Shown here one piece after another: positions 1 through 64,000 of a stretch of DNA of 64,000 nucleotides. How positions within the stretch are numbered: the first letter of the stretch is position 1; each line of letters opens with the position of its first letter. The stretch is from Strigamia acuminata (Eukaryota; Arthropoda; Chilopoda; Geophilomorpha; Linotaeniidae), in assembly GCA_949358305.1 (NCBI GenBank), contig OX442315.1, forward strand, positions 36,174,427 to 36,238,426, read 5' to 3'. A program made the translations under genes and the position numbers. The notes under the pieces were generated by a model, which saw nothing but the letters and a program-made list of their open reading frames with translations, made no database searches and was not told the DNA's origin.

Positions 1-749
1 CTGGGTGTTAAGCTAGACAAGGAGCATCCGGGAACGGCTTTTTGAAGTATCCAACTTTGCATTTACACCAAGAATTGGGAAAGAAAAAACAACAGAAATT
101 CTAGTTAGAAATGTGTGAGATAAGAATAATATATGACTGTAGAAAATACAGGTGTTAAAGGGTGTAAGAGTACACATTTAAAAGTGTGAAATGCTTGTCT
201 GAATTTGTTGAATTAAACCAATGAGGTGTAAATAAACATAAAGCGTAAATATTACACATTTAACCTTTAACCTAAATGCCGTGAGAAAGAATAAACATAA
301 ATTTCAGGCTTTTTGGACGCCTGTTTTTCATTTATTATTGATATTTTAAATAAATATTATTGAATCAGTTTGAAAATTTAATCAGACATTACTTGAGTGG
401 TATATTTAGTAATCCTAAGAAGAAAATTAAATCAAAATATTGGAAGTTAATTTTTTTCAAATTTTTCGACATTCCACAGACTTTTTAGACACACCAAACC
501 ATGCAGGCGTAATGATCCACCCGTGGGTTTAAATTTACACCTTGATGGCATTTTCAAAAAAGTGTAAATTTATTCCCTGAAGGTGTACATTTATTTCCCT
601 ATGGAGTAAGTACTCCCTGATGGTGTAAATTTATTTCCCTACGGAGAAGTATTACTCCCCGATGGTGTAAATTTATCCCCCTGTGGAGTACTAGTACACC
701 TTGATGTAGATAAACAGGTGCCAAAAAAAATAAAAGTAGTGTCCTAATA
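1..749. other. AT-rich intergenic DNA with no recognisable gene
   Basis: No open frame of meaningful length and no splice-bounded exon is recognisable. Part of the segment (535-715) is a degenerate tandem repeat listed separately. The rest is AT-rich sequence. Confidence 0.5.
535..715. repeat. Degenerate tandem repeat, unit about 55-60 bp
   Basis: The phrase ATGGTGTAAATTTAT followed by TCCCTA(T/C)GGAG recurs three to four times, each time next to a variant of GTACTCC. Copies differ by a few bases and small indels, so the array is old. No coding potential was seen. Confidence 0.6.
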
Positions 750-1193
750 GAAACACTAGGTGAACATAAAGTCATTTCAATTTGTTTATATTTTTTAGAT
801 TACCGTACTGCCTTGATTTAACGCCGGTCGTATCTAAACGCCGGCTCCTGATTAAACGCCGGGCAAACTCAGAACGAAAAGGCAATAAACGCCGGCCTTA
901 AATAAACGCCGGGTTTGTTTAAACGCCGGTTTTAAACGTTTTTTAGACGAATATACGGTAATTTAACGTAAATGATTGGGTGGCGGCAGTAAAAAAACCT
1001 TTTTTTTTCGTTAGACGCCCGGCGCGAATAATCGCCGGGCTTTGAATAATCGCCGGAGGGGTCGACTTGGAAAAGTAAATAAACGCCCCGGCGTTAAATC
1101 GAGGCAGTACGGTAGTCTAAAATTTTACATTTAGACTAGTTTGAAAAGTCTAAACAAATTTAAATGACTTTATGAATGCGTCTAGTGTTTATT
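750..1193. mobile_element. Outer inverted-repeat (MITE-like) element, split by a second element
   Basis: The left arm (about 753-800) and the reverse complement of the right arm (about 1137-1193) share AACACTAG, then TAAAGTCATTT and AATTTGTTTA, so they are terminal inverted repeats of about 45 bp. A GC-rich element (803-1112) sits between the arms. A related arm is found near 36945-37030 in the DNase II intron. There is no ORF, so this would be a non-autonomous DNA element. Its superfamily is not assigned because no convincing target duplication was found. Confidence 0.55.
803..1112. mobile_element. GC-rich MITE-like element with repeated AAACGCCGG motifs
   Basis: It is bounded by TA dinucleotides (801-802 and 1113-1114) and begins CCGTACTGCCT; its end is the reverse complement, AGGCAGTACGG. 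The terminal repeats continue as (T/C)GATTTAACGCC. The interior repeats AAACGCCGG or ATCGCCGG roughly ten times in both orientations, against an AT-rich background. The TA boundary suggests a Tc1/mariner-type non-autonomous element (inference). A related copy lies at 35552-35828. Confidence 0.6.
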
Positions 1194-2169
1194 TTGGATG
1201 TGTTTAAAACCACCATTTTATTTTGTTTATGAAATCTTTACAATATTAATTTTTTTTCTACCATATTTTATGGTTTTTACTCCATTTTTGCTCACACCTC
1301 CCAGTTCAGCAAATCCGCCGCCATTTTTTTAAGTTAAATCGAGACAATGCTCTCTCATGCAGTTAAAAATGCTGTTTAGTCTAAACGAGCTTTCATTTGC
1401 AGCTGGTAAAACTGGATTCGGCGAAATGGGAAATCACTTTGGTTCAGATGAAAAATAATTGAACTGATCCCTCATAAAGTTTGATATTCAATTTCGTCAA
1501 AATGGAGCAAACCTGACTGAATGCAACACTGGGCCCAATGTTGCTTAACATGTGTTCAAGTGAGAACAGGGAACTGGTGAGCAATTCCTAAAAACCTTAA
1601 GATTTTATCGATTTTTTTATCGTCTTTTTCACTTGTAAGATATTGATTTTCTGGTTTTGGCAATGTTTGACTCCAGATTATCTAATTGAATTCAAAAATT
1701 GTAAAAAAAAATAAAAATAAAAATATGAAACATTGTTTACAGTTTGAATGTACTTTTAGTTCAGTGAAGAAGAAAGCATCCACATTTTTCTAATGCTGTT
1801 GTTGTTTTCCCTTTCCATGCAAATGCAGGAGTTTGAAAAAGCACTTTTCTGCTGTTAGTTTTCCATTCTTCCATTAGTCTTCCATTTCCCTCGTACGGAT
1901 AGTTTGTTTCCGTGCACGGATTGGTAGCCTTAAATGTGGGGCAAAAAGTTAAGATGACGTGGTACACACAGGCACCAAAACATTCAGGCAAGCAGAATTT
2001 TATTCTTTCCAGCAGTGATGGTGCGTGGGCAAATGCAATTGTTTCTGCGCGCAAACAAAATCAGAGTTCCCAGAAGACAGTGCTGTCATCTGACCGATCG
2101 TGACCTGTCATACCCAAGGCGAGGTGGATACTGATAGAAAGGCGGAAAATACTAAAATTTTAATGTTTG

Positions 2170-2201
<32 letters not shown>

Positions 2202-5200
2202 TTAAAAACTAATATAAGCTTACAAGACTTTAATGCACCTCCAAAATGTAGGCTACTTCGTACAATTGGAATTTTAGTTTTCCAAATACGCATAGCTTTT
2301 CTGGAAAATTTGTGCGTTTACATGATCAGGTTTCAAGCAAAGTAAATCACTGTTCCAAAATGGTTTCATAGAAGCCGTCTCTTTCATTCACTCATCTCAA
2401 TTCACCTTCTCAAGCCAACAGAGAAGGAGGAACTTTGAGTGAACTTTGCTGATGTATTTTGGGATTAAGCGGCATCCATAATCCAAAAGCTAAACACTCT
2501 CAATAGTTTCTTTTATTTGCCAAACTGCCAATAGTTCCAATATCTTATGACTGTTGTTTTCACAACTCAAATTGTCATGGAATATTGAATAAAGTTACTT
2601 GGAATTCTCGATGGTCTTGGATTTAAACTGATTTTCTTAGATTACAAATGGAAGCATGTGCACCTGATGGTTTACATTGAAACAGTGGCTATTTTAATCA
2701 AACAGAATATGCAAATCCACTTCCTCTCCCTAATACATAAAAATAGATTCTTCCGTTAACATAGTGTGTCACCGAAGTGACCCTCTGGTGACCAAACATG
2801 GCATCACCTCCAAACTTTATTCACGTCCCTTTTTAAACGCCAGTTTCAGCAATGATTTTGGCTTTTGATTAGTTGCTGCTAAATCCTACCCAGTTATACT
2901 TGTAAAAAATCCAAGTGGGATCTCACAAAATAAGTCAAAATAAACAAAAGATTTGACATGAACATGCAAAGTGTCACAAATACAATTTTACTGCCACTAA
3001 TTGTCAAATGGTGGCGCTTTATACTAGACACCTTGTAGTGTTAACCTGATTTTGCTTCACCGTTTCAACCAGTTGAACAAGAATTTTTCAAGGATTAACG
3101 ATAGATTGAAAAAAGTAAAAAACAAAAATAATAGTTAAATAAAAACCTGTAGGATTGTTTGTAAAACGTGCAACAATCAATTTCTATTCATTGAAGTGCC
3201 TCAATCATAAACCCACTTATCACCAAATGGCCCTTTAACAACAATTGATAACCTGTCCAATTGAGACCATGTCAAACTGATTGGCCAAACACTGATAAAA
3301 ATTCCACTTACCACTATTGATCATGTCTTTTACACCCAAGTAAAACCAAGCAGTGAACCAGCTTTAAATTGATTCAGATTGGAATTTTGATTGTTTTCTA
3401 ATTCCTTTGTTTGGTCTGGGTCATTGGCTCCACACTCTGTTTTATTGCAAATCTCATTGTTTCCCTCGAAGAAAAATTCTATAAATCTTGTGTGTGAAAA
3501 GGGTCCAGATAGCAGAGTGGTAAAATACTAAAATGGAAACAATTAATGTCTTAAAGTGGCTTAATTAACTGAATTTGCATAATTGTATGCAAGAAAGACA
3601 GGATTTGCAGCTATGTCATAAATCATTGAAACAGGTGCACATCTTTTACTCCTCTCACAAGCCTCTTTGTTGTTCTTCCACTGCAATTTCTAAACATTAT
3701 AACACTGTCTGTACATGTGGTTATACTGAGGAGCAAGCTGTGTCTTAATTTAAACCACTGGAAAGAAAAGCTGCTTAGGAATTCAGTAATTCTTGTCATA
3801 ACTTGTGGCTTTTCTAAATTTTCTGCAAAACAAAAAAAAGGCATGTAAACTCATCCTCATCCGACAACTGATTTCCATTATAAAATACTAGCTCAAGTGA
3901 ATTTAAATGGCAATTTGATTTTATGAAGAGGTGCTGTTTTTAAATTTTAAATGCACTTATTTCAACGGCTTTCAGGTTTTGTGTTGTCCCACTAGATGGC
4001 GCTTTAAACTGCTTTTTTCCAAGAATTGTCAAGTACTATTGATTGACATATGACATTGAGAAGAGTTGATTAAAATGTGCTTTTCATTTTTTTTCTTTTC
4101 ATTGTTGCAACAATGACAAGTGAGGTTTAGCAGAATATTGAACAAGTAACTGAGATTTTGCTTCCAAAATTACACCAACTAACTCATGTTAAAAGCAACC
4201 CTACTTTGTATTCTAGGGTTGTGTGGATAACAACAACAAATGACTATCATACAGGGTGATGTAATGGTTCTGATTTCTCCATTGTTCCATTTTTCCATTT
4301 TTTCATCCACAAATTAAAACAAATCCAATGATGAATGGCAAATCCTTTTGATCTTATTGCTTTTATTGTTGAAAAATGAATTTATTATGCCACGTTCTCT
4401 TTCAAAATTGTAATCAACAATCAAACTATTGATCTAAATCCAAGATGAATGCCAAAAAGGGAAAAGTCTTGTTTAAGCCTCAAGTATTTTTTTGGCTGGC
4501 TCCAGGAACAAGCGAAAACTTAAGATGCTAATTGGGTCGATTTTCTTTCTTTTGGATTTGTTTCAACGGAGATGAAGCATAAAAAGTGACTCGAAATGAT
4601 TAATTTATGCTGGCTCAAAATAGTTTCCAGTAATTACAGGGACTAGGAAAGCAATTTGTTAAAATGAAATTTCACTGCAAAAAACATTTTCTGTCGGCTA
4701 AAGAAAAATGTCGCTAGTAATTTCCTATACCGGTACCTAAAACATACATATTTGTGACTCCAGTATGTTTTTATTCATGAGGATATATGAACTAAGATGA
4801 ACGGAGAACCACTAACGACTTCTTATAGAATAAGACTTACGACAAATATTAGAGGTTTACATTTATTTGTTACACAACTAGGTTTCTGGGTCTAATCTTG
4901 TGTACAACGGGTCGCATCTACTGGTTGAGTGTCCGTCACAACAACGTTATGTGGCCATTTGGCTACGTGGCAAGAATGCACATATGTGGAGAATTCTCCG
5001 AATTCTTCGAGATGAAACAATCGATCAAACAATCGATCGTGCGAGCGAGAAACAAAGCTAAATACTATGGAAATACAATAAAGGTTCGGAGTTGGTTATT
5101 AATTTTGCCGGGGACAGTCGACGATTATCCACAATCATCGCGCGAGGTTTAGACACCTCCATCCGCCTCAAAGCCGTATCATATGGATTTGATCGTGCTG

Positions 5201-7189
5201 ATCAACAACCGGAATTTGTTGGCTAGGTTAGGTTTTTCAGTCCTCCATCCGCCTTCAGAGTCGTAATGGTTGGATGGTCGCGCTGACCAAGAACCCTTAT
5301 TTATTGCACGGGTTTACTTCCTGCATCAGCCTGTATATAATCGGTATATTGACAGTGACAGATCTGAATGTCAGCTGTCGGGCCTAATGAGAGATACAAA
5401 GAACAAACAAAAAGCGAAGATCTGATGCAAATTCAGACCTTTATGTATATTTGGGGAACAACGGGGATTAGTGGAAGCCAATCGGACACCAGATTCGAAG
5501 GTCACTTTAGGGATAAGCGAGTCTGGACCTTGTTGAGGACTAGGTCAAAAAGTGTCTAATTCCAGTCCTGCCGAGGTTTTACCTAGGGCTGATCTTACTG
5601 CAATTGGGCCCAATTGGGCCTTGCCCCTACATGGGTCTCATAATAGGGGTTCATTGTTCATGAAAATTGTAATTGCTGACAAAAAGGGCAGTTTTGAATA
5701 AGACTCTTAATCGACAAAATATGGTATTTCCTATACCTATAGGTGCTTCCCGCTTCAAGGTGGGCTCACATACTGTACCAGCGAATATGTCGCATAGGAT
5801 TTGCGCGTAGGAACTGTGGATCTGCAAAGTATTTTAAAAAGGGGCGAATCACCATTTTTTTTTACATCAAAAATCCCATTCATCCACAATCAAACATACG
5901 AGGCATCGCATGCTCTCTGATTGATTGCAGGAAAAAAAACGCACAGAAAAAATTTCTATTCCAAAAATCCCCCTGGAACAAATCCGCATTTACTACAAGC
6001 AATGACGTCATCTTCAGGCACACATCCGCAACATGTGCGCAGGCGTTAAGTGAAATCAGCGCTAAGCGAGCGCATGTAATCCACGTATGCTCGTGAGTAG
6101 TAGTCAACGCCATATGCTGTGTAATACACGGACAGAAGGCGCACGAGAAGTGACCTAATGCTACTCATGACCATGACCACAATAGAAACACAAATACTTC
6201 TGTGATACTTTACCCCATCACTCATTTTTTCTAACGATATCAAAAAAACATGAAATCAATCTTTCATTCACATTTCATATTTCATTTTAAAAAAATTGAT
6301 AAATCTGTCAACTCAACTTTGAAAAACACGAAATAAAAAAAAATAAAAATTATTTCATTTAAAAAAAAAAAAAAAAAAAAAATTCTTGTCACTCAAGATC
6401 ATGGTAGTTGGCTTTCCTGCCAAACACGTACGTTGGCGCATAGAAAAATTCTTTTCACTTTCCCCCGTGCGTTATGACCTCATTAATATCGACGTATGTG
6501 CAGCACCGGCGGAGTATTCCCCCTACCCCTCCACACCATCGCTCTTGCCCCCTACGATTCGACTACTAACCCTCCCTCTTGTTGTGTTGGGTGCACCGTA
6601 TACCCCCGCACTTGCAATGGAAATGTCCCTCGGATCACACAAGGAATGAGCTAAATCGTCGTGGGGGAGACAGCGATGACCGGAGATCATTGCAAGAACC
6701 AGTGGGAGTGTAAAATAGTTGGCAGGTGGAAAGGAAAGGAAGGAGGCAGACATGAGCACGATGGCGAGCACGAGGCACCAGGTAAGAAATGAAGTCAGTT
6801 GACTTGATGGCTCCCAAGGTTGTTCATTGTGATTGAGAGGGTTGAAGGTGAACTGAACTGAGGTTGGAGAGAGAGAGAGACATTGCAGTGCAGGTTTCAA
6901 GGGGATGATGGGTATGCCATGGCGGATAGGGCCACTGACCTAAGTAAAGAGGTGATATTGATATTTTCGAGTGTCCTATTAATTTCTGCCGTTTTTTTCA
7001 TGTTTTTTATGGTGTTTTGATGGTTTTTTGGGTTTATTGATTTCTTTAAAGGATGTTGCGTTTGTTGTTGTTTTTATGGAATAAGGAAGTGATGGTGTCG
7101 AAGGAGAATTGTTATTTGATGGAAAGGATGGAAGGTATTGAAATTAAAGACTGGGATGGTTTTAAAGGGAAGGTGGAAATTGTGTTTGG
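1194..7189. other. Long intergenic stretch without a recognisable gene
   Basis: Short ORFs on both strands look random: biased composition, no domain, no paired splice sites. A fragment near 1340-1400 resembles 36060-36130, so it is probably part of a dispersed repeat. There is an (ATTT)n microsatellite at 2171-2203 and a poly-A run at 6361-6381. The stretch from about 6400 to 6900 is richer in GC and pyrimidines and could be regulatory, but nothing specific identifies it. No tRNA or rRNA was seen. Confidence 0.45.
2171..2203. repeat. (ATTT)n microsatellite
   Basis: About eight uninterrupted tetranucleotide units. Confidence 0.9.
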
Positions 7190-7515
7190 CGATTTTATTT
7201 GTGTGTTGTGGGTTTGTTTGGCTTTTATTTTGTTGTTTTTTGGTTTGTATTTGGGTTTGTTTGGTTTGGTTTTGTTGTTTTTGGTTTTTATTTTGTTGTT
7301 TTTGGGTTTGTTTGGTTTTATTTTGTTGTTTTTGGTTTTTATTTTGTTGTTTTTGGGTTTTTTGGTTATATTTTGTTGTTTTTGGGTTTGTTTGGTTTTT
7401 TTTTGTTGTTTTTGGTTTTTGTTTTTGTTGTTTGGGTTTATTTGGTTTATATTTTGTTGTTTTTGAGTTTGTTTGGGTTTTATTTTGTTATTTTTGGTTT
7501 TACTTGGTTCTGATT
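7190..7515. repeat. T/G-only tandem repeat tract
   Basis: The plus strand is almost entirely T and G. Phrases such as TTTTGTTGTTTTTGG and GGGTTTGTTTGG recur with a loose period of about 37-40 bp. All three plus frames stay open because T/G-rich codons rarely form stops. The predicted peptides are only F, V, W, G, L and C, so they are artefacts of composition. Confidence 0.75.
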
Positions 7516-8378
7516 TTAAAATTTATTTATTTTCTTTGGTTTGTATTTTTTTGTGCATTAGTTTTATCACAAAACTAACTTACTTAGCAAAATTGAGTTT
7601 AATTGAATCAAACTAGGTAATTTGTGATCAAATTCCTCCATTCATTCCACAAATTCAAATGCCACAAAGCGGAAAATGTAATAAACACAAAAGGAAGAAA
7701 AAAGTATCGACATTTTCGATGGATTGTCTAATATCCTAATGGCACCTATTTGCGTCTTTATTTATTTATTTTCTTGTTAAATTTTCAAGGTGTTGGGGAA
7801 AAATGCATCTATCAAGATAGAAATCCATTAAAAAGCCATGAAATAAAACTCTGACATGCGAGTAGAGTTATTTGAACTGATATGCTCCGATGTTTCGGCA
7901 CACCCAATTAAGAGAGTGCAAAGTTTAGATAAACAAACTGTAAAGTTAGGGAAATATCGTTATTAAGAGTTAAATAAGTGCAGTTGAATCGGAGTGTTTA
8001 ATCTTAGATGACTCATATTCGTGGGTGATAATTGGGAGCAATTGAAGCTGTCTTAGGGGCCATATGTCTTGGAATTGAGTCATAGTGAGAAAAAAGTGGG
8101 GGAGAAATCAAAAGATCATTGACTTGAGTCCCTCCTTCTTAATTATATAGTTTATCGTGGGCTGTTTGTGACTGCTTCGCTTGATTTTTCCAATTTCTGG
8201 AGGTTTTTTTTTCTTTTTCTTTTTTTTCTTTTTTATGTGAGAGTGGATGTTATAGCTGAGATTGTATTGGAATAATAAAGGGAAAATGAGAAAATAAAAT
8301 GTAAACGTAAATTGAAAATATCAGAAATGAAAAATGGAAATAAATTTGAGAATAGAAAATGCAGATGTCAAGTAAAAT
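7516..8378. other. AT-rich intergenic DNA, nothing recognised
   Basis: No open frame, splice-bounded exon or clear repeat was recognised before the 31-bp minisatellite begins near 8379. Confidence 0.45.
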
Positions 8379-8461
8379 TGAGTAAATTAATGTAAAATTT
8401 GGATAAAAATGAGTGAATAAATGCAAAAATTGGGTAATAATGAGTAAATAAATGCAAAATT

Positions 8462-8645
8462 TGTGAGATGATATAATGCAGTCAGAACTAGTTAGTGTTT
8501 GTTACGACACTAGAGCGCAGTGTCTGTTGTTTGTTTCGTTACTAAGTGACTACGCATTCTGTCGTCTGCTTGTAATGGTTTACACGCTTTGATTAAATCT
8601 GTTCATTTATCAAAACACGAATGCAAGATCCAAATACATTTCACA
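8462..8645 (+). repeat. Copia 5' LTR (184 bp)
   Basis: TG...CA ends. By eye there is no difference from the 3' copy. It should contain promoter and polyadenylation functions; ATATAAT near 8469 is the only TATA-like string. Confidence 0.95.
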
Positions 8646-8647
8646 AG

Positions 8648-8663
8648 TGGTAGCAGAGGGTGG
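8648..8663 (+). promoter_or_regulatory. Copia primer-binding site, initiator tRNA-Met type
   Basis: TGGTAGCAGAGGGTGG begins 2 nt after the LTR. It is complementary to the 3' end of animal initiator tRNA-Met (which ends CTCTGCTACCA), with about one mismatch to the human tRNA as I recall it. It would prime minus-strand DNA synthesis. Confidence 0.85.
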
Positions 8664-8854
8664 TTGATTTGTAGCATTTGTGGGCGAGTTTTGAGTGAAA
8701 ATTAATCGATGGCGAGCGCAGACAGAAGAGTGTAAAGCGCGTGACCGTGAGTACGATCGTTTTTTTCGTTTTCTGAGTTCGATAATTGGCTCAAACCTGT
8801 TCTTTCCTTGCCGAGCGTGCCAACTGGACGTTGATAAGTCGATAAAACGACAAG

Positions 8855-11800
8855 ATGGCGGAGGAACCGAAAGGGGCGAATGCCAACCGAATACCATTGC
8901 TGGATGAAACGAATTACGTGATATGGAGTACGTTGATGGAGGCAGTGCTGGATTCCAAAGGTCTGTGGGAGCCGGTCATCAGGAAGGATGAACCGAATGC
9001 ACAACCTGCGGCGGCGTGGCAGAAATGGAAGAGACATAATGCCACTGCACTGAGCCTCATCATGACGACGCTGTCACCTGACCAGGTGGGACTACACGTT
9101 GGTACAAAGAAAGCCAAGGTGTTATGGAACGACCTGGCATTGCACCACGGAGGAAACGTGCAGCACAGACAGGTGGACATAGGTCACGAGCTAACCAGCG
9201 CCAAAATGGGCCGGAATGAGCTGGTGGGAGAGTACATCAACAGAATCGTCGCCATAAGCAAGAGGTCAGCGGCGGCGGGGAGACCGATAGCCGAGAGTGA
9301 GGTGATGTACTATTTGGTACACGGACTGACCAACAAATATTCGAGCATCGCTGAGACTTTTCAAGCGCAAAGAGACATGCGACTAGTCGACTTGAGACGC
9401 ACACTGGAGGTGCGAGAGCGATGGGCGACGGATAAAGCAAAAGACGGACCCGTATTTAATGAAGAGGAAGCGTACAAGGCACGTGCGCGCGGTGGCAAAC
9501 GCGACAAGATCGTTAAATGCTACGAGTGTGGAAAAATGGGCCACTTTGCCAGGGATTGCCGAAGTAAACGTACGGGAGATGCTACTTCGAGCGCCAGTAA
9601 CACCAAGGGAAACGGTGGATGTTACAACTGCGGAAAGCCGGGGCACTTCGCACGCAATTGCAAGAATAAAGCGACGGGTGGACATGACGCTCAACGGGGA
9701 CGCAATACGGCGAATTACGCCAAACAGGAGGAGCGAAAAGAGGAACAAGGGGAACTTTTTTACGCACGAACGGATAGGACCTACGCTTTTCATACAAAGC
9801 ATTCGACCAATTCGCTGGGGCCACAGGAATGGTTGTTGGACTCTGGCGCGACTGTTCACATGACATCGCATCGGGAATTTCTGACAAACTTCGAGCACGA
9901 GGAAGGAGTAGTGCACCTTGCCGAGGACCAAGTGTCGAGCAAGTCGACAGGAAAGGGCATGGTCACACTTTGGAGTAAATTGCCGACGGGGAACGTGAAG
10001 TTGGAAATGGGAAATGTTGTACATGTGCCAAAGTTGCGGGAAAATTTGATTTCTGTATACGAATTAGCGCAACGAGGATTCAAAGTGATTTTTGATGACA
10101 CACGGGCAATTGTGACGAACAAGCAAAACATGATTCTGGCCACGGCACAGAAAAGAGACCGGATGTACGTTTTGGATGCGATAACGTGCGTGCACAGCGA
10201 GGAAGTCGACGCATATGTTGTCAAAGAAGCACCGACGTCTCACAATCAAACCAATGACGAGCCAAAAAGACTAGAAAGAGTTTTATGGCACAGACGTTTG
10301 GGACACGCAAGCAACCAAAAGCTTGAGCAGGTACGAGACGGAAAACTCGTTTTGGGGGTGAATTTTGGGCCAGAAAAATTACCGCCATGCAGGGCATGCG
10401 TTGAGGGGCGGCAACCCAGAAAGGCGTTTAAGCGCATAACGGGACCGACAACAAAACGCCCTTTGGAGCTATGGCACGTAGATTTATGTGGGCCATTAGC
10501 ATGGGGATATGATGGCAGTTATTACGCTTTGGTGATTGTCGATGATTTCACCAAATACGTGTATTTTTCTGCAATTCGGGAGAAAAGTGATGCTTTTGAA
10601 GAGATTGAAAAGCACAGAGCTAGAGAGGAAAGGTCGACAGGACTAAAATTGCAAAGAATAAGGACGGATAATGGCGGAGAATTCGTCAATGAACGATCGA
10701 AAGAGATTTATCTTAAATGTGGAATTAAGCACGAGAAGACAGTGCCATTCTCACCGAAGAGCAACGGAGTCGTCGAAAGATATAATCGGACCATTGTTGA
10801 AAAGACAAGAACAATGCTCAAGTGGTCACTTTTACCAGACGGTTTTTGGCCGGAAGCGATGGCGACAGCCGTGTATATAATCAACCGAATTCCGACTTCT
10901 GCCAATCCGAAGACGACGCCATATGAGGCGAGATATAACAGGAAGCCATCCGGGATGCACTTACGCGTTTTTGGATGCGCAGCGTACAGGCACATACCCA
11001 AACATATGCGAAAGAAATTGGACCCAGTCTCCAAACCGGGTATTATGGTTGGTTACTCCATGTGTCGGCGGGCTTACCGAATTTTTGACGAAAATGAAAA
11101 CCGAATAATCGAAACTCGAGACGTGTATTTTATTGAAGATGCTAGGACCGCCCAAATACAGAAAGAATCGAAAAAACTGATAACTGAAGACAGCGCGGAC
11201 AATCTAGTCGTTTTTCCGATTTTAAGTGGGGGGAAGAATGATAATGAGGATCATGAGCAATCAAGTGATGATGACGACAACGAGGAACAAGAAGAAGAAA
11301 CCGAAGTGTGGGAAACCGCCGATGAGGACGAGGACTCACCTGATGAGATTGAAAACGCGCACGAAGACGCGCACGACGAAATTGACGATGAAACTGAGAG
11401 TGATGCTGAAGATGAAGATGAACCGGAAGTTGCGGAAGCGCCGAGGCAACCAGTTGTGGTGCCACCCGCACCGCCAGTCGTTCTACGCGAGCGTGGACCG
11501 GGCAGGCCTACCAGACAGGAAGCGGCCGTGAAGGAACAGCAACGCATCGAAAGGAACGAGCGACGTGAACAGGAGTTGCAACACCGAGGAGTCAGGAGAT
11601 CGGAGAGAATAAGACGACGAGATGCAGCGTATATATCGCGCAGATCGGAGAGGGGAAGACGCTGGAATGCGACATGTGTGGCGCGCATGAAACGGAAGGC
11701 GCGACTAATCACTCCAACTTCCTACCAAGAGGCAATCTCATGTCCAGATGCCAAGATGTGGCGAGCAGCGATGGATAAGGAAATGCAGTCCATGCGCATG

Positions 11801-13249
11801 CATCGAGTATGGCATTTAGAGAAACCGACTGAAGACAAGAAGCCGATTAAATGCAAGTGGATTTATAAAATCAAGCTGAATTTAGATGGGAGTGTGAGCA
11901 AATACAAGGCTCGTTTAGTCGCTGTGGGTTATTCGCAGAAACCGGGCGAAGATTACGATCGGACATTTGCTCCAGTCATGAAACTAGAGTCTCTACGCCT
12001 GTTATTGGCAATAGCAGCCAAAAAACGACTACGGCTCAGACAGTACGACGTTGAAACCGCCTATTTATATGGACTCCTGGATAAAGTAATCCATATGACT
12101 CAACCTGAGGGATATGAAGAAGAGGGAGCCGAGGATTATGTATGCGTGCTGGATAAGAGTCTCTACGGACTTAAGCAATCCGGACGATGTTGGAATAAGG
12201 AACTGGACGAGAAACTCAAGAAGATGGGACTAGTACAGCTCAAGGGAGATCCGTGCATATACATGTGGATCAAGGACAAACAGTATTTTGCATTGGGCGT
12301 CTTTGTGGATGACATTATCGCAATAGGATCGACGGATCAATTAATAGAGGCTAAAATGGCACAGCTCAGCAAATACTTCAAACTAGACGACATGGGTGAG
12401 CCAAATCACATCCTGGGCATGCGGATAACGATTGGCAAACATGGCATTAGACTCACACAAGAGGAGTATGCCAACAAGATACTTAAGCGGCATGAGATGA
12501 TTGGCTGCAAAGGAAAGAAATCTCCTATGGCAACTGACCAAGATTTGGACAACCATAGCAAATCACCGTCAGTAGACCCGAAGCAGTACCAGGAGATGCT
12601 CGGGAGTGTGATGTACCTGATGTTAGGCACAAGGCCAGACCTGGCCTACGCTGTCAGCAAGCTGGGCACTTACAGCAGCAATCCCAAAGAGATGCACCTG
12701 ACGGCATTGAGAAGAGTACTAAAGTACATCAATGGAACCACCCACTACGGAGTATTTTACGACAGAGTCAGGAAACCCTTGGAATTGTTCACCGACGCTA
12801 GCTGGAGCGTGGGAAAAGACGCTAAGTCACACAGCGGGTACTTGACCCTGTATGGGGGATCAATCATCAGCTGGAAAGCGAAAAAACAAAGATTGGTGAC
12901 GATGTCGAGTTGCGAAGCCGAAGTGGTGGCACTTAGCGAGGGCGTACGGGAATTGAAGTGGCTGCGGGGTCTGATAGCCGAATTACAGATGGAGACAACT
13001 CAGTACGGTCTCGACGTGTTCTGTGATAACAGATCGACCATTCTCATTTCCGAGGAGACCGGACAGCATGATCGGACCAAGCATATATTGAGGAAATATA
13101 TGTTCGCGAGGGACGAAGTGGAGCTGAACAACATAAAGTTGAACTTCGTGCCAAGTGAGCAAATGCTCGCAGACCCGCTTACCAAGCCTCTCTCGGGAAA
13201 CAAGATCGATGACTTTGTCAACCTGCTGAACATGAGAAAGAAAGCTTGA
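8855..13249 (+). CDS. gag-pol: Copia Gag-Pol polyprotein
   Basis: A single 1464-aa ORF from ATG 8855, encoding the structural and enzymatic proteins of the Copia element. Visible in order: an N-terminal gag domain; two CCHC zinc knuckles near residues 222-235 and 255-268; retropepsin with WLLDSGA near 326; the pre-integrase HxxLGH region near 476; a DDE integrase (LWHVDLCGP near 538, DNGGEF near 604, VVERYN near 638); an extremely acidic linker of about 70 residues (about 790-860); RT beginning near 968 with catalytic FVDD near 1149; and RNase H (LFTDAS near 1310, DNRS, ADPLTKP). FVDD replaces the commoner YVDD. Gag and Pol share one frame with no frameshift or stop, so dosage control, if any, must occur by splicing or proteolysis. 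No inactivating lesion was seen. Confidence 0.97.
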   Translation: MAEEPKGANANRIPLLDETNYVIWSTLMEAVLDSKGLWEPVIRKDEPNAQPAAAWQKWKRHNATALSLIMTTLSPDQVGLHVGTKKAKVLWNDLALHHGGNVQHRQVDIGHELTSAKMGRNELVGEYINRIVAISKRSAAAGRPIAESEVMYYLVHGLTNKYSSIAETFQAQRDMRLVDLRRTLEVRERWATDKAKDGPVFNEEEAYKARARGGKRDKIVKCYECGKMGHFARDCRSKRTGDATSSASNTKGNGGCYNCGKPGHFARNCKNKATGGHDAQRGRNTANYAKQEERKEEQGELFYARTDRTYAFHTKHSTNSLGPQEWLLDSGATVHMTSHREFLTNFEHEEGVVHLAEDQVSSKSTGKGMVTLWSKLPTGNVKLEMGNVVHVPKLRENLISVYELAQRGFKVIFDDTRAIVTNKQNMILATAQKRDRMYVLDAITCVHSEEVDAYVVKEAPTSHNQTNDEPKRLERVLWHRRLGHASNQKLEQVRDGKLVLGVNFGPEKLPPCRACVEGRQPRKAFKRITGPTTKRPLELWHVDLCGPLAWGYDGSYYALVIVDDFTKYVYFSAIREKSDAFEEIEKHRAREERSTGLKLQRIRTDNGGEFVNERSKEIYLKCGIKHEKTVPFSPKSNGVVERYNRTIVEKTRTMLKWSLLPDGFWPEAMATAVYIINRIPTSANPKTTPYEARYNRKPSGMHLRVFGCAAYRHIPKHMRKKLDPVSKPGIMVGYSMCRRAYRIFDENENRIIETRDVYFIEDARTAQIQKESKKLITEDSADNLVVFPILSGGKNDNEDHEQSSDDDDNEEQEEETEVWETADEDEDSPDEIENAHEDAHDEIDDETESDAEDEDEPEVAEAPRQPVVVPPAPPVVLRERGPGRPTRQEAAVKEQQRIERNERREQELQHRGVRRSERIRRRDAAYISRRSERGRRWNATCVARMKRKARLITPTSYQEAISCPDAKMWRAAMDKEMQSMRMHRVWHLEKPTEDKKPIKCKWIYKIKLNLDGSVSKYKARLVAVGYSQKPGEDYDRTFAPVMKLESLRLLLAIAAKKRLRLRQYDVETAYLYGLLDKVIHMTQPEGYEEEGAEDYVCVLDKSLYGLKQSGRCWNKELDEKLKKMGLVQLKGDPCIYMWIKDKQYFALGVFVDDIIAIGSTDQLIEAKMAQLSKYFKLDDMGEPNHILGMRITIGKHGIRLTQEEYANKILKRHEMIGCKGKKSPMATDQDLDNHSKSPSVDPKQYQEMLGSVMYLMLGTRPDLAYAVSKLGTYSSNPKEMHLTALRRVLKYINGTTHYGVFYDRVRKPLELFTDASWSVGKDAKSHSGYLTLYGGSIISWKAKKQRLVTMSSCEAEVVALSEGVRELKWLRGLIAELQMETTQYGLDVFCDNRSTILISEETGQHDRTKHILRKYMFARDEVELNNIKLNFVPSEQMLADPLTKPLSGNKIDDFVNLLNMRKKA

Positions 13250-13325
13250 AAGAAGAAGAGAATTTTGCAATTTTGTGACACGATAATGTTTATTACCAAT
13301 TGTGAAATTAGTTCTGACGGATTAT

Positions 13326-13336
13326 AAAGGGGGATT
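13326..13336 (+). promoter_or_regulatory. Copia polypurine tract
   Basis: AAAGGGGGATT lies directly before the 3' LTR, the expected place for the plus-strand primer. Confidence 0.8.
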
Positions 13337-13520
13337 TGTGAGATGATATAATGCAGTCAGAACTAGTTAGTGTTTGTTACGACACTAGAGCGCAGTGTCT
13401 GTTGTTTGTTTCGTTACTAAGTGACTACGCATTCTGTCGTCTGCTTGTAATGGTTTACACGCTTTGATTAAATCTGTTCATTTATCAAAACACGAATGCA
13501 AGATCCAAATACATTTCACA
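13337..13520 (+). repeat. Copia 3' LTR (184 bp)
   Basis: Same sequence as the 5' LTR by reading. It is followed at once by the second AAATT target duplication. Confidence 0.95.
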
Positions 13521-13735
13521 AAATTTGGGCAAAAATGAGTAAATAAATGCCAAATTTGGATAAAAATGAGTAAATAAATGCCAAAATTGGGTAATAATGA
13601 GTAAATAAATGCCAAAATTGGGTAAAAATGAGTAAATTAATGCAAAACTTGGGTAAAAATGAGTAAATTAATACAAAAATTAGTTGAAAATCCGTAAATA
13701 AATATCAAATTTGTCATAAATGAATAAATAAGAAA

Positions 13736-14590
13736 AATAAATTGAAAAAAGAGAAAACAAATGCAAAAATAGTTGAAAAATGTCAGAAATAAATCCAAAA
13801 TTTTGAAAAAGGAAAAAAATACAAACCAAAAAATTGACGTGAAAAAAATCAAATTTCATAAAAATAATGACTTAAAATGCTAAAATTCAATTTTACACAC
13901 ACAAACACAAAAACTCAAAAATATAACAAACAGAGAAATAGGCCAAAAAAAATTATTTACTACAAATATAAAAAAAAAATGCGACTTTAATCCTTAAAAA
14001 TTAATATTTCAAAGGCCAAAACCTAAAACAAAAAACAACTTGAAATGCAAGCCAGGAGAATCATAAAATGAATCATATCACATGATTAAGACCTAAATGT
14101 CTTTTTTTTTCTGAATAAGTGTGTTATTTTTAGTCCCATCTATTTTTACATTCCTTCTTGAGCAGACAAGGTAGAAACAACAAGTTTTCAGGATGTTTCT
14201 CCACAAGTGATTTAGTGATTATCAATTTGATTTGATTTGTAAGGAAGGGTCAAATGAGTGGCCACGACTCCATTCTTTATCACTGGCCAGCTCGGCTGTG
14301 TCCTTGCAGATGTTGCTGGTCAAAGTGGCAAAGGTAAGCCATGTTTCTCACGACCACCAATTGGTTGCTCACCTTGAATTGATCATGAAACTCGGATCAA
14401 TATTTCTACACATTGCGAGCCAACAAAGAACCAATTGGGATTTTTATGAAAATTTTATTGATCCATACAATGCCTTGATTCTCTCTCGCTTGTCATTCTT
14501 AGAAACACCCAGTCGTGTGTCTTTCTTCCCGAAAATTTCATGACTACATGCACAATATAACCATTGTTTATTTTTCTTTTTTTGTTTCAG
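13736..14590. other. AT-rich stretch before the first visible NSP exon
   Basis: The stretch is mostly A-rich. A 24-nt segment at 14307-14330 has good acceptor and donor signals (CCTTGCAG before, GTAAGC after) and could be a small exon of the NSP-family gene, but no protein similarity supports it. The NSP start codon and N-terminal exons were not found here. Confidence 0.4.
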
Positions 14591-17500
14591 TCCAAACAAA
14601 ACTGCTGCGGTTAAACTGAGCCCTAGTCCTAGCTCAGTTTCCAGTATCTCACATCAGGTTCAGATGGTAAGTCAAATGATGCTTCACAAGTTTTTAAAAA
14701 GAAAATATTGTTGTTTAGTTTTAACAATGGAACAATAGGCCCAGAAGAGAAAGATTAATTGTTTTTTTTATTAATGTAGGGAAATTGAGGCTTTATTCTG
14801 TTAAAACAGCTTTAAATTTGTATTAGTGTTCTCCTTTAATGTGATGCTTTTTTAGTTTGGTGTGTTTGGATGTGGAATTTAGTAAATTTAATAAAGATCA
14901 GGTTTTGGGAATTTAATACAAATTAAGTGTTGAAATCTGTAGATAGTTGTTTAGTTTTCCATATTTTTAAAAACTGAACATTCCTTGCGGAGGGTTTGAA
15001 ACATTACAGCGTAATTTGTTATAATTATGTAATGATTAACCCATATTTTATGCAATACATCAAAATTACCATATTCCTAATGGTAGAAATTGGCAGTAAC
15101 TTTATTTTGAAATGAGACCGATCAAAGAATTTATATGGAATTGGATGTAAAACTAAAAGAAAAGAAAGGATCCTAGATTTATTATTATTAATATAAATTA
15201 TTAATTATTATTATTATTATTTTTATCATTATTATAAATTATTAATTATTATTATTATTATTTTTATCATTATTATAAATTATTATTATTAATATAAATG
15301 GTCCGTATCCGTAACGCTTTGCGAGGGCGCCACCGTCGCCACATTCAGGGCGCCACTGTTCCGACAAAACAAAATGGAGGCAAGTAAACCAAATCTTAGG
15401 GGCCAAGGAACATTAATTTGACCACACAGGAAAGGAAAGGACTCATCTAATCGATTCAAAATCAACTGAAATCGATTGAGCTAGTTGGAAACCCTTTAAA
15501 CCATAATAAAACATTTAAAATGAACTGATATTTGGATTATCGTATCTGTTAGATCTAGGTATGGTTTTTCATAATCAAGCGATCATCAACTATTGGCCAA
15601 GGATTATATTTTTCATATGTATCGTGGATATTTTGTAGGTATCTAGGATATTTCAAACTTCTTTGGTGTTGTTTGGATGATTTTCCGTTGGTCGATGGAC
15701 ATTTGGTTTTGTTAATCCACGCCTCGAGTTCACTTTAAACGTGTTTTATTATGGTGTGAGGAGTTTTCCTACCTGCACAATCGATTTCTGTTGAATTCGA
15801 GTCGATCAGAAGTCTCCTTCAGTATTATTTAGACCCTGTTTGGCCAAACGGGCGCCCTCATACAGCATTAAATGTCGATTTAGGCATGCATGATTTATGC
15901 ATTTTTGGGTACAGAAACACGTTACATGTTACGCATACACATACACGAGATGTAACACAAAATGAAATGAGTATTGGATAAATCATGCCCGTCCAATCTG
16001 TTTTTGCCCAAGTCCAAAGACTTTGCACGGGCTTGGGTAGTAATAAATATAAATCCATCTTTTTGTTCTATCCCAGTAGTGTTTCTCAACTTAATTTTTG
16101 GTTTGTTGTGAAAAAATATTGAATGTGTTTTAAAATTTAAGTTATAAGAAATTGCGAAAGTGAAGGCAAAACAAAGCGCAATATCAATGTGTAAAAAGTG
16201 ATTAGAATGATGAATTTTGTTTATTTGGTAATAAAATATTTATTTTATGTGCTCAAATAAGCTTTTTCCCCTTTTAATCAATCAAACAATGTTAGCATAC
16301 CGTAGTTTGTTGGTTTCTTTTGGCAGGTAAACAAAGGTTTAGTTTTTTATTGGTTGTTTTGCCTAGTCAGATTACAATTCTGGTGTTATGGGCTACTTTT
16401 TTGTGCCACTACACAAGTGAGACGGCTCAACCAATGGGAGTTAGGACCACGTTGTATCGGATTAGAGTATATATGTATTCTTGAGCTTGTGATTTGCCCT
16501 TTGTGATAGATTGTAATGTAAAAAAGTTTGAGAACCCCCGTTTTATCCTGATTTGAACAAAAAGTGGATCGATGTTAATTATACAGTCCGGAGTTTCTGC
16601 ATTTCTAAGTGGAGTTCTAACAGGATCTTAGATTGTATTTGTTAATATTTCTATACACTCCAGAATGTAGTGGTCAAAAGTTTCTTTGGGATCAAAAGTT
16701 AACAGCTTGTGATGTGTAAAGTGAATTATCTGATTTTAAATGAAAAGCCAGAGAAGCAGTCAGTCATTTGATTGAAAAAAGTTACTGGAATTCTTGACCT
16801 CACTGAATCAATAAATGTGAAGAGATTATTTTACTCTTGGGATATGATATCTTCTCCCTAGCTAATGTTTTGTCTTGAGTAAATTGTTCATGATTCAGCA
16901 CTGCACAGAGTGTATTTTATTGGCTTAGTCTGCCACTGGAGAGTTACCTTCTAGGAACATAATGGGAGAAGTACATTATGCTTTTAATAAAGATGGGAAA
17001 ATAGAAAAGAATCCTTTTGTAGAGCACGTACCTACCTTCAATCTTTGAACACAAACCCAGTATTGTACTTTTTGCAGAATCTGTGCTCTGTTCACACTAT
17101 AGAAAGGTTTTTTGCAAGTGCTTGTGTTTTGGGATTGTTCTTTATTCTAAACTGAAAAACGACAATTGTAACACAATGGTGATGTTAACTAATGGTGTAT
17201 TGTTGTTTGTAGGAACCACTGGTGGACTCAAATGCAAGTCCCCAGCAACTACGGCACGCCCTGGAATGGGAACTGAGTTTGGACTCCAGAGACCTTCGAT
17301 CTCACGCCTGGTACCACGGCACCATTCCCAGGCAAAGGGCTGAAGAACTCATAGCTGAAGATGGCGACTTCCTTATACGAGACTGCATTTCGCAGCCCGG
17401 CGACTACGTGCTCACCTGCCGCTGGAAGGACACCTGTTTGCATTTCGTCATCAATAAAGTGAGACTCAAACTCAATCCCAGAACACCATTTTCACATTTG

Positions 17501-20500
17501 CCAACTAACTTTATCTAGGTCATTATCCAACCCAACACAGTTTATGAACGCATTCAATTCCAGTTCGAGGAAGACAGCTTCGACACGGTCCCGGACCTGG
17601 TCACCTTCTACGTGGGCAGCGGGCGTCCGATTTCCATCGCTTCCGGAGCCAAGATCATCCGGCCTGTCAATCGGAGCATGCCGCTCTCGTTCTACGCCAC
17701 CAAATACGGCTCCCAATGCCTAGCCGCCTATGGCATGATAGGAGGCGTCGTCACCCCTCCGCTGTCCGTCATGGCCGACTCCGGCAGTCCGCGCCCGAGT
17801 CCTTTCCAGTCGCCGCACCACACGCCCAACTGCAGTCCGCCGACTCCGCGCCGCGAGATCCTGCCGCGGCTCCCGGACAAACACCCGAAGGACGCCGAGA
17901 ACAAACGCTTCGGAATGGTCGTGGTCGAGGACAAAGACCCGAAGCAGACGCAATGCAGCGGCGATTCGGTGGCCAGCGCGACGACGATGCCGCGCGGCCA
18001 CTCGCCCTGCAGGAGGCAACAACTGTCCAGGGTGGGCAGCGAACCCATGCTGAGTCCCTCGCTGGACCGGAAGCGCTGGACCGGACCACGGGTGCCTTTT
18101 GGAACGATGTGTATGAGCATGACCAACAGCTTGGACGTGGACGAGGGGGAGGCGGAGGGGGACAAGCCCCCTCCGAAGCCCAGCAGGGTGCCGTCCGTGC
18201 TGGGCCGGCGCCCGCCGCCGCCCGCGATCCGGCCGAAACCGCCGTCGGTTTACTACAACGAGGAGAGGAAAGAACACAACTACGAGGAGCCGGGAAGGCC
18301 CAGCAGGGGAGCTGCGGAGTACCACAACGGTAGCGATAGTGGCAATGGGTCTGGGGATTCCGTGCATAGTTCCGACACCTCAGGTTCGAGAGATCCGACG
18401 TCGACGGGGGGCAAAAGGAGGAAGCCGCAACCTCCTTTGCCTCATCAACAGCACAACTGTTTGGGGCCTTCGTTGCCGCCCAGGCCGAACAATATGAGCG
18501 CGAGTGGTCGGTTTTTGTCGCTGGAGAGGCGCTCGGCGATCACTGAAGGCGACTCGGCGACCGAGGACGATGTCCTAGTGCTCACTTTACCAGATGCAAA
18601 TCGCCCATCGAGTTACGATTTGACTACTTTTGCCACTATGATGTTGCCCAAAGAAAATAAGCCGTTGGATGCGACAGCGCTCAACTGCGTTCATTCCATG
18701 TTGCTGGAGACCGGATCGCGGGTGCTGGCAAATCATTTGACGAGGGTTGATGTGGATATATTGAAGTGTAGCGGGGATAATGATATGGGGCTGGGCGTGG
18801 CTTCAGGGATCGAGTTGGTTACACTGCCACAAGGGGCCCAGCTCAGGAAAGATTTGTTAGAAAGGTAAACCGATCGATTCACGCTTTCAACTTGTTCAAA
18901 TGTACTCTTAACTCGCTATGAGGTTGGCCTTTCTTCCATTGGCCGAGCCATTTCACTTGTGTAGTGATACAAAAAAATAGATCAAAACACCGGAGTTACT
19001 TGTTGACATTTTGACTGTTTTCCAGACAAAATAACCAATAAAAAAATCCAAAAATTGTGTGTTTTCTTGACATAGCAACCAATAAACTGAACAAACGGCA
19101 TAAAACTATTTTATAAATTGGAAAAAAACATTTTAGGGGTCGTCCATAAATTATGTAACGCAAAATTTGGGATTTGAGACCCTCTCCCCCCTTTGTAACA
19201 TGGTCGTAACAAATTTCCAAACCCCCACCCCATAATTACGTAACAAAACTAAAATCCCCCTCCCCCCCCAAATTTTCCAAAAAACATATAAAAAATTTTT
19301 GTTTATTAAAAATGTTTTAAAATTTTTTTAGATGTAACATAACAAAATATGAAATCCCTCCTCTCCCTTAGTAATGACTCGTAACAAAATTTGAAACCTC
19401 CTTCCCCCCCCCCCCCCCTCCTTGGTGCGTTACATAATTTACAGACGGCCCCTTATTATAAAGTTCAATTAAAATTATATCATTTTAATCATTATAATAA
19501 TCACAAAAATGAAAAAAGCAAACAAAATTACTTTTCCTGGTGGTAGTACACAGTCTATAGTTAGGAGTAATGAGACTCGGCCAATGGAAGAAAGGCCAAC
19601 CTTCGACGACGAGTTTTCATGCGCAGTCCAACCTTCAAAAACTTTCAAAAACCAAAAAGAAGATTAGATATTTTTTTTATAAATAATAAAATAATTCTAT
19701 GATGTTATTTTCATAACGGGGGGGGGGGGGGGGATCTGAAAAAGAGCTTAATTATAAATGTGGCAATTGTTTGTGATTTCAGGTTAGAATGTTTGAAGCT
19801 ATTTGTGGCCATTACAATTTTGACTTGCATGAATGAAACTCAACGCGCTGAACTTGTCAACAAGTGGATCCACGTGGCTATAGACACTAAAACAGCTTTG
19901 GGGAATTTATACGGATTCACTACCATTATGCTCGCACTCGGACTGCCTCAAGTAACAATTCTCTCCAACTATTCCACTGTACATGACTAATAATTCTGAT
20001 TGTTTTTCCTCGCAAGATTCAACGCTTAAAAACAACTTGGCACACGCTCCGCCAGAAATACACGGACAGTGCATTTACCTACGAAACCAAACTACGGCCG
20101 ACGTTCAAAGCGATGAACGAAGGAAGCAATCCGCAAGCGCCGAACACGTGCATTCCACACTTGATGCCGTTGTTAGCTTTGCTAGAAAAACCCGTCGGGG
20201 AATCGAGTCCCAATGAAAACCAGGCGCCCACTAGTGCGTCATTTCTATGGGATGCCACCTCGTCGGACTATGGCATCCAAACCATCCACACGCACTTGGA
20301 AGGTGGCAGGGCTTTCGTCAGCCAAAGCGCCACGTTTCGCCGAAATACAGAAATAGCCTTAGAAAGTGTGAAGTTTGATGAACTGTTACTCGACATATTC
20401 AGGACTGAATTCCATCTGCGATTTTTGTGGGGGACTAAAGGAGCGTCGGTCACTTCGGCCGAACGACACGCAAAGTTTCAGCAGGTGCTCAACGTCATGT

Positions 20501-20526
20501 CCGAAAGATGCGAAGCATCGAATTAG
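14591..20526 (+). CDS. BCAR3: NSP-family SH2 adaptor (BCAR3/SH2D3-like), 5' end missing
   Basis: Five phase-compatible exons: 14591-14666, 17213-17458, 17519-18864, 19783-19951 and 20017-20526 (stop TAG). They give about 781 residues. Exons 2-3 encode an SH2 domain (RSHAWYHG, then FLIRD with the phosphotyrosine-binding Arg, YVLTCRW, and GRPIS after the domain), the best match to BCAR3, SH2D3A and SH2D3C. A long Ser/Pro-rich linker follows, with PPPKPS and RRPPPPAIRPKPP stretches and tyrosines in YNEE and YEEP contexts. Exons 3-5 encode the Cdc25-homology domain. In this family that domain is catalytically degenerate and binds the C-terminal domain of p130Cas scaffolds, linking receptors to adhesion signalling. 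Introns of 60 and 65 bp coexist with one of 2.5 kb. No initiator ATG is visible; exon 14591 begins mid-codon, so more exons lie upstream. Confidence 0.92.
14667..17212 (+). other. Large NSP-gene intron with ATT microsatellite and a possible mobile element
   Basis: It holds an (ATT)n-type microsatellite at about 15180-15297. Next to it is a GC-richer segment (about 15299-15860) whose ends, GAGGGCGCC and GGGCGCCCTC, are in opposite orientation and may be terminal repeats of an element. No other exon was recognised. Confidence 0.4.
19136..19452. mobile_element. 317-bp MITE with TTA target duplication (PIF/Harbinger-like)
   Basis: It lies in the fourth visible NSP exon's upstream intron. The left end starts GGGGTCGTCCATAAATTATG and the right end is its near reverse complement (about 27 bp, few mismatches). 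TTA flanks both sides (19133-19135 and 19453-19455). A 3-bp TWA duplication is typical of PIF/Harbinger. The interior is degenerate, with C-rich runs and GTAACAAAAT repeats, and no ORF. Confidence 0.7.
19718..19733. repeat. Poly-G run
   Basis: Sixteen consecutive G in an AT-rich intron, 50 bp upstream of the next NSP exon. The exact length may be an assembly uncertainty. Confidence 0.8.
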
Positions 20527-23500
20527 GTTCAAAATTCAATTTTTTTAAAAATTTTATTGGTTATCATTTATAATCAGAAACAAAAGCTTTTTTTTTTTCA
20601 AAATTTTTTATTGGCTTTTCAATTTAGCGAAATTCCATTCATTTTTCAACGTCTATTTCAGCTAGTCATCTGGTACTGAATGATGAAAACTATTCGTGCC
20701 ATCAGTGTAGTAATGCACTTTACACTTTGTACAAAGTTTTTAATAGAAATAACAAAATAACCATAAAAATGGCTGTTTTCTCAAATCCTCGTATAGACAG
20801 TTATTCGAGCCGATGTGTTTTCCAGATTAGTGAAAAATTGAATTTTATTTTTCTGGTAAACATGTCGTCTTCACCCGAAAATAACACCCTGGTGTTGTAT
20901 TCAAGTTTCTTTGAAAACTGTAATTTGTGAAACATTGTTGAAAAATTCGAATATACCACCACTTCAGCTATAACACCATGGTGTTATATTCAGATTTGTA
21001 TAAAAATATTTAAAACGTACAGTAAATCGTTGTTTTTGTTAATTTATATATCTTTTTTGTTTTTTTAAGCAGCGTAATGAACACAAATTAATAAGAGTAA
21101 ATCACAATTTTACTTTTTCGACAAACTTACATGTTATTGGCTGAATATAACACCAGGGTCTTATTTTCGGGTGAAGACGATAGCAAATGGGAATGCGCAA
21201 AACACCAAAAATCTACCTCGTACAAATAGAATTTGGTTTGTCGAATTAGCGGGCATGTTTACACGATTAATTTTCCAGAAAAGTAAAATTCGGATGAATA
21301 ATGGCGTAATTATTTGGTCGTTAGCTCTTTCGGCTGCTGATGATGATCAGCGAGGCATAAAATTTTTGTTCTTCCGCATCAGCTTTAAGCGCGAAGGAAA
21401 AAGTGAAATTGATCTAAATGTCTGCCATGGGATTCCTCGAGCAGTTGCTGATTGTGTTGGTTGCTTAGCCATGTGAGGTTTATCATCTATATTTGCAATT
21501 AAGGAGGAGGAAAAAGTAGGGAAAGAAGTTTGCCCATTTTTCTGAATACTGCGCTTATTAATCCCAAAGCTCGTCGATGGAAAGCCAAGTTTACTCGCTC
21601 CTTAGTCCTTGCTCAGTCATTTCCTATTGATTTTATCGCTATTGCTATATTGGATTTTTGAAAACAGCTCATTTTTCCTCAGAACCAATAAGACTGCTTT
21701 TTGCAGAAAAAGGAAATTTATATTTCTGGTCTTTATTAGAAATTTTAATAGCTGCAATCGCAAAGAGTTTGATTTTCATTAATCTCGATATTGATTTCAA
21801 AATGTCGAATATAAATTGACGCACTAGATGGATCTTACTGGCTATGGCGAGTAAGATTTGAACAACATTTTTAAACAACGAAACTGACTTGTCTCGATCT
21901 AACTTCAAAAATGGCCACGGATTTAGTCTGCTTTCGGTCACAATGGGCATGCGCACAAAATTTAAATGACAAAATATGTTTAACTGCAATTCTAAACACG
22001 TTTCTAAATTTATTGCGGGTAAACAGCCGTTTAAAATCTGGTTTTGTTTAAATGGCTGGCTAAAATATGCATTTAGACACGACTTTTCGAATGCAGCTAT
22101 TATTCGAATGCAGTTGATGTCTTGTTTGTTTATTTCATTTAATTTGGTACCGTATTTGGGACTTATTTGTACACTGGAAAAGAAAATTTGTGGGTCATTT
22201 AAATGTTGTTTTGTCTGTGATGTACACTTTATTTTTAAGAGATAATTTCTTTTTTTAAAAAATGGCAGCTGGGAAATTTTTGGTTATAATCAACAATGTC
22301 CAGAATTTTCCAATTTTTTCAGAACTGACAACAATTTGAACCCAGTGTAATTACAGTAAAATGTAATAACTTTTGGTTAAATTGGCCAATGAAGATTGCA
22401 TCCGTTTTCCACACGCAAATATACATATTAAAACGAAATAGTAAATGAAAAAGCCAATCCACCAAACTATTTGTTAGGATTTTTTTCTGTATTTGCTGCT
22501 ATTGTGGTTCTGTTTTCTTAACTCACCAAAACAAAACTTATTGTTGCTATCCTGATGTGAATTTGTCAATTATGAGTCATGCTTCATTATTTATCATCTG
22601 AAACCCAAATTTACCTGATATTACCAGTAAATATTTGTAGAATGGACAATATTAATTGTGCGATATCTAAGAAAAAGTGTGAAATTTGTGGCTATGTTGA
22701 CTTTGTCATCTTTGCTAACTTTTAAAACAGAGGGTATAAAATGGTTTATCCAATTTTTGGGTGTAAATACAACAGTAGCGATGAAATTAAAATGGTAGAA
22801 TATCGGCTGTATAATATTCAGCACGTATTTATTTGGCGCCCAACTTATCCATGACCTGACAAATGGCAGTAAAATCAGTCATACCAAACTTTTATACACA
22901 AAAATGAAGTAAATCACCTAATTTTGTTTATTTACACCCAAAAAAGTGCTAAACCGGTATCAACCGTCCTTGCAATTTTTTTAAAGAAAGTCTTTCCAGA
23001 AGTTTAAACATGCTGGTCACTCGAAACTGATTAGATTTACATGACAAATTGGTAATGGAATGATGACGAATTCGCATTTACAATTAATTCAAAGTGTGAT
23101 GATTTAGGTGCACAAGGCCTTGGTTCTTTGACTTGAAATAATTGTACGACCATCAGTGCTCATTTACATAACACAAGATGTGTTTTTTTTTAATGATGTA
23201 CCAATAAATGGATGTATAACTCTTGCTTTTTATATTTCCATGTTGTAGATTTAGGTTGACAGAATTTGCTCTTGCGACAACTATTGTTTGAATGCTCAAA
23301 TGTTAAAGCTGTTTGTTGAGACTCGAAAGGGACAGAGGGAGGATTTTTGTCTTGTATTTTTCAGTCTTGCAATCTCAGATAGACTGATTTTACAGCATTC
23401 AGTCCCGATAGATATAGAATGTACCATGTAAATGTGTAAATATTTGTTGTAAACTATTCATTCATAGTTGCCCTATTACTTGTAATTTAATAACAATAAA

Positions 23501-24362
23501 CTTAATTTAAACCATTACAATTTACAAACCAACAATTTTATTACAAGAAAACAGACATGTTCCACGTACAACTAGTGCCATCTGGTGATTATTAGGAAAA
23601 CCATCCACTACCAGCAAACCAACACGGGGTTTTGGGCTGCAGTTAGTGGAGTTGACATTTCGGCTCGCATTTCTGACGACAGGATGCTCCACGCCATTTT
23701 TTTTGCCGGATTTTTTTTTTTAGAGCAGTTAAACCAAGACAGCAAGTCAGATGCAGAGGTGAAAAACGAGTGAAAGTGTCACTAAATTGCGATTGCGTTG
23801 CTAAAAATCCAAAAATGCGGGACATCTTGTGTGGGGGTGCAAGCTGTGCTAAGAATATAAGAACAGGCAGATAAGGTGTACATTTTATTGATTGATAGTT
23901 ACAGCAAAGGTTCCCAATCCCATCCTGAGTTATAAACCACTGCCTTATACGGTTTAGCTGCCATAATTTGCTTATCACAACTGAAATCTCTAGGAGAGAT
24001 TTCAGTTGCGTCTATCTTGGCTCGAGAAAATTCTGTTTACCGGTTACTTAGAAGAATAGCTTAAATGTTTTGTGCAAGAAAATTAACGTAAATGCTCTCA
24101 TGGAACACCGGTGCTTTGACAGAAGCTTGATTTCCCATTCCCAGTACAAAATAATTAAGCGATAATTCAAATAGATTTTCAATCTCAAAAGTCAACTTTT
24201 GCACATAACTTAAAAAGCGCATTTTGCATCTTAAAATGCATTTTTGGCACTTTCCATCCATATTGTAAAGGATACCCATGTCAAGACTGCTGCATGAGTG
24301 AGAGTCACTTTTGAGCAGGGTTGTATTTTGCCACACCCATGGGTAGGAGGTACCTTTGTTCA
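20527..24362. other. Intergenic DNA, no recognisable gene
   Basis: After the NSP stop codon the sequence is AT-rich. Apart from the inverted-repeat element at 20865-21180 no coding exon or RNA gene was recognised. The short ORFs have no domain and no supporting splice sites. Confidence 0.45.
20865..21180. mobile_element. 316-bp inverted-repeat element containing AACACC/GGTGTT palindromes
   Basis: The left end TCGTCTTCACCCGAAAATAA is repeated in reverse complement at the right end, and the similarity continues for about 40 bp. AACACC(A/C)TGGTGTT, a palindrome, occurs inside both terminal repeats and once more in the middle near 20975. There is no ORF. Target duplication is unclear, so superfamily is not assigned. 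Confidence 0.65.
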
Positions 24363-25530
24363 GAAGTTTTAATTTGCACAATTTCTTGTCTTGTTTATTT
24401 TGCACTGCTTTTTTATTTTGTTTTTCACTAATTTGTGCTACACTTAGATAACTGCTTCGAAAATTTGTTGCTTTTTACTGCATTTAAGCAAATTTTGCTA
24501 CAATTTGCCAATAGTTGCTACAAACGTAATTGTAATTATTTCCCGTAGCAAAAACATTTTTAAAACATTTGCTAACGTTGGGAATTTTCAGATGTAACCA
24601 AATTTTAATTTGGTCATGGCATTAACTATGTTGGTGCCAACAAAATTATCAGCGATAACATTTTATGGGCACATGAAGGAACAAGTGTCAATGCTCTAAA
24701 AGCTGCCCTAGTGGATTATTGGAGGAGCAAGGCAAATCTGAATTTGGTGGGTTTTCAGATAAACTTAAGATAGGAATAGATCAATGCACTGCGCAGTGAT
24801 TTTGCACCTTGAAGTAGTTTCAAGAGTTTCAGGATTTTTTACTTCGAAAATTCTATACCGCGTTGAATAAAAATATCAGAAATAGAATAGAATAACACCA
24901 GTGCCCAAATTGAGCAATGAAAAAGAGTGGAAACAGAAAAAGAAAAAGAGATGGAATAAATTATGCGAACACGCGTCTGCAGAGTGGTCAACTGTTTTGT
25001 GTATTACAAAATTCGGTTACTAAGTGATTTCTTCTTCCAAATTGCCAAAATTTAGAGCATGAACCAATGGGAGTGTGGGACTCACCCATTTTTAAGCAAT
25101 ATTAGCAATCTGCGCATGAAAAGATTGCTGGATGAAATTGCCACTGACATCACATTATAACTTGTTGATTCTCAAGTTCGGAATCAGATTGTGTGTTAAT
25201 GCTTTAGAGCTGCCATATTGCATTACTTGAGGAGGAAGGCAAATCTGCATTTTATTGCTTTTCAGATGAACTTAGAATAGGAATAGACAGTCAGAATAAG
25301 ATGACTTGTTAACTATTTAGTAAATCATTTCATAAATAGTTTGACAGCCGGCCTGTTTCAGTAAAGGAAGAAGAAATCGATTGTGGATTTCACTTTAGCA
25401 ACATAGCTGCAAAGTGCTTAGTTTAGTTTAGGTCAGGTTAGGTTGAAAAACAAGGGCGAGGTTCAGGCACATTTGGGGTTTTGGAGACCATTTTTGGAAA
25501 ACACGCAGGTTTGAGGTTAGCAAGGGAAAA
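24363..25530. repeat. Dispersed complex repeat, copy 1
   Basis: Several blocks recur in the same orientation at 28264-29830. Examples are TTTGCACAATTTC...TTTCCCGTAGCAAAAAC (about 24370-24595 versus 28670-28915), GGAGCAAGGCAAATCTGAAT (24721 versus 28283), the AACACCAGTGCCCAAATTGA block (24893 versus 29795) and GGCAGGTTTGAGGTTAGCA-like sequence. The block order is partly rearranged. It is probably a non-autonomous transposon family; no ORF was found. Confidence 0.6.
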
Positions 25531-25604
25531 GTGGGGTTTCAATATAATAATAATATAATATAATAACAACTACTTTAGGGGAATGATTCTTACCGTGTTC
25601 TTAC

Positions 25605-26088
25605 CCAGCATCGTATCTATTCTCTTTGCATCTGTCACATCGTATCGTCGGCCCTCCACGAAATCCCGACACTGACATTGGTCATTAGTACTGTATCCTC
25701 ACACTAAAGCGATAGAGAACCAACGGCGTCGCAGTCACAAGCTAAAACAAATACGATTAATAATGTTGTAAAGGTTGAAACAAACTGTTTTTATACGTAC
25801 AGTATGTACTAACCAGGAGAATGCAAAACAATAATTCGCACACTCATCACAGTGACGACCCGTAACGCCCGGTTGACAAGTACATTGACCAGTCGACACA
25901 TCACAACTATGATTTATGGAACCAACTGCCATTTCTAAAGCATTATGCACTTGAGCCAAAAGTCCATCTGCGATCTGACTAAAAATAAACATTATGCACA
26001 ATTACTTAAGCCGCTTGACCGGTAGCTAATTTACTCATTGCTGGTCTTCTCCTTTAGCAAGTAATTCTTCCGCTTCATATTTATCATG
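25605..26088 (-). pseudogene. Laminin gamma-like fragment, rearranged and degraded
   Basis: Read on the minus strand, 26088-26038 encodes YEAEELLAKGEDQQ, resembling the laminin gamma coiled coil, then an in-frame TGA. The piece 25978-25814, with acceptor and donor signals, continues IADGLLAQVHNALE and runs straight into a laminin EGF (LE) repeat, CDVSTGQCTCQPG and GRHCDEC. Beyond, CDCDAVGSLSL is followed by TAG and the frame changes before QCQCRDFVEGRRYD (ending near 25605). In laminin gamma chains LE repeats precede the coiled coil; here coil comes first. Wrong domain order, stops and frame changes suggest a scrambled pseudogene or duplicated exon fragment. No intact laminin gene is visible nearby. 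Confidence 0.6.
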
Positions 26089-26247
26089 CTGGCAAAAAAA
26101 TTGTCATTTTCTATCTTTTAACACCCTTGCGATTTACATGTTCCTGTTGGAGATTTACTGACCGCCAATGTAGTTGTTGGTCACCTCCAGGGGCGCATAT
26201 GGCGTTGACATGACAAAAACGTTTGATCAACGTATTAAGTGTTTTGA

Positions 26248-26279
26248 CCAATCAGTGATTGGTATTTGTATTATATAAA
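26248..26279 (+). promoter_or_regulatory. Promoter-like CCAAT palindrome plus TATA box
   Basis: CCAATCAGTGATTGG (26248-26262) carries CCAAT motifs on both strands. It is followed 9 nt later by TATATAAA (26272-26279). The tandem-retropepsin ORF begins about 70 bp downstream. The arrangement could equally be the remnant of an LTR promoter, as AATAAA follows near 26293. Confidence 0.45.
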
Positions 26280-26349
26280 GTGTTGTGTTTTAAATAAAAA
26301 TCACTTATCTATTTACAACTGTTGTCGCGTGTACATTTACAGTGTTCCG

Positions 26350-27420
26350 ATGTTACCGACGTCAGTCAGCGAGCACGAGAAAACCCGAAATTATCGAAGA
26401 ATCGGACGCACACGGCGAACGAAGCGAAAAACCAAGGTCGAAAAATGGTGTTTGGACAGTGGAGCAGATTCACACATGTGTTCGAATGAATCTGCATTTT
26501 CAAAAATCGAACTCGTTGAAAACGAGATTATGCAAATGGCTAGTGGTGCGCAATCGGAAATTAACGGAGAAGGAACAGTCAAAATTCTTGTCATAAGTGA
26601 GAACGGATTTGTGACCTTAAAAGAAACGCTGCTTGTGCGGGATTTGGAAACGAATTTAATATCCGTCGGGAAGATCACCGATAATGGATACAAAGTATTG
26701 TTCGACGACAAAGTCGCAGAAATCATCAATCCAAAAGGACAAGTTGCGTTTAAGGCAAAACGGAAGCGAGACGGTTGTTATTACGTCATCGGCCAAAGCG
26801 CAAAACAAGTGAAAACTCAAGCGAAAATCGTACCAAAAATAACACCGAAATTCAAGATCATTGAAGAATCAGACGCACACGGCGAACGAAACGAAACTGC
26901 GTTAAAAAGCGAGAACCCAAAGTCGAAAAAATGGTGTTTAGACAGCGGAGCAAATAAACATGCTTGTTGGAACGAATCTAGATTTTCGGAAATCGAATTC
27001 GTTGAAAACCAGGTGGTGAAATTGTCTTGTATTAACGCGCAATCGGAAATTGCTGGAATAGGAACAGCCAAACTTCTTGTCAAAAGTGACAACAGAATTG
27101 GGATTTTAAACTTAGAAAAAACGCTGCTCTTGCCGGATTTTGAAGAGAATATTGTATCTGTCGGGAAAATCACCGATGACAGATACAAAGTATTGTTCGA
27201 CGACAAAGTCGCAGAAATCTCACATCCAGTAGGACAAGTTGTGTATACGGCGAAACGGAATCAAGACGGTAGTTATTACATCATCGAACAAACCGTACCA
27301 AAAATAACACCGATATTCGTTAATTTCTATTTTCTGTTTCCCTGTTCTTTTATCGTAATCGTATTCTTATATTGTATGTACCTGCTGGTAATGGAATTTG
27401 TTTTTGTCATCCCGATTTAA
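26350..27420 (+). CDS. ORF with two tandem Copia-type retropepsin domains
   Basis: The ATG at 26350 gives 356 residues. Two homologous units of about 120 aa follow one another: KWCLDSGADSHMC...NLISVGKITD...YKVLFDDKVAEI, then KWCLDSGANKHAC...NIVSVGKITD...YKVLFDDKVAEI. Each resembles the Copia protease plus the sequence leading to the pre-integrase region, and both keep the catalytic DSG. No zinc knuckle, integrase or RT is present. The nucleotide sequence before each unit, encoding IIEESDAHGER, is also duplicated, but in the first copy it lies in another frame because one A is missing at 26441-26445. The C-terminal ~30 residues are strongly hydrophobic and could be a membrane segment. It may be a decaying Copia remnant with an internal duplication or a captured protease gene; the function is unknown. 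Confidence 0.6.
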   Translation: MLPTSVSEHEKTRNYRRIGRTRRTKRKTKVEKWCLDSGADSHMCSNESAFSKIELVENEIMQMASGAQSEINGEGTVKILVISENGFVTLKETLLVRDLETNLISVGKITDNGYKVLFDDKVAEIINPKGQVAFKAKRKRDGCYYVIGQSAKQVKTQAKIVPKITPKFKIIEESDAHGERNETALKSENPKSKKWCLDSGANKHACWNESRFSEIEFVENQVVKLSCINAQSEIAGIGTAKLLVKSDNRIGILNLEKTLLLPDFEENIVSVGKITDDRYKVLFDDKVAEISHPVGQVVYTAKRNQDGSYYIIEQTVPKITPIFVNFYFLFPCSFIVIVFLYCMYLLVMEFVFVIPI

Positions 27421-27605
27421 CTGCTACAGAAGGACACCATATTCGCGGTGAAGGTGAAGTAGACACCCCATTCTCTCGCCCACAGGATCAACCTAGGATC
27501 AATTTTATTTAAATTTCATAATTTCATATCACCATTGAAACAATTTCTTTTAGCTGAAGACATGAAAAACATGTTTTTACTTAGTTGCATTCACAACCTA
27601 ACCGA

Positions 27606-27800
27606 TGCAAAAATGTAGTATTTTTGTACAAAATTGTGTTGTTTGCTGACCGCCAAACATTCATAATGTTGATTTAACTTGCCAAATGTGCAATAGATAT
27701 CATATTTTTTGTATATATTAAACATTGATAACGTTTACGATTAAACATAAACAGAAATTCAACACGATAACCCACTCACTGTGGATAGGAAATTAATGAA
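27606..27800 (+). repeat. Dispersed repeat, plus-oriented copy
   Basis: About 170 bp, including AACTTGCCAAATGTGCAATA and CATTGATAACGTTTACGATT, match 46545-46755 in reverse complement with few differences. No ORF. Probably part of a transposon family. Confidence 0.7.
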
Positions 27801-27904
27801 TTGTCATTGAATGAAAGAAAGCGTGGATTACATTTTTTTTTATCATTAAATAATAAATTTTAGATATTAAATTTTTATATATTTTACGGGTAAAGTTGAA
27901 TAAT

Positions 27905-28165
27905 TTTTCATAAAATTTAAATAATTTTTGATAAAATTTAAATAATTTTTGATAAAATTTAAATAATTTTTGATAAAATTTAAATAATTTTTGATAAAAT
28001 TTAAATAATTTTTGATAAAATTTGACTAATTTTTGATAAAATTTGACTAATTTTTGATAAAATTTGACTAATTTTTGATAAAATTTGACTAATTTTTGAT
28101 AAAATGTGACTAATTTTTCATAAAATTTGACCAATTTTTCATAAAATATGAGTAATTAGTAATTT
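27905..28165. repeat. 21-bp tandem repeat array
   Basis: About 12 copies of ATAAAATTT(A/G)A(A/C)TAATTTTTG. The first half of the array has TTTAAATAA and the second TTTGACTAA, showing two expansion waves. The minus strand stays open as a periodic peptide because the unit is a multiple of 3, not because it is a gene. Confidence 0.9.
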
Positions 28166-28263
28166 TTGAAAAAAATTCGAATAATAAATTTATTATAATG
28201 TAAGAAAAATATCAAATAGACTCATATAAAGTAATGAAGCTCCCTATTTTCTAATGAAAGCTC

Positions 28264-29830
28264 GTAGCTTAAGGATTATTGGAGGAGCGAGGCAAATCTG
28301 AATTTTGTGGGTTTTCAGATAAACTTAGGATAGGAGTAGATAGTAAGAATAGAATGATTAAATAGTAAAAGAAGGTAGATATCAATTGCTGTATATTCTA
28401 CTGCAACAGTTATAGGAATAGACGAGTCTCATTCTGCGTTAACAAGCAAGGCCGCTTAAACGATAGACCAAAAATCAAACGCCGTTGCCGCCACCCCAGC
28501 TGAATCGTTTGCCGCCTCGAGAAGTCGCCGTTGTTGAACGGACTGCTTTAGCCGTCAAAAGAACAGCCACAGAAAGAACGGCTACAGACGTAGAATAATT
28601 GAAGGAATGGGCCACTGACTTTGTGTTACTTTTGTTAAGTTTTAACATATATTTAGTTATTTTTTTTAATTTGCACAATTTCCTGTCTTGTTTATTTTGC
28701 ATTGCTTTGTTACTTCTTTTTTTCACTAATTTGTGCTACACTTAAATAAATCCTTCGAAAATTTGTTGGTTTTTTTTACTGCATTTCAGAAAATTTTGTT
28801 ACAATTTGCCAATAGTTGCTATAAACGCTTTTAAGCATTTGTAAAAAAATTGTAATTATTTCCCGTAGCAAAAACATTTTTAAAACATTTGCTAACGTTG
28901 GCAATTTTCAGATCTACACAGGTTCAAGCATCAGAAATGCAATATTTCCGCCCAAGGAACATTTGGGGTTATGGAGAGCATTTTTTGGAAACAGGCAGGT
29001 TTGAGGTTAGCACGGGAGAAGTGGGCGTGTTTTAAAAGACAAATATGCGTTGAGTCAAATCTGACCAAACAAGACAAGCTAAATTGGTACGAGATCGCGT
29101 CGGACAGTGGCGAACCGAGATTTGATTTTCTCTCAGAGTGACACCATCGAGGGAAATGGAGGCAAACTCGCTTCACATATCCGGAGCGAGGTTCAACTGG
29201 CGAGTCGGAATCAGACAGCCAAGCGGCGCCATTTTTTTGCTTTTCGCAATATGTTGCATCGCTAATCTGAATTTGGTGGGTTTTCAAATAAACATAGGAT
29301 AGGAATAGAGAGTAAGAATAGGATTTGTAAATAGTAAAAGGAGAAAGATATCAATCGCTGCATATTCTACTGCAACAGTTATAGGAAGAGACGAGTTTCA
29401 TTAGAGGTTCAGGCATCGGAAATGCATTTTTTCCGCCCAAGGAGCATTTTTGGAAAACAGGCAGGTTTGAATCTGCATTCAGCCAAATCTGAGAAAAACA
29501 AGATGAGCTAAATTTGCAGTTCCTAACTATTGGAACCTCGGAAACAAGAAGAGTCAACCAGGAAAAGCAGAAAGTTGAGAAGCCAACATTGCTACTCAAA
29601 AATCGGATATAACCGAGAAAGAGAAATAATATTACACAAGGAAAGTGGCTATCATGTTCAGACAAAGTTTTCTCATCGTTTTTTGTTTATACCGGTAAGT
29701 GCCAAATAGATTACCTAGTTCGAATAAATTTAACGAGTTTCTGGATTGAAAAGGGGTAATAGTGTCGAATAAAAATAGCAAAAATAGGATAAGATAACAC
29801 CAGTGCCCAAATTGAGCAATGAAAAAAAGA
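28264..29830. repeat. Dispersed complex repeat, copy 2
   Basis: It shares its blocks with 24363-25530. Internally it also repeats itself: the GATATCAATTGCTG...CTACTGCAACAGTTATAGGAA block occurs at about 28377 and 29347, and the AATG...TTTCCGCCCAAGGA block at about 28936 and 29420. No gene was recognised. Confidence 0.6.
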
Positions 29831-30914
29831 AAGACGATGTATTGCTAGAATGATGCATTTTCCAATAAAACGTCAAAGTATTCGCCTATTCACAAATGTT
29901 ACCACTGAGAACCAAATGAATGGCAACCACACAAAATGGAATGTGGAAAAAATGGTCAAAGTGGTCACAAACAGAACCGAATAAATGGCAACCGCCGAGC
30001 AAAAAACATTAAATTCGATCACAATCAAATATTAAATTCAATCAAACCATCGGATCAGAATCCAATCTTAATCCAGTTCCTTTGAAATTCTTCTTAAATT
30101 CGAAAAACGAATGAAGTCGAATGGAAGTTGAAAAATATGAACCGAATGGAATGAAAAAGAAATGGAATAAAGAATACAAACACGCGCCTGTTGCCATGTC
30201 GACAGAAAAAGCATTGCTATTGTTTGCAATCAACGTGAAGGAATTGTTGCATCATGCTGCTCACATCTCGTAGTTAATAACACTTGTTCCCACTAGAGTG
30301 AAGCTGCAACTCAGTGTCAGAAAATTTTGCATTTGGATAATAAAAAATGATAAATTGGAATTTGAAAGTTAAATTGTTAGGATTTGGGGAAAGTGAAGGT
30401 TAAAAATTGGATTTTTTGGCTCACAAGTCACAATGCTATTTCACATGGTCCGTCGGCCGTTTTGATACAAAACTACGTCTTCCTCGTCGTTATGAAAATC
30501 AAACTGACCAGTATTGTAAACATGCAATTCGTCTACGACCATAAACTGTCATCGGATCTAAAAAAAAAAAAAAAAAAAAAATTATTTGATTACGATATTT
30601 AAATTTTCCATTTCGGTCAGAAAGAGAATACCTTCTATGTTTCGTCAAAACGAAACGCCAAATCTTACATTGAGTCCATTTTGTCTTAATTTAAATCAAA
30701 TTCGAGACAAAGTTGAAACATGAACACAGTTTATGGTGAATAAAATGGACAATGCGAGTCTATTTCGTCTTGGTTTCGAAACGATTGCTATTCAATTCAC
30801 TAAAAATAGAAAAATAAGGTTAAAATTAGATATAAAATATATATATACCGAATGTAAGACCTGAATTTCGCTTATTAAAGTTAAAGTAAACACCACCGAT
30901 CCCACACCATTCAG
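29831..30914. other. Intergenic DNA, no recognisable gene
   Basis: AT-rich, with a poly-A run at 30560-30580. The segment 30140-30190 resembles the end of the repeat near 24944, so repeat debris continues here. No supported exon. Confidence 0.4.
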
Positions 30915-31641
30915 CCATTAAAAATTGGCGCTCTGGATCAAGATCCGGAACCAGAACTGAAATCCTCTGATTCTATAGGTTAGTGGTTTTCTGGGGTACG
31001 CGCGAGACATCTGATGGTGAAAATAAACATTACCACGTGGAGTAGGGTACCTCGTGACTGTCGTGAGAAACAGCCATCGAGACAAAATTCGTCGTGTCGG
31101 GAGGCAAAAAATGAATGCTACAACGGCGCTCAGAGCAATGCGGCAGAGGAGGAAGAATGAGGTCCCCGAAGAACAGATGTCTATAAAAAAAAAATAGATG
31201 AGTTTTCGGAGTAAGCAAACGAGCCTCTATGGGGCGGTCGACCAAAAATCAAATTTTTGAATTGTCCGAAATTCGGTCGATTTTGAACTAAAAATTCTTC
31301 CAATTTGTTGTTATTTATTAAAACCTAATACGGTACTTTCATTCAGATTCAGATTCACCCGTCTTGCAAAACGTTAGAACAAAGCCCTCAAGTGGACGTA
31401 AATCTCAGAAAAGAAAATGAGGTAAATGTGCTAAATATTTGTTGAAGTTGAATAAAATTGGTAAATATTTATCGGAATTGTTATAATTGAACAAATCTGA
31501 ATTAATTGTAATTGATAATTTTTTTACATTTAAATAGACAGTGAGGACAATTTACTCGTCGATAACAGCGTCGTATCGGTTCCGATGGAGGCGCTTCCAG
31601 TGATTCATCCAGTCAGCAAAGAAATTGTTTACGGCGGTTAG
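30915..31641 (+). CDS. 3' exons of an unrecognised gene
   Basis: Three segments with acceptor and donor signals join in one phase: 30915-30978, 31347-31397 and 31538-31641 (stop TAG). They encode a hydrophilic C-terminus of about 72 residues (PLKIGALDQDPEPE..., then SDSPVLQNV..., then SEDNLLVDN... ending EIVYGG). If the donor at 31398 is skipped, the middle exon reads on through a basic tail, GRKSQKRK, to TGA at 31427-31429, so two different C-termini are possible. A second acceptor 6 nt into the middle exon could remove two residues. No family was recognised, and earlier exons were not found. The next gene, DNase II, starts 330 bp downstream on the same strand. Confidence 0.45.
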
Positions 31642-31930
31642 ATTTTATAGATTAAAAATTGTAAAAATAAAAAAATAACGATTAAAATTTTTATAATAAT
31701 TTAGTCGATTTTTCAGTCGATTTAAAGCTCTAAATTTAATTTCAATTTAAAATTAAATTCAGGACATTTATCTGGATTACGTGATAAGGATGGAGTGAGC
31801 TGGGACAGCAAGGTTGATTGCTGATCATGCAGTCAAAAATCAACCATCGATTTAATGTTTGTGTCTATTGGGACAAAAGTTGCCACGATGGCGCTGAGGT
31901 GCTCCCGGGAACCATCACGCGGCTGCACTA

Positions 31931-31964
31931 CACTACTGGCAAGGGAGTTACCAGTCCAGTAGTG
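31931..31964 (+). promoter_or_regulatory. Hairpin in the DNase II 5' leader
   Basis: CACTACTGG (31931-31939) pairs perfectly with CCAGTAGTG (31956-31964), ending 5 nt before the start codon. An alternative inner stem, ACTGG with CCAGT, is also possible. If transcribed, it could affect ribosome access; this is inference. Confidence 0.5.
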
Positions 31965-31969
31965 TTACC

Positions 31970-34900
31970 ATGCCATTCATCACTTCGCTGCTTTTCAGTA
32001 TTCACGCTTGCATCCTTCTTAATTTGCCTGTGTTTATTGGCCAAGGTCTAACGTGCAAAGATGATTCGGGGAAACCAGTGGACTGGTAACTATGAGCGTA
32101 TAACTATTTCGTGAGCTTTTTTTTCATTCCTCTTTCTACATTTGTAGGCATATCTCGTACAAATTACCACAACTCGACAGCACAAATCCTCGCATTGATA
32201 ATGGAACGGCATATTTTTACTTAGGCCCGGACGATGTTTCGTGGAGTTTGTCAAATAAGTCGATAACACAAAATGATACTTCGTTCGGTTTCACTTTACG
32301 TCCACTCTACGAAAAGGAGAAATCAAATGTACCGTACTTATTTTTTATTTCTTATTTTTAGTGCACCAAATCAACTAATTTATTGTTTTATTTAGGTAGA
32401 TTTTTATTTTCTGTACAACGATGAAGATCCAAATGGAAGTGTATCGGTATTTAGAGGACACACAAAAGGTGTTTACGAGGTGTGTTTGGAGTAAGTCAAA
32501 AACAGGATATTGTGTCAAGTCTGAAGTCACCTGGCAAATCAGGGAAGGGCATTTTAACAACAAAATATAATTCTCATTTTTTTTAGTCACGTGACATTCT
32601 CTGACTCACTATACGTGTTCAACAACAACAAAAAAACAATACAAAACAATACAAAAAACAATAAATAAATAAAAAGACCGATAAAAAACAATAAAAAAAC
32701 GTACAAATCACATTACAACTCGTAACTTGAGTTGTATGTTTTTTATTGTATCTCGTAATAATGAAATCTCGTAATAATGAAATCTCGTAATAATGAAATC
32801 TCGTTTTGTCGAGACTGAGATTCCGAGACGAGCGAGATCTGAAAGTACAGATAAGCAGTTTTTGATGATCCGATAAGACAGATATATCTCAAATTTGTGA
32901 CTTATTGATAAGTGATGTACAGCAGATGACCTGTCTTGAAATTGACGAAAATAATATAATTTCCTGTTATTTTAAGTGAAATAATCTTGACCGAGTCTTG
33001 TATCTTTGCAGGTGTTGTCGCTTTTGATAATACATCTGGATTTTGGTTGATCCACAGTATACCAAAATTTCCACCACACACCAACAAGGGTTATGATTAT
33101 CCAAAAAGCGGTCAAACATATGGACAAAGTTGTTTATGCATCACGCTGAATGTATCCGAAGTGGAGAAATTGAGTAATCCAAATTTACCTCGAGTCTGCG
33201 CCCGGTATCTCGAACTTGATGCCAAATTCAAACACTAAATCCCATTTTTTGCACATGAAAACACTAACGGCGACGCAGTGCAAGGAAAAATTAGTCAAAC
33301 GCAACGCAGAGTCTGTTCACACTGTAGGGCACGTGATCAGAGCTGAAACAATTGATGTAGCGTCTGGCCGATCAGATGGGTTCAATGAAACCTGGAATTG
33401 GATCTAGTTCTAGAAGAAGCAGGAATTGGCGTCAACGTCAAGAATTTTTGGACGCAAGCAGCTTGCGTTGCGTCAGTTTTCTTGCGTTGCGTCTAGTGTG
33501 AACACAAGCGTGAACCTAGCTTATCAGTTTGATGTTGGCTTCAAGGATACGGGCACAGATACACTTTCTGCATACATTGTTTCCATAACTAATTATATTT
33601 AATTAATTTCTAGGTTCGTTGTTGTACTTTAATGATCCATGTGTTTATGATTTTTATTTACCTGACGCAATTGCAATGAAATACCCATTATTGGATGCAA
33701 TCTCCAAAAAGAAACACATTTCTCAGTCTCCGTGGAATAGAACTCTTACGCTTACAACTCCTGGCAACATTTTCTTTCAAGCGTTTGCCAAGTATAAGAA
33801 TTATGACAAAGGTAAGAAAAGCACATTTTTTTTAACTTACCGTAATTGATAAATTGTAAATTTATATTTATTTATTTCAGATCTGTATTCATCTTGGTTA
33901 GCCCCATACTTCGGATCAGACTTGTATTCAGAGACGTGGCAAAATGGACATGGCAAACTGCCTTCAGATTGTGCACATGAGTGGACAGTGGAGAATATTG
34001 AGGGAATCTCATTTGAGTCAACAAACATTTCGTTCGCATCAACACATGACCATTCAAAGTTTGCAGTTGCCAATGGACAAGTGCCGTGGGCTTGCATCGG
34101 TGATATCAACAGAATGGTAATTTGATTTCTAATTAATATTTTTTGAAGTAATGGTTAGCATTTAATGGACACACTGGCATATTACAAATTTGGGCACACT
34201 AGGGCCCTATATTTCTAAGGGCCCCATTTCAGTTGGATTAATTTTCCAAAAATAAAATAAAACCACCTTACACTATTGCATTTTTGTTTTATTTAGTATA
34301 AATTGGTGGGCCCCCATTGGGTGCCAGTATCCAGGACACTCAAGCACTACAATGTATCACGACCTGAATATAAGCCAAATATGAATTGTTTGCAGGCTAT
34401 ACTAGTAGTTACCGATTCTGTATTTTTGTATTTTTGACGCTTAACACAGTTACTAGTTGAGTAAGATTTAAATAACAAAGTTTACGCGCAAAGTTGTTCG
34501 CGCGTAGGTCCAGGTCTGTGGGAAATCCTTAATTTGGCCGCTTCTTAGAATGACAACACTATTTATATTTTACAAGACTATGCTTACGTGTGGTTAATGT
34601 AATGTAAAAATGAGTTACGGTACTCAGATTTCAACTGACTCACTGACTCACTGAGCATGGCTTAAAATAGTGGACAACAGCACGGTTTGGTTAGCTTAAA
34701 GATGGAATACGTTTTTAAAGATGCAAATAACGATTAGAAGATTATTCAGTGTTGAATTATGTCTTTTATTCGCACTAGCAGTTGACTCATTCTTACATGA
34801 GGTTCTGTGTCGTGCATGGATTAGTGAAGGAAAGTGACGATCTCACTTAAAGTCTAAGAGAGGTGTGTCTCTGTTGACAATTAAGCAAAAAGTAGTGTTT

Positions 34901-37778
34901 TGGAGGTAAGGCAGCCCAGAAGTCACCTTATGATCACATGATTGACAAGCCGTGTCAACTGTGATCAGGGGTGGGGAAGAAAAAAAAATATGATGTTGAG
35001 AGCTATTGTATGCGCAAAGATCTTTTGCACATAAATTACAGAGGATGAGTTGGCAGAATAAATAAACATAAATGAAATAAAAATAAAATAGAAATTTAAC
35101 CTTCCCATAGCCAAGCCTAGTTTCCACCATTGCTAGCTAAGGTCGGTCATTTCTGCCTTCTTTTAAAAATCCTTCTGCACATGTGCACAATCACATTTTT
35201 CCTGGTGCAATCGCATTTTTCCTGGTAAAAGCACATGTTTTAGGACTACTTTTAATACGCCACCTAGTGCAAACAGATGGCAAAGTGGTGTACGGCGCTC
35301 CCATTAAGGGTGTTTTATATTATAAATATTAAATTATCTTATTAATTATTGAAAAACTATTTGTATTTAGACATTATAAAATAAGAAAAAAATGTTTTTG
35401 AGGAATAAAAGTTAACCTCATTAATTAATTTTCAGGAAAAAAAGAATTACAGTGATTTTTGCACTTCTGTAATTTTTTTGACCTACCATGGCTATGGGAA
35501 GGTTAAAGGAAAATGGGGGAAAGTCCAAAAATAAAGCTGTCAAAATGCATACCTACCGCCTCATTTAAACGCCCAGGCGTTTAATAATTTTTTGAGCCGA
35601 CCTTCCGGCGCCAATTTGAAGCCCGGCGTTTATTTGGGTCCGGCGCATAACCGAAAAATCGGCAATTTTTCGCAAAAAAGTGATTTTTCTGCAAAAATCA
35701 CCGCTTTTTCGCAAAAAACCGGCGATTTTTGGGACCCGGCGCTTAATCGGGGCCGGCGCCAATTCCGTCGATTGCCGATGACTGCCCGGCGCTAAAACGG
35801 GCCCGGGCGTTTAAATGAGGCGGTACGGTAGTTTAGACATTCATTTGAATAACAAGAGTTGTGTAAATGCTGTTCAGATGCAATAAACTTAAATAACTCC
35901 AGAAAACATACTCTGTATGTTTAGAATTGCAGTTCCACACGTTTTATCATCTTAAATTTGTGCATTGCGGCAGAAATTGGACAAAATCGGCCACTATTTT
36001 TAACTTAGATCGACACAGCTCTCAATTAGATCGACCAGAGCAAACGACAAGAATTTATATTTAAAATTTGGCGTTTAAACAAGCAGTTAATACGTTGTTT
36101 ATAGTCTAAACGACTTTTCAAATGCAGCTGGTGTGGTAGACTCCTATTGGCACCATAAATGAAGTGGCTCAAAAACTTCGAAAAGAATAAGTTGGATATT
36201 CATTTTAATTCGAATTGGATTTGTTTGAAACTGGAATAACTTCGAATAGAATCAATTTGAAAATCCAACATGTGAAATAATTTGAAAAATTTGATATGAT
36301 TTGGCTGATCTGTGGGCACTCACTTACAAGGTGAAGATGTTCTGTTTCCACGACTGGCTGGAACTAATGGCACCTGGTTAGGTGAACAGTGCCCATCAAG
36401 AAGAGGATCCTCAACAGCTCCTACGACATGTCGTCGGAGCTGCGACCTGATTGCAGCCAATCAGGACAGAGGATTAAGCAAGGTCTCTTCGTGGCTTGAC
36501 CGCCATCTTGGAGACAGTTTAATCTCCAGTCCCAGGCTGACTGGTTGTGAGAGCTCTACGATGAAAGAGACGATGGCGACTTTGGTCGCGATGAGAGGCG
36601 TGATCGCTCTCAAGGCTGAAATGACTTGAGACGACTCGTTGGCCATGCTGCAATGCACGGCAGGTAAATGCCATCCGACCACGTGGTCAGCGGTTGAACT
36701 GGGCTGTGTTATTGCAAAGATTATATTAATTATATTAATTCAAACTGTGTGTTTTCTTGTGTTGTTTCTAATCGTGAATGGTATCCAAACGCCCTATGGT
36801 CCTCCCCTGGCCATGAGACAACCGACCGCCACTCACAAGTATTACTGTACTTTTATACACAGTGGTTCATGTGCGAACTAGGCATAATCTTGGTTTTGTC
36901 CGTATTTGTTTGTGTTATACTATTATTTCCTAATGCAGGTAAATGCTAGGTGCATTTATAAAGTCATTTAAACTGGTTTATATTTTTTAAATCAATCTAA
37001 ATGTAAAATTTTACGTGTTAATTTTTTTTAAATGTTTTGATCAATGTGTCTAGTATTTGCTACTTCTGCACCAATTCATCTACGCTTAACTGGTAGCTCA
37101 GATTTGTGATATTATGTCAGATTTTTTAAATAGTAAACTTTATCCGCTCAGTGAAACGACGGATTCCCATTGGCCAGCGAGCAAGTTAGATTCCCATTGG
37201 CTTCCTCAATCATCATTTTGGTAGTATTATGACAAATACAAATCACAAACACTTGTCACGACTGTAAAAAAAAAGCGATGTTATTTTTTACTTTAGTTTT
37301 TTTTTAATGTCGTTTTAAATTTCATCTTAAGACATCACTAATCGCTCGAGTGTCTATTTTCTTCACAACTTAAAATAAATTACTGTCCCAAAGACCCATG
37401 GTGGCAATAATGCCATATCCGCTTACCACAAGACATTATGTGTTATATTCCAACTGCAGCACAAAAAATGTGTTTAAATTTGGCATCACAAAGTGGTATC
37501 GGAACATCTAACTTTTGTTCTTGATTAATGAAAACGTTCTTGGCAAATCCTTCGCACAACTTGCGTTAGATTAAGATTTTATCTTCCAAGTTACCACGAA
37601 TTGAAAAATATCTTCATTATTCAAATTTGAAAAATGTTGGTTTACAAAACGAGTCAATCTTCTTTGTCAGGAACCCCAGAAGAGAAGAGGTGGTGGTACC
37701 GTCTGCATCAACTCCCCAACTGTGTGGAAAAATTTCCATCAACTAATCACCAAAGTCGAATCTTGCAACGGAGTTTAA
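31970..37778 (+). CDS. DNASE2: Deoxyribonuclease II, complete gene
   Basis: Seven exons in consistent phase: 31970-32085, 32148-32328, 32396-32468, 33012-33173, 33614-33811, 33881-34116 and 37671-37778, totalling 357 aa plus stop, the usual family size. The N-terminus is a signal peptide (MPFITSLLLFSIHACILL) followed by CKDDSGKPVDW, as in secreted or lysosomal acid DNases. Family motifs appear in order: RGHTKGV (first active-site HxK-type motif), GFWLIHSIPKFPP, YGQSCLC, SQSPWNRTLTLT, DLYSSWLAP, HDHSKFA (catalytic His region), PWACIGDINRM, and in the last exon RRGGGTVC and VESCNG. The enzyme cleaves DNA at acidic pH without metal, mostly in lysosomes. ATG 31970 is the only start giving a signal peptide. 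Several donors are weak (GTAATC, GTACCG, GTGTTT), but family alignment fixes them. The last exon follows a 3.55-kb repeat-rich intron. Confidence 0.93.
33200..33554. mobile_element. 355-bp MITE in DNase II intron 4
   Basis: The left end GCCCGGTATCTCGAACTTGA and the right end (reverse complement GCCCGTATCCTTGAAGCC) are imperfect terminal repeats of about 33 bp. Inside them, GCAACGCAGAGTCTGTTCAC and GTTGCGTCTAGTGTGAAC form subterminal inverted repeats. A relative lies at 37794-44176, split by the BEL element. No ORF. Confidence 0.6.
35552..35828. mobile_element. GC-rich MITE-like element, second copy of the CGCCGG family
   Basis: TA lies at both edges (35550-35551 and 35829-35830). The ends, CC(G)TACCGCCTCATTTAAACG, are inverted repeats of about 30 bp with one missing base on the left. 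The interior repeats CCCGGCG and CGGCGC motifs. It is related in ends and motifs to 803-1112. Confidence 0.6.
36310..36680. other. GC-rich patch of unknown nature
   Basis: Base composition here is clearly richer in G and C than the surrounding intron, and open frames exist on both strands (about 105 codons plus, 73 codons minus). None shows a known domain. There is no tRNA-type A/B box pair. It could be a transposon fragment, an RNA or an exon of a nested gene; the sequence does not decide. Confidence 0.35.
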
Positions 37779-38226
37779 TCCAATCCAATCTGTGCTGGTA
37801 TCAAAATGCCAAATTCAAACACTTAATTCCATTTTTTTCCAGGAAAACAAAAAAGTTTACAATTGTTTACTGCACATGAATTAACAGTTCGCTGCATTCA
37901 AAAACTAACATATTTTGTGTTTTACTTCAATTTTAAACCAAAAATGACATCATTTCCTGTTTAAACCCATGTTAAAACTTAAAATACACTTAAACTAAAA
38001 TTCTTATTTTAATTTTTGAATGCAGCTACCGCCATTACCAGTGTTGTGCGCGTTACCGTTACTGTAATGTCGTTACTGTTAGCGTAACTTAATTTGGCAA
38101 GTGTAACGCAACGTTGATTTGTTACTTTTTTTGTAGTAACGACCGTTTATTAAACGTTACATTACCGTTACATTTATACATGTTATCATGTAAAAAAAAG
38201 TCATGTATTTGTTGTGTGACAGTTTG

Positions 38227-38545
38227 TGTGAAAACTGACGAGTTTTAGATGTTTGGGGTCGCGCGTTCATGTTCGGTGTCGTGCAGTGAAGCCATCATCC
38301 AGGCGGTGCTTTCTTGTGCGAGATTGTATGACGCGCGTACGGAAGTCCAGTTATTCGTCATAAATTATCATGTTTGACCTATGTTCCTGTTTTTCCAAAT
38401 GTAAACCCCAAATATTGTTACAATAAATCTTGTCTTTATGTTAAAAGCATGGTTTTATTTTGTCTTCAGAAAAATTCCAGTTAAGTTAGAATTTCAATCA
38501 GTTTTTTTAGCAAAAATAGCTTCTTTTAAATTGCGAGATTTCACA
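38227..38545 (+). repeat. BEL/Pao 5' LTR (319 bp)
   Basis: TG...CA ends. It contains AATAAA at 38422-38427 as likely polyadenylation signal. No strong TATA box was seen. Confidence 0.95.
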
Positions 38546-38563
38546 TGGTGCCGAAACCCGGGA
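38546..38563 (+). promoter_or_regulatory. BEL/Pao primer-binding site
   Basis: TGGTGCCGAAACCCGGGA starts immediately after the LTR, with the TGG expected from tRNA CCA pairing. I could not assign the tRNA with confidence. Confidence 0.75.
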
Positions 38564-38642
38564 AGTAACAGTGAATCCGGACAGAACAGCTCGAAAGAAC
38601 TCGTAATTTCAAAGAAAAGCACCAAGACCAGACAAGGACAAG

Positions 38643-41600
38643 ATGGACGCCCTTGATCGTTTGCGCGCACAGCAAGAAACAGCCAGATTGGGAGCGGATC
38701 GATTGGTAAATACAGTTATCGTCGAATTAGCATTAGCGCAATCAGATGCGATAGTTTTAAGAAAGCTAAAAAACCAATTAAACGCTAAAACTGAACAATT
38801 AAATGATCTCGATGAGAAAGTGTCACCATTCATTGTAACGCGAGCAGACTTACAAAAGGAAGAGGAGGACAATGAAGAGTATCGAGAGAAAATTATTGAT
38901 GCGCTTACAGATATCGACATCAAATTAGACGTATTAGCTCCACCAGCGGTAGTTATTAATCCAGGCGCTCCAAACAACGGATCGGTCAGCAGTACGAACG
39001 ATTGGACAGTGAGACTCCCGAAACTCGTAATGAAGAAATTTTCGGGAAACCCAATCGAATGGAGCGATTTTTGGTCGAATTTCGAGTTGAGTGTAAATGG
39101 GAACACTTCCATCACTACCAAAGCTAAGTTTGTGTACTTAAATTCGGTTCTCGAAGGCACAGCAGCGGCTGTGGTGCGAGGACTAAAGATAAGTGATGAG
39201 AATTATGCAGCGGCAGTCACGCTTCTTCAAAATCGTTTTGGAAGAAAGGAGGTGATTGTGAATGCCCATTTGCAGATGTTGATGAAGCTTGAGCCAGTCA
39301 AGCGACTCAACGACCTCGACAGGCTTAGAAAATTGTACGACACGTGCGAGATGCATGTCCGTAACCTCGAAAATGAAGGAATAGAAACCACGACGTTTGG
39401 CGTTATGTTGTGTCCCTTGTTGCGTGCAGCGATTCCAGACGTGATCGCTTTAGACTTTTCGCGGAAAAACAGTAATAATACCCATGACCTTAAGCTATTT
39501 TTAGAATTTTGGCGAGAAGAATTAGAAATTCGAGAACAGAACGCAGCCGACAATGCACGATTCGCAACCAAAGAGGTCGAGAAAAACGTCGCGAAGACGT
39601 ACGGAGACACCAAGAAGACAACACGTTTCGAGAAACCAGCTTCTTCGAGCGCGTTGATGACCAACACTTCCGATTCTACTTGTATTTTCTGCAGCGAAAC
39701 CAGCCACAAGAAGGAAGACTGTCCCTTATCAATTGCAGATCGATTGAAGCGTTGCCAGCAAGCTCGACGTTGCTTCAAGTGTTTGGCGAACAAACACATG
39801 GCCCGAAACTGCCCACAGAAGGAAAAATGCGTACAGTGCGAACGATTTCACCACATATTGTTGTGCGAAGGGCCGACAGAAAAAGCAGAGAACGTTTTGG
39901 CGTCAACAGTAACTACAGCTAACACTGACATTTTCTTGCAAGTCCTAATGGCCAACGTGGAGTCCAACCACAAGACGAAAACGGTGCACTGTTTCTTCGA
40001 CGGAGGCAGTCACCGGTCGTTCATCAGTTCGAAGTTGGTTAAAGAAATTGGAGCTCAAGTTGTGGGAGAACAACTTATCAGCATTACTGGTTTTGGTGAA
40101 ACAGTAGCTAAGCCAGAGAGTCGTCGAAGAGTTAAAATTACATTACGAAACACCCAAATTAATGACAATTCTTTCGATTTAGAACTCATAGAAGTGCCGT
40201 GGATCAGCAATTCCTTAGCAAAACAGTCGGGAGTTCACGTGCGTGAGAAGTTGAAGCAAAATAACATTGTTTTGAATATTGATCAGCTTTCAATTCAACC
40301 GAACGAAGTGTCAATTTTGATCGGTGCTGACAACTTTTGGCGCATTGTTACCGGCGAGACAAGACGATTAGACGAAAATCTGATGTGTTTGCATACAGGA
40401 CTTGGGTGGACGATGCACGGAGCGATTCGAAGTGAGGAAACGATAACCAAACAGCCGACCATTCAGGTGCATCTTGCGCGTTACGAGGATCGACTGGACA
40501 ACATGCTGAAACGTTTTTGGGAGTTGGAAGACTTGGGTATTCCACACGAGACTCTTACTGACCATCAAGACGAGGACGATCAAGCAGTGACAGCGTTCAA
40601 GAAGTCGATTAAATGGACTGGTGACAGATATGAAGTGCGGTTGCCGTGGCTAATGCCGAAAAGTGAACTAGACAGTAACTATCAAATCGCTTTAAAAAGA
40701 TTGTGGAATTTAGTCCGAAAATTTAGAAAAGATCCCGAACTTTATTATCGCTATAAGAAAGTTTTGGATGACCAGATGGCGGAAGGAATCATTGAGACGG
40801 CCCCAGAAGTGTCAGATCAGAGCGGTTGTTACTATTTGCCGCACAGTCCCGTCATACGAGAGCGTCGTAGTACAACTAAATTGCGTATCGTGTACGATGC
40901 CTCGTCGCACGCGCAAAAAAGCCGCTCGTTGAATGATTGCCTCTTTACTGGGCCAAACTTGTTACCAGAACTAATCAATGCATTGTTATTTTTTAGACAG
41001 TTAATAGTGGCGTTGATAAGCGACATCAAACAAGCGTTCCACCAGATTTTGCTCCATCTGGACGACAGAGATGCAGTGCGATTCTTGTGGATTGCCGCTG
41101 ACTGGGATTTAGTGAGCCCGATTAAGGTGGAGATTCTCCGACAGACTCGAGTTCTGTTTGGGGCGTCTCCAAGCCCATATTTGCTGAACGGGACCATCCA
41201 ACATCACTTGGAGAAGTACGCAACAAAGTATGCAGAATTGATCGCGCGACTGTTGAAACGATTCTACGTGGACGACTATTTAGACAGTGTCAGCACCGAC
41301 CAAGAGGCGATCGAAACGTACAAGAAAGTGTCCGAAATAATGTGTGAAGCAAGTATGGATTTGGTTAAATGGAACAGTAATTCGAAACTTTTACGTGAAC
41401 AGTTTAAAATCGATCACCCGGAGACAGAGCTCGAGACTGAAGTTAAAGTGTTAGGGCTGAAATGGAACTGTGAATTGGATGAATTGGCACTCGATCTCGA
41501 GGAAGTGAAAACGACTCTCGAACGTGAATTAATCACCAAACGACGAGTGATCCAATTAGTGGCCCAAGTTTTTGATCCGTTGGGTTTTGCATCGCCATTT

Positions 41601-43835
41601 ACGGTGACAGGAAAGATGTTTTTCCAACAATTGTGGAAACATAAAATGGAATGGGATGATCGACTTCCGAAAGAACTGATACCACAGTGGGAAAACTGGA
41701 AGAGTCAATTGCCAGAGTTAGAGCGAGTTCGAGTGCCCAGACATTATGGAATCGATCCAAATGCATCAGAAATTGAACTTCATTTGTTTTGCGACGCCAG
41801 TCCGTTAGCATATGGCATCGTGGCGTACACAAGAGTGCGTCAATGTAATTCACTAATCAATACTTTTTTCGTTCTCTCTAAATGCAGAATAGCTCCGATA
41901 AAAACGTTGACGCTGCCACGACTCGAGTTGATGGGCGCGTTACTTTTGGCACGAGTCGCAGGTCGAATGAAGCAGTTCACGACTGCGAAGGTCACAGCCT
42001 GGACCGACTCCACTATCGTTTTGTGTTGGCTAGGAGAGCGAAAAAAGGCGATTCCGTTCGTCGCACGCCGAGTCGAGGAGATAAAACAGCACGTGCCGTT
42101 TGCAAATTGGCGTCATTGCCCTGGCGTCCAGAATCCTGCCGACCTACTCACACGTGGGATAGATGCAAAATCGTTATTGGAGTCCAAGACATGGTGGAAC
42201 GGCCCCGAGTGGCTCACGATGGATGAACACGAATGGCCAAGTGTTCCGACGACTCAGGCGGACGATTTTGAGATGGAGTTGGAAGAAACTCTAGCAGCAA
42301 CAGTCATCGTTCCCCAAACTTGGTTGATAGATGTGCCCACTCGATACGGCAGTTGGAGAAGATTGTTGCGTGTAACCAGCTGGGTGAATCGTTTTCTTAA
42401 CAATTGTAAAAGTGCAGTGCGAGACGGTTCACCATTGACGACAGACGAAATTAACAATTCCGAAAGATACTGGTTGCAAACAATGCAACAACAGAGTTAT
42501 TCAAAGGAACTTTTAGCAATTAAAAATCAACAGAGTTTCGAACGAGATTCGATATTACGAAATGTGACGTGTTTCATGGACAGCGAACAAACCATGCGAT
42601 TAAACACGCGAATCCAGTGGGCAGGGACAAAAAAGAACTTGAAAAACCCAATCGTTTTACATCCAAATCACCCACTAACAAAACTTATTATTCTGGCAGC
42701 TCACCAGCGAGTATTTCACGGCGGACTTGGCGAGACGTTAGCAGAGTTGAGACAATGTTTTTGGACACCAAAACTCCGAAAAACAGTCAAAAGCGAGTTG
42801 AATAGATGTTTCGTCTGCAAGCGAGTGCAAGGGCGGTTAGTACAACAAGTGGAAGCTGCGTTGCCACCAGATCGAATTACGCAGGCTGCACCGTTCCAAG
42901 TCGTCGGTATTGATTTTGCCGGACCTCTGTACCAGCAAAGCGGTGAAAAGTGTTACATTGTAGTGATAACATGCGCAGTAATTAGGGCCGTACATCTCGA
43001 ACTAGTCACCAGCATGAATACTGAACGTTTTATTCTGGCCCTAAAGCGATTTTTTGCACGAAGGGGCATACCAACGAAAATTTATTCGGATAATGCGCTA
43101 ACGTTCAAGAGAACCGAAAAGGAACTTTGCGCCTTGTTAAGTTCCATTAGAAAAGAGCAGTTTCAGGGCTTCTTAACAGATAGAAAAATCGAGTGGAGTT
43201 TCATCGTGGAACGAGCTCCGTGGTGGGGTGGGTTCTGGGAGCGTATGGTGAAGTCGACGAAGATGAGTTTAAAGAAAGTTCTCGGTCAAACTACATTGGA
43301 CTTCGAAGAGCTAACCACCATCCTCTCAGAAGTTGAATCCTGTATTAATTCCCGTCCTATTACATATGTCTACACAGAAAACGAAGATGAACAACCGCTG
43401 AGTCCATCTCACTTCTTAACCGGAGGAAGAAGCTGCAATTTACCGGATCCTAACCAGAAGTTGGACGAGAAACTTTCATCAAGCACAGTGACATTGTTGA
43501 AACGATGGAAACAGCGACAGCAAAAAATAAGTCATTTGTGGTCACGGTGGAATCATGAATATCTCACCGAGTTGAGAGAATACAACAAAACGAAGGCGTC
43601 TCGTGAAGTTCAGAAAGGGGACATTGTTGTGATTGAAGAGTTAAATCAGCCGCGCATGACGTGGAAAATTGGTAGGATTAGAGAAGTTTTCATAGGAAGA
43701 GATGGGCGAGTACGAGCGTGTGAGATACAGCTTCCCTTTAATAAAGTCCTGAGAAGACCGGTACAACGATTGTGCATCTTGGAGGCTCAGGACGGAATTG
43801 AAGCGAGTGAAGAACTCACTCCGGCCCCAGTGTGA
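38643..43835 (+). CDS. gag-pol: BEL/Pao Gag-Pol polyprotein
   Basis: One 1730-aa ORF from ATG 38643. It has an N-terminal coiled-coil-rich segment (about 1-100), the DUF1759-type gag domain (about 120-270), cysteine/histidine knuckles (CIFC...C near 345, CFKCLANKHMARNC near 377, CVQC...C near 396) and a BEL-type protease near 449 with FFDGGSHRSF. RT spans about 745-900 with YVDD near 875. RNase H has LFCDAS near 1048. The integrase has its zinc region near 1353, then GIDFAGP near 1422, SDNALTF near 1486 and the catalytic Glu in FWERMV near 1530. A DUF5641-type C-terminal domain follows. The protease shows D-G-G where family members usually have D-S-G or D-T-G. The stop TGA (43833-43835) is made by the first bases of the 3' LTR, so coding sequence touches the LTR with no gap. 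Confidence 0.96.
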   Translation: MDALDRLRAQQETARLGADRLVNTVIVELALAQSDAIVLRKLKNQLNAKTEQLNDLDEKVSPFIVTRADLQKEEEDNEEYREKIIDALTDIDIKLDVLAPPAVVINPGAPNNGSVSSTNDWTVRLPKLVMKKFSGNPIEWSDFWSNFELSVNGNTSITTKAKFVYLNSVLEGTAAAVVRGLKISDENYAAAVTLLQNRFGRKEVIVNAHLQMLMKLEPVKRLNDLDRLRKLYDTCEMHVRNLENEGIETTTFGVMLCPLLRAAIPDVIALDFSRKNSNNTHDLKLFLEFWREELEIREQNAADNARFATKEVEKNVAKTYGDTKKTTRFEKPASSSALMTNTSDSTCIFCSETSHKKEDCPLSIADRLKRCQQARRCFKCLANKHMARNCPQKEKCVQCERFHHILLCEGPTEKAENVLASTVTTANTDIFLQVLMANVESNHKTKTVHCFFDGGSHRSFISSKLVKEIGAQVVGEQLISITGFGETVAKPESRRRVKITLRNTQINDNSFDLELIEVPWISNSLAKQSGVHVREKLKQNNIVLNIDQLSIQPNEVSILIGADNFWRIVTGETRRLDENLMCLHTGLGWTMHGAIRSEETITKQPTIQVHLARYEDRLDNMLKRFWELEDLGIPHETLTDHQDEDDQAVTAFKKSIKWTGDRYEVRLPWLMPKSELDSNYQIALKRLWNLVRKFRKDPELYYRYKKVLDDQMAEGIIETAPEVSDQSGCYYLPHSPVIRERRSTTKLRIVYDASSHAQKSRSLNDCLFTGPNLLPELINALLFFRQLIVALISDIKQAFHQILLHLDDRDAVRFLWIAADWDLVSPIKVEILRQTRVLFGASPSPYLLNGTIQHHLEKYATKYAELIARLLKRFYVDDYLDSVSTDQEAIETYKKVSEIMCEASMDLVKWNSNSKLLREQFKIDHPETELETEVKVLGLKWNCELDELALDLEEVKTTLERELITKRRVIQLVAQVFDPLGFASPFTVTGKMFFQQLWKHKMEWDDRLPKELIPQWENWKSQLPELERVRVPRHYGIDPNASEIELHLFCDASPLAYGIVAYTRVRQCNSLINTFFVLSKCRIAPIKTLTLPRLELMGALLLARVAGRMKQFTTAKVTAWTDSTIVLCWLGERKKAIPFVARRVEEIKQHVPFANWRHCPGVQNPADLLTRGIDAKSLLESKTWWNGPEWLTMDEHEWPSVPTTQADDFEMELEETLAATVIVPQTWLIDVPTRYGSWRRLLRVTSWVNRFLNNCKSAVRDGSPLTTDEINNSERYWLQTMQQQSYSKELLAIKNQQSFERDSILRNVTCFMDSEQTMRLNTRIQWAGTKKNLKNPIVLHPNHPLTKLIILAAHQRVFHGGLGETLAELRQCFWTPKLRKTVKSELNRCFVCKRVQGRLVQQVEAALPPDRITQAAPFQVVGIDFAGPLYQQSGEKCYIVVITCAVIRAVHLELVTSMNTERFILALKRFFARRGIPTKIYSDNALTFKRTEKELCALLSSIRKEQFQGFLTDRKIEWSFIVERAPWWGGFWERMVKSTKMSLKKVLGQTTLDFEELTTILSEVESCINSRPITYVYTENEDEQPLSPSHFLTGGRSCNLPDPNQKLDEKLSSSTVTLLKRWKQRQQKISHLWSRWNHEYLTELREYNKTKASREVQKGDIVVIEELNQPRMTWKIGRIREVFIGRDGRVRACEIQLPFNKVLRRPVQRLCILEAQDGIEASEELTPAPV

Positions 43836-44149
43836 AAACTGACGAGTTTTAGATGTTTGGGGTCGCGCGTTCATGTTCGGTGTCGTGCAGTGAAGCCATC
43901 ATCCAGGCGGTGCTTTCTTGTGCGAGATTGTATGACGCGCGTACGGAAGTCCAGTTATTCGTCATAAATTATCATGTTTGACCTATGTTCCTGTTTTTCC
44001 AAATGTAAACCCCAAATATTGTTACAATAAATCTTGTCTTTATGTTAAAAGCATGGTTTTATTTTGTCTTCAGAAAAATTCCAGTTAAGTTAGAATTTCA
44101 ATCAGTTTTTTTAGCAAAAATAGCTTCTTTTAAATTGCGAGATTTCACA
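43831..44149 (+). repeat. BEL/Pao 3' LTR (319 bp)
   Basis: Same sequence as the 5' LTR by eye. AATAAA is at 44026-44031. Its first five bases overlap the end of the polyprotein ORF. Confidence 0.95.
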
Positions 44150-44176
44150 GTTTGATTTTGGCATCAAGATACCAGC

Positions 44177-45522
44177 GTAGGCCCTCTTGTGTTAGTTTTT
44201 GAATTGTTGTATTGTAATACTAATAATGATTGAAATTATCCTGTTATTTACTTATTTTTAAAAATAAAACTTTTTTGTATTTTGTACTTACCGTGACGAA
44301 TTTATTTATTCCGCGCTCGGCGCGTCATTTATTTTAAGCACTGCTCGCAGTGGTTCCACCAGCACTCGGTTCCGCTCGTGCCTATTCATCTTTTGACACA
44401 ATTTCCCTCGTTTTGACACGCGGTAGATCAGGTAACAGCACGTGACTGATTGAAGATGACATCACCCTTCACAGCAATTCCTCTCACTGAAAATATGCCA
44501 GAAAACGCGCTAAAAACATCGTAAATAAATAAATAAATAAATAAATAAATTACGACGTCGTAATTTTGCCGGTTAGTTAGTTTGGGTTTTTCTTCACTTT
44601 TTTCGAACTTTAAATCGATGCGAACAAACAACAAAAATAAAGAAGCAGGCGGCATTCATCTATCAAAATGGCGGTCCATTGATTGCGAAGTCGATTTATC
44701 GTTATCGATTTTCACCTGCAGAAATTTAACGATAATTTTTTTTTTTATGAAATATCGAATTTCCCCAAAAACCAAATTTTAACATTAAAAACTTTTCATT
44801 CAATTTTTTTTTTATAAATCGATATTTCATCGATAACTTCCCGTTGCCTTTCGTAAAATAATAGAGAAATTCTTTCCACCAACACCGCGATTGAAAATAG
44901 AAATAGACATCACTTTCCCACTTCACTCCGCCTTTCTTTCAGAAAGCCTTCTCGGTGATTAGCTGAAACTCCAAATGGGTGGAGTGTGCGAATCAACGGA
45001 CCATTTCATCATGCACATGACGTCACACAACTTAAACCCTCACCATCACCATCCCCATTAAACCTTACTCAACCGTATTAAACCCAATAAATCTCAAATT
45101 CCACACGTTTTCATCCAAAAAAAACCCACCAAAACTATTTATTCCCCACAAGACAACCCAAAAAAATGAAAACAAATAAAAAATGAAAAACAAAATCAAA
45201 AACAAAATAAGCGATCCAATTAATGAAAAAGTAAAAGCGCTTGGTCCCCCCTGTTCTCCATTTCCCTCCCCTTCCTTCCTCTCTGCTTAACTTAAGGTCT
45301 CAATTTCCCAACTTTTTTCTTCTTCCCCCAACCGTCAGTGGCGCTGCAGATGGTGAAACCCACTCCGAAAAAGAGTTGGGAACTTTTCTTATCTGCTCAA
45401 AGCACATATGAAGGACACACTCGCGTCTCTTTTTACTCCCTGACCGGCCCGGGACTGCTTTCTCAGTGCGCCGAGTGAGTGAGTGAGTGAGTTCCGTTCC
45501 AAAGTGCATTCGCGTCTCGATC
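44177..45522. other. Intergenic DNA and probable Prrx promoter/5' UTR region
   Basis: The left part is AT-rich with an (AAAT)n microsatellite at 44522-44550. The part from about 44930 to 45522 has more C and includes a (GAGT)n stretch at 45473-45490, just before the Prrx start codon. No TATA box was recognised; the promoter is inferred only from position. Confidence 0.45.
44522..44550. repeat. (AAAT)n microsatellite
   Basis: About seven uninterrupted units. Confidence 0.9.
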
Positions 45523-48500
45523 ATGATGAACTTTGCCGTCAGCGTCTCGGGGCCGCCAACTCAGGCTCCACCAACGAGAAGCGCGGCCTCGTGTCCCCAG
45601 CACGGTCTAACCCCGCAGTCCGAGCACCCGTTTGCTTTCGCTTGCGCCTCGTCCGACAACACGAAACGCTTCAGCGTCAGTCACTTGCTGCAGTTGGAAG
45701 AAATGCCGGGCGGAAGTTCGAATGCGCTCACCAGTTTGGCGTGCGCCCGAGCGGCGAGTCCAGTGGACGCGTCTGCCGTGCTCGATTCGGACAGGAGTGA
45801 GGGTGAGTAACACAAGAGATGAAAGAGAGAGCGAGGGGTGATTTTCTAAATTAGATTATCCGCTCGTGTTGTTGTTAATTGGAAAAAGTCACTCCTCGTT
45901 CGCACTCAAACTCATTGGTTCTGACTTTAATTCAATTAGCATCCAGTTGCTTTCGAAACGAATTTTTATGCAACATTTTTATTTTCATTTCCGATGTTGT
46001 TCGTTATAAATCGTTTTTATTTTTAGTTTTAAATTTTTGGGTTTTTATTTTTATTTTTTGAAACAAATGTGAACAAATCTTTGAAGTCGGGGCCCGATTT
46101 CGGTGTTATATACAACAAATACGGCGCTTTTGTTTAAGGTCGTTCAATGATTCGAGTCACGAATATATTTTCCGTTAATGCGAAATGAATGGGAATATTT
46201 TTTTTTTAATTCGCTGTAGCGGCTTCAGGTTTAGCCTGTGCAAATTCGGCCCGTCGAATTTTCATTCTTGGCAAATGTTTTCCAAGTTTGCCGTGTTAAC
46301 TCAACGGCTCAATAAATAATTGTGACACAATAGGCATTTATTTTGTACAAATAATGAACGATATAACTAGAACTCACAAGTTCCTTCCGCAAACTGATAA
46401 TGTCATCACTGATTCTGACTTGGCATCATGCGGCGCGTAGTAAAGTCTCGAAATCCGTCTTTGCATTCCCGCGGTCCTACAAAGTGCCGAGATATATTTT
46501 TCTCGGTGAAAAATGTTATTGGAATCAAACAGGAATCGATGAAAATTCATTAATTTCCTTTCCGCGGTGAGTGGGACTGACATCTGTCAATCTTTTGAAT
46601 GGGTTATCGTGTTGAGTTTCTGTTTATGTTCAATCGTAAACGTTATCAATGTTTAATATATACAAAAAATATGATATCTATTGCACATTTGGCAAGTTAA
46701 ATCAACATTTTTACACAATTTAATACGAAAATACTACATTTTTGCACAGAAGTTTTAACACTGAGCTTTTAGGTTGTTCTATCAGTCTTTATCTACAGAA
46801 GACTAATTGCTAAATTCCTGCAGATGCGGGTTGGAAATTGAGATTCTCACAAAGTAATTTTGGTGTCGAAATTCAATTTTTAAATATTAGCACCGGAAAA
46901 TAGAAAAATTGTTTAAAAAAATTGGAAATTGACTTTTTATAGTACAAAAACATGTTTGTTTTTAATTTTTCCTGCATCTATTTAATCTCATCTAGAATAC
47001 GCATCTCTGATGTTTATCATGCGATGTTTTCAGTTGAGCTACAGATTGCGATGAGATTAAACCCCGTATTGGATGCAGGAGTGAAGCAAAAATATGTTAT
47101 TGACGTAACTACTGCTGATAACCTTTAATATCTAGAAAAAAAGAAAAAAATGGTTATCTTCATATTAAATGACTTCGAATTTGTTACGTGATGAACGCTT
47201 GCAATGATCCGCAACCGCGGCCAACCACATCGTTAGGCCCAATTAGATGCCGCCATTTTTTGTTTATTTTAATGCAAAAAAAAATATCTAAACATTTAAA
47301 TTGAAATTAAATCATCAAAAAATTAATAAATAAATTTCGTCAACAAAAAAAATTAATTGATACAGAAAGAAACGAAATAAAAATACACGAAGGTGTCAGC
47401 ATCCATAAGTTACGGCGCTGCAATCACAACTGGAATTTTATTCGATAAAAACCGGCATAAAAGAAAATTTTAAATTTAAATTTTTTGTTGACTCTTTTTT
47501 GTTTTAAGTAGCATTCTTATCAACCACGCACGACTCCATATTACATGCAAAAATTCAGATATAATACGTCTCATGTTGCCGCCATGATAAACTTCAAGTT
47601 CAAGGGTGAAATGCGATCTGATGATTGAGCAGATTCTCGTTTAAATCCCGACAAAGAAACATAAAACTGAAAAAGTATATTAGAAAAATAGGCCAAATGC
47701 CTTCTGCCTTCAGTGGAAACAAAACCACTAAAGCAATTAAAGGCCTGTCCAAAAGATGGCCTCAACTTGCTTTTCCCCTCTCTTCTTTGACTTTTTCCTC
47801 CCCCATTTGGCGCCACCCGTCCGGCCTGAGATAGGGCTGGGCCGGACGGGGGCGGAGATGACACGCCCTTTCACCCATTTGGACTCCTTTCAAACTCGCT
47901 TGAAAAGAGAGTAAAAGTGTAAACACGTGTAAAATGGACATGACACGTGCTAGAGTTTCGTAATTGGCAAATCGAAACAAGGTTTCAAGTTGGACCAGGA
48001 AATTGTTTGCTAGTGTGAGAGAAAATCGTCAATATATTGGATTGATTCAATATTGGTGGAATTTCAAAGTTGTGTGTGTTTTGTGAAATGAAATTAAGAT
48101 TGTGTTCATGTTCAGAGAAAGCAAAAATGACCGATCATGGCTAGAAATGTGTTGTGACTAGAAACGAACTAAATTTCAAAATATTGTATCCAAAACCCAA
48201 TAAAATGTAATCAAAACCAGAATATTTCAATATTATAGCCAAAAATAATCAAAATTTCCTTATCATAGTCAAAATTAAACAAAATTTCCTTATTATAGCC
48301 AAAACTTCACAAAGTTGTATCAATGCAGCCAAAATTAAACAAAATTTCATTATCATAACCAAAATTTCACAATTTCAACCAAAATTTTAATTTCAACCAA
48401 AATTTTAATTTCAACCAAAATTTTAATTTCAACCAAAATTTTAATTTCAACCAAAATTTTAATTTCAACCAAAATTTTAATTTCAACCAAAATTTTAATT

Positions 48501-49566
48501 TCAACCAAAATTTTAATTTCAACCAAAATTTTAATTTCAACCAAAATTTTAATTTCAACCAAAATGTCACAATTTCAACCAAAATGTCACAATTTCAACC
48601 AAAATGTCACAATTTCAACCAAAATTTAACAAATTCAACCAAAATTTAACAATTTCAACCAAAATTTCACAATTTCAACCAAAATGCAACGACTTCTAAC
48701 TAAAATTCAACAAAATTTTTTAATGTAATAACCAAAAATCATATTGCTACTCACAAGTCGATGAACCAACACAATTCAAGAACATTTGTAAGTATTTAAT
48801 TTAGAGATATTACTTATTGGGTTAAAATTAATTTATAATTTCATCTTTTCATCTTTCATCTTTTCGAATTTAGCCCAATCGCCAATACACAAATTAAATT
48901 CTTGCCACTGCATTACAATTGAGTTGTTTGATTCTTTCAAAATTGTGCTATCTGGTGTCAAGTGGTGGAACAAACATGTAATAAATCCAACTTGAAGAAA
49001 GAGGGAGCCTGCAACGTGTCGCCACCTGAATCTCCAGGGAGTCTTCCTTCTAATAGCGGTGTGGGTGGAACATACCCATGGGTCCCCCAACAACGATTTA
49101 TTACCCTTCTCGCCCTAGGCCACGCAATATGGCGAGTGGGGGCGTTGTAGGGCTACTTCCGGTTGGTTTTGTCTATTACCCTTATCAGTGAAGCCAGTGA
49201 CCCCCAAGTCGTTAATTATTTCCTAATGGCTTAATTGGAAACCCTGTATGCATCTCAGTACGCCTGCGCTAATGGAATTTGATGGAACCGACCAGCAACC
49301 CCTGAAACCAAAATTTATTCACATTTTTACATTATCAAATTTAATTTTTTCTTTCTTTCTTTTTTTTTGTTTTAGATGAAGATGGCGATGGCGGATCTTT
49401 GGAAAACGGCGGACGGAGACGGAAGAAGCCCCGCAGAAATCGAACCACGTTCACCAATGCGCAGCTAAATGCTTTGGAACGAGTTTTTGAGCGAACACAT
49501 TACCCGGATGCATTTGTTCGAGAGGAATTAGCGCGGCGTGTTAGCCTTAGTGAAGCCAGAGTCCAA
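45523..49566 (+). CDS. Prrx: Prrx-type paired-like homeobox gene, first two coding exons
   Basis: Exon 1 is 45523-45802 (donor GTGAGT) and exon 2 is 49376-49566 (acceptor TGTTTTAG, donor GTAAGT). Phases agree and give 157 residues. Residues 50-60, [11 protein letters not shown], match the conserved N-terminal peptide of Prrx1/2 (NFSVSHLLDLEE). Residues 112-157 are homeodomain positions 1-46, with [20 protein letters not shown] and [12 protein letters not shown], closest to Prrx. The exon ends after Gln46, at the 46/47 intron typical of paired-like genes. The recognition helix (W48, F49, N51) must come from an exon not present before 64000. Prrx proteins are nuclear transcription factors of mesenchyme and skeleton in vertebrates; their invertebrate role is less clear. 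ATGATG at 45523 is the first in-frame start. Confidence 0.9.
46545..46755 (-). repeat. Dispersed repeat, minus-oriented copy
   Basis: Reverse complement of the repeat at 27606-27800, with a 20-odd-bp insertion near 46755. The central 120 bp are nearly the same. Confidence 0.7.
48374..48690. repeat. 18-bp tandem repeat with 20-bp variants
   Basis: About ten perfect copies of TTCAACCAAAATTTTAAT (48374-48560), followed by about six units of the variant AACCAAAATGTCACAATTTC or close. The perfect block indicates recent expansion. The minus strand encodes a repeated peptide only because 18 is a multiple of 3. Confidence 0.92.
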
Positions 49567-51869
49567 GTAAGTACAAAATGGACGTACAAAATAAAATAAA
49601 ACCAATATATTCACATTTAAATATTTTATTGTTATATTTGCTAAACCGATCGACCGAAACTTTAGAAATCTGCGGCGCTATTATTATTATATTATTAGGC
49701 CTAATTATTTGAATCTCACGAAGTTAAAGACAGAAATTCGGACTTATGGTATTTGGGGTACAAATTTCGACATCTCACGATTGCAACCCCCGACGGACAT
49801 TCGAGCAGGGTTGTTCCATCACCACTCTTAACATCTCCGGGGACCGGGCTTGAATTTCTGCCGAAATTAGACAATTAGGCTAATGGCCGCCACGCAAGCA
49901 AGGCGAAATGAAATCCAAGCAGCCGGTGTTTCCGCGCGGGCGAGCATGGCGACGCCTGATGCTGAGCACGATGTCTCGGCACTCTCACACTCACTCTGAT
50001 GCACACATTTAACCACCCCACACACTATAATTCATTTCCCATCATTGGATATTTTTCTCACGGCCTCACGCCTCTCTCTCGAGCATCATCGAGGCGAATA
50101 AGAACACTTTTAAACGTATAAATCAGGTTAGACTTTGGAGGTGAATTTTGATCCGTGTTGTTACGGTTCGGCCGCCTTTCCCAACTGACAAGTCGTTCGT
50201 CAGGGTCCAGTGCAGCCGCGCAGCTCTATTTCGGGCGGCATTTGCACGCCGGTTGGTCGTGTCTCGTCTCTCGACCGGCCGCCGAGCTCTGCATGTTTGG
50301 CAGTCGTTTTCGTGTCGTTTGATGTTAGTGGGTGAAGAATTGGGAGGGAAAAAATGGAAAAATGATGCCAGATTTTGGAAATTCGTGTTAATTTTGGTCG
50401 GGGATTTAAATTTGTGCTCGAAGTGATCCATTAATCGACCCGGGTGCGACTCATTTGTCGTCTTTGCGCATAGTTTGCATTTTTGGGATGTTTTTTGTGG
50501 TAGGGTTCAGCAGTTCTTGTCAAAACAAATGACTAGTTTAAAAGAGTTATATTGTTTTGGATTTTTTTAAAATTTAATTTGGGTTTTTTTTAAATGTTGA
50601 ATTTAGAATATTTGATGTTTGCCATTCGTTTTTTAATGTGTGGGGAAAATATTGAGTTTTCATCAGTTTTTGAATTTTTTTGCCAGGGACCTTGAAATGT
50701 TTGGCTAATGTTTATCAATTGCATGTCATTTTATTACCAACTGATCGTGCGATAGTATAAACGGGAAACATTGATTTCAACATTTACTGTTTTGTCTAAG
50801 AGAGATGTAAAGTTGTTTCTTTATTCACACAACCTATCGATTACGCCATAATTTCGCAATACAAGTTGTAATTGATGCACAAAACCTGTAGCGAAACTTT
50901 TTTAGGTTTAAACAAAAATTAAATTTATTCCTTTTGGATTTTTGTCCAGTTTTGTTTGTCAATCCGATGGAAGTTTATTCACTTGGCGTTCTGTCAAACT
51001 GAAACTGAACTGATTCCTAGTTCAGATGGCATTTTTCCGCAAGCTTAGTCATAACCCATCTAACCTGTCCAGAATAAGGCACTAGACCCTTTGTAAGCAC
51101 AAAATCCGAAACAGGATACTTTTACCTATCATCAAGCAAAGCATTTTCTTCTGTTAATGTACACTTCCTATTATAATCATCAGTTCATTCTCAAAACATG
51201 AAACTTTTAGACCCCTTTATTAAACTTCTAAACCCTATGTTTAGAAAGTCTAATAAAATGGTTCTGTCCGTCTGTCCGTCTGTCCGTCTGTCTCCTCCAA
51301 AACGAAAGCAGCTAGAGCCAAACGGGCAACGGCAATGAACTTAGCATACTTTCAATACGTGCCTAAGGAATTTTCGTATTTCTCAGACAACTTTTTTATT
51401 TTTAATTTTTTTATACATCAATTTAGACGGAGGACAGATGTATTTCTATATCATGTCGAAGGGGTTTAGAAGTCTAAGATGTAATGCTTCCATGCATTAC
51501 AGATGCAATGCTTGTTACGGGATAAATTAAAACCCCCCTAATTTCCCACTAATAAAAACTTTATTTTCCCACTAACTATATTTTCCACTCATTGGGTGCG
51601 GGATGTTTATTGAACGGGCATTCTTTTCATGGAGGCGGAAACTGAAAAGTCAACCTGTGTAATTATTGCGAGGGTCTTTAATTGATCCAGTAAAATGATA
51701 TACCGGTATCATATTTTGTATTGACGTTTCGATAAAGTAACATATTTTGGGTTACATTTTGTGACGTTATGTTGACATACAACAATTTTTGTGACGTTTT
51801 GTGTCATTTCGAGTCTCTTGAGTTAACCCAGGACTTGAGACACAAAATGGGCCTCTATAATACGCGATT

Positions 51870-52014
51870 ATGCATGCTGTTTGTATGCATAATTGCGACG
51901 CCGCACATAAGAATAAGCATTGTATGCCTTCGCGCGACTTTGCAAAGTGTAATAACTTTGGATCAACTTATTCTTATGTCCGACGTCGCGATTATGCATA
52001 CAAACAGTATGCAT
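51870..52014. repeat. Foldback: 48-bp inverted repeat
   Basis: Arms 51870-51917 and 51967-52014 are reverse complements with about three mismatches and a 49-bp spacer. They include ATGCATNCTGTTTGTATGCA and GACATAAGAATAAG-like ends. Each arm also contains a TGCATAC/GTATGCA palindrome. Confidence 0.8.
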
Positions 52015-52216
52015 ATTCGCGATGGTGCATATTTTAATAAGTTCTGTTATGCACAACTTAATACCATGCGCGACGTCGCAGTATGCATAATCGCGCCGTG
52101 TATTTTTACGAGTTATCAGATCACATTATAAAATTAATAAAAAAAGTAATGAAAAAATGTGTTTTTTTATGGTTTATGGTTCATTCTAACCTTAAATACT
52201 AACAAATGGCATTAAA

Positions 52217-52303
52217 CGTCGCGCGTACGAATTGCGCATCGTCGCGCTTATTCATCACGTGACGTTGCGCCGTGCAGACGTTACGCGATTCGTACGCACG
52301 ACG
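52217..52303. repeat. Foldback: 25-bp CpG-rich inverted repeat
   Basis: Arms 52217-52241 and 52279-52303 are reverse complements with about three to four mismatches around GCGTACGAAT, spacer 37 bp. It lies 200 bp from the longer foldback. Confidence 0.7.
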
Positions 52304-52729
52304 TCAGTGTGTCGCGCACGTTCATGTACCCACCATGCAACGTCGCGCTAATGAATCGTTGTTTAATTGCCCGATATTCTTTAGTGCGACTTGCATTGTC
52401 GTGCGTATTACGGATCCCACACAAAATACATTTAAAAAAAAATATTTTTTTTTATTGTATGGATGTATGCACTATGCAGGTCTCTGTTTGTACGCGGAGG
52501 AAATCTAGGTTTTGTCAATAGAATTAATGTTTTATCAGGGCATTTATGGTAAGAAACATTTTTGGCTGCGGCGCTCTGAACATGCATACCGGTATATATT
52601 TTATACAGAGTCCCAATGGCTCACTGAATGCATGTGCTAAACCTATTGATAGTTTTTCCCCGCGCATACATATGCAGATGCTTAGATATTACATATGAAA
52701 ATGTTGATGGTAGTTGATAGTAGAAGGTT

Positions 52730-53360
52730 TGTGGTGATTCGGCATCACCTGAAGAAGTAATTAGCGGTGATTATTGTGTTACTAATACTCGCCACTAGAG
52801 CGCGCTAGAAATACCGACTAGACTGACTAGTCTCGTGTTTCTGCGAACCTGCATAATCGGAAGGATTTGCATATGACGTCATTTCCGGTTAGTATATAAC
52901 GCCGATACTTGACCGGAAACGACACTACAGTTACCACATTTCAGCAAGAGCACCATTTACCTCACCTTTCAGGCCGTTTCACGGATTGATCGAGGACCGG
53001 TGCCCGCTGACCATTTCAACTGTACAACAGCCACATTTATTTAGCGTAGCCAATCTACGCTAGAATAAATATTCGAACGATATTCGTTTAATTCGCACGA
53101 GAAAGCGAATTCTCGCGTGTTCATAATAACACGTGGAAATACCCTAGACAACAAACATAGACCACGCGTAGGACTAAACAATTGGATCCGCCATTGTTTA
53201 GCGGCAACTCGTATTCGCAGCCGAATCCGAGGACCAACACAGGAAACATCTTGACTTATATTTGTATTAGTAAGCGTGTTTTAATAAAGCAGTATTTGAA
53301 ATATATTGTATTCCCGAGTGTATTATTTATTATCTTTAACCACAAAGTCGAATCACGACA
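52730..53360 (+). repeat. Gypsy 5' LTR (631 bp)
   Basis: It starts TGTGGTGATTCGG and ends CACGACA. Its start is fixed by the 3' copy at 63877; its end is inferred from the TG...CA rule and the primer site 2 nt later. It contains a CRE and a TATA box (separate entry) and AATAAA motifs near 53063 and 53283. Confidence 0.88.
52874..52899 (+). promoter_or_regulatory. CRE plus TATA box in the Gypsy LTR
   Basis: A perfect TGACGTCA (52874-52881), the ATF/CREB-family site, is followed 11 nt later by TATATAA (52893-52899). Transcription should start about 25-30 bp downstream. The CRE suggests signal-responsive expression (inference). Confidence 0.7.
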
Positions 53361-53362
53361 CG

Positions 53363-53380
53363 TGGGGGTCTGTCCGGGAT
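53363..53380 (+). promoter_or_regulatory. Gypsy primer-binding site
   Basis: TGGGGGTCTGTCCGGGAT is 2 nt after the LTR. It resembles the tRNA-Pro site TGGGGGCTCGTCCGGGAT except for three central bases, so tRNA-Pro or a related tRNA is the likely primer. Confidence 0.7.
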
Positions 53381-53452
53381 AGATTTGCTAACCTTAAGAC
53401 AATACTTTAAATAATAACCGGGATCTTTCGATCGATCATTATATCGTAAGAA

Positions 53453-56299
53453 ATGACAAAAACTACCGCAGAAGATAGAAAAAGGCGTAACGACGAAAAG
53501 GATAGAAAAGAAGCCGAAGAAATCGAACGCCAAAAAGCGGGAGAAGCGAACCACGTGGAACCAGAAGTCGAGACTAACTCGACTAAAGTTTCAACGGAAT
53601 CATCAAGTGAAAGCCTTCCCCTTGCAAGACAACTTCCGTTTACGGGAGGCGAATTCGAAGGATCAGGAAGCTCTCACGAAGAAAACGGACTAAATAAATC
53701 GTTCGAAAACCCTCGATTCGGATTGAAAAGCCCAAGACCTGTCGAAAAGGATCCCAGTGAAATGGATCTAATGACTCTTCTAAATAAAGCGGCAAACACA
53801 AGTGCCGCAATGATCAACGAGGCTGCCCGCGCAGACCAAGCAAGAACAGTCGCGTTAGAGAAGAAGAAAAACGAATTGATGGAAGATTTAGCCAGAGAGC
53901 ATCGCGAGAAATTAGCTGCCATGGAACAGAGCTTGGCACAAGAACACCAAGCTAAACAAATGGCACTGGAGCGCGAGCTGGCTCGAGAATTGCTCGCGAA
54001 GCAGAAAATAATCGAACGAGAAATGGCAAAGGACTGCCAGATCCGGCCGCCAAGCAACGGGTTAAGCCAGCATTCGGAGCCAAACTCCGTACAGAGCTCC
54101 CCAGAACGGTCTCACACAGCTAAGGAGCTGGTAGCCAAAGCAATAGAAGTAACTCGGGTAGCTTGCGCACACGGCATCGAGATCGACCAGGACAAGGATC
54201 CCTACGCAGAGCTAAGCCGAGTAATCGACCTAGTAAATCAGAGGACTGAAAAACGATCGGCAGATAACACGGCCAGACGCGGAGAGAAACGACGTCGGGT
54301 CGGAGCAGATCGACAACAGTCCGAGACAGGCGGCGAAGCAACGTCAGACAGCGAAAGTATCGACTCTCAAGCATCTCACGGCAGTATCCGAGTCAACGGA
54401 CTAGATAGCATCTTGAACGAATCGGACGAAGTCAAAGGAGAACTGTACGAGGCGTTTATACAAGATAGGAGGAATAATCAGGGCGCGCAATCATGGGCAA
54501 TAAAAAACTCATTCGCAATGAAAACTGGCCAAACCAGTAATAACAACCCAGGCGACCCTAACGCAGAACTAATCAGATGTATAAATCAGAAGAATCAAAT
54601 ACGCAACGAAGTAGGTCAAAATAAACTGGCCATGCCGACGCTCGAGGAGATTAACGCAGTTAAAAATCACCTCGAAAAGAAACACGCCGCCGAAGCGTAT
54701 GCTGGGAGAGATTCCTACGTTTTTATCAAAAAAACGAACGAAGGCCTCACGGGGACCCGACTGGACGATCTGATACCGCCCGGAACAAAGTTGAGCCAAA
54801 CCTCCGCTCCAGAGAAAGCGAACCCAGATAACTCAACCATAGCGCAAGACCTCACGAATAACCCGAACACCGCGGGATCATCAGGGAAAACGTCGTTCCA
54901 ACACAATCAGTTCGGACTGACGGGCAACGGTACGCATTACCCAAGCCTCCCTTCCGACAATCCACGATCATCACCGCTGCTTAGTGAGACTGACTCGCTA
55001 AGCAACCAACTACGGACGATGAGAGACGAACTCCTTCAGGCCATGGACCAAAAGCTTCAACAAAGCCGTGGCCAAGAGACCGAGGAGGACGATCGAAGCG
55101 AAGGATTGTTGAAACGTTACTCCGCAGACCGATGGCTGTATTCTCGCAAGGATAACAACATCAAGTGGACGACCCTGAGACTAATTAAGTTCGACGGATC
55201 CTGGAACGCCGGCAACTTGTTTTTGGACGAAGTCGCCCTGACGATTAATCGCTTAGGAGCGGAACCCGACGAAATGGTTGCACGCGGAATACCAGAAATG
55301 CTGATCAACCGGGCCCGAAACTGGTACGCTGATGTCCAACCCCGAAACTGGGAAGATTTCGTCATAAAGTTCCACAATCAATATGGCGAGACGAGCCAAG
55401 AGATCCAGAAAAGAGTAAGCTCTATGAAGCAAGCTCCCGGGGAAACTCTGAGGGAATACGTACAACGAGCCGACAGCCTGTTCCGTGAAATGGACAAACC
55501 ATTTGACCAACACGCTCAGAAAGCTCTCTTCGAACAAGGACTAAACGAAACCGCAACCAAAGTCCTACGAGAAATGAACGCTCCTAAGGGGGATAATTTC
55601 AAAGCCATCCTAGCTTTCGTCGAGAAGAAACACACCGAAGTAAATGCTCGGTATAACGAAAATCTGACAAAAGAAGAGCGAGCTCTAGGAGTGGCCCGAC
55701 AGCAACGAATACAGGAGCGCAGCATAGACTCCACTAAGCTGCTCCAATCGCGAAATTATCTAAACGGAAGTATAGAGCCACTCCCCTCAAAGAAAAACCA
55801 ACAAGCTTCTAACCCTTTACCACCTCCGAGTAAGGCCTATCGCACGCAAACTAACGCCGCCGAGGAAAAGTCGGAAGACGAAGTAAGCGAAGACTCTGAG
55901 CAATTCTCGGAAAGCGATGAGGCTGACGAAGGTATCAACGATGTGGTACACGCAAACATGGGGAAGGAACTGGCGCCCAGCTACCGACCTCAGATGAAGT
56001 CCAGAAAATCGGAACACCACAACCCGAAAACAGAGGCGACTTCCGAGAAGAAGGACTACCCCAAAAAACCTTTTGAGCGGGAGGGAAAGAAAAAAAGCCC
56101 TTGTAATTTCTGTAACGAAGACGGCCACTGGCGTCAGGCCTGCCCAAAACTGGCAAAGAAAAAAGCCGACGACAAGGCCGCAGAGCGTGAGGAGCTAGTG
56201 AAATTGCTCGCGAAGGAACAAGACAAAATCTTGAAGGAACTCACCGCCAAACTCGACAGTATGACAAAAAACTGGAACTCGCGGGCGGAACAAAAGTGA
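53453..56299 (+). CDS. gag: Gypsy Gag
   Basis: 948 aa from ATG 53453 to TGA 56297-56299. The N-terminal third is charged and contains a long predicted coiled coil (about residues 120-200, heptad-like Ala/Leu/Glu/Lys). The capsid region of the Retrotrans_gag type is around 577-712 (FDGSWNAGNLFLDEV, ARNWYADVQPRNWEDF, FHNQYG). An acidic stretch follows, then one CCHC knuckle, CNFCNEDGHWRQACPK, near 883-898. It is large for a Gypsy Gag because of the roughly 550-residue segment ahead of the capsid domain. A frameshift signal close to its end lets some ribosomes enter pol. Confidence 0.93.
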   Translation: MTKTTAEDRKRRNDEKDRKEAEEIERQKAGEANHVEPEVETNSTKVSTESSSESLPLARQLPFTGGEFEGSGSSHEENGLNKSFENPRFGLKSPRPVEKDPSEMDLMTLLNKAANTSAAMINEAARADQARTVALEKKKNELMEDLAREHREKLAAMEQSLAQEHQAKQMALERELARELLAKQKIIEREMAKDCQIRPPSNGLSQHSEPNSVQSSPERSHTAKELVAKAIEVTRVACAHGIEIDQDKDPYAELSRVIDLVNQRTEKRSADNTARRGEKRRRVGADRQQSETGGEATSDSESIDSQASHGSIRVNGLDSILNESDEVKGELYEAFIQDRRNNQGAQSWAIKNSFAMKTGQTSNNNPGDPNAELIRCINQKNQIRNEVGQNKLAMPTLEEINAVKNHLEKKHAAEAYAGRDSYVFIKKTNEGLTGTRLDDLIPPGTKLSQTSAPEKANPDNSTIAQDLTNNPNTAGSSGKTSFQHNQFGLTGNGTHYPSLPSDNPRSSPLLSETDSLSNQLRTMRDELLQAMDQKLQQSRGQETEEDDRSEGLLKRYSADRWLYSRKDNNIKWTTLRLIKFDGSWNAGNLFLDEVALTINRLGAEPDEMVARGIPEMLINRARNWYADVQPRNWEDFVIKFHNQYGETSQEIQKRVSSMKQAPGETLREYVQRADSLFREMDKPFDQHAQKALFEQGLNETATKVLREMNAPKGDNFKAILAFVEKKHTEVNARYNENLTKEERALGVARQQRIQERSIDSTKLLQSRNYLNGSIEPLPSKKNQQASNPLPPPSKAYRTQTNAAEEKSEDEVSEDSEQFSESDEADEGINDVVHANMGKELAPSYRPQMKSRKSEHHNPKTEATSEKKDYPKKPFEREGKKKSPCNFCNEDGHWRQACPKLAKKKADDKAAEREELVKLLAKEQDKILKELTAKLDSMTKNWNSRAEQK

Positions 56300-56316
56300 T
56301 TCCACATCCGCTCGCG
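56266..56316 (+). promoter_or_regulatory. Programmed -1 frameshift signal at the gag-pol junction
   Basis: The heptamer AAAAAAC (56266-56272) is in the gag frame as A-AAA-AAC, a canonical slippery site. After a 7-nt spacer, CGCGGGCGGA (56280-56289) pairs with TCCGCTCGCG (56307-56316): ten pairs including one G-U, with a 17-nt loop that contains the gag stop. The -1 frame is open from 56191, and pol is in exactly this frame. Confidence 0.88.
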
Positions 56317-59300
56317 ATAACTTCGAAAACGATGGACCTTACTCTGGTGGAAAAACAAATTAAAGAAATGGAAAAATTGTTGGAATTCTTCGAGGAAGCT
56401 GCCAACGAGGAAGTCACAACTCCAACCAAAAAACGGAAATTCGAAATTAGAGACGAAGACGGTATAGCCAACGCTTTCATGACTTTGCCGCTTGACCAAG
56501 GGGCCAATCCTCTTAAAAAGCGAATACTTCGTTGCAACCTATCAACAGAAGCGAAGAGCGTACTGGCTAAAATACCAGTCTCTTTCGGCAAAAAGGTGTT
56601 AATGGGACTACTCGACTCGGGAGCGGATCAGTCGTTTATCTCCACCGACTTATTCGAATCACTCGAAGAAAAAATACAGAAAAAATTACGGGGAATGAAC
56701 GAGAACATTCGAGTTCTTACAGCAGCGGGAGAAGTTAGAGCAGTGGGGACGTTATCAACCGATTTTGTATGGGAAGGAGGCACGATTAAGCATTTCTTCA
56801 TCGTGTTACCAACCCGAGACACAATCCTGCTGATAGGAATGGATTTGATGGAACGGATGAACATCCAGCCCAACCCAGTCACACGTTCGTGGAATTACAT
56901 CGACAACCACGAGGACCCACGACTACCCATAATACCTCCGGAACTCCTAGACAAAGCTAAGGACGACGAGGAATGGGGAGGAGGCGAAATTAAGAAGTTC
57001 ATCCAAGACTATAATTTTAAGTCGTTTAATACTATCCTCCAAGAGGAGAATTTAATACATAATCTGGCCATGGACGCCAATCTTGGAGAAGAACAAACGA
57101 AACTCCTCGAGGAAATGCTCAAGAAGCACTCGAAGAACTTAAATAAAGATCCAGGAAAGACTAGTTACGTAATGCACGAGATCGAATTGGTTACGGGAAA
57201 ACCGGTGCGAGTACCTTTTAAAACTATGAATCCCCAAAAGAGACATATCGTAAGAACGATGTGCAACGAGTTGCTCGAAAAAGGGATCGTGTCGCACGCC
57301 ATCGGAGAATATGGAATGAGGATTGTCCTCGTCATGCGACCAGGCTCCGAACCGCGCCTCTGCATCGATTATAGACCTTTAAACGCCATAACCGTCATCG
57401 ACCCCATCCAAATGCCGTCAATAGAAGCGATTCTACGGGAGCTCGCCCCATTTAACTGGGTCACGACCATGGACTTGTCCAAGGGTTACTGGCAGGTTGA
57501 ATTGCGGGAAGAGGATAAAGAGAAAACAGCTTTTTGGGCACCACAGGGTCGACTGATGTTTAATGTAATGCCCTTCGGGTTAGTAAACGCACCCGCCACC
57601 TTTCAAAAACTAATAGAAAAAGTTCTCGGCGATGCCTTACACAAATACGCATGGGCTTACCTCGATGATATAGTCATAGTCTCCCAAACTTTTGAAGACC
57701 ACCTGATACACGTGAATGACGTCATGGAGCGACTCACAAAAGCCGGTCTAAACATTCATCCAGGGAAAAGTAAATTTTGCCGCAAAGAATTGGCATTCCT
57801 GGGTTACACAGTCGGAACAGGTGGCCTATCCATCGACCCGAAAAAGACCCAGGCGATTAGCCAGTTCCCCGCCCCGGAAGATGTAAAAGGAGTCCAACGT
57901 TTCATGGGCATGGTGAATTTCTTCAATCGATTGCTCCCAAATTTGGCAGACGTCGCGGCACCCATCACAGATCTGTTACGCAACGATAAAGATTTCGAGT
58001 GGACTGACCACTGCGAAACATCGTTTAACAAGATAAAACAAATGCTGATCGATGTAAAACGAATTCCCCTACCAGATCTTAATCGAGAATTCACTCTTCA
58101 CACCGACGCCAGTCGAATTGGCCTAGGTGCTGCGTTGCTTCAAAAGCATGACATCGACGGAGTAGTGTTAGAGGTCCCGACGATGTTCATCAGCCGGAAA
58201 TTACAAGCAGCCGAAAAGAATTATAATGCGACAGAGTTAGAATGTCTAGCCGTCGTCTGGGCAATCCGAAAATTCAGACCATACCTGGAATTTACCAAGT
58301 TCAACGTACAAACTGACCACGAAGCACTAAAGTGGTTAATGGCGTTGAAGGAACCGTCCGGAAGAATGGCTCGCTGGCAGCTAGAATTAATGGCTTGTGA
58401 CTTAATCATTGAATACCGACCCGGAAAATTCAACGTCGTGGCAGACGCCCTCTCACGAGCCCCAGCTTCAGACCCCGAAGACGAGACCGACTGCGGAGAG
58501 GACGACTCACGCCTCTTCTACTGTCCGAACCCCGTCCGAAAATGGGAATTTAAAAAGCTAAACGAATTACCCAAGGAGAAACTCGAGTCAGGAGACCAAA
58601 ATTATTACAATTATTGGCTCCGAGCATACCAGTCTGTCAAGGACGCTCACCCAAATTACGAGCTAACGATAGAACCTCGAATCTCCGACAAGTACGTTCG
58701 AGCATTCGTCGCCCACGTAAGCAAGGGGACGAATAGTAAGCCGCCCACCAGGGACGAATTAATAGCCGCCCAGATGACAGACGACTTCTGTAAAACTTAT
58801 CGAAACTTCATCACAGATAAAAAATTTCCCGACGAGAATTTCGACGAAATCCAACGCGAAGAATTCGAAAGAGAAGCCTCCACGTACTTAATCGAGGATG
58901 GACTTCTACTAAAACACCACCCGAATTTCCGCGATGATCTGACGGAGACGGGAACTTCGATGAAAGTCGTTATACCCAGGAGTCTGCTGACAAGGTTTCT
59001 GTGGATGGTCCACGGACACCCGCTCGCCGGACATTCTGGAGTGGCCAGAACGATCTACCGAGCAAATCAACTTTATTTCTGGCCAAAAATGACCCGAGAT
59101 ATCGTTCGTTTTATTCATCACTGCCCCAGATGCCAAGCGTGCAAGCCGAGGACGCCCAAGAACTACGAGAGAATCTCACTTGGCCCTTTCGCACCCTTCG
59201 ATTGCTGGAGCGTGGATTTAATGGGCCCAAAGCCCACGTCATCCAATAAAAACAAATATATATTAGTGATCATGGATGTCGCGACTGGATGGCCCGAACT

Positions 59301-60378
59301 CTTTCCAATGGAGAGACCAACTAAGCAAAAAATCATTCGATGTTTGTACGAAGTGGCGCTTCATTTCGGATTCCCTCGAAAATTAATCTCCGATAATGGA
59401 CCACAATTCGCGTCAAATTTGTATAAAGACTTCTGTAAAAAATTCGACATCGAGACATCATATACATCAACCTATAATCCACGGGCCAATCCCGTCGAAA
59501 GGTTAAATCGCGATATAAAATATGCACTAGCAATTTTCACCGATGTTCACTCCAGCTGGGACGAATATCTTCGTGAAATTGCCTTCAGCATCCGCACAAC
59601 GATCTCAAGGAACCGCAAATTTTCTCCCGCGTTTCTAAACTTCGCTCGGGAACTCAGAGTACCCTGGGACCCACGAATACCGGAGGAAATACTGGAAATT
59701 GATCCTGAGAAGCCTCATATTTATGTCGACAGACTGGAGCAAATAATTTCGGCCACTTATCAGCACATGATGTCACACATATTCGACATGAGAGATCGTA
59801 TTAGCATTGCTGGAAAGGATCGGCCCTTCTGCAATTTTAAAGTCAATGACCTCGTCTGGAAAGACACACATATTCAGTCCAGCGCCGATAAGGGGGTCCA
59901 CGCAGGCTTAGCAGACAAACGCGACGGCCCGTACGTCATACTCGAAGCCCACGGCGGAAACGCTTTCAAGCTAAAAAGATTGGCAGACAACGTTAATTTT
60001 AGATCGATCCACGCCCGAGAATTAACTCCATACTTACCTGAGTTTCCTCAAGAGGCTTGGACGGAATATCAGACGAAACCAGCGCAAAATCCAATTATTC
60101 GCGACATGTTTTTAGATGAACAAACTGGCCCAACCAATTTAGTTCAAGATGAGTCACACGAAGCGGCCGACGCCCCGGATGAGATTTCGGAGAGGGAGGA
60201 AATAGTCGAAGAATCTCCTAAAAAAGGAAAGCAATCAAACGAAAATAAGACTACAAGAATCCTCAAACCTGATAAAATATACGGTATGCGTCGACACAAG
60301 CCAAACCCGTTCATAAAAGACGGGAAACTCGTCGGAAAACAAAAAGCGACTCCGGCCATTGTCTCAAACAATCGATAA
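56296..60378 (+). CDS. pol: Gypsy Pol (protease, RT, RNase H, integrase)
   Basis: An open frame of 1360 codons in the -1 frame relative to gag. The first codon listed is GTG; the first ATG is 56332, but expression by frameshift at 56272 makes a start codon unnecessary. Domains: retropepsin LLDSGADQSF near 105 and LLIGMDLM; RT with MDLSKGYWQVEL, MPFGLVNAPATFQ and YLDD near 455; RNase H with LHTDAS near 601; integrase with an HHCC zinc finger (HPLAGHSG...CPRCQAC, about 909-950) and DDE core (CWSVDLMGP near 969, SDNGPQF near 1032, NPVERLN near 1065). The order RT-RNase H-integrase defines Gypsy. The C-terminal extension after about 1290 is charged and shows no recognisable chromodomain. Confidence 0.95.
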   Translation: MIPHPLAITSKTMDLTLVEKQIKEMEKLLEFFEEAANEEVTTPTKKRKFEIRDEDGIANAFMTLPLDQGANPLKKRILRCNLSTEAKSVLAKIPVSFGKKVLMGLLDSGADQSFISTDLFESLEEKIQKKLRGMNENIRVLTAAGEVRAVGTLSTDFVWEGGTIKHFFIVLPTRDTILLIGMDLMERMNIQPNPVTRSWNYIDNHEDPRLPIIPPELLDKAKDDEEWGGGEIKKFIQDYNFKSFNTILQEENLIHNLAMDANLGEEQTKLLEEMLKKHSKNLNKDPGKTSYVMHEIELVTGKPVRVPFKTMNPQKRHIVRTMCNELLEKGIVSHAIGEYGMRIVLVMRPGSEPRLCIDYRPLNAITVIDPIQMPSIEAILRELAPFNWVTTMDLSKGYWQVELREEDKEKTAFWAPQGRLMFNVMPFGLVNAPATFQKLIEKVLGDALHKYAWAYLDDIVIVSQTFEDHLIHVNDVMERLTKAGLNIHPGKSKFCRKELAFLGYTVGTGGLSIDPKKTQAISQFPAPEDVKGVQRFMGMVNFFNRLLPNLADVAAPITDLLRNDKDFEWTDHCETSFNKIKQMLIDVKRIPLPDLNREFTLHTDASRIGLGAALLQKHDIDGVVLEVPTMFISRKLQAAEKNYNATELECLAVVWAIRKFRPYLEFTKFNVQTDHEALKWLMALKEPSGRMARWQLELMACDLIIEYRPGKFNVVADALSRAPASDPEDETDCGEDDSRLFYCPNPVRKWEFKKLNELPKEKLESGDQNYYNYWLRAYQSVKDAHPNYELTIEPRISDKYVRAFVAHVSKGTNSKPPTRDELIAAQMTDDFCKTYRNFITDKKFPDENFDEIQREEFEREASTYLIEDGLLLKHHPNFRDDLTETGTSMKVVIPRSLLTRFLWMVHGHPLAGHSGVARTIYRANQLYFWPKMTRDIVRFIHHCPRCQACKPRTPKNYERISLGPFAPFDCWSVDLMGPKPTSSNKNKYILVIMDVATGWPELFPMERPTKQKIIRCLYEVALHFGFPRKLISDNGPQFASNLYKDFCKKFDIETSYTSTYNPRANPVERLNRDIKYALAIFTDVHSSWDEYLREIAFSIRTTISRNRKFSPAFLNFARELRVPWDPRIPEEILEIDPEKPHIYVDRLEQIISATYQHMMSHIFDMRDRISIAGKDRPFCNFKVNDLVWKDTHIQSSADKGVHAGLADKRDGPYVILEAHGGNAFKLKRLADNVNFRSIHARELTPYLPEFPQEAWTEYQTKPAQNPIIRDMFLDEQTGPTNLVQDESHEAADAPDEISEREEIVEESPKKGKQSNENKTTRILKPDKIYGMRRHKPNPFIKDGKLVGKQKATPAIVSNNR

Positions 60379-60563
60379 AAACAACCACAGGGGGGACACC
60401 TGTTACGTCCCACAATGCGTCTTAATTGGCCAAACCAATCAAAGATGACATGAGACTAATAGTTAACCTCTAACCCGACCCACATTTATCACTGTCATCT
60501 CCGACTAAGCGACGATCACCTCGAGGCAGCCGTAAATCAAAGTATCAAATTAATTTCCGAAAA
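60379..60563 (+). other. Spacer between pol and the third ORF, with an LTR-like junction
   Basis: Just after the pol stop, a purine run (60390-60396, GGGGGGA) is followed by ACACC and TGTTACGTCCCAC from 60401. This looks like the polypurine-tract/LTR-start boundary of many Gypsy elements. It is not the sequence of this element's LTR. Confidence 0.4.
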
Positions 60564-63500
60564 ATGAAAAGAAATGATTGGAAGAAAGAAATTGAACGGG
60601 CCGTAAACAACGCTTCCGAGGATGACGATGAAGATCAAGTGGATTTGTTACAAATCATTGTAAACAACGAAGAGGGAAATTGGGACGAACCCAATGAACC
60701 CGATGTCCAACCCGACGTAAGTAAAAAAATAGAAAAAATTCAAGTATCGATAATCAAAAATACGAAATAAGTTCGTGGACTGACCACAAACGAAAAAATA
60801 ATTTAACTTTAAGTGACAAATTATCAAAATTAATCAAATACCGAAAGAAAAATTAACTTCAAAACACGTGGTCGAAAAGCACATGGCCGACCATGACGCC
60901 ATCTTGTGTTAGACGAAAGAATCTCTACAAAAATATGACAAATTAATCAACGATCCTAATATATTTATTAATATTCTAATATTTAGGACGGATATCGCAC
61001 TACGTGGGGGCAAATCGACCCGAAAAGAGTTTCCGCAGGCAGCTTATGGCGCGAAGTAATCCCCATACTGTTCCGACAAGCGCTCGAAGAAGCGGTCGAC
61101 TTTGAACCATGGAAAATTCGCCTTTTATTGTCCCGTGCGATCAGCCGCTACTGGTCCAGCCAGCAAACGTTGATCCACTACATGCCGCGCCAATATCAAG
61201 CAGCTTTACGGGCAGTTATCTCGAGAAATATGGACCCGCCAGCGCCAATCCCGAATCCACTAATCCGAGCCGCCTTTCCTGACGACCAGCGAGGATGGGA
61301 CGTTTACGAACAATGGCGCGACGCCGAAACAGATGAAGAAAAACACCAGATCCATATGGCATATTACGAAGAAGTAAGGCGGACCGCACATGACGAGGTT
61401 TTCAATTATCTACAGCCGGACGGTTACTCGACCGAGGAAATCAGGTTTTGGCTCCTTCAGATCCGCGAAGACCGGCCCGACCGCCCAGATTGGAGACCGA
61501 GACACGGTTTCATCACCTCGCAACGAGCAATGCATCAATTGCATTTTTTGGGCTTCTTTGGTCGCAAACGCCAGAAAGCCGAGAAACGTCTCTCCAACGA
61601 GCACGACGAAGCAGGCTGCTCAGCGAAGAAACAATGCCTGGACAAGCCAAGCACTTCCAGCAGCGCGCAGAATAAGAAACCCGCGACAGAGAAACGCCTG
61701 GCCAAACCAAGCGCTCTCTCTCGCCTGGGAAAGACGGAGGCCCCACAAACATCGCGATTTCAATCCAGGGACGCCCCGTCAACCAGCCGAAGAAGAGAAA
61801 ATGTGCGCGAACGCCCCGACCGTCGAGAGGATCAACGCAGACGCGATAGGAACCAAGAAAATTGGGACGATTATCGTAGAAATTACTTCCGACGGCGGGA
61901 AGAAAACAAGGAATCCTGGAATAGACATCGAGAGGAGTTCCTACGCGAACGTGATGAGAAAGCCCGACGTGAACGAGAGAACCTCCGGTTACAGGACGAA
62001 CGAAGAAGGAGAGGATCGGAGAGTCGCGCACGTTCATGGAAAGCGTATCGCGAAGAGGAATTACGACAGCGAGATAGGAGACGCTGTGAAGTCATCAAAT
62101 CGATTTGGGACAGTCCCGAACCGATGAAGATTGACGACGAAGTGATTATCGACGAGGTCCCCGAGCAGAAGAAGATGTATACTCAGGCGGATCTCCTCGC
62201 GGTGGTTATGAAATACCAACAAATGCAGCCGAAACCAGTCTACCGCCCGACTCCCTCGACCGCCTCGAGTCTAGAGACGGCGCCAAGTGCTTTCATCAAG
62301 CCGGAACTCTCACAGACGAGAAGCGTAACATCCAGCGTCAGCCTCCCAAGCGCCTTTCGCAAGAAAGTGATAATCGGCGCACCGACACTGAGTTCTGAAG
62401 AACAACTCAGACATCGAGAAGCTCGCTTTGGACCGACCAAAGTCGAACCTCTCCCAACTATCCCCGAAGCCTCAACTTCAACGAGAACTCCAATCGTTTG
62501 GGACAAGCCCGAACCGGAAAAATCAAGACGTCTGGTCAGATCTGTGCCTCAGCCAATGACATCCACGGGACCCAATCCGATGTTGCCAGCCCCAGCAGTC
62601 ATCCAAGCCTCGACTCCAATCAACCCTTCGGAGGTAACGTTGCAACAGTTTCTGGAGGTAACGACCGTGGAGCAAGCTAGAGCGCTTTTGTGCGAGATGG
62701 ACTCCTACCAACAAAACGTGATCCAAAACGTCATCACGAACCTTCAGCGGATCTCAATTGAATATACGCAGAACAAAAATCGGGATCATCCAAATTGGAA
62801 TACGAGGATCGTGGTTGCCATTACCGACTTGATGTCGATTTTGCTGGCCGCCGCCACCTTCCGAAACGCACGTGTTGCTGTAGCAGCCTGGATCGTGGTG
62901 GCCCACGAGGGTTTCCAAGTTCCGCCGGCTCTCGTAGACAGCTGGACACGTCTGGTGCCCTCTGCGGCAGTAATTCGAGCCCAAATGGTGGCCCAGGACC
63001 CGGATCCAGAGGCCTCCTACCAGAACGTTCGAGCGATAATTCAACGCTCGCTCCCGTCACCTTCGGCGGCCACGCCAACCGCAGAGACTCCGGTTCCCAG
63101 GGATCCGACGCCTCCTCCTCCGCCTCCGCCGAGGGAGAAGGGACCCTCCGAGCCACTGGCCGAACCAGTCCCGCTCAAGAAGAAGGAACCCAAGAAAAAG
63201 ATGCTCCTCCCAAAGTCGAGCAAGAAGGTTCCAAAGACGACAGAGCCTCAAATCGCCGCCAGACTCAGGATGTACTTCCCAGGGTTGTCCTTTACGAAGG
63301 ACACGGAGGCAAAACTACTCCAGTCTCCAGATCGTGGCTATTCTCTTTACGTCTGGATGAAGGACGCTATCGAAGCCGGAGCCGGAGGCGAGCGCTTCAT
63401 CCAACATCAACGACTACTCCGAGCCCATCGCGCACCAACCAGCATCGCCGAGGCCCAAAGAATCCACCACACCAATCAAGGTATGTCGGCCTTCCTGCCA

Positions 63501-63677
63501 CCAATTTGGGCCCACGAACGAACGGGAAATCCGCTGGAAGCGCCGGGACACCTACGTTTCTACTTGAATGAGAGCGAAGACCCCTCGGACTACTCTTCAA
63601 GACTGACCACATCTCCCAACCTGGACGAACCAAGTTCGGAAGATAAGCCGAGTTATGCCGATAACTTGAAGAAATAA
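60564..63677 (+). CDS. Third, spliced ORF of the Gypsy element (function unknown)
   Basis: Two exons, 60564-60716 and 60987-63677, joined by a donor GACGTAAGT and acceptor ATATTTAG in phase 0, give 947 aa from ATG 60564. Without splicing, the first reading frame ends at 60770 after 68 codons. Exon 1 is acidic (EDDDEDQ). Exon 2 starts with a helical W/R/E-rich domain (WGQIDPKRV, YWSSQQTLIHY, WDVYEQWRDAE), then a highly charged Arg/Glu stretch (about 320-426), a Ser/Thr/Pro linker, a helical moderately hydrophobic domain (about 610-720), a PTPPPPPPP run near 755-770 and a final domain with LRMYFPG and IWAHERTG. There is no signal peptide, clear envelope-type membrane anchor or zinc finger. It occupies the envelope position but does not look like an envelope glycoprotein. 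I recognise no family. Confidence 0.7.
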
Positions 63678-63865
63678 GTAATTAGAAATCGTGACGAGAA
63701 GACTGTCTTCTCCAAACTAGGAAATTATTATTATTTGTTTGCGTATCAATTATTTAAGAATGTAAAATATTTTATGCACCATTCATCATCATTTAAATAA
63801 AAAGATTATTTTATGATTAGATATTGTTCCTCCTTTTATTTAAGGGACCCCGATGATTTATTCTC
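63678..63865 (+). other. Gypsy 3' non-coding segment
   Basis: AT-rich, 188 bp between the third ORF and the purine tract, with AATAAA near 63796. No gene. Confidence 0.6.
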
Positions 63866-63876
63866 GGGGAGGGACG
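63866..63876 (+). promoter_or_regulatory. Gypsy polypurine tract
   Basis: GGGGAGGGACG lies directly before the second LTR copy. Confidence 0.75.
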
Positions 63877-64000
63877 TGTGGTGATTCGGCATCACCTGAA
63901 GAAGTAATTAGCGGTGATTATTGTGTTACTAATACTCGCCACTAGAGCGCGCTAGAAATACCGACTAGACTGACTAGTCTCGTGTTTCTGCGAACCTGCA
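63877..64000 (+). repeat. Gypsy 3' LTR, first 124 bp
   Basis: Same as 52730-52853 by reading. About 507 bp more are expected past the window, followed by a short copy of the bases just before 52730. Confidence 0.93.

Follow-up and report, generated by a model that had tools for sequence, protein, structure and literature searches.

A third open reading frame with a predicted intron and an arginine-rich mixed-charge domain in a Gypsy retrotransposon of Strigamia acuminata

The window, that is, the whole 64-kb stretch of DNA analysed here, ends within a Gypsy element that fills its final 11 kb, and the window end cuts the second LTR. All features described below lie on the plus strand. The 5′ LTR was placed at 52730..53360, with its start taken from the repeat and its end inferred from TG...CA. 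The gag open frame (53450..56299; 949 codons from stop to stop) encodes a long charged N-terminal part followed by a Retrotrans_gag domain at residues 615-700 (PF03732, E 1.7e-10), and a C-x2-C-x4-H-x4-C knuckle is found near residue 890, where the profile PF13696 matched weakly (E 0.0025, below its cut-off). The pol open frame (56191..60378; 1395 codons) overlaps gag in the -1 frame and shows the domain order protease, RT, RNase H and integrase; its best PDB match was the Ty3 Gag-Pol chain 7q5b_A (E 1.6e-102). A polypurine tract, read from the sequence at 63866..63874, ends two bases 5′ of the 3′ LTR. The first 124 nt of this LTR (63877..64000) are an exact repeat of the 5′ LTR start, and the remainder lies beyond the window. 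The pol domain order, the gag with capsid domain and knuckle, and the paired LTRs identify the element, by its sequence features, as Ty3/Gypsy (Metaviridae). The two LTRs were identical at 124/124 nt, which covers about one fifth of a roughly 631-bp LTR whose end is inferred, and is too short for dating the insertion. No copy of the whole element (blastn) or of the second ORF3 exon (tblastn) was detected in positions 1-52729 of the window.

Between pol and the polypurine tract, a third open reading frame (ORF3) was examined. Exon 1 (60564..60716), the coding status of which is predicted, comprises 51 codons from an ATG and is strongly acidic (net -12). Exon 2 (60987..63677) comprises 896 codons plus the stop. 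Both sides of the junction are in phase 0, giving a product of 51+896=947 aa. The first-pass annotation had joined these same two segments on the basis of splice signals and matching phase, and its coordinates were correct. Exon 2 contains no stop in its own frame, while 25 and 20 stops were counted in the other two plus frames and 22, 29 and 28 in the minus-strand frames. The GC content of exon 2 (0.54) exceeds the element mean (0.479), and because such a composition makes stops scarce, the open length was compared with that of 300 sequences simulated from exon 2 with a second-order Markov model. In the simulated sequences, the longest stretch free of stops was 248 codons on average and 525 at most, versus the 896 codons observed. 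Codon usage trained on gag and pol did not favour the ORF3 frame over the others (21.9, 5.5 and 27.0 bits for frames 0, 1 and 2); the coding case therefore rests on the stop counts. Third-position GC was 0.57 in exon 2, 0.52 in gag and 0.51 in pol. These results indicate that ORF3 is a real third open reading frame, open beyond chance. An alternative end of ORF3 through the top-scoring donor at 63481 was set aside, as the frame is still open and the sequence still GC-rich downstream of it (GC 0.52). The intact frame beside identical LTR ends had also been put forward as a sign that ORF3 is maintained. The identity itself stands over the 124 nt of the 3′ LTR in the window, but it does not carry that argument, because a single copy was compared over this short length and a young copy would in any case still be intact.

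The predicted intron (60717..60986; 270 nt) runs from GTAAGT to CTAATATTTAG. The donor at 60717 (score 2.97) ranked 4th among the 381 GTs of the element and the acceptor ending at 60986 ranked 7th among its 766 AGs, with approximate scoring matrices. The GC content of the intron is 0.278, compared with 0.479 for the element, and was equalled or undercut in 5 of 10,877 windows of 270 nt, with starts at 60715-60719; the 270-nt window of the element with the highest AT content is thus, to within two bases, the intron. A two-breakpoint GC segmentation of 60379-61400, performed blind to splice sites, placed the low-GC segment at 60718-60985. Within 2 lnL of this optimum, the segment end was tightly bounded (60981-60996) but the start only loosely (60533-60940), so that support is good for the acceptor, at which the GC-rich exon 2 starts, and weaker for the donor. 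Moreover, the stop that closes the exon 2 frame on its 5′ side is formed by the acceptor's own TAG, and the first methionine of the frame is residue 66; the first 65 residues therefore need either a splice or a non-AUG start. Judging from signals, phase and composition, ORF3 probably contains an intron.

How exon 1 would enter an mRNA was also considered. No strong acceptor was found upstream of it between 60300 and 60564 (best score -2.8). Weak acceptors are common in retroviruses, and exon 1 may be reached through such an acceptor or through an internal promoter. Within gag, 54611 scored 2.10 and 55883 scored 1.51 as candidate phase-0 donors; immediately 5′ of the gag ATG, a GTAAGA at 53446 scored -0.22. 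A real intron would imply that the RNA template of this insertion still contained it, and hence that unspliced element RNA did reach reverse transcription.

Homology searches assigned exon 2 to no family. No match at E<=1 was obtained for it in Pfam, PHROGs or NCBIfam, and an RNA-binding family was likewise absent from Pfam at that threshold. Exon 1 matched no Pfam family at E<=1 and one PHROG weakly (E 0.44). Exon 2 matched two PDB sequences weakly, with E 0.17 in one case and 0.29 in the other; residues 703-807 were covered each time, and both matches were judged to be chance. Relatives of exon 2 were sought in IMG/VR contigs (3 pattern matches, 0 confirmed) and in GTDB genome contigs (18 pattern matches, 0 confirmed), collections of viruses or prokaryotes in which a null result is hardly informative on eukaryotes; a piece of pol spanning 57301-60375 gave one pattern match in IMG/VR, and it too was not confirmed. 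Comparison with the element's own gag by BLASTP showed no similarity (best E 0.69). Clear homology to a known gag or envelope, which the first-pass annotation had named as evidence against an accessory gene, was not found for exon 2 in Pfam or in this gag comparison.

Envelope traits were searched for separately. Exon 1 is acidic and its best 19-residue hydropathy is -0.66; this hydropathy scan indicates no signal peptide for this first exon, and another first exon is possible. The best hydrophobic window of exon 2 (residues 607-625; Kyte-Doolittle 1.84) contains an Asp and has an insertion energy of +1.96 at best. The 896 residues contain just 4 Cys and 1 NxS/T, which does not suggest the conserved cysteines and glycosylation of an envelope. 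A pattern search for a furin site and fusion peptide found R-x-K/R-R only at 339 and 362, both within the Arg-rich domain described below. By these scans, the errantivirus env-F traits fail or are doubtful in ORF3, and the earlier remark that no clear envelope features are visible holds, with the transmembrane window as a borderline case.

The composition of exon 2 changes markedly along its length. An N-terminal part (residues 1-190; 60987..61556), judged helical and probably folded from composition and a low-confidence model, is followed by a basic linker, an Arg-rich part (residues 266-366; 61782..62084) and a short acidic part. A Pro/Ser-rich linker then leads to a second helical part, more hydrophobic and assigned on the same kind of grounds (residues 546-695; 62622..63071), to a stretch that is Pro-rich and then carries a Lys-rich NLS-like block (residues 696-752; 63072..63242, from composition), and to the C-terminal part. 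Single-sequence AlphaFold2 gave helical models with low confidence for residues 1-206 (pLDDT 46) and 540-700 (pLDDT 48); built without an alignment, these models are uninformative beyond "helical". The motif W-D-x-P-E-P is present twice (W374 and W505), with about 6/9 identity by eye, a level also reached by shuffles. A repeated 9-mer (7/9 identical, residues 315 and 355) was rejected as not significant, since 2 of 25 shuffles reached 7.

The Arg-rich part, 101 residues long, contains 36 R, 3 K and 26 D/E, with a net charge of +0.13 per residue. It reaches 65 charged residues per 100, whereas no more than 49 were reached when the protein was shuffled 500 times. Its maximum of 36 Arg per 100 residues compares with maxima of 13 in gag, 12 in pol, 24 in the copia protein of the window and 14 in its Bel/Pao protein. 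Arg is interspersed with acidic residues at high charge density, and the part is an Arg-rich mixed-charge domain (R-MCD). On the other hand, it has 1 Pro and 1 Gly, and opposite-charge pairs at i,i+3/4 are in mild excess (48 vs 39.1 +/- 4.7 in 1000 shuffles); with so few Pro/Gly and this excess, it may instead form a rigid charged helix. As NLS-like features, exon 2 has a KRQK (residue 194) as well as 20-residue windows rich in Lys, whose starts lie at 728-732. The K[KR]x[KR] motif occurs once in exon 2, once in gag and three times in pol, and Lys/Arg-rich windows are found in gag too; because gag and pol carry it as well, the motif by itself says little. Leucine-rich export-signal patterns numbered 10 in ORF3 compared with 6.1 +/- 2.7 in 500 shuffles, with no clear signal among them.

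Arg-rich mixed-charge domains, as described in two studies, localise proteins to nuclear speckles or, if the charges are blocky, to the nucleolus; net positive charge strengthens the localisation, and U1-70K and NELFE are natural examples (PMC9324279; also PMC12629991). A higher dose of such domains leads to retention of GA-rich mRNAs in speckles (PMC12629991). Earlier work cited in PMC9324279 found a limited localisation effect of Glu and Lys. The acids of the ORF3 domain are 18 Glu vs 8 Asp, and Glu as the main acid therefore counts against a nuclear-body reading. Among the options that had been listed for an accessory protein, an RNA-binding or localising role is the best given the Arg-rich domain, whereas a capsid-related role received no backing from the Pfam search or from the comparison with gag.

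The first-pass annotation regarded an intron in the coding part of an LTR element as unusual; this is not supported, as the env of insect errantiviruses (PMC12992720) and CERV (PMC10309623, PMC3315495) are both spliced. CERV is encoded by Cer1, a Gypsy/Ty3 element of Caenorhabditis elegans, in a non-env ORF between pol and the 3′ LTR; it is made from a spliced five-exon mRNA, is nuclear and is needed for the unspliced genomic RNA to be exported (PMC10309623, PMC3315495). Consensus splice sites of Cer1 must be skipped for the long RNA to be made (PMC3315495). ORF3 resembles CERV as a product of spliced RNA, demonstrated for CERV and predicted for ORF3, in a genome RNA that would keep the intron, in a candidate NLS, and in having no known relatives beyond its own group, according to the authors for CERV and in the limited searches above for ORF3 (PMC10309623, PMC3315495). 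It differs in size and exon structure, CERV having 517 aa and five exons, of which exons 1-3 are in the gag frame, versus about 947 aa and a local 270-nt intron in ORF3 (PMC10309623). A Cys-rich loop is present in CERV, as is a candidate Leu zipper, and an Arg-rich mixed-charge domain is unmentioned in the parts of these accounts that were examined (PMC10309623, PMC3315495). ORF3 is likened to CERV by position and proposed working, not by sequence or fold, and is not classed as a member.

Other extra ORFs of LTR elements are less similar to ORF3. In insect Metaviridae, errantivirus (insect ERV) env-F is a third ORF after pol, expressed from spliced RNA, and has a signal peptide, furin site, fusion peptide, conserved Cys and a TM segment, none of which was recognised in ORF3 by simple scans, the TM segment being borderline (PMC12992720). 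The ORF3s of bdelloid rotifer LTR retrotransposons are diverse, often non-env and stated to be made typically from spliced messages (PMC5408684). They include GDSL esterases, DEDDy exonucleases, TM or coiled-coil ORFs and a paramyxovirus-like env, whereas exon 2 matched no family (PMC5408684). Elements of the MDG1 group in insects encode sORF2/FAST-like non-Env proteins, which lie downstream of pol in some Lepidoptera; these are transmembrane proteins of 63-107 aa, in contrast to the large, mostly soluble-looking ORF3 (PMC11952523). In plants, LTR retrotransposons carry additional ORFs, some with nuclear products, and splicing has been reported for the Bagy2 env-like ORF; the nuclear examples described there are antisense, whereas ORF3 is sense and not env-like (PMC7264820, PMC11963269). 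A Gypsy pol extension with a coiled coil is also on record (PMC7998251). Among the matches listed from the open-licence literature, as far as their text was available, none described an Arg-rich mixed-charge domain in a sense-strand Gypsy ORF3.

Given that mixed-charge domains localise to speckles, and by analogy with CERV, we propose ORF3 as a nuclear regulator. In our preferred reading, held tentatively and with somewhat less than even confidence, ORF3 would be a nuclear accessory protein that acts on the element's own intron-containing RNA and is CERV-like in its working. One transcript would span the whole element, and its uncut form would serve both as genome and as gag-pol mRNA. In the spliced form, the AT-rich 270-nt intron would be removed, allowing translation of a protein of about 950 residues, with a short acidic leader, a helical part, the Arg-rich mixed-charge domain, a second helical part, the Pro/Lys-rich stretch and a C-terminal part. 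This protein would enter the nucleus through its basic blocks, join RNA-processing bodies via the mixed-charge domain, bind the intron-containing RNA of the element and set the amount that is exported unspliced. A feedback loop would then link the intron to the protein whose coding sequence spans it. Judged by composition, the protein could promote either export or retention. Rev and Rex work along similar lines: an arginine-rich protein made from spliced RNA, far smaller than ORF3, lets the unspliced RNA leave the nucleus. Their logic is proposed for ORF3, although the scans revealed neither a clear export signal nor an RNA response element. An RNA-structure scan (184 windows, 40 shuffles each) gave z-scores of -1.7 to +1.6 in the intron region and the two lowest z-scores in the 5′ LTR; because the lowest values lie outside the intron region, no response element is proposed. 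That ORF3 is an independently evolved splicing/export regulator, whose mixed-charge domain would draw genomic RNA into nuclear bodies and so adjust the ratio of spliced to unspliced RNA, as a condensate-based counterpart of Rev and CERV, appears rather unlikely.

Exon 1 may not be the usual start of ORF3. Exon 2 could instead be joined from a donor within or just 5′ of gag. The result would be a CERV-like fusion of the Gag N-terminus with ORF3 or, on the model of errantivirus env, an mRNA joined to the leader; we regard this route as a minority possibility. The phase-0 gag donors at 54611 and 55883 and the GTAAGA at 53446 are consistent with it, as are the gag-frame exons 1-3 of CERV (PMC10309623) and the insect env exons that are joined to exons within or upstream of gag (PMC12992720). 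The donor at 60717 scores higher (2.97), however, and the low-GC segment is best placed, though loosely, at 60718, which fits a local intron. This alternative concerns the expression route and is compatible with a nuclear role. A different function is implied if ORF3 is a structural or assembly protein, such as a second matrix or a capsid-associated protein, in cytoplasmic particles. Two helical-looking parts flanking a long charged linker, together with the low-confidence helical models, would suit such a protein, but exon 2 has neither a Pfam match (E<=1) nor a likeness to the element's own gag, and its mixed-charge composition indicates the nucleus; we consider this explanation unlikely.

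More doubtful still is a recent capture of ORF3 from a host, as a gene or a piece of one that is present in this copy only and outside the working set of the element. The GC content of exon 2 (0.54) above the element mean (0.48) and the presence of an intron suit a host origin, but ORF3 fits precisely into the interval from pol to the polypurine tract, its third-position GC is close to that of gag and pol, and passage through RNA is expected to remove introns. A diverged envelope or other membrane protein would share its post-pol position and predicted splicing with errantivirus env and could account for the hydrophobic window at 607-625. That window, however, contains an Asp and has a positive insertion energy, the Cys and N-glycosylation patterns are few, and exon 1 is acidic rather than hydrophobic, making this explanation very improbable. 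Hardly credible is the view that there is no gene and that a GC-rich stretch is open by chance in a single copy. One copy is at hand, its composition is low in stops (mean longest run 248 codons) and codon usage does not favour the frame, but none of the 300 simulations reached 896 codons and the frame has 0 stops versus 20-29 in the other five.

Spliced third ORFs and non-env ORF3s are already known in animals from the literature cited above, and the Arg-rich mixed-charge version would be the new aspect. The preferred reading of ORF3 as a nuclear accessory protein bears on a step, the export of intron-containing genome RNA, that has been worked out for few animal LTR retrotransposons; in the literature examined, the single such case was CERV. 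A second, unlike protein in the position of CERV would suggest that such regulators arise repeatedly. Moreover, the charge-patterned domain gives a concrete testable prediction, namely that element RNA would be sent to nuclear bodies. Should copies prove to be under purifying selection, ORF3 would clearly exemplify a long non-env accessory gene that a Gypsy element has retained.

The 64-kb window contains the coding regions of three retroelements, of copia, Bel/Pao and Gypsy type, all of which have long open frames. The copia-type gag-pol (8846-13249) covers 1467 codons and the Bel/Pao gag-pol (38607-43835) covers 1742 codons, and both frames run without interruption.

RNA structure in the Gypsy element was scored in 120-nt windows, with 40 shuffles each. 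The two lowest z-scores, -5.3 at 52910 and -5.2 at 53030, together spanning 52910-53149, both fell within the 5′ LTR. A small, hairpin-like GGGAC/GTCCC inverted repeat, spotted by eye, lies at 60393-60411, a short way 3′ of the pol stop codon. The top-scoring donor-like site across the element, AAG|GTATGT at 63481, is located inside ORF3, the third frame of the element, close to its 3′ end, and the ORF3 frame is still open downstream of this site.

Two further frames were observed in the window. The Pro-rich frame at 17519-18868 (449 codons) gave no match in a Pfam search at E<=0.001; it appears to resemble the animal BCAR3/NSP adaptor proteins. In the 390-codon frame at 26248-27420, the copia Pol_BBD domain (PF22936) was matched in two stretches, and the Pfam search at E<=0.001 returned no further domain. 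This Pol_BBD pair is a stand-alone duplication, which is odd.
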